From Ardenticatenaceae bacterium (GTDB taxonomy: Bacteria > Chloroflexota > Anaerolineae > Promineifilales > Promineifilaceae): a stretch of 16,007 nucleotides of DNA. Below, piece after piece: positions 1 to 16,007 of the stretch. Made by a program: the position numbers and the translations under genes. Each line of letters begins with the position of its first letter. Within the stretch, counting starts at the first letter, position 1. The notes below the pieces were generated by a model. The model saw only the letters and a list, made by a program, of their open reading frames with translations, was not told where the DNA came from and ran no database searches. Location: the NCBI GenBank assembly GCA_020634495.1, contig JACKBR010000077.1, forward strand, positions 1-16,007, in the 5' to 3' direction.

Positions 1-2663
1 ATACCGAGATTGAGCAAACTCAATGCAGTTGAAGGATGACGTTCTCCCAAACTTTGGCAACGAATATTGTATGCTCGTTTATGATAATCCAGAGCAACTG
101 CATAGTCACCATGTTGAGCGGCTGAATAGCCCAAGTTGTTGAGGGATATGGCAATGTAGGGGCTGTTTGCTGGCAATATATTTTCGCGAATGTTTAAAGA
201 TCGTATATTGGCGGCCTCGCTTTCTGCAAACAAATTCATATCTCTTAGTAAAAGCCCCATATTTTGTAAGGTCAACGCTATTTGCTGTTCATCTGGTGGG
301 GATAGTTGTTCATAAATTGCCAACGCTTGCTCATAATAAGACTTTGCGGTATCGCGAGAACCTGCACGCCGATGAAGAATAGCGAGATTATTAACCGCTT
401 GAGCGGTAAGTGTATGGTTTTCACCCAATGCCTGCCTGCGAATGGCTAATACCTCTTCATACATAGGCCACGCTTGCTCTAGCTGCCCTGTTTCCCACAT
501 TAATGTACCCAGAATAGCCAGCAAATCAGCCAGGATAAGATCCTTTTCAAGTAGCAAGTCACGGCGTGCAGCAACGGCCGTTTCCAAAATTTCTTTAGAC
601 GCCTCACTCGCTCCAATGTCCCGCAGGTGTCGCCCCCACCACAAAGGCAGCTGCGTTCCCCACTCATCCCCTCGCGCCAGCCCTTTGTGTACCAGCCATT
701 GCAGATGTGCCGGATTGATGGGCAGATTCCCCAAAAAGCGCGTCTGCGCAAATTGTGCTGCCAGCAATTTTATGACTTGCCGCTCAACGGCCGTTCGTCC
801 TTCCACTACGTATGGTTCAGACAATTCTGCCTCGGAATAGGTGGCAATTAAACGGTGCACCTGTACACTTTCTGACCCGACCTCGCGCATAATACCCAGC
901 ATGAGCAATCGAGTCAGGCCATCCATGGCTAATAACTCCAGCATTAAATCATCTGCTTCATCCAGTACACAGGCCAGAAGCAAATGCTTGGGAATCGCTT
1001 CATGATGAGCGAAGGCGATGGCACTGGCCAAAATACGTAACGCCATCCTATCTGCTTCATCATTGGCATTTAGCTGCTTGAAGTTGAGAGCAAAGGTGCG
1101 GGCGATATTCAGCTCATGTCCCGTGGGCGAATGTGTCACCCCCCGTCCCTGTAATGATGGATGCTGCAACAGCCCTATATCCCGCAGCTGATGCAAATAT
1201 TGAGCAGGCGTTATCTGTTGATAACGGCGCAAAAAGCCACCGGCTAAATAGAGGGCTAAGGGTAAATCCCCGCTTTCAGCTGCGATTTCATCTGCTGTTG
1301 ACACATCTATACCGGCGATTAGCTTTTGCAGCATCCGGATACTTTCTGAACGCGCTAAATGGTGCAATGGGAGAGGCATCACCCCTAGTTCAGGTGACCA
1401 TATACCTCGCTTCGAGGTGATCAAGATACGACACCCGCCCGTTACCGGTAACCATTGCGTGAGCAACGTTTCCTCTTCACAGGTGTCAAAAACAAGCAGA
1501 CGCGGAATGGGTTCTTGCCACGCTTTGAGCACGCGTGCCACTTTATCCTTTTGAGTGAGTCGCTCTGCATCTTGATAAAGCCCTAATCCGCGTTCACCTC
1601 CAATCAGCATCACCTCTTCAGCAACGTTCTTATCATCGGCAAAGCTCAGCCAAAAGACACCGCCGGGGAAGAAACGGCCGTAACGATAACAAAACTCCAC
1701 CGCCAACTGCGTCTTGCCCAGACCCCCTATCCCCGTAATGGCCACTGCTCGTTGACCCGCATCCCCCTCCGCGGGCAGCAATGCCTGCCCAATCTCCAGC
1801 AATATGTCTTGGCGACCTACAAAATCCTGGTTGCGCTGGTATGGCACATACGTATGGCTCGGTAGATTGCCTGGTTCAGGCAGTTCGTAGGGAGCAGGTG
1901 GCCTGGTAGGAAGTCCAACAACGGTGTTCCAAGCGACGCCCCCGCCGTGTGTTTCTTTAAACGTTTCAATCTGGGTGACCAACTGGCGCGTCTCGTCCAT
2001 TGGCTCCACGCCCAGCTCCTCCCAAAGCCGCTGTCGGCTGACCGCGTATTGTTGCAGAGAGACATCAATTTGTCCGCTGGCGGCCAACAGTTGCAGCAAA
2101 TAACGGAGCGCCTCTTCATCCAACTCATCCAATGCCAGCCAGCGTTGGGCTAAAGCAACCCCCTTCACCCAATCCTGTTGTTCCTGATAAACACCACACA
2201 GTTGGCGAAATGCGCCAACCACTCGCCGCCGCAGCTTCTCACGGGTAAGCAGCAGCCACTCATTAAAACGCGGCGCATCTTCAAGATAGAAGCCGTCCAG
2301 TAAATCTCCCTGATACAAAGGAAGGACAGAGGCAATTTCGCCGCTGTCCAGCCCGGTAAGCAGTTGGTTGTAATCGATGGAAACGGCCGTTTCCACCGGA
2401 AAGCGCACCTGCTTGCGCGTCACTTCTAACTCCGGTACCCATTTACGCAGGCGGGCCAGCAGGGCGCGTAAATTTTGCAATGATTGGGCGGTTGAGGTGG
2501 CATCCCAGAGCAAATCTGCCAGCATCTCTCTGGGCTGAGAAGCATTGGTGACAAGCAAATAGGCCAGCAGCGCACATCCTTTGTTCGACTTCATCACCTT
2601 TGAAATCTCACCCGCTTCATTTTCTATTTGCAAAATGCCCAACAATTTGATTCGCAACGTCAT
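1..2663 (-). CDS. SARP/BTAD transcriptional regulator with NB-ARC NTPase and TPR domains (3' end outside window)
   Basis: The minus-strand frame is open without a stop from ATG 2663 to the left edge (887 codons), so the protein is C-terminally incomplete here. Residues about 1-95 look like the winged-helix DNA-binding part and about 95-240 the bacterial transcriptional activation (BTAD) domain (LYQGDLLDGFY, ALRYLLQLLAASGQ, LWEELGVEP). Next comes an NB-ARC/STAND NTPase: FVGRQD at 281, Walker A GIGGLGKT at 311-318, Walker B-like LLVFD at 389-393, CRILITSKR at 411-419 and the GLPL-like GDLPLAL at 465-471. From about 715 there are TPR units (QAVNNLAILHRRAG, YYEQALAIYEQ, ISLNNLGYSAAQHGDYAVALDYHKRA). 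Family knowledge: such proteins bind DNA through the N-terminus, with the NTPase and TPRs probably sensing a signal. ATG 2663 is the only possible start, because an in-frame TAA lies four codons upstream. Divergent neighbours carry SARP-like operators, making them likely targets. The signal is unknown. Confidence 0.93.
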   Translation of the reverse strand, partial: MTLRIKLLGILQIENEAGEISKVMKSNKGCALLAYLLVTNASQPREMLADLLWDATSTAQSLQNLRALLARLRKWVPELEVTRKQVRFPVETAVSIDYNQLLTGLDSGEIASVLPLYQGDLLDGFYLEDAPRFNEWLLLTREKLRRRVVGAFRQLCGVYQEQQDWVKGVALAQRWLALDELDEEALRYLLQLLAASGQIDVSLQQYAVSRQRLWEELGVEPMDETRQLVTQIETFKETHGGGVAWNTVVGLPTRPPAPYELPEPGNLPSHTYVPYQRNQDFVGRQDILLEIGQALLPAEGDAGQRAVAITGIGGLGKTQLAVEFCYRYGRFFPGGVFWLSFADDKNVAEEVMLIGGERGLGLYQDAERLTQKDKVARVLKAWQEPIPRLLVFDTCEEETLLTQWLPVTGGCRILITSKRGIWSPELGVMPLPLHHLARSESIRMLQKLIAGIDVSTADEIAAESGDLPLALYLAGGFLRRYQQITPAQYLHQLRDIGLLQHPSLQGRGVTHSPTGHELNIARTFALNFKQLNANDEADRMALRILASAIAFAHHEAIPKHLLLACVLDEADDLMLELLAMDGLTRLLMLGIMREVGSESVQVHRLIATYSEAELSEPYVVEGRTAVERQVIKLLAAQFAQTRFLGNLPINPAHLQWLVHKGLARGDEWGTQLPLWWGRHLRDIGASEASKEILETAVAARRDLLLEKDLILADLLAILGTLMWETGQLEQAWPMYEEVLAIRRQALGENHTLTAQAVNNLAILHRRAGSRDTAKSYYEQALAIYEQLSPPDEQQIALTLQNMGLLLRDMNLFAESEAANIRSLNIRENILPANSPYIAISLNNLGYSAAQHGDYAVALDYHKRAYNIRCQSLGERHPSTALSLLNLG

Positions 2664-2671
2664 TAGTGCGA

Positions 2672-2677
2672 ATTATA
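2672..2677 (-). promoter_or_regulatory. -10 box of a probable leaderless promoter for the SARP-type regulator
   Basis: On the minus strand a perfect TATAAT is followed by exactly 8 bases and then the ATG at 2663. A transcript from this box would begin at or within a base or two of the start codon. No Shine-Dalgarno sequence lies at normal distance (the nearest, AGAGGAAA, is about 19 bases upstream). No good -35 box is seen, which would fit an activator-dependent or weak promoter. The position is an inference from spacing only. Confidence 0.5.
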
Positions 2678-2713
2678 ACAAATTTCCTCTTTCAGAATAC
2701 CTTTGCCTCCCTG

Positions 2714-2754
2714 CATATCACGTTCGCGTCACGATTGTTTTTATAAACTGCAAA
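2714..2754 (+). promoter_or_regulatory. SARP-type operator/promoter, copy 1 (upstream of the small protein gene)
   Basis: Two heptamers, TCACGTT (2718-2724) and TCACGAT (2729-2735), are separated by CGCG, giving an 11-bp period. Eight bases after the second heptamer comes TAAACT (2744-2749), a plausible -10 box. SARP regulators such as ActII-ORF4, DnrI and AfsR are known to bind heptameric direct repeats with 11-bp period placed 8 bp upstream of the -10, replacing a -35 box. The element matches copy 2 at 3058-3098 in 35 of 41 positions. It lies between the SARP-type gene and the first rightward gene, so it could also affect the regulator's own promoter. Confidence 0.65.
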
Positions 2755-2813
2755 ACAAGGATAGAGAAGGAAATTTTTAGCATCGCAGACATCATACGTA
2801 AACCAATAGGAAA

Positions 2814-3035
2814 ATGAAAAGCATGGGTATACAACAATACAAAGCCTTTTTACTCAGATTACAGCGCGATGAAGGCCAACCCCAGTGGCGGGCGACCATT
2901 GAAAATGCCCAAACCGGCGAACGGCTTCGCTTTGCCGACCAAAATCAAATGCTGCGCTACTTACTAAACGATTTGACGGACATATCACCGGCAGCCAATA
3001 AACCGACAAGTCAGGTAGACAGCGGCGAAAATTGA
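2814..3035 (+). CDS. Small conserved-looking protein of unknown function (73 aa)
   Basis: A short, mostly polar protein without signal peptide or membrane segment, hence probably cytoplasmic. Its core reads FLLRLQRDEGQPQWRATIENAQTGERLRF followed by an amphipathic segment MLRYLLNDL; I recall similar small proteins with a W-R-A...TGER...F-A core in Chloroflexota, but no function is known to me. A weak AGG lies at 2808-2810, only 3 bases from ATG 2814 and 12 from the alternative ATG 2823, so the start could be either (73 or 70 residues). The gene has its own SARP-like promoter element at 2714-2754, giving a 5' leader of roughly 60 bases. A second copy of the element follows it before the giant protein gene. 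It may be co-regulated with that protein; a role as chaperone, anti-activator or co-regulator would be pure speculation. Confidence 0.7.
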   Translation: MKSMGIQQYKAFLLRLQRDEGQPQWRATIENAQTGERLRFADQNQMLRYLLNDLTDISPAANKPTSQVDSGEN

Positions 3036-3057
3036 GAATGAAAAACAGGTTCATCCC

Positions 3058-3098
3058 CATATCACGATCGCGTCACGTTTGATTTTGTACACTGCCAA
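3058..3098 (+). promoter_or_regulatory. SARP-type operator/promoter, copy 2 (upstream of the giant repeat protein)
   Basis: Heptamers TCACGAT (3062-3068) and TCACGTT (3073-3079) are separated by CGCG, and TACACT (3088-3093) lies 8 bases downstream as -10 box. Of the six differences from copy 1 at 2714-2754, two exchange A and T at the sixth heptamer position, leaving the TCACGWT consensus intact. The predicted transcript starts near 3100, leaving a leader of about 90 bases before ATG 3194. Confidence 0.65.
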
Positions 3099-3193
3099 TC
3101 GATTGAATTTACTACAGAAAAAAGGCAAGAAAAATGATTGTACGAACACGCCATAATCCCAATCTTCAAGTTATCGCTACAAAGGAGACCATA

Positions 3194-6100
3194 ATGAGCA
3201 TGACTACCATGAAACGACTATTAATCATCTGTATACTTGGTCTGAGCCTGTTTGCTCTGGCTGGGCTGCACCCCGCCCGCGTTGGTGCGGCCCCATTGCG
3301 CCAGACAGGCTGCACCCTGCCCGCCACTGTCACCACTGCCGACCAGTTATACGACTGCATCACCGCGGCCAATGCCGGCAGCGGCGGGACCATCACCCTG
3401 GACGCGGACATCAACCTGACCGACCTGACCACCAGCCCGCTGCCGCAGATCACCAGCGAAATCACACTGGAAGGGGATGGCCACACCATCGATGGTGGTT
3501 GGAATGGCACGCCCGGCAGCGGTATGCAAATCTTCTCCGTGGCCGGCACCGGCGATTTCACCGTCAACCAGGCCACCCTGCAACACGGTGAAGCAACCAA
3601 CGGGGGTGCGATCTACAACGATGGCGGCACACTGACGGTCACCAACAGCACTATCTCCGACAACTCCGCAAGCGATAATGGTGGTGCCATATACACTGCC
3701 GGGTATTATGCCACACTACTGACAGTGAGTAATAGCACCTTCTCCGGCAACTCCGCAAGCAATTATGGTGGTGCCATATACAATGCCCGGTATGCCACAC
3801 TGACAGTGAGTAATAGCACCTTCTCCGGCAACTCCGCAAGCGATGCTGGTGGTGCCATATACAATGCCGAGACTTATGCCACACTGACAGTGAGTAATAG
3901 CACCTTCTCCGGCAACTCCGCAAGCAAATATGGTGGTGCCATATACAATGTTCCGGATAGCACACTGACAGTGAGTAATAGCACCTTCTCCGGCAACTCC
4001 GTAAACTATGCTGGCGGCGCCATCGAAAACCGCGGTACGCTGACAGTGAGCAACAGCACCTTCTCTGGCAACAATGCTAACGACGGCGGCGCCATCGAAA
4101 GCTTCTACGGCACGGCGACGATCACCAACAGCACCTTCTCCGGCAACAATGCTGACTTCTTCGGCGGCGCCATCTACAGTTTCGGCAGGGTGACATATCT
4201 GGCGGGAAATATTTTTGTGGCTGGCGCAAGGGGCGACAACTGCAACGGCAGTCTCCGTGATAACGGCTACAATCTGTCGGATGACACAAGCTGCATCAAC
4301 GGCGGCCCTGGCTCCGTGACCAATGCCACCTTGAATCTCGGGCCGCTCGCCGATAATGGCGGCCCCACACAAACACGCCTGCCCGGCGCAGGCAGCGACG
4401 CCATCGGCGCCATCCCCGCCTGGCATGCTATCAATAATAATGGCACAGCCCTGGCTTGTAACGGTAGCACCACGGATCAAACGGGCAATAGCCGCCCCCT
4501 TACTGCGGGAACTGCCTGCACGAGCGGCGCAGTGGAAGTGGCTCCAATATTCACCAGCCTGACCATTATCAAGGATGCCAATCCAGCTATCGGCACCGAT
4601 TTTGATTTCACCATCAACTCAGAACCGCTGACATCCTACAGTGGCAGCACCAGCGGCAACCCGTTCTGGACGCGACCGAATGAAGGCGGAACCTGTACGC
4701 TCTCTACCAACTCCGTGCGCTACCATGTGCAAGCCTTTATGGTGGATACCAGCGGAGTTTACAATTTGCTCAGCGTGCAAGGCTACAACGGCTATATCCA
4801 TCTCTATCAAGATGGCTTTAATCCGCTCGATCAATGCACAAATTACGTCAATGGTAACGATGATGGTCTTACCAACAACACCTCTCTACTCGACCAAATC
4901 CTGGAAGCCGGTCGGGTCTACTATCTGGTCACCAGCGGTTTTGCCGCAGCTAACGCAGGCAGCTTTACCAACTCTATCACCGGTGTAGGCACGGTGTATA
5001 CATTGGCCTCTTCATTTACGCTCGACGATGCTGTCCCCGATGATGGCGATGATATTAGCGCCAGCACCACATTTGTGGTCGACCCCCGCACCTTCAGCAT
5101 CACCGAACTCCTGCCCAACAACGCCTGGAACCTGACCGGCGCAACCTGTACCGGGGCCAGCGGCAGTGTCAGCCTGACCGATGAAACCCTGTCGGTCGAG
5201 GTCGGCACTGGCGAGACGGTTGCCTGCACGTTTACCAACGAATCGCTCTGCCCGGCAGACTGGACGGTCTCAACCGCCAATGAACTGTCCGCCTGTATCA
5301 CCCTGGCGAATACCAACGAGAGCCCCAGCCCCACCGCCGATACGATCACGCTGGGTGCAGATATCGCCCTGACGACGCTGACCACCAGCCCCTTGCCGCA
5401 GATCACCTCTGAGATCACAGTTGAAGGCGCGGGCTATGCCATCGATGGCGGCAGCAGTATGCGCATCTTCTCTGTGGCTACGACCGGCGATTTCACCGTC
5501 AACCAGGCCACCCTGCGCAACGGTGCGTCGGCAGGCGATGGCAACAATGGCGGCGGTGCCATCTTCAACGCGGGCAGCACGGCAGTCACCGCCGTCACCT
5601 TCTCTACCAACACCGCCCCCGGGCTTGATGGCGGGGGAGCAGTCTGGAACGATCACTATGGCGCGACCTTCTCCGCTACGGACAGCACCTTCTCCGGCAA
5701 CTCCGCCGGTTTCGCTGGAGCGGTCCTGAATGGATTTTCCAGCACGATGATGTTGAAGAACAGTACCTTCACCGGCAACTCCGCCGGTCAGGCTGGCGCT
5801 GTCGTGAACTGGGATGGTGCTACGATGACCCTGACGAACAGCACTTTCTCTGGCAACTCAGCGACCGAATACGGTGGTGCCCTGGCGAACTTCGGCTCAC
5901 CATTCACCACCATCCTGAGCGCCACCAACAACACATTCGTCGACAACACGGCCGATGACAGCACGATTTACAACTCCGGGACCCTGCATCTGGCGGGCAA
6001 TCTCCTGGCGGCCGGGACGAGCGGGGACAACTGTTTCGGGGAGGCCGGCAGCACGCTCAGCGACAACGGTTACAACCTGTCGGATGACGCTTCGTGCGGT

Positions 6101-7888
6101 TTCAGTGGCACATCGGCAGATAACGCCACCCTGAACCTGGGCGCGCTGGCGGACAATGGTGGCCCCACACTGACGCATCTACCCGGTGCGGGCAGTGACG
6201 CCATCGGCGTCATCCCCAACGGCACCACCATCAGCAACAACAGTACCACCTGGACCTGCGATGATGCGGATCCCTTCACCGATCAACGGGGGGTGTCACG
6301 CCCGATCACGCTGGCGACTGCCTGTACAGCCGGCGCGGTCGAAGTGGCACTGCCCCCACTTTGCCCCTCCTGGACAGCAAGCACCGCCGATGAGCTGTAC
6401 GACTGCCTCACCCTGGCGAATGCGAACGAAAGCCCCAGTCCCACCGCGGATACCATCACGCTGGGCGCGGACATCAACCTGACCGACCTGACCACCAGCC
6501 CCCTACCGCAGATTGGGTCTGAGATCACGGTCGAGGGCGCGGGCTACGCCATCGATGGCGGCGGCAGCGTGCGCCTCTTCAATGTGCAATCCGGCGGCAA
6601 TTTCACAATCAGCCAGGCCACGTTGCAAAACGGCTCGGCGACCAACGGCGGCGGCATTGCGAACAATGGAGGTACGCTGGTGGTGGCCAACAGCAGCATC
6701 ATCAGTAACTCGGCCACTTATGGCGGCGGCATCGGAAACTATAGCGCCGGCACGGCGACCGTGATCAACAGCACCCTCTCCGGCAATTCGGCGATTATCG
6801 GCGGCGGTGGTATTGAGAACAAGGGTACGCTGACGGTGGTCAACAGCACCTTTTCCGGCAACCTGGCGCCCAGCGGCGGTGGCATTGATAACTATACCGT
6901 GTTGACGATGACCAACAGCACCTTCTCCGGCAACTCGGCAATCGGCCTCATCAACAGCTTCGGCACGGTGCACCTGGCGGGGAATATTTTTGCCGCCGGC
7001 GCAAGTGGCGACAACTGTGTCAACGACGGCACGCTCTATGATAACGGCTACAATCTGTCGGATGATACCACTTGCACCGACGACGGTACTGGCTCAGTGA
7101 GCAACGCCACCCTGAACTTGGGGCCGCTGGCGGACAACGGCGGTCCCACACAAACGCATCTGCCCGGTGCGGGCAGCGACGCCATCGGTGCGATCCCCAA
7201 CGGCACCACCATCAGCAACAACGGCACCATTTGGACCTGTGACCAGTCGACCACCGACCAGCGCGGCGTGGCACGCCCGATCAACAGTGGCGATGCCTGT
7301 ACGGCCGGTGCGGTGGAAGTAGCGCCGTTCCAAAACGCAGCACCGGTAGCTGTGGACGACAGCGCGACGACCGATGAGGATACGGCCGTAACAATCGATG
7401 TCCTGGCCAATGACTCAGACAGTGATGGCGACAGCCTGACCGTAGAGAGCGTAACCGACCCAACCAATGGTACCGTTGTTAACAATGGTACGGATGTGAC
7501 CTACACGCCGAACGCCAACTTCAACGGTGTTGACAGCTTCAGCTACACCGTCAGCGACGGCAACGGCGGCAGCGACACGGCCACGGTGACGATCACGGTC
7601 AACGGGGTGAACGATGCGCCAGTGGCCAATGATGACAGCGCGACAACTGATGAAGATACGGCCGTAACAATCGATGTCCTGGCCAATGACTCAGACAGTG
7701 ATGGCGACAGCCTGACCGTAGAGAGCGTAACTCACCCAACCAATGGTACGGCCGTCAACAACGCTACGGATGTGACTTACACGCCGGACGCAGGCTTTGC
7801 AACGGCGCGACGGCTTCAGCTACACCGTCAGCGATGGCAACGGCGGCAGCGACACGGCCACGGTGACGATCACGGGTCAACGCGGTGA
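3194..7888 (+). CDS. Secreted beta-helix / choice-of-anchor Q / VCBS-like repeat protein, N-terminal 1,564 residues
   Basis: The start is set at ATG 3194 because AAAGGAG (3181-3187) lies 6 bases upstream and a signal peptide begins there (MKRLLIICILGLSLFALAG, probable cleavage near residue 33, VGA-A); a further in-frame ATG at 3134 lacks these. Module A (about 40-450) has seven Pmp-type units (NSTFSGNSA, GGAIYN) ending in a choice-of-anchor Q pattern (NLGPLADNGGPTQT...GSDAIG...TDQ...RP...GAVEV). Residues about 453-685 form a prealbumin-like domain interrupted by another domain at about 475-604. Modules B (685-1053) and C (1053-1375) repeat the A pattern with five and four Pmp units. From about 1380 come VCBS/cadherin-like repeats (DDSATTDEDTAVTIDVLANDSDSD). 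The last 28 or so residues after DAGFA are out of frame. Family knowledge points to an extracellular adhesin or surface protein. No catalytic motif was seen. Confidence 0.85.
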   Translation: MSMTTMKRLLIICILGLSLFALAGLHPARVGAAPLRQTGCTLPATVTTADQLYDCITAANAGSGGTITLDADINLTDLTTSPLPQITSEITLEGDGHTIDGGWNGTPGSGMQIFSVAGTGDFTVNQATLQHGEATNGGAIYNDGGTLTVTNSTISDNSASDNGGAIYTAGYYATLLTVSNSTFSGNSASNYGGAIYNARYATLTVSNSTFSGNSASDAGGAIYNAETYATLTVSNSTFSGNSASKYGGAIYNVPDSTLTVSNSTFSGNSVNYAGGAIENRGTLTVSNSTFSGNNANDGGAIESFYGTATITNSTFSGNNADFFGGAIYSFGRVTYLAGNIFVAGARGDNCNGSLRDNGYNLSDDTSCINGGPGSVTNATLNLGPLADNGGPTQTRLPGAGSDAIGAIPAWHAINNNGTALACNGSTTDQTGNSRPLTAGTACTSGAVEVAPIFTSLTIIKDANPAIGTDFDFTINSEPLTSYSGSTSGNPFWTRPNEGGTCTLSTNSVRYHVQAFMVDTSGVYNLLSVQGYNGYIHLYQDGFNPLDQCTNYVNGNDDGLTNNTSLLDQILEAGRVYYLVTSGFAAANAGSFTNSITGVGTVYTLASSFTLDDAVPDDGDDISASTTFVVDPRTFSITELLPNNAWNLTGATCTGASGSVSLTDETLSVEVGTGETVACTFTNESLCPADWTVSTANELSACITLANTNESPSPTADTITLGADIALTTLTTSPLPQITSEITVEGAGYAIDGGSSMRIFSVATTGDFTVNQATLRNGASAGDGNNGGGAIFNAGSTAVTAVTFSTNTAPGLDGGGAVWNDHYGATFSATDSTFSGNSAGFAGAVLNGFSSTMMLKNSTFTGNSAGQAGAVVNWDGATMTLTNSTFSGNSATEYGGALANFGSPFTTILSATNNTFVDNTADDSTIYNSGTLHLAGNLLAAGTSGDNCFGEAGSTLSDNGYNLSDDASCGFSGTSADNATLNLGALADNGGPTLTHLPGAGSDAIGVIPNGTTISNNSTTWTCDDADPFTDQRGVSRPITLATACTAGAVEVALPPLCPSWTASTADELYDCLTLANANESPSPTADTITLGADINLTDLTTSPLPQIGSEITVEGAGYAIDGGGSVRLFNVQSGGNFTISQATLQNGSATNGGGIANNGGTLVVANSSIISNSATYGGGIGNYSAGTATVINSTLSGNSAIIGGGGIENKGTLTVVNSTFSGNLAPSGGGIDNYTVLTMTNSTFSGNSAIGLINSFGTVHLAGNIFAAGASGDNCVNDGTLYDNGYNLSDDTTCTDDGTGSVSNATLNLGPLADNGGPTQTHLPGAGSDAIGAIPNGTTISNNGTIWTCDQSTTDQRGVARPINSGDACTAGAVEVAPFQNAAPVAVDDSATTDEDTAVTIDVLANDSDSDGDSLTVESVTDPTNGTVVNNGTDVTYTPNANFNGVDSFSYTVSDGNGGSDTATVTITVNGVNDAPVANDDSATTDEDTAVTIDVLANDSDSDGDSLTVESVTHPTNGTAVNNATDVTYTPDAGFATARRLQLHRQRWQRRQRHGHGDDHGSTR
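3722..4090 (+). repeat. Tandem 75-84 bp repeats encoding Pmp-type beta-helix rungs
   Basis: The string ACAGTGAGTAATAGCACC or a near copy starts at 3722, 3803, 3887, 3968 and 4043, i.e. spacings of 81, 84, 81 and 75 bases. Each unit encodes 25-28 residues with the pattern TLTVSNSTFSGNSAS-GGAIYN. The DNA identity between units is much higher than protein function requires, so the units were duplicated or homogenised recently. Lengths are all multiples of three, so the frame is kept. Confidence 0.85.
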
Positions 7889-8690
7889 ACGATGCGCCAG
7901 TGGCCAATGATGACAGCGCGACAACTGATGAAGATACGGCCGTAACAATCGATGTCCTGGCCAATGGCTCAGACAGTGATGGCGACAGCCTGACCGTAGA
8001 GAGCGTAACTGACCCAACCAATGGTACGGCTGTCATCAACGGTAGGATGTTACCGCCGGACGCAGGCTTTGCAGGTGACAGTTTCAGCTACACGGTCAGA
8101 CGGCAACGGTGGTAGCGACACGGCCACGGTGACGATCACGGTTAACGGGTGAACGATGCGCCAGTGGGATGATGACAGCGCCACAACTGATGAAGATACG
8201 GCCGTGACAATCGATGTCGCCAATGACTCGACAGTAGGCGACAGCTGACGTAGAGAGCGGACTCAACCAATGGTACGGCCGTCAGCAACGGCTCGGATGT
8301 GACCTACACGCCGGATGCCAACTTCAGCAGCAGTGACACTTAGCCACACCGTCAGCGACGGCAACGGCGGCAGCGATACGGCAACCGTGACGATTACGGT
8401 TAACGCGGTGAACGACGCGCCGTGGCCAATGACGACAGCGCCACGACGGATGAGGATACGGCCGTTACCATTTACGTCCTTTCCAATGACAGCGATGTGG
8501 ACGGCGACACCCTCACCATTGACAGCGTTAGCGCACCGGCCAACGGCACGGTTGTCAACAACGGCACGGACGTCACCTACACGCCCGACACTGGATTCTT
8601 GGGCAGCGATAGCTTTACCTACACCGTCTCTGATAACAATGGCGGCACAGCCACAGCGACAGTGACTGTTACCGTCAATGAGGTCTCTAA
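7337..8690 (+). repeat. About five VCBS/cadherin-like repeats with clustered frameshifts
   Basis: Each unit of about 285 bases encodes a ~95-residue domain: DDSATTDEDTAVTIDVLANDSDSDGDSLTVESV...NGTDVTYTP...FSYTVSDGNGGSDTATVTITVN. Unit 1 (7337-7621) and the start of unit 2 are intact. Unit 2 has an altered stretch at about 7800-7814 and an extra G near 7875. Unit 3 loses 6 bases near 8046-8055 and 2 near 8098. Around 8149 and 8168 one and two bases are missing. Unit 4 lacks bases at several points between 8218 and 8265 and is altered near 8338-8345, creating a TAG. One base is missing near 8421. Unit 5 (8422 onward) is again in frame. Positions are by eye against the neighbouring units. Confidence 0.8.
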
Positions 8691-8853
8691 CTTCGTTATC
8701 ATCAAACTGCTAGACAGCAACGGTAATGGTTTAGCTGGCGGCACGGTCCAATACTACAGCGGTGGCTGGCAGGATGTCTCCGGCAGCACTGATGCTAACG
8801 GTGAACTCCTGACAATTATCCCCACTGACATGGGCAGCCTACCTTCCGCATGA
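8422..8853 (+). CDS. Fragment of the giant repeat protein: last VCBS-like repeat and first 74-residue-type unit
   Basis: This open frame is not a gene of its own: it has no ribosome binding site and begins inside a repeat. It encodes a complete VCBS/cadherin-like unit (NDDSATTDEDTAVTIYVLSN...) and then a diverged copy of the tail module (LLDSNGNGLAGGTVQYYSGGWQ). The frame is lost near 8836, where AGCCTACCTTCCGC stands in place of the expected AGC-TAC-ACC/T-TTC-CGC found in the later copies; a single missing base explains this. It then ends in a TGA that overlaps the start of the next open frame. Confidence 0.65.
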   Translation: MANDDSATTDEDTAVTIYVLSNDSDVDGDTLTIDSVSAPANGTVVNNGTDVTYTPDTGFLGSDSFTYTVSDNNGGTATATVTVTVNEVSNFVIIKLLDSNGNGLAGGTVQYYSGGWQDVSGSTDANGELLTIIPTDMGSLPSA

Positions 8854-9737
8854 ACTACGGCGGCACCTCAGTGAACCTCACTCAAGACGTTAACGATGAT
8901 CCGTTTGTTGTGTTCCAGACCGCCAACGTCACCGTCCAACTGCAAGACAGCGAGGACAACCCGCTGGATACCGGCTCAGTGCAGTACTATGCTGGCGGCT
9001 GGCAGACCTTTGGCGACACGTCTGGCGGCCAAGTCAGCCTGGAACTGCTGCCCAAGAGCTACACTTTCCGTATGAACTACGGTGGCACCTCAGTGAACCT
9101 CACTCAAGACGTTAGCAATGATCCGTTTGTTGTGTTCCAGACCGCCAACGTCACCGTCCAACTGCAAGACAGCGAGGGCAACCCGCTGGATACCGGCTCA
9201 GTGCAGTACTATGCTGGCGGCTGGCAGACCTTTGGCGACACGTCTGGCGGCCAAGTCAGCCTGGAACTGCTGCCCAAGAGCTACACTTTCCGCATGAACT
9301 ACGGCGGCACCTCAGTGAACCTCACTCAAGACGTTAACGATGATCCGTTTGTTGTGTTCCAGACCGCCAACGTCACCGTCCAACTGCAAGACAGCGAGGG
9401 CAACCCGCTGGATACCGGCTCAGTGCAGTACTATGCTGGCGGCTGGCAGACCTTTGGCGACACGTCTGGCGGCCAAGTCAGCCTGGAACTGCTGCCCAAG
9501 AGCTACACTTTCCGCATGAACTACGGCGGCACCTCAGTGAACCTCACTCAAGACGTTAACGATGATCCGTTTGTTGTGTTCCAGACCGCCAACGTCACCG
9601 TCCAACTGCAAGACAGCGAGGGCAACCCGCTGGATACCGGCTCAGTGCAGTACTATGCTGGCGGCTGGCAGACCTTTGGCGACACGTCTGGCGGCCAAGT
9701 CAGCCTGGAACTGCTGCCCAAGAGCTACACTTTCCGC
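8850..9737 (+). repeat. Four tandem copies of a 222-bp (74-codon) repeat
   Basis: Copies begin at 8850, 9072, 9294 and 9516, exactly 222 bases apart, and a partial copy starts at 9738. By eye, copies 3 and 4 appear identical; copies 1 and 2 differ from them at only a few bases (for example GAGGACAAC for GAGGGCAAC, and GTTAGCAAT for GTTAACGAT). Such identity indicates very recent expansion or gene conversion. Copy number may vary between strains or be mis-assembled. Confidence 0.92.
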
Positions 9738-9980
9738 ATGAACTACGGCGGCACCTCAGTGAACACCACCCAGAACGTAAGCGATGATCCAATGGTTGTC
9801 TTTCAGACGGGCCAGGTCAACTCAGTGAGCAGCACTGCTACCCAATATTACGCTGGTGGTTGGCAAACTTTTGTTAATGGTATGGAGCTATTGCCCAAGA
9901 CCTATACCTTCCAATTTGACGATGGCTTCCCGAATACGAATTACACCATTGTAGCTGGGACAAACAACGAGATCCATTAG
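8850..9980 (+). CDS. C-terminal part of the giant repeat protein: tandem 74-residue modules
   Basis: This 376-residue frame continues the protein after the last frameshift; ATG 8850 is an internal methionine of the repeat (FRMNYGG) and has no ribosome binding site. Each 74-residue unit reads [72 protein letters not shown]. The alternation of hydrophobic strands and the ELLP-Y-F-M-Y core suggest a small beta-sandwich of prealbumin or carboxypeptidase-regulatory type; this is inference, as I cannot name the family. The final unit is shortened and diverged ([26 protein letters not shown]). The protein ends NNEIH with no LPXTG motif, PEP-CTERM or membrane helix, so how it is held at the surface, if at all, is not visible. 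A terminator follows at 10014. Confidence 0.75.
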   Translation: [376 protein letters not shown]

Positions 9981-10013
9981 AATTGCTGCGTTAAACGGGT
10001 AATTAGTGGATAG

Positions 10014-10054
10014 AAAGACACCGGTTATTTTCATAATGGCCGGTGTCTTTTTTT
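10014..10054 (+). terminator. Intrinsic terminator after the giant repeat protein
   Basis: An 11-bp perfect stem, AAAGACACCGG (10014-10024) with CCGGTGTCTTT (10040-10050), closes a 15-base loop and is followed by a T run to 10054. It lies 34 bases after the stop codon at 9978-9980, as expected for a rho-independent terminator of that gene. Confidence 0.9.
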
Positions 10055-10490
10055 GCACCAAGGTGGTCTATAGTCTGATGACGTGATCAAAAGCCGCAAC
10101 GGGACGGATACGGCCGTTACCTGTGCAAGAGAGGTTGATATTCCCTAAAATCCGTGAGGTTTAGGCTGGAGATTCTCCTGCCAACTTCAAACAACAGCCG
10201 TTTTTCCTGTGACTATTGTGGGGGAAACGGCCGTTTGTTTTTCAGTTACCCACATTATTCAGACCTGTGAATCATCCCGCGTGGAGTGGCGCTTGCTACG
10301 AGCGCAGGAATCACTGGCCATCACCAAGGCGAATTATAAAAGATGCCATGACTCTGCCAAAACTTTTTCTGCACTGAAGGCTTCTTGAAACCGAACCCTT
10401 TCTTTACCGATGGGTAATAAGGTCACTTGAGTTGACGCGTGTTATTCTCAGTAAAGAATCCTGGTAAAGAAAATTAAGTTTGAAAACTGG
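10055..10490. other. Gene-free stretch between terminator and tRNA remnant
   Basis: No convincing coding frame is seen on either strand here. The stretch holds two ACGGCCGT palindromes (10110-10117; 10227-10234, the latter within the 12-bp palindrome AAACGGCCGTTT) and a small hairpin GCGCT-N7-AGCGC at 10289-10305. Nothing else is recognised. Confidence 0.6.
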
Positions 10491-10536
10491 CTTACGAGTT
10501 CGTTTGGTCGTCGGTTCAAATCCGGCAGCCCCGACA
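10491..10536 (+). pseudogene. 3' part of a tRNA-like sequence (T arm and acceptor 3' strand only)
   Basis: GTCGG (10510-10514), TTCAAAT (10515-10521) and CCGGC (10522-10526) form a T stem and T loop with the invariant TTC bases; AGCCCCG plus A (10527-10534) would be the acceptor 3' strand and discriminator base, then CA. The matching 5' strand CGGGGCU and a D arm are absent upstream, and the stretch before 10491 cannot pair as an anticodon stem. The sequence therefore looks like a tRNA 3' fragment, as left behind when an element integrates into or is excised from a tRNA gene. The minus-strand translation contains GAAGFEPTTK, a well-known spurious peptide from tRNA genes. The amino-acid identity cannot be assigned. 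Confidence 0.6.
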
Positions 10537-10543
10537 GATGTGG

Positions 10544-10579
10544 AAAACGGCCGTTTCCTTGCGAGGAACGGCCGTTTTT
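10544..10579 (-). terminator. Terminator hairpin built from two ACGGCCGT palindromes
   Basis: AAAACGGCCGTTTCC (10544-10558) pairs with GGAACGGCCGTTTTT (10565-10579) around the 6-base loop TTGCGA, with one bulged T. On the minus strand it starts 3 bases after the stop codon of the alpha/beta-hydrolase gene and ends in TTTT, so it should terminate that gene. The arms also end in T on the plus strand, so it may work in both directions. Confidence 0.75.
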
Positions 10580-10581
10580 GA

Positions 10582-11397
10582 TCAACCCCCAACTTTTCCC
10601 AAAAAAGAGTCCACATGCTGCATCGTTTCTGCATAGGCATCGCGGTGAATGCAGTGGCCTGCGTTGGCTATCTGAACAACCTCACAATTGGCCATGAGGG
10701 AAGCTGCTTCGACGGCCGTTTCAGGCGTCACAATGCCTTTGCCTGGATCGGCCGTGAGCAGCAATGTGGGGCATCTTACTTTGGCGGCCGCCGCTTTCCA
10801 GGCGTAGTTGTGCATGGTCAGCCGGATTTCCGGGGACATAATTTCGGGATCATATTCACCTTTCGACTCAGCCCAAGGGATCACCTCATCCTCTGCCCAG
10901 CCAGGATTGCTGGCGCGGCAATCGGCAATGCGCTGAGCCAGAGGGCGTTGCTGGAACGCCCGTCCTCCCACCGCCTGCTGGGCAAGATCGTCCACGTTTA
11001 TCGCTTTTTGCCGCGCCGCTGGCCAAAACGGCGGGTCTTCCAAAATGAGCGCTCGAATCAAATTTGGGGCGCGGGTCGCGGCAATCATTGCCGTTAATGC
11101 CCCCATGGAATGCCCAAACAAAATGGGCTGTGCCAGACCCAGCGTCTGAATCAGGCCAACCGCATCCTCGCCCAGCAAATCGTAGGAAAGGGCGGACACA
11201 TCACCGGCGGTACGGCCGTGTCCGCGGGCGTCTGGCATAATGAGATCGTACCCACCTGCCAGGTCTTGGGCGACCCGATCCCAGCAACGGCCGTTGTCGG
11301 TAAAGCCATGCAGCAGCACAATGGGAAGTTTACTCCCCTGGCCGCTCCGACGATGATAAAAAACCTGCAATCCGTTCCTCAATAAACAGCGTTCCAT
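10582..11397 (-). CDS. Alpha/beta-hydrolase fold protein (271 aa)
   Basis: Full-length member of the alpha/beta-hydrolase superfamily. The oxyanion-hole region LLHGFTDNGRCW is at 28-39, the conserved PDARGHGRT at 55-63, the nucleophile elbow GHSMG at 95-99 (Ser97), the likely acid Asp217 in LLLTADPGKG, and the catalytic His248 in NAGHCIHRD. The cap region is about 125-195. There is no signal peptide, so the enzyme is probably cytoplasmic. The substrate (ester, lactone, epoxide or C-C bond) cannot be read from the sequence. ATG 11397 is chosen because AAAGGAG lies 4 bases upstream on the minus strand (11402-11409) and the protein starts where family members do. The gene is transcribed alone, divergently from the glycoside phosphorylase, and ends at the hairpin 10544-10579. 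Confidence 0.92.
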   Translation of the reverse strand: MERCLLRNGLQVFYHRRSGQGSKLPIVLLHGFTDNGRCWDRVAQDLAGGYDLIMPDARGHGRTAGDVSALSYDLLGEDAVGLIQTLGLAQPILFGHSMGALTAMIAATRAPNLIRALILEDPPFWPAARQKAINVDDLAQQAVGGRAFQQRPLAQRIADCRASNPGWAEDEVIPWAESKGEYDPEIMSPEIRLTMHNYAWKAAAAKVRCPTLLLTADPGKGIVTPETAVEAASLMANCEVVQIANAGHCIHRDAYAETMQHVDSFLGKVGG

Positions 11398-11562
11398 ACC
11401 ACTCCTTTTGTTTTTGCAAACTTATTCCAGACTTGCCGGTGGCCCTACACAGGTTTTCAGCAATCAAGACAAACGAACAAACGGCGGTTATCTGCGTGAA
11501 TCCGAGTCCTATTTCATAAAAAAGGCGAGCAACCAAAAACCCTGGGCGGCTCTAAAAAATTC

Positions 11563-11590
11563 TTGACAAATCTAAAAAACAGTTGATAAT
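11563..11590 (+). promoter_or_regulatory. Sigma-70-type promoter of the GH94 / sugar-binding protein operon
   Basis: A perfect -35 TTGACA (11563-11568), a 16-base spacer and a near-perfect -10 GATAAT (11585-11590) predict a start near 11597, about 135 bases before ATG 11733. The -35 is flanked by two TCTAAAAAA strings 20 bp apart (11551 and 11571). The palindrome at 11663-11680 lies in the leader, where a bound repressor could block elongation. Confidence 0.75.
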
Positions 11591-11662
11591 TTCCCTTATC
11601 GAGGCGCTCTTGGGGGAGCAAAATTGTTTTAAAAATTATCTGTAGAATATTTTTTTGTCAAA

Positions 11663-11680
11663 AAGTGAAACGTTTCACTT
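11663..11680. promoter_or_regulatory. Perfect 18-bp palindromic operator, LacI-family type
   Basis: AAGTGAAACGTTTCACTT is its own reverse complement and contains the core TGAAACGTTTCA with central CG, the usual form of LacI-family sugar repressor operators. It lies between the promoter at 11563-11590 and the ATG at 11733. No LacI-family gene is in the window, so the regulator must be encoded elsewhere. Confidence 0.75.
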
Positions 11681-11732
11681 CCGCAACCCAGAAGCGAAAC
11701 CTTGCGCAAAAATGGGACATTTTAGAGGGGAC

Positions 11733-14114
11733 ATGCACAGAAAATTTGAAAATAACTACGGTTATTTTTCTGAGGATGGCAAAGAATATATCATCAAAAC
11801 GCCATTGACCCCCCGCCCCTGGGGCAACATCATCAGCAATGGCGATTACAGCTTGATGATCTCCCAAACCGGGTCTGGCTACAGCTGGCGCGGCAACGCC
11901 GGGCAAAACAGAATCACCCGCTCTTTCCAGGATTTGGTGAAGGATAACTGGGGGAAATATTTTTACATCCGTGACCTGAAGCGAAACACTTACTGGTCAG
12001 CCACGTACAAGCCGGTGATGCGGCCGTTTCAAGCTTTCTCCGTCGTGCATGGCATTGGCTACTCCAAATTTCAGCAAAAAATAGAAGATATTCACAGTGA
12101 ACTGACCGTGTTTGTTGCCGCGCATGATCCGGTTGAGATTTTCCAGCTCACGCTAAGCAACCACAGCCAGGAAAGCCGCGCACTGGACGTTACCTCCTAT
12201 GCCGAATGGCTGCTGGGCTTTGCCCCGGATGAGCACCGCGAGTTCCACAAATTGTTTATCGAGACAAAAGCTGATGAGGCCAACAGCACTTTGCTTGCCC
12301 GTAAATGTCTGTGGGGCTTTCCCGACGACAAAGGGCGTCACAACAACACGGATTGGCCCTACACGGCGTTCATGGCCGTCAGCGAACCGCTGAAATCGTT
12401 TGATTGTGACAAAGCGTCGTTTATTGGCCTGTACAACAATGACGACAGGCCGCAGGCGATGCGCGACGAAAAGTTGGCGTGTAAAAACGGCCGTTTCACG
12501 GACGCTATTGCCGCATTACAAGTTGCCGTCAACCTGGAGCCGGGCGAGGCCAAAACGATTGTGTTTACCCTGGGCGCAGCGGAAGATGGCCAAGAGGATG
12601 TGGCGGAATTGGTGAAACGGTATACGGCCGTACCCCAAAGCCACCAGGCCCTGCAAGACGTACACCAATTTTGGTCACGCTTCATCGACACCGAAAAAGT
12701 AGAAACCCCGGACGAAGCGTTCAACTTCATGACCAACACCTGGCTGAAATACCAGTCCATCTCCTGCCGCCTGTGGGGAAAATCTGCCTTTTATCAGGTG
12801 TCGGCAGGGTACGGCTACCGGGATCAGCTGCAAGACAGCCAGATTTTTTTGGTGAGCGAGCCTGAATTCACCAGAAAACAACTTTTGCTGCACGCTGCTC
12901 AACAATTTATTGAAGGAGATGTGCTGCACTGGTGGTTTACCATTCGCGGCGGCGGCCCCCGCACCAACTGCTCCGACGATCTCCTGTGGCTGCCATTTAT
13001 TCTCGATGCCTACCTGCAAGAAACAAACGATTTCGCCATTCTGGATGAACAGATTCCTTACCTGAACGGGCCTGCGGAATCCCTCTACGAGCACTGTAAA
13101 CGCGCTATCGAACGTTCCTTTTCCCGCTTTTCGCCCAGAGGCATTCCGCTCATGGGGGATCATGATTGGAACGATGGTCTTAGCGCCGTTGGCACGCTGC
13201 TGAAGGGTGAAAGCTTCTGGGTAGCCGAGTTCCTCTACATGATTTTGGGCAGCTTTGGCCCGGTGGCCAACATGCGGGGGGATGCACCCTTTGCCCAAAA
13301 ATGCGACACCGTCCGCCAAAGCCTAAAAACCGCCATGAACTGCCACGGCTGGGATGGCCAATGGTATTTGCAGGCCACCACCGACGACGGCCTGCTGCTT
13401 GGTTCCCACGCAAACGACGAAGGCAAAATCTTCTTGATGCCCAACAACTGGGCCATCATCAGCGGCATTGCCGATGAAAAGCGGGCGAAGGTGGCTATGG
13501 ACTCTGTCACCAAATTCCTGCTTAAAGATTATGGCACGCTGCTCAATTATCCCGCCTTTACCAAACCCCGGCCGGATGTGGGCTACGTGACGCGCTACGC
13601 GCCGGGCCTGCGTGAAAATGGCGGCGTTTACACCCATGCGGCAACCTGGTCGGTATGGGCCTACACGCTGGTTGGCCAACCGGCGCTGGCTTATGAGGCA
13701 TATCGCCGCATTTGCCCCCCAAACCGCAGCGGCGACATTGAAACGTACCTGGCGGAGCCTTACGTGACCCCAGGCAATATTGATGGCCCACTTTCTGAAT
13801 ATTACGGCCGTGGCGGTTGGACATGGTACACCGGCTCATCCCAATGGCTGCACCGCGTGGCCACACACTGGATTTTAGGGATAAGGCCTCAAGCAGATGG
13901 CCTGCTGATCGACCCGTCAATTCCGGCAGATTGGCCTGGCTACAAAGTAACTCGCAAATTTCGCAACGCGCAATACCAGATCGCAGTAAAAAACCCTGAC
14001 GGTGTTAGCCAAGGGGTACGTTCTGTAATCGTTGATGGTGACCCGATTGAGGGTCAGTTAATTCCAGCTTTTAATGACGGGCAGGCACATCTTGTCGAAG
14101 TCATTATGGGATAA
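11733..14114 (+). CDS. GH94 family glycoside phosphorylase (cellobiose/oligosaccharide phosphorylase-like)
   Basis: The frame is open from TTG 11655, but that extension would translate the operator palindrome. ATG 11733, preceded by AGAGGGG (11724-11730, a rather close spacing), gives MHRKFENNYGYFSEDGKEYII, matching the usual short N-terminus of the family, and a 793-residue protein, close to the ~800 of cellobiose and chitobiose phosphorylases. Family marks, numbered from ATG 11733: N-terminal beta-sandwich (RPWGNIISN, KYFYIRD, VVHGIGYSKF), then the (alpha/alpha)6 barrel with YQVSAGYGYRDQLQDSQ near 354, RGGGPRTNCSDDLLWLP near 405, and the catalytic acid motif GDHDWNDG (475-482). The C-terminus (HLVEVIMG) is typical. 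The family splits a beta-linked disaccharide with phosphate into sugar 1-phosphate plus sugar in the cytoplasm, saving ATP. Substrate specificity is not readable. It lies upstream of a sugar-binding lipoprotein that probably supplies the same sugar. Confidence 0.93.
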   Translation: MHRKFENNYGYFSEDGKEYIIKTPLTPRPWGNIISNGDYSLMISQTGSGYSWRGNAGQNRITRSFQDLVKDNWGKYFYIRDLKRNTYWSATYKPVMRPFQAFSVVHGIGYSKFQQKIEDIHSELTVFVAAHDPVEIFQLTLSNHSQESRALDVTSYAEWLLGFAPDEHREFHKLFIETKADEANSTLLARKCLWGFPDDKGRHNNTDWPYTAFMAVSEPLKSFDCDKASFIGLYNNDDRPQAMRDEKLACKNGRFTDAIAALQVAVNLEPGEAKTIVFTLGAAEDGQEDVAELVKRYTAVPQSHQALQDVHQFWSRFIDTEKVETPDEAFNFMTNTWLKYQSISCRLWGKSAFYQVSAGYGYRDQLQDSQIFLVSEPEFTRKQLLLHAAQQFIEGDVLHWWFTIRGGGPRTNCSDDLLWLPFILDAYLQETNDFAILDEQIPYLNGPAESLYEHCKRAIERSFSRFSPRGIPLMGDHDWNDGLSAVGTLLKGESFWVAEFLYMILGSFGPVANMRGDAPFAQKCDTVRQSLKTAMNCHGWDGQWYLQATTDDGLLLGSHANDEGKIFLMPNNWAIISGIADEKRAKVAMDSVTKFLLKDYGTLLNYPAFTKPRPDVGYVTRYAPGLRENGGVYTHAATWSVWAYTLVGQPALAYEAYRRICPPNRSGDIETYLAEPYVTPGNIDGPLSEYYGRGGWTWYTGSSQWLHRVATHWILGIRPQADGLLIDPSIPADWPGYKVTRKFRNAQYQIAVKNPDGVSQGVRSVIVDGDPIEGQLIPAFNDGQAHLVEVIMG

Positions 14115-14128
14115 ATAGGAGGTAACTA

Positions 14129-14197
14129 TTGATTATCAGCCAAGAAAAACGTGTTTTCCACATTATTTTGAATAAAAACGAGGAGATTAAGATATGA
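14129..14197 (+). CDS. Possible 22-residue leader peptide, coupled to the sugar-binding protein
   Basis: A very strong Shine-Dalgarno AGGAGG (14117-14122) starts only 3 bases after the GH94 stop and is followed, 6 bases on, by a TTG codon (14129). The frame [22 protein letters not shown] ends with TGA at 14195-14197, overlapping the ATG of the next gene as ATGA. That overlap is the classic layout for translational coupling. No ATG start is available and the peptide resembles nothing I know, so the strong ribosome site could instead be chance or a standby site. Confidence 0.25.
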
Positions 14198-15729
14198 AAA
14201 CCCACTTAAGATTGTTTTATGTATTGCTTACGGCCGCATTAGTGCTCATGCTCATTGGCTGTGGCTCTGGCTCCACGGAAACAGACACAACGGACCAAAC
14301 CACAACCGAAGATACCTCTACAGATGAGGCGGTAACTGAGGAAACCACAGCGGAAGAACCAGCCGCTACGGAAGAGGAAACCGTCGCTGAAGAACCGGCC
14401 ACAACAGAAGAAGAAACCGTTGCTGAAGAACCAGCCACCACAGAAGAAACAGAGGAAATGGCTGAGGGTGAACCAATCACGCTGCGTTACGCCAACTGGA
14501 ACCTGGGCACCGAAGAAGAGAATAACATTCAGCGCCAGATGGTTCAGGCATACATGGAAGCCCATCCCAATGTAACGATTGAGTTTGTGGACATGTCCGC
14601 CGAAGGAGGCTGGGACGCCGTTTTGACCTCCTACGCTGCCAAGGGTGAGCTGCCTGATGTGTTTATGGCAAACAATGTGCCGCTGTATGTAGCCAACGAC
14701 TGGCTGGCTGATCTAACTGACCTGACGGCCGCTGATGCCGATTGGGCAAACGTTCCCCAGGTTCTTCAAGAGAGTGTGACTTACTCTGGTCAGGTTTTGG
14801 GGCTGCCAGCTGCCCAATTTGTGATGGGATACTTTGTTAACAAAGACCTGTACGAAGCTGCCAACCTGGATGCACCCGAATACGGTTTTTCTGTGGAAGA
14901 GTTCAACGATGCAGTCACTGCTTTGGGCAATATTCCGCAGGGCGTGCTTGGTTTAGATGAAATGGAATTTGTGATGGGTTGGTACGCCAACACCCAGAAC
15001 CCAGATTTGAAATGGTTTAGCTATGACGGCAGCCAGATGAATTACAACTCGCCTGAGTTCAAAACGGCCGTTGCCACTGCGGGTGAGATGAAACAATATA
15101 CCTGGCAAGGCTTGTCTGAAGAGCAGTTGGCCAACTTCAACTCCACCGGGCCCTGGGAACTTTTCTTGAATCAAGAAGTTGGGATGCGCTGGGATGCTTC
15201 TTGGGCCGTGCCCGGCTATGTGGAAAATGCCACATTTGAATGGGACTTCATCGGCATTCCCGGTGGCAACCAGGCCCTGGTAACGGATGTGATGGTTGTG
15301 TCTAAAACCACCGCAGACCTGGCAGCTGCTTACGATTTTGCTCGCTGGATGACCTTCTCCACAGAAGCGTATGCCAAAGAAGCTGAATTGGCTGGGGCAA
15401 TGGGGTCCGCGCCCAAAATGCCCGTGTCGGTTGATGAGGCTTCGTTGGAACTGTACACGACGTTTGTGGACAAACCGGGCATCCTTGCTGCGCTAGACAA
15501 TCTGGACAACAGTCTGGTTGAATCGTTGGCCAAGGTTTTGCCGGGCTACATTAATGCTCGTTGGGAAGGTAAACCGGGCATTGACATCGGTGAAGACCTG
15601 GATGTGAATATGTGGTTTATGTTCAACTTTGCCAACGACGGCCGTTACAAGTACGAAGATTACTCGGCCCAACTCGAAGAGTTTGCTAACCAAATTCTGG
15701 CCGACGCCGCTGCAGAATTAAACCAATAA
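14194..15729 (+). CDS. ABC transporter sugar-binding lipoprotein (SBP family 1)
   Basis: Extracellular solute-binding protein of a carbohydrate ABC importer, 511 residues. It has a lipoprotein signal peptide with lipobox LIGC (Cys23). An acidic Glu/Thr/Ala linker covers about 24-93, including three 12-residue repeats. The binding-protein fold starts at [16 protein letters not shown]. Typical family features are [54 protein letters not shown] and [18 protein letters not shown]. Many Trp and Tyr residues in the mature part suit sugar stacking. GAGGAG (14180-14185) lies 8 bases before ATG 14194. It is 79 bases downstream of GH94 and probably shares its promoter and LacI-type operator. No permease or ATPase genes follow, and a stem-loop lies just after the stop, so the transporter's other parts must be encoded elsewhere. 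The sugar is unknown; a beta-linked disaccharide is likely from context. Confidence 0.93.
14353..14460 (+). repeat. Three 36-bp repeats encoding an acidic 12-residue linker motif
   Basis: GAAGAACC starts at 14353, 14389 and 14425. The units encode [24 protein letters not shown] and [13 protein letters not shown] (the last one residue longer). They form a flexible, highly negative stalk between the lipid anchor and the binding domain. Confidence 0.85.
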
Positions 15730-15744
15730 CCCATAATGTGTAGG

Positions 15745-15776
15745 ATTGGAAGAGGTTGATCACAGCCTCTTCCAAT
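15745..15776 (+). terminator. Stem-loop after the sugar-binding protein gene
   Basis: ATTGGAAGAGG (15745-15755) pairs perfectly with CCTCTTCCAAT (15766-15776) around a 10-base loop, 15 bases after the stop codon. There is no T run behind it (TCCCATCACC follows), so it may be a rho-assisted terminator or an mRNA-stabilising hairpin that raises binding-protein levels. Confidence 0.55.
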
Positions 15777-15837
15777 TCCCATCACCCTTGTCAATCAATC
15801 AACCGGGCAAAGCTACACACCTGACTTGCCATTTGGG

Positions 15838-15843
15838 CATAAT
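15838..15843 (+). promoter_or_regulatory. -10 box of a probable leaderless promoter for the last gene
   Basis: CATAAT is followed by exactly 8 bases and then ATG 15852, the same layout as at 2677-2663. No clear -35 box and no Shine-Dalgarno sequence are seen before this ATG. Confidence 0.4.
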
Positions 15844-15851
15844 TGGCCGTT

Positions 15852-16007
15852 ATGAAATCAATCATTGATACACTATTTTATGCGCCACGACTTCCAGTCA
15901 GTATTGTTGCCCTGCCAAACGCCTATGAAGCACATGCCATCCGGGCCTTACTAGAAATGTTAGAGGCTGTCGTTTCTATTCATTGGATTGGCACACCAGG
16001 GGATTTC
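15852..16007 (+). CDS. Unidentified protein, N-terminal 52 residues (3' end outside window)
   Basis: The frame is open from ATG 15852 to the right edge: MKSIIDTLFYAPRLPVSIVA...YEAHAIRALLEMLEAVVSIHWIGTPGDF. I do not recognise it. There is no signal peptide. A strand-like segment (VSIVALP), a helix (EAHAIRALLEMLEA) and a second strand (VVSIHWIGTP) suggest an alpha/beta fold. It does not look like an ABC permease, so it is probably not part of the sugar operon. The start is supported only by the -10-like CATAAT 8 bases upstream and by the open frame. Confidence 0.6.
   Translation, partial: MKSIIDTLFYAPRLPVSIVALPNAYEAHAIRALLEMLEAVVSIHWIGTPGDF

Follow-up and report, generated by a model that had tools for sequence, protein, structure and literature searches.

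Between the gene of a SARP-type regulator and two genes on the opposite strand, a contig of an Ardenticatenaceae bacterium carries the pattern TCACGWT-N4-TCACGWT twice (2718-2735 and 3062-3079), which raises the question of whether these two elements are operators of the regulator encoded beside them. The window, as we call the whole stretch of DNA analysed, comprises 16,007 nt (contig JACKBR010000077.1, positions 1-16,007, forward strand). Its relevant features, with their basis in brackets, are the following:

3-2663, minus strand: SARP-type regulator with N-terminal DNA-binding and BTA domains, NB-ARC and TPR; 887 codons, running off the window (Pfam)
2718-2735, plus strand: putative operator 1, TCACGTT-N4-TCACGAT, 11-bp direct repeat (pattern, shuffles, same layout in related loci)
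2744-2749, plus strand: -10-like hexamer TAAACT, 8 bp 3' of operator 1 (sequence; fixed spacing in relatives)
2814-3035, plus strand: conserved small protein, 73 codons from the ATG at 2814, with a likely start at the ATG at 2823 (homologues, alignment, model)
3062-3079, plus strand: putative operator 2, TCACGATCGCGTCACGTT, 11-bp direct repeat (pattern, shuffles)
3088-3093, plus strand: -10-like hexamer TACACT, 8 bp 3' of operator 2 (sequence)
3134-7888, plus strand: long surface-type ORF, first gene behind operator 2, with a likely start at the ATG at 3194 (Pfam, NCBIfam, likeness to locus L215)

The two elements and the genes around them

The two elements belong to 41-bp copies (2714-2754 and 3058-3098) that are identical at 35 of 41 positions, and no obvious similarity was found to continue beyond either copy. 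In the first, TCACGTT (2718-2724) and TCACGAT (2729-2735) are followed after 8 bp by TAAACT; in the second, TCACGAT (3062-3068) and TCACGTT (3073-3079) are followed after 8 bp by TACACT. The original prediction, that two such elements place their heptamers 8 bp before a TA(A/C)ACT box beside a divergent SARP/BTAD gene, is thereby borne out for both copies. SARP sites are described as 11-bp direct repeats of which the 3' one lies 8 bp from the -10 element (PMC10936776), and the afs box is given as CGTT(T/C)ATCGNN twice (PMC10972967). Direct repeats with the 11-bp (or 22-bp) period of SARP operators occur in the window and its relatives, and the 8-bp distance is found in both window copies, the -10 element being read from sequence. 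Transcripts would accordingly be expected to start near 2756 (operator 1) and 3100 (operator 2).

Chance seldom produces such a pair. Allowing up to two mismatches, the window contains only these two matches where 0.23 are expected, and 6 of 200 shuffles held two or more; the exact pattern was absent from all 1,000 dinucleotide shuffles of the window. A looser architecture (an 11-bp repeat with at least 7/9 identity, CG in both copies and TAnnnT at 9 or 10 nt from the CG, hereafter CG+9 or CG+10) also matches twice in the window, against a mean of 0.13 and a maximum of 1 in 200 shuffles.

Pfam recognizes BTAD (2.3e-12, residues 114-232, above cut-off), NB-ARC (5.4e-6) and TPR in the regulator, and the BTA domain lies behind a DNA-binding domain, as is characteristic of the SARP family; an OmpR-type winged helix is likewise expected at the N-terminus of a SARP, and Pfam Trans_reg_C gave no match in this protein. 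A profile of residues 1-237 matches AfsR (8hvr) with an E-value of 8.3e-5 (single-domain i-E 0.014), in an alignment that spans the larger part of the DNA-binding and BTA domains and covers the helix-turn-helix from profile position 29. The model (mean pLDDT 87.8) has an N-terminal part with strands and three helices, the third formed by residues 58-75. In the fold search the matches listed were NB-ARC and TPR proteins, AfsR not being among them, and residues 1-240 were scarcely covered. The DNA-contacting residues W74, Q81, R87, R92, R94 and K95 of AfsR are kept as W53, Q60, R66, R71, R73 and K74, with P79, T88 and S91 replaced by T58, A67 and A70. In AfsR, R92 recognizes the T that is essential in each repeat (PMC10936776), and its equivalent here, R71, is invariant in 11 relatives, conserved at 90% or more in 35 and variable in distant ones.

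Two NCBIfam models scored below their cut-offs with the incomplete window protein: the AfsR equivalog NF053617 (68 bits against 1430) and the FxSxx-COOH system TPR protein NF040586 (216.6 bits against 300), the latter matching the NB-ARC/TPR part alone (residues 276-881). The FxSxx-COOH system to which this partial match points is peptide-linked, and the small protein of the window might be a partner of a similar kind. PADLOC returned a single weak TPR match for the regulator. On the minus strand a TATAAT (2677-2672) lies 8 nt ahead of the regulator's ATG (window 2663-2677), and because of this short distance the regulator may have a nearly leaderless transcript.

Residues 1-250 of the regulator have 2374 homologues among 7996 candidates scored (best 88% identical), with Ardenticatenaceae, Anaerolineales and Chloroflexota named as sources among the best. 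A search of named genomes with the profile of residues 1-237 gave 186 relatives, 80 of them retained (best 51% identical), and the closest matches in sets of 396 and 56 Chloroflexota-side genomes are 42-53% identical. Single genomes have 13 to 32 BTAD-like matches (16 genomes, with some genes split into two matches). Viral contigs yielded no relative.

The 73-aa ORF behind operator 1 has 16 homologues in the protein database, whose alignment points to the ATG at 2823 as the likely start. Four of these 16 lie on contigs that match contigs of regulator homologues in length. No Pfam family scored above cut-off for the 17 family members scanned, and neither NCBIfam nor PADLOC matched the small protein; its model has a confident beta-beta-beta-alpha core, for which the fold search found no solved relative (best E 1.3). 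The ORF behind operator 2 matches Pfam Big_9, Cadherin and Chlam_PMP and the NCBIfam choice-of-anchor Q and tandem-95 repeat models, and its likelier start is the ATG at 3194, as this is preceded by an AAAGGAG stretch (read by eye). Past its end at 7888, repeat-type coding goes on in other frames of the plus strand (window 7885-9980, in the stretches 7885-8115, 8315-8665, 8422-8853 and 8850-9980), which may reflect frameshifts, decay or sequence errors. Further along the plus strand (11655-15729) lie genes for a glycoside hydrolase family 94 enzyme and then a solute-binding protein, apparently ordinary and unrelated to the switch.

Period, spacing and direction of repeats in related loci

To place the two elements among their relatives, direct repeats with at least 8/9 identity were sought over 350 nt in front of each of 35 BTAD genes, mostly from Chloroflexota, drawn from the 80 kept relatives. 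A period of 11 occurred in 21 of these 35 genes, and every other period from 9 to 33 in 0-5. A second set comprised 60 BTAD genes from six genomes, selected by an intact N-terminus and upstream sequence, irrespective of repeats (seven of them also belong to the first set, and the duplicates L083, L085 and L088 were dropped before counting); period 11 was present in 29/60, other periods from 6 to 33 in 1-10. The same holds for 30 further, held-out loci from ten other genomes (29 usable after one duplicate was dropped), with period 11 in 14/29 and other periods in 2-7. The excess is weak in the remaining 45 of the 80 loci, which are mainly from Proteobacteria (8/45, other periods from 9 to 23 reaching up to 7). 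Clear two- or three-unit 11-bp repeats do stand upstream of BTAD genes of Proteobacteria and Gemmatimonadales at L041, L072, L073 and L078, where they are not statistically separated from chance.

Among 108 non-redundant upstream regions (after seven duplicates and L084 were dropped), a repeat whose two copies both contain CG is present in 53; in 7 the repeat lacks this feature, and 48 have no repeat. Spacing was counted on repeats with CG in both copies, leaving aside these 7 and three more in the held-out set. In the direction leading away from the regulator, 32/52 repeats have TAnnnT at exactly CG+9, counted from the second CG (one of the 53 rows being too short to score at CG+9), against 0-5 at each of the other 34 offsets. 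More than one CG pair was available in 12/53 repeats, and once these were re-anchored by repeat identity alone the count at CG+9 rose to 39/52, with other offsets again at 0-5. Reading towards the regulator, it is 1/53, and no offset exceeds 2. Eight of 11 held-out operators likewise have the hexamer at CG+9, with at most 2 at any other offset. Across 37 loci the full architecture matches 21 times in the 16.0 kb upstream of regulators and 11 times in the 383 kb elsewhere, some of these 11 being second operators with the same core.

The window sites stand at CG+10, one more than the usual 9, an offset shared by only one of the 52 re-anchored operators, that of L082, which reads TGATACGTTTGATTTTATACAATGCC at the place where window copy 2 has GTCACGTTTGATTTTGTACACTGCC. 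If one counts instead from the repeat's T, the window spacing would equal that of TGATCG-type sites. The layout was traced in loci of relatives at most 53% identical, the TCACG core being known from the window alone, and in L082, L091, L095 and L098 (about 44-52% regulator identity) the layout is kept while the letters differ.

Repeats upstream of related regulators were also considered as autoregulatory sites; this was rejected, as the fixed hexamer points away from the regulator. Separately, L086, L089, L090, L142 and L172 have AACGC repeats without TAnnnT at CG+9, which perhaps face the regulator and form a second operator type. The ORFs beside the BTAD genes of these five loci are, judged by eye, presumably TadE pilus protein-like.

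A recurrent module with private operators

Among the fetched loci, 23 contain sequence related to the 73-aa ORF (two pairs of these loci coincide), in every case on the other strand from a nearby regulator. In 11 neighbourhoods, nine taken around regulators and two around small genes, the small gene is divergent and adjacent in 8 and the operator present in 9; a few weaker matches at other places in the fetched DNA could be due to chance. Among 12 loci picked by the small protein, the operator lies upstream in 8, mostly in modules already counted. With a profile of the small family, a member is detected no more than 700 nt behind the operator in 16 of 40 oriented cases; behind the rest lie other genes or a contig end, or a small gene that the profile missed.

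The second part of the arrangement recurs as well, as a long ORF with a hydrophobic start follows the operator in 8/9 modules (7 of these ORFs run off the fetched stretch). At L215 the long ORF that comes first behind the operator shares 51-53% identity with the window surface protein (464 and 586 alignment columns), so that regulator, operator, small gene and surface gene are arranged there as in the window, except that there is one operator and not two. As in the window, operators with one shared core precede successive genes at L003, L006 and L221, two or three per locus. In L003 (7289-7642) and L006 (7258-7578) the operator is followed first by a gene for a protein of another kind, of about 106-117 aa and presumably GYD-like; in L006 secreted-type ORFs with their own operators come next.

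Three regulator-specific operator patterns were scanned, at up to three mismatches, in three whole genomes (G401, G002 and G001). All four exact copies (two in G401 and one in each of the others) lie only at their own module. Of the other four among the 8 matches, all with 2-3 mismatches, the one on G002:C34 is the operator of a paralogue, and two stand directly before another small gene, beside a BTAD regulator (G401:C16) or about 3.4 kb from the nearest listed BTAD gene (G401:C50); the last (G401:C9) has neither hexamer nor small gene. Reversed control patterns gave 5 matches against these 8, and for the first pattern 4 against 3. A further pattern, CGTT-N7-CGTTTG-N5-TANNNTG, was tried as a general finder in 56 genomes and abandoned: with 16 matches against 8 for the reversed control it is a poor one.

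The period, the spacing in one direction, the synteny and, in three genomes, operators private to their module together support the interpretation of the elements as SARP-type operators outside Actinobacteria. Two adjustments apply: SARP-NB-ARC-TPR proteins have no single binding motif, each regulator subfamily having its own core around a CG, and the window spacing departs by one from the usual CG+9.

How the letters around the CG might be read is a lead for further work. In 34 oriented operators the residue at the place of AfsR T88 goes with the base before the CG (Ser with T 7/7, Thr with G 7/9, Val with A 6/7, Gln with A 7/7 and four single cases with A), in a table built on the first CG pair of each repeat, which is ambiguous in 12/53 rows. 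The pairing of residue 67 with this base is among the three highest, and residues 58 and 71 score as high with other bases. Helix and operator distances correlate (Mantel 0.27, 0/2000 permutations), falling to 0.14 when the BTA domain is controlled for (p 0.024); since the BTA domain alone correlates with the operator at 0.38, common descent explains much of this. Held-out operators agree (Ser with T 3/3, Val with A 1/1), but L241 and L238 are close to loci of the earlier sets, and L233 is likewise close to L247. No clear operator was seen for another five held-out Ser, Thr or Val regulators (L227, L228, L229, L234, L253). Because other residue-base pairs score as high and descent accounts for much, a reading of the base before the CG by the T88-equivalent residue is suggested as a lead only.

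Probable operators of the adjacent regulator and their use in Chloroflexota

Very probably, the two elements are operators through which the adjacent SARP regulator switches on the genes of the small protein and the surface protein. Two N-terminal DNA-binding/BTA units would sit side by side on the 11-bp repeats, roughly at the place of the -35 element, and bring RNA polymerase to the -10 hexamer that follows after 8 bp, operator 1 turning on the divergent small-protein gene and operator 2 the surface-protein gene, while the NB-ARC/TPR part would gate the regulator by some signal. We infer direct binding, activation rather than repression, gating and the transcript starts. The window would then be one instance of a Chloroflexota module in which a SARP regulator has a private operator facing a divergent gene, often for a protein of about 70 aa together with a giant secreted-type protein.

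OmpR, PhoB and KdpE are response regulators with a receiver domain and no BTA domain. A protein of this type encoded elsewhere could occupy the repeats with a similar winged helix on tandem half-sites, and as KdpE sites consist of two 6-bp direct repeats 5 bp apart (PMC3264566), the same 11-bp period, the period alone does not single out SARPs. No such regulator is encoded beside the operators in the window. This reading is improbable: in the BTAD genes surveyed, the repeats with this period lie in front of the gene and are oriented towards its divergent neighbour, each regulator has a core of its own whose exact copies stay at their own module, and tandem operators within a locus share one core. 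That the adjacent regulator binds the repeats to block the promoter is more doubtful still: the sites overlap the place of the -35 element and a SARP review names Atr32 with a negative role, but the same review has characterised SARPs usually activating (PMC10972967), and the spacing is that of SARP activator sites and nearly constant in relatives, which argues against repression since recruitment would require such spacing. Hardly credible, finally, is the view that an ordinary piece of promoter was recently duplicated and has nothing to do with the regulator; it would account for the 35/41 identity and the sharp edges of the copies but not for the four relatives with the same layout in different letters, nor for the fixed spacing in 39/52 operators. 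Duplication may still be the origin of copy 2.

The architecture itself is of a known kind. AfsR of Streptomyces coelicolor has a SARP domain followed by nucleotide-binding and TPR domains, and its afs box has two 11-bp direct repeats of which the 3' one lies 8 bp from the -10 element (PMC10936776); the contact residues listed above are common to both proteins. The window regulator differs in belonging to another phylum, in its targets (a small and a surface protein), in its three replaced residues and its operator core, and in that Chloroflexota genomes carry several paralogues with their own operators. The small Streptomyces SARPs ActII-ORF4 and DnrI lack NB-ARC and TPR domains and regulate antibiotic clusters. 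Their operators, like those described here, are heptameric direct repeats overlapping the -35 region (PMC10972967). The open-licence PMC literature searched yielded no account of SARP operators in Chloroflexota, of private operators or of the gene module.

The operator layout thus recurs in Chloroflexota beside genes unlike antibiotic genes, which suggests that a type of switch known from antibiotic producers has been put to another use. For a large group of NB-ARC/TPR regulators that are still uncharacterised, it allows operators, promoters and targets to be predicted. The most direct of these targets would be the small-protein family, for which no Pfam model scored above cut-off. The layout also offers many naturally diverged regulator-operator pairs from which to learn how SARPs read DNA. 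Chances seem about even that Chloroflexota possess many mutually insulated SARP switches, in which regulator and private operator co-diverged under a natural code around the CG, read partly by the T88-equivalent residue, and many of which control their own small and giant secreted protein. If so, these bacteria would have a sensor-gated repertoire of surface-protein expression, and not antibiotic regulation.
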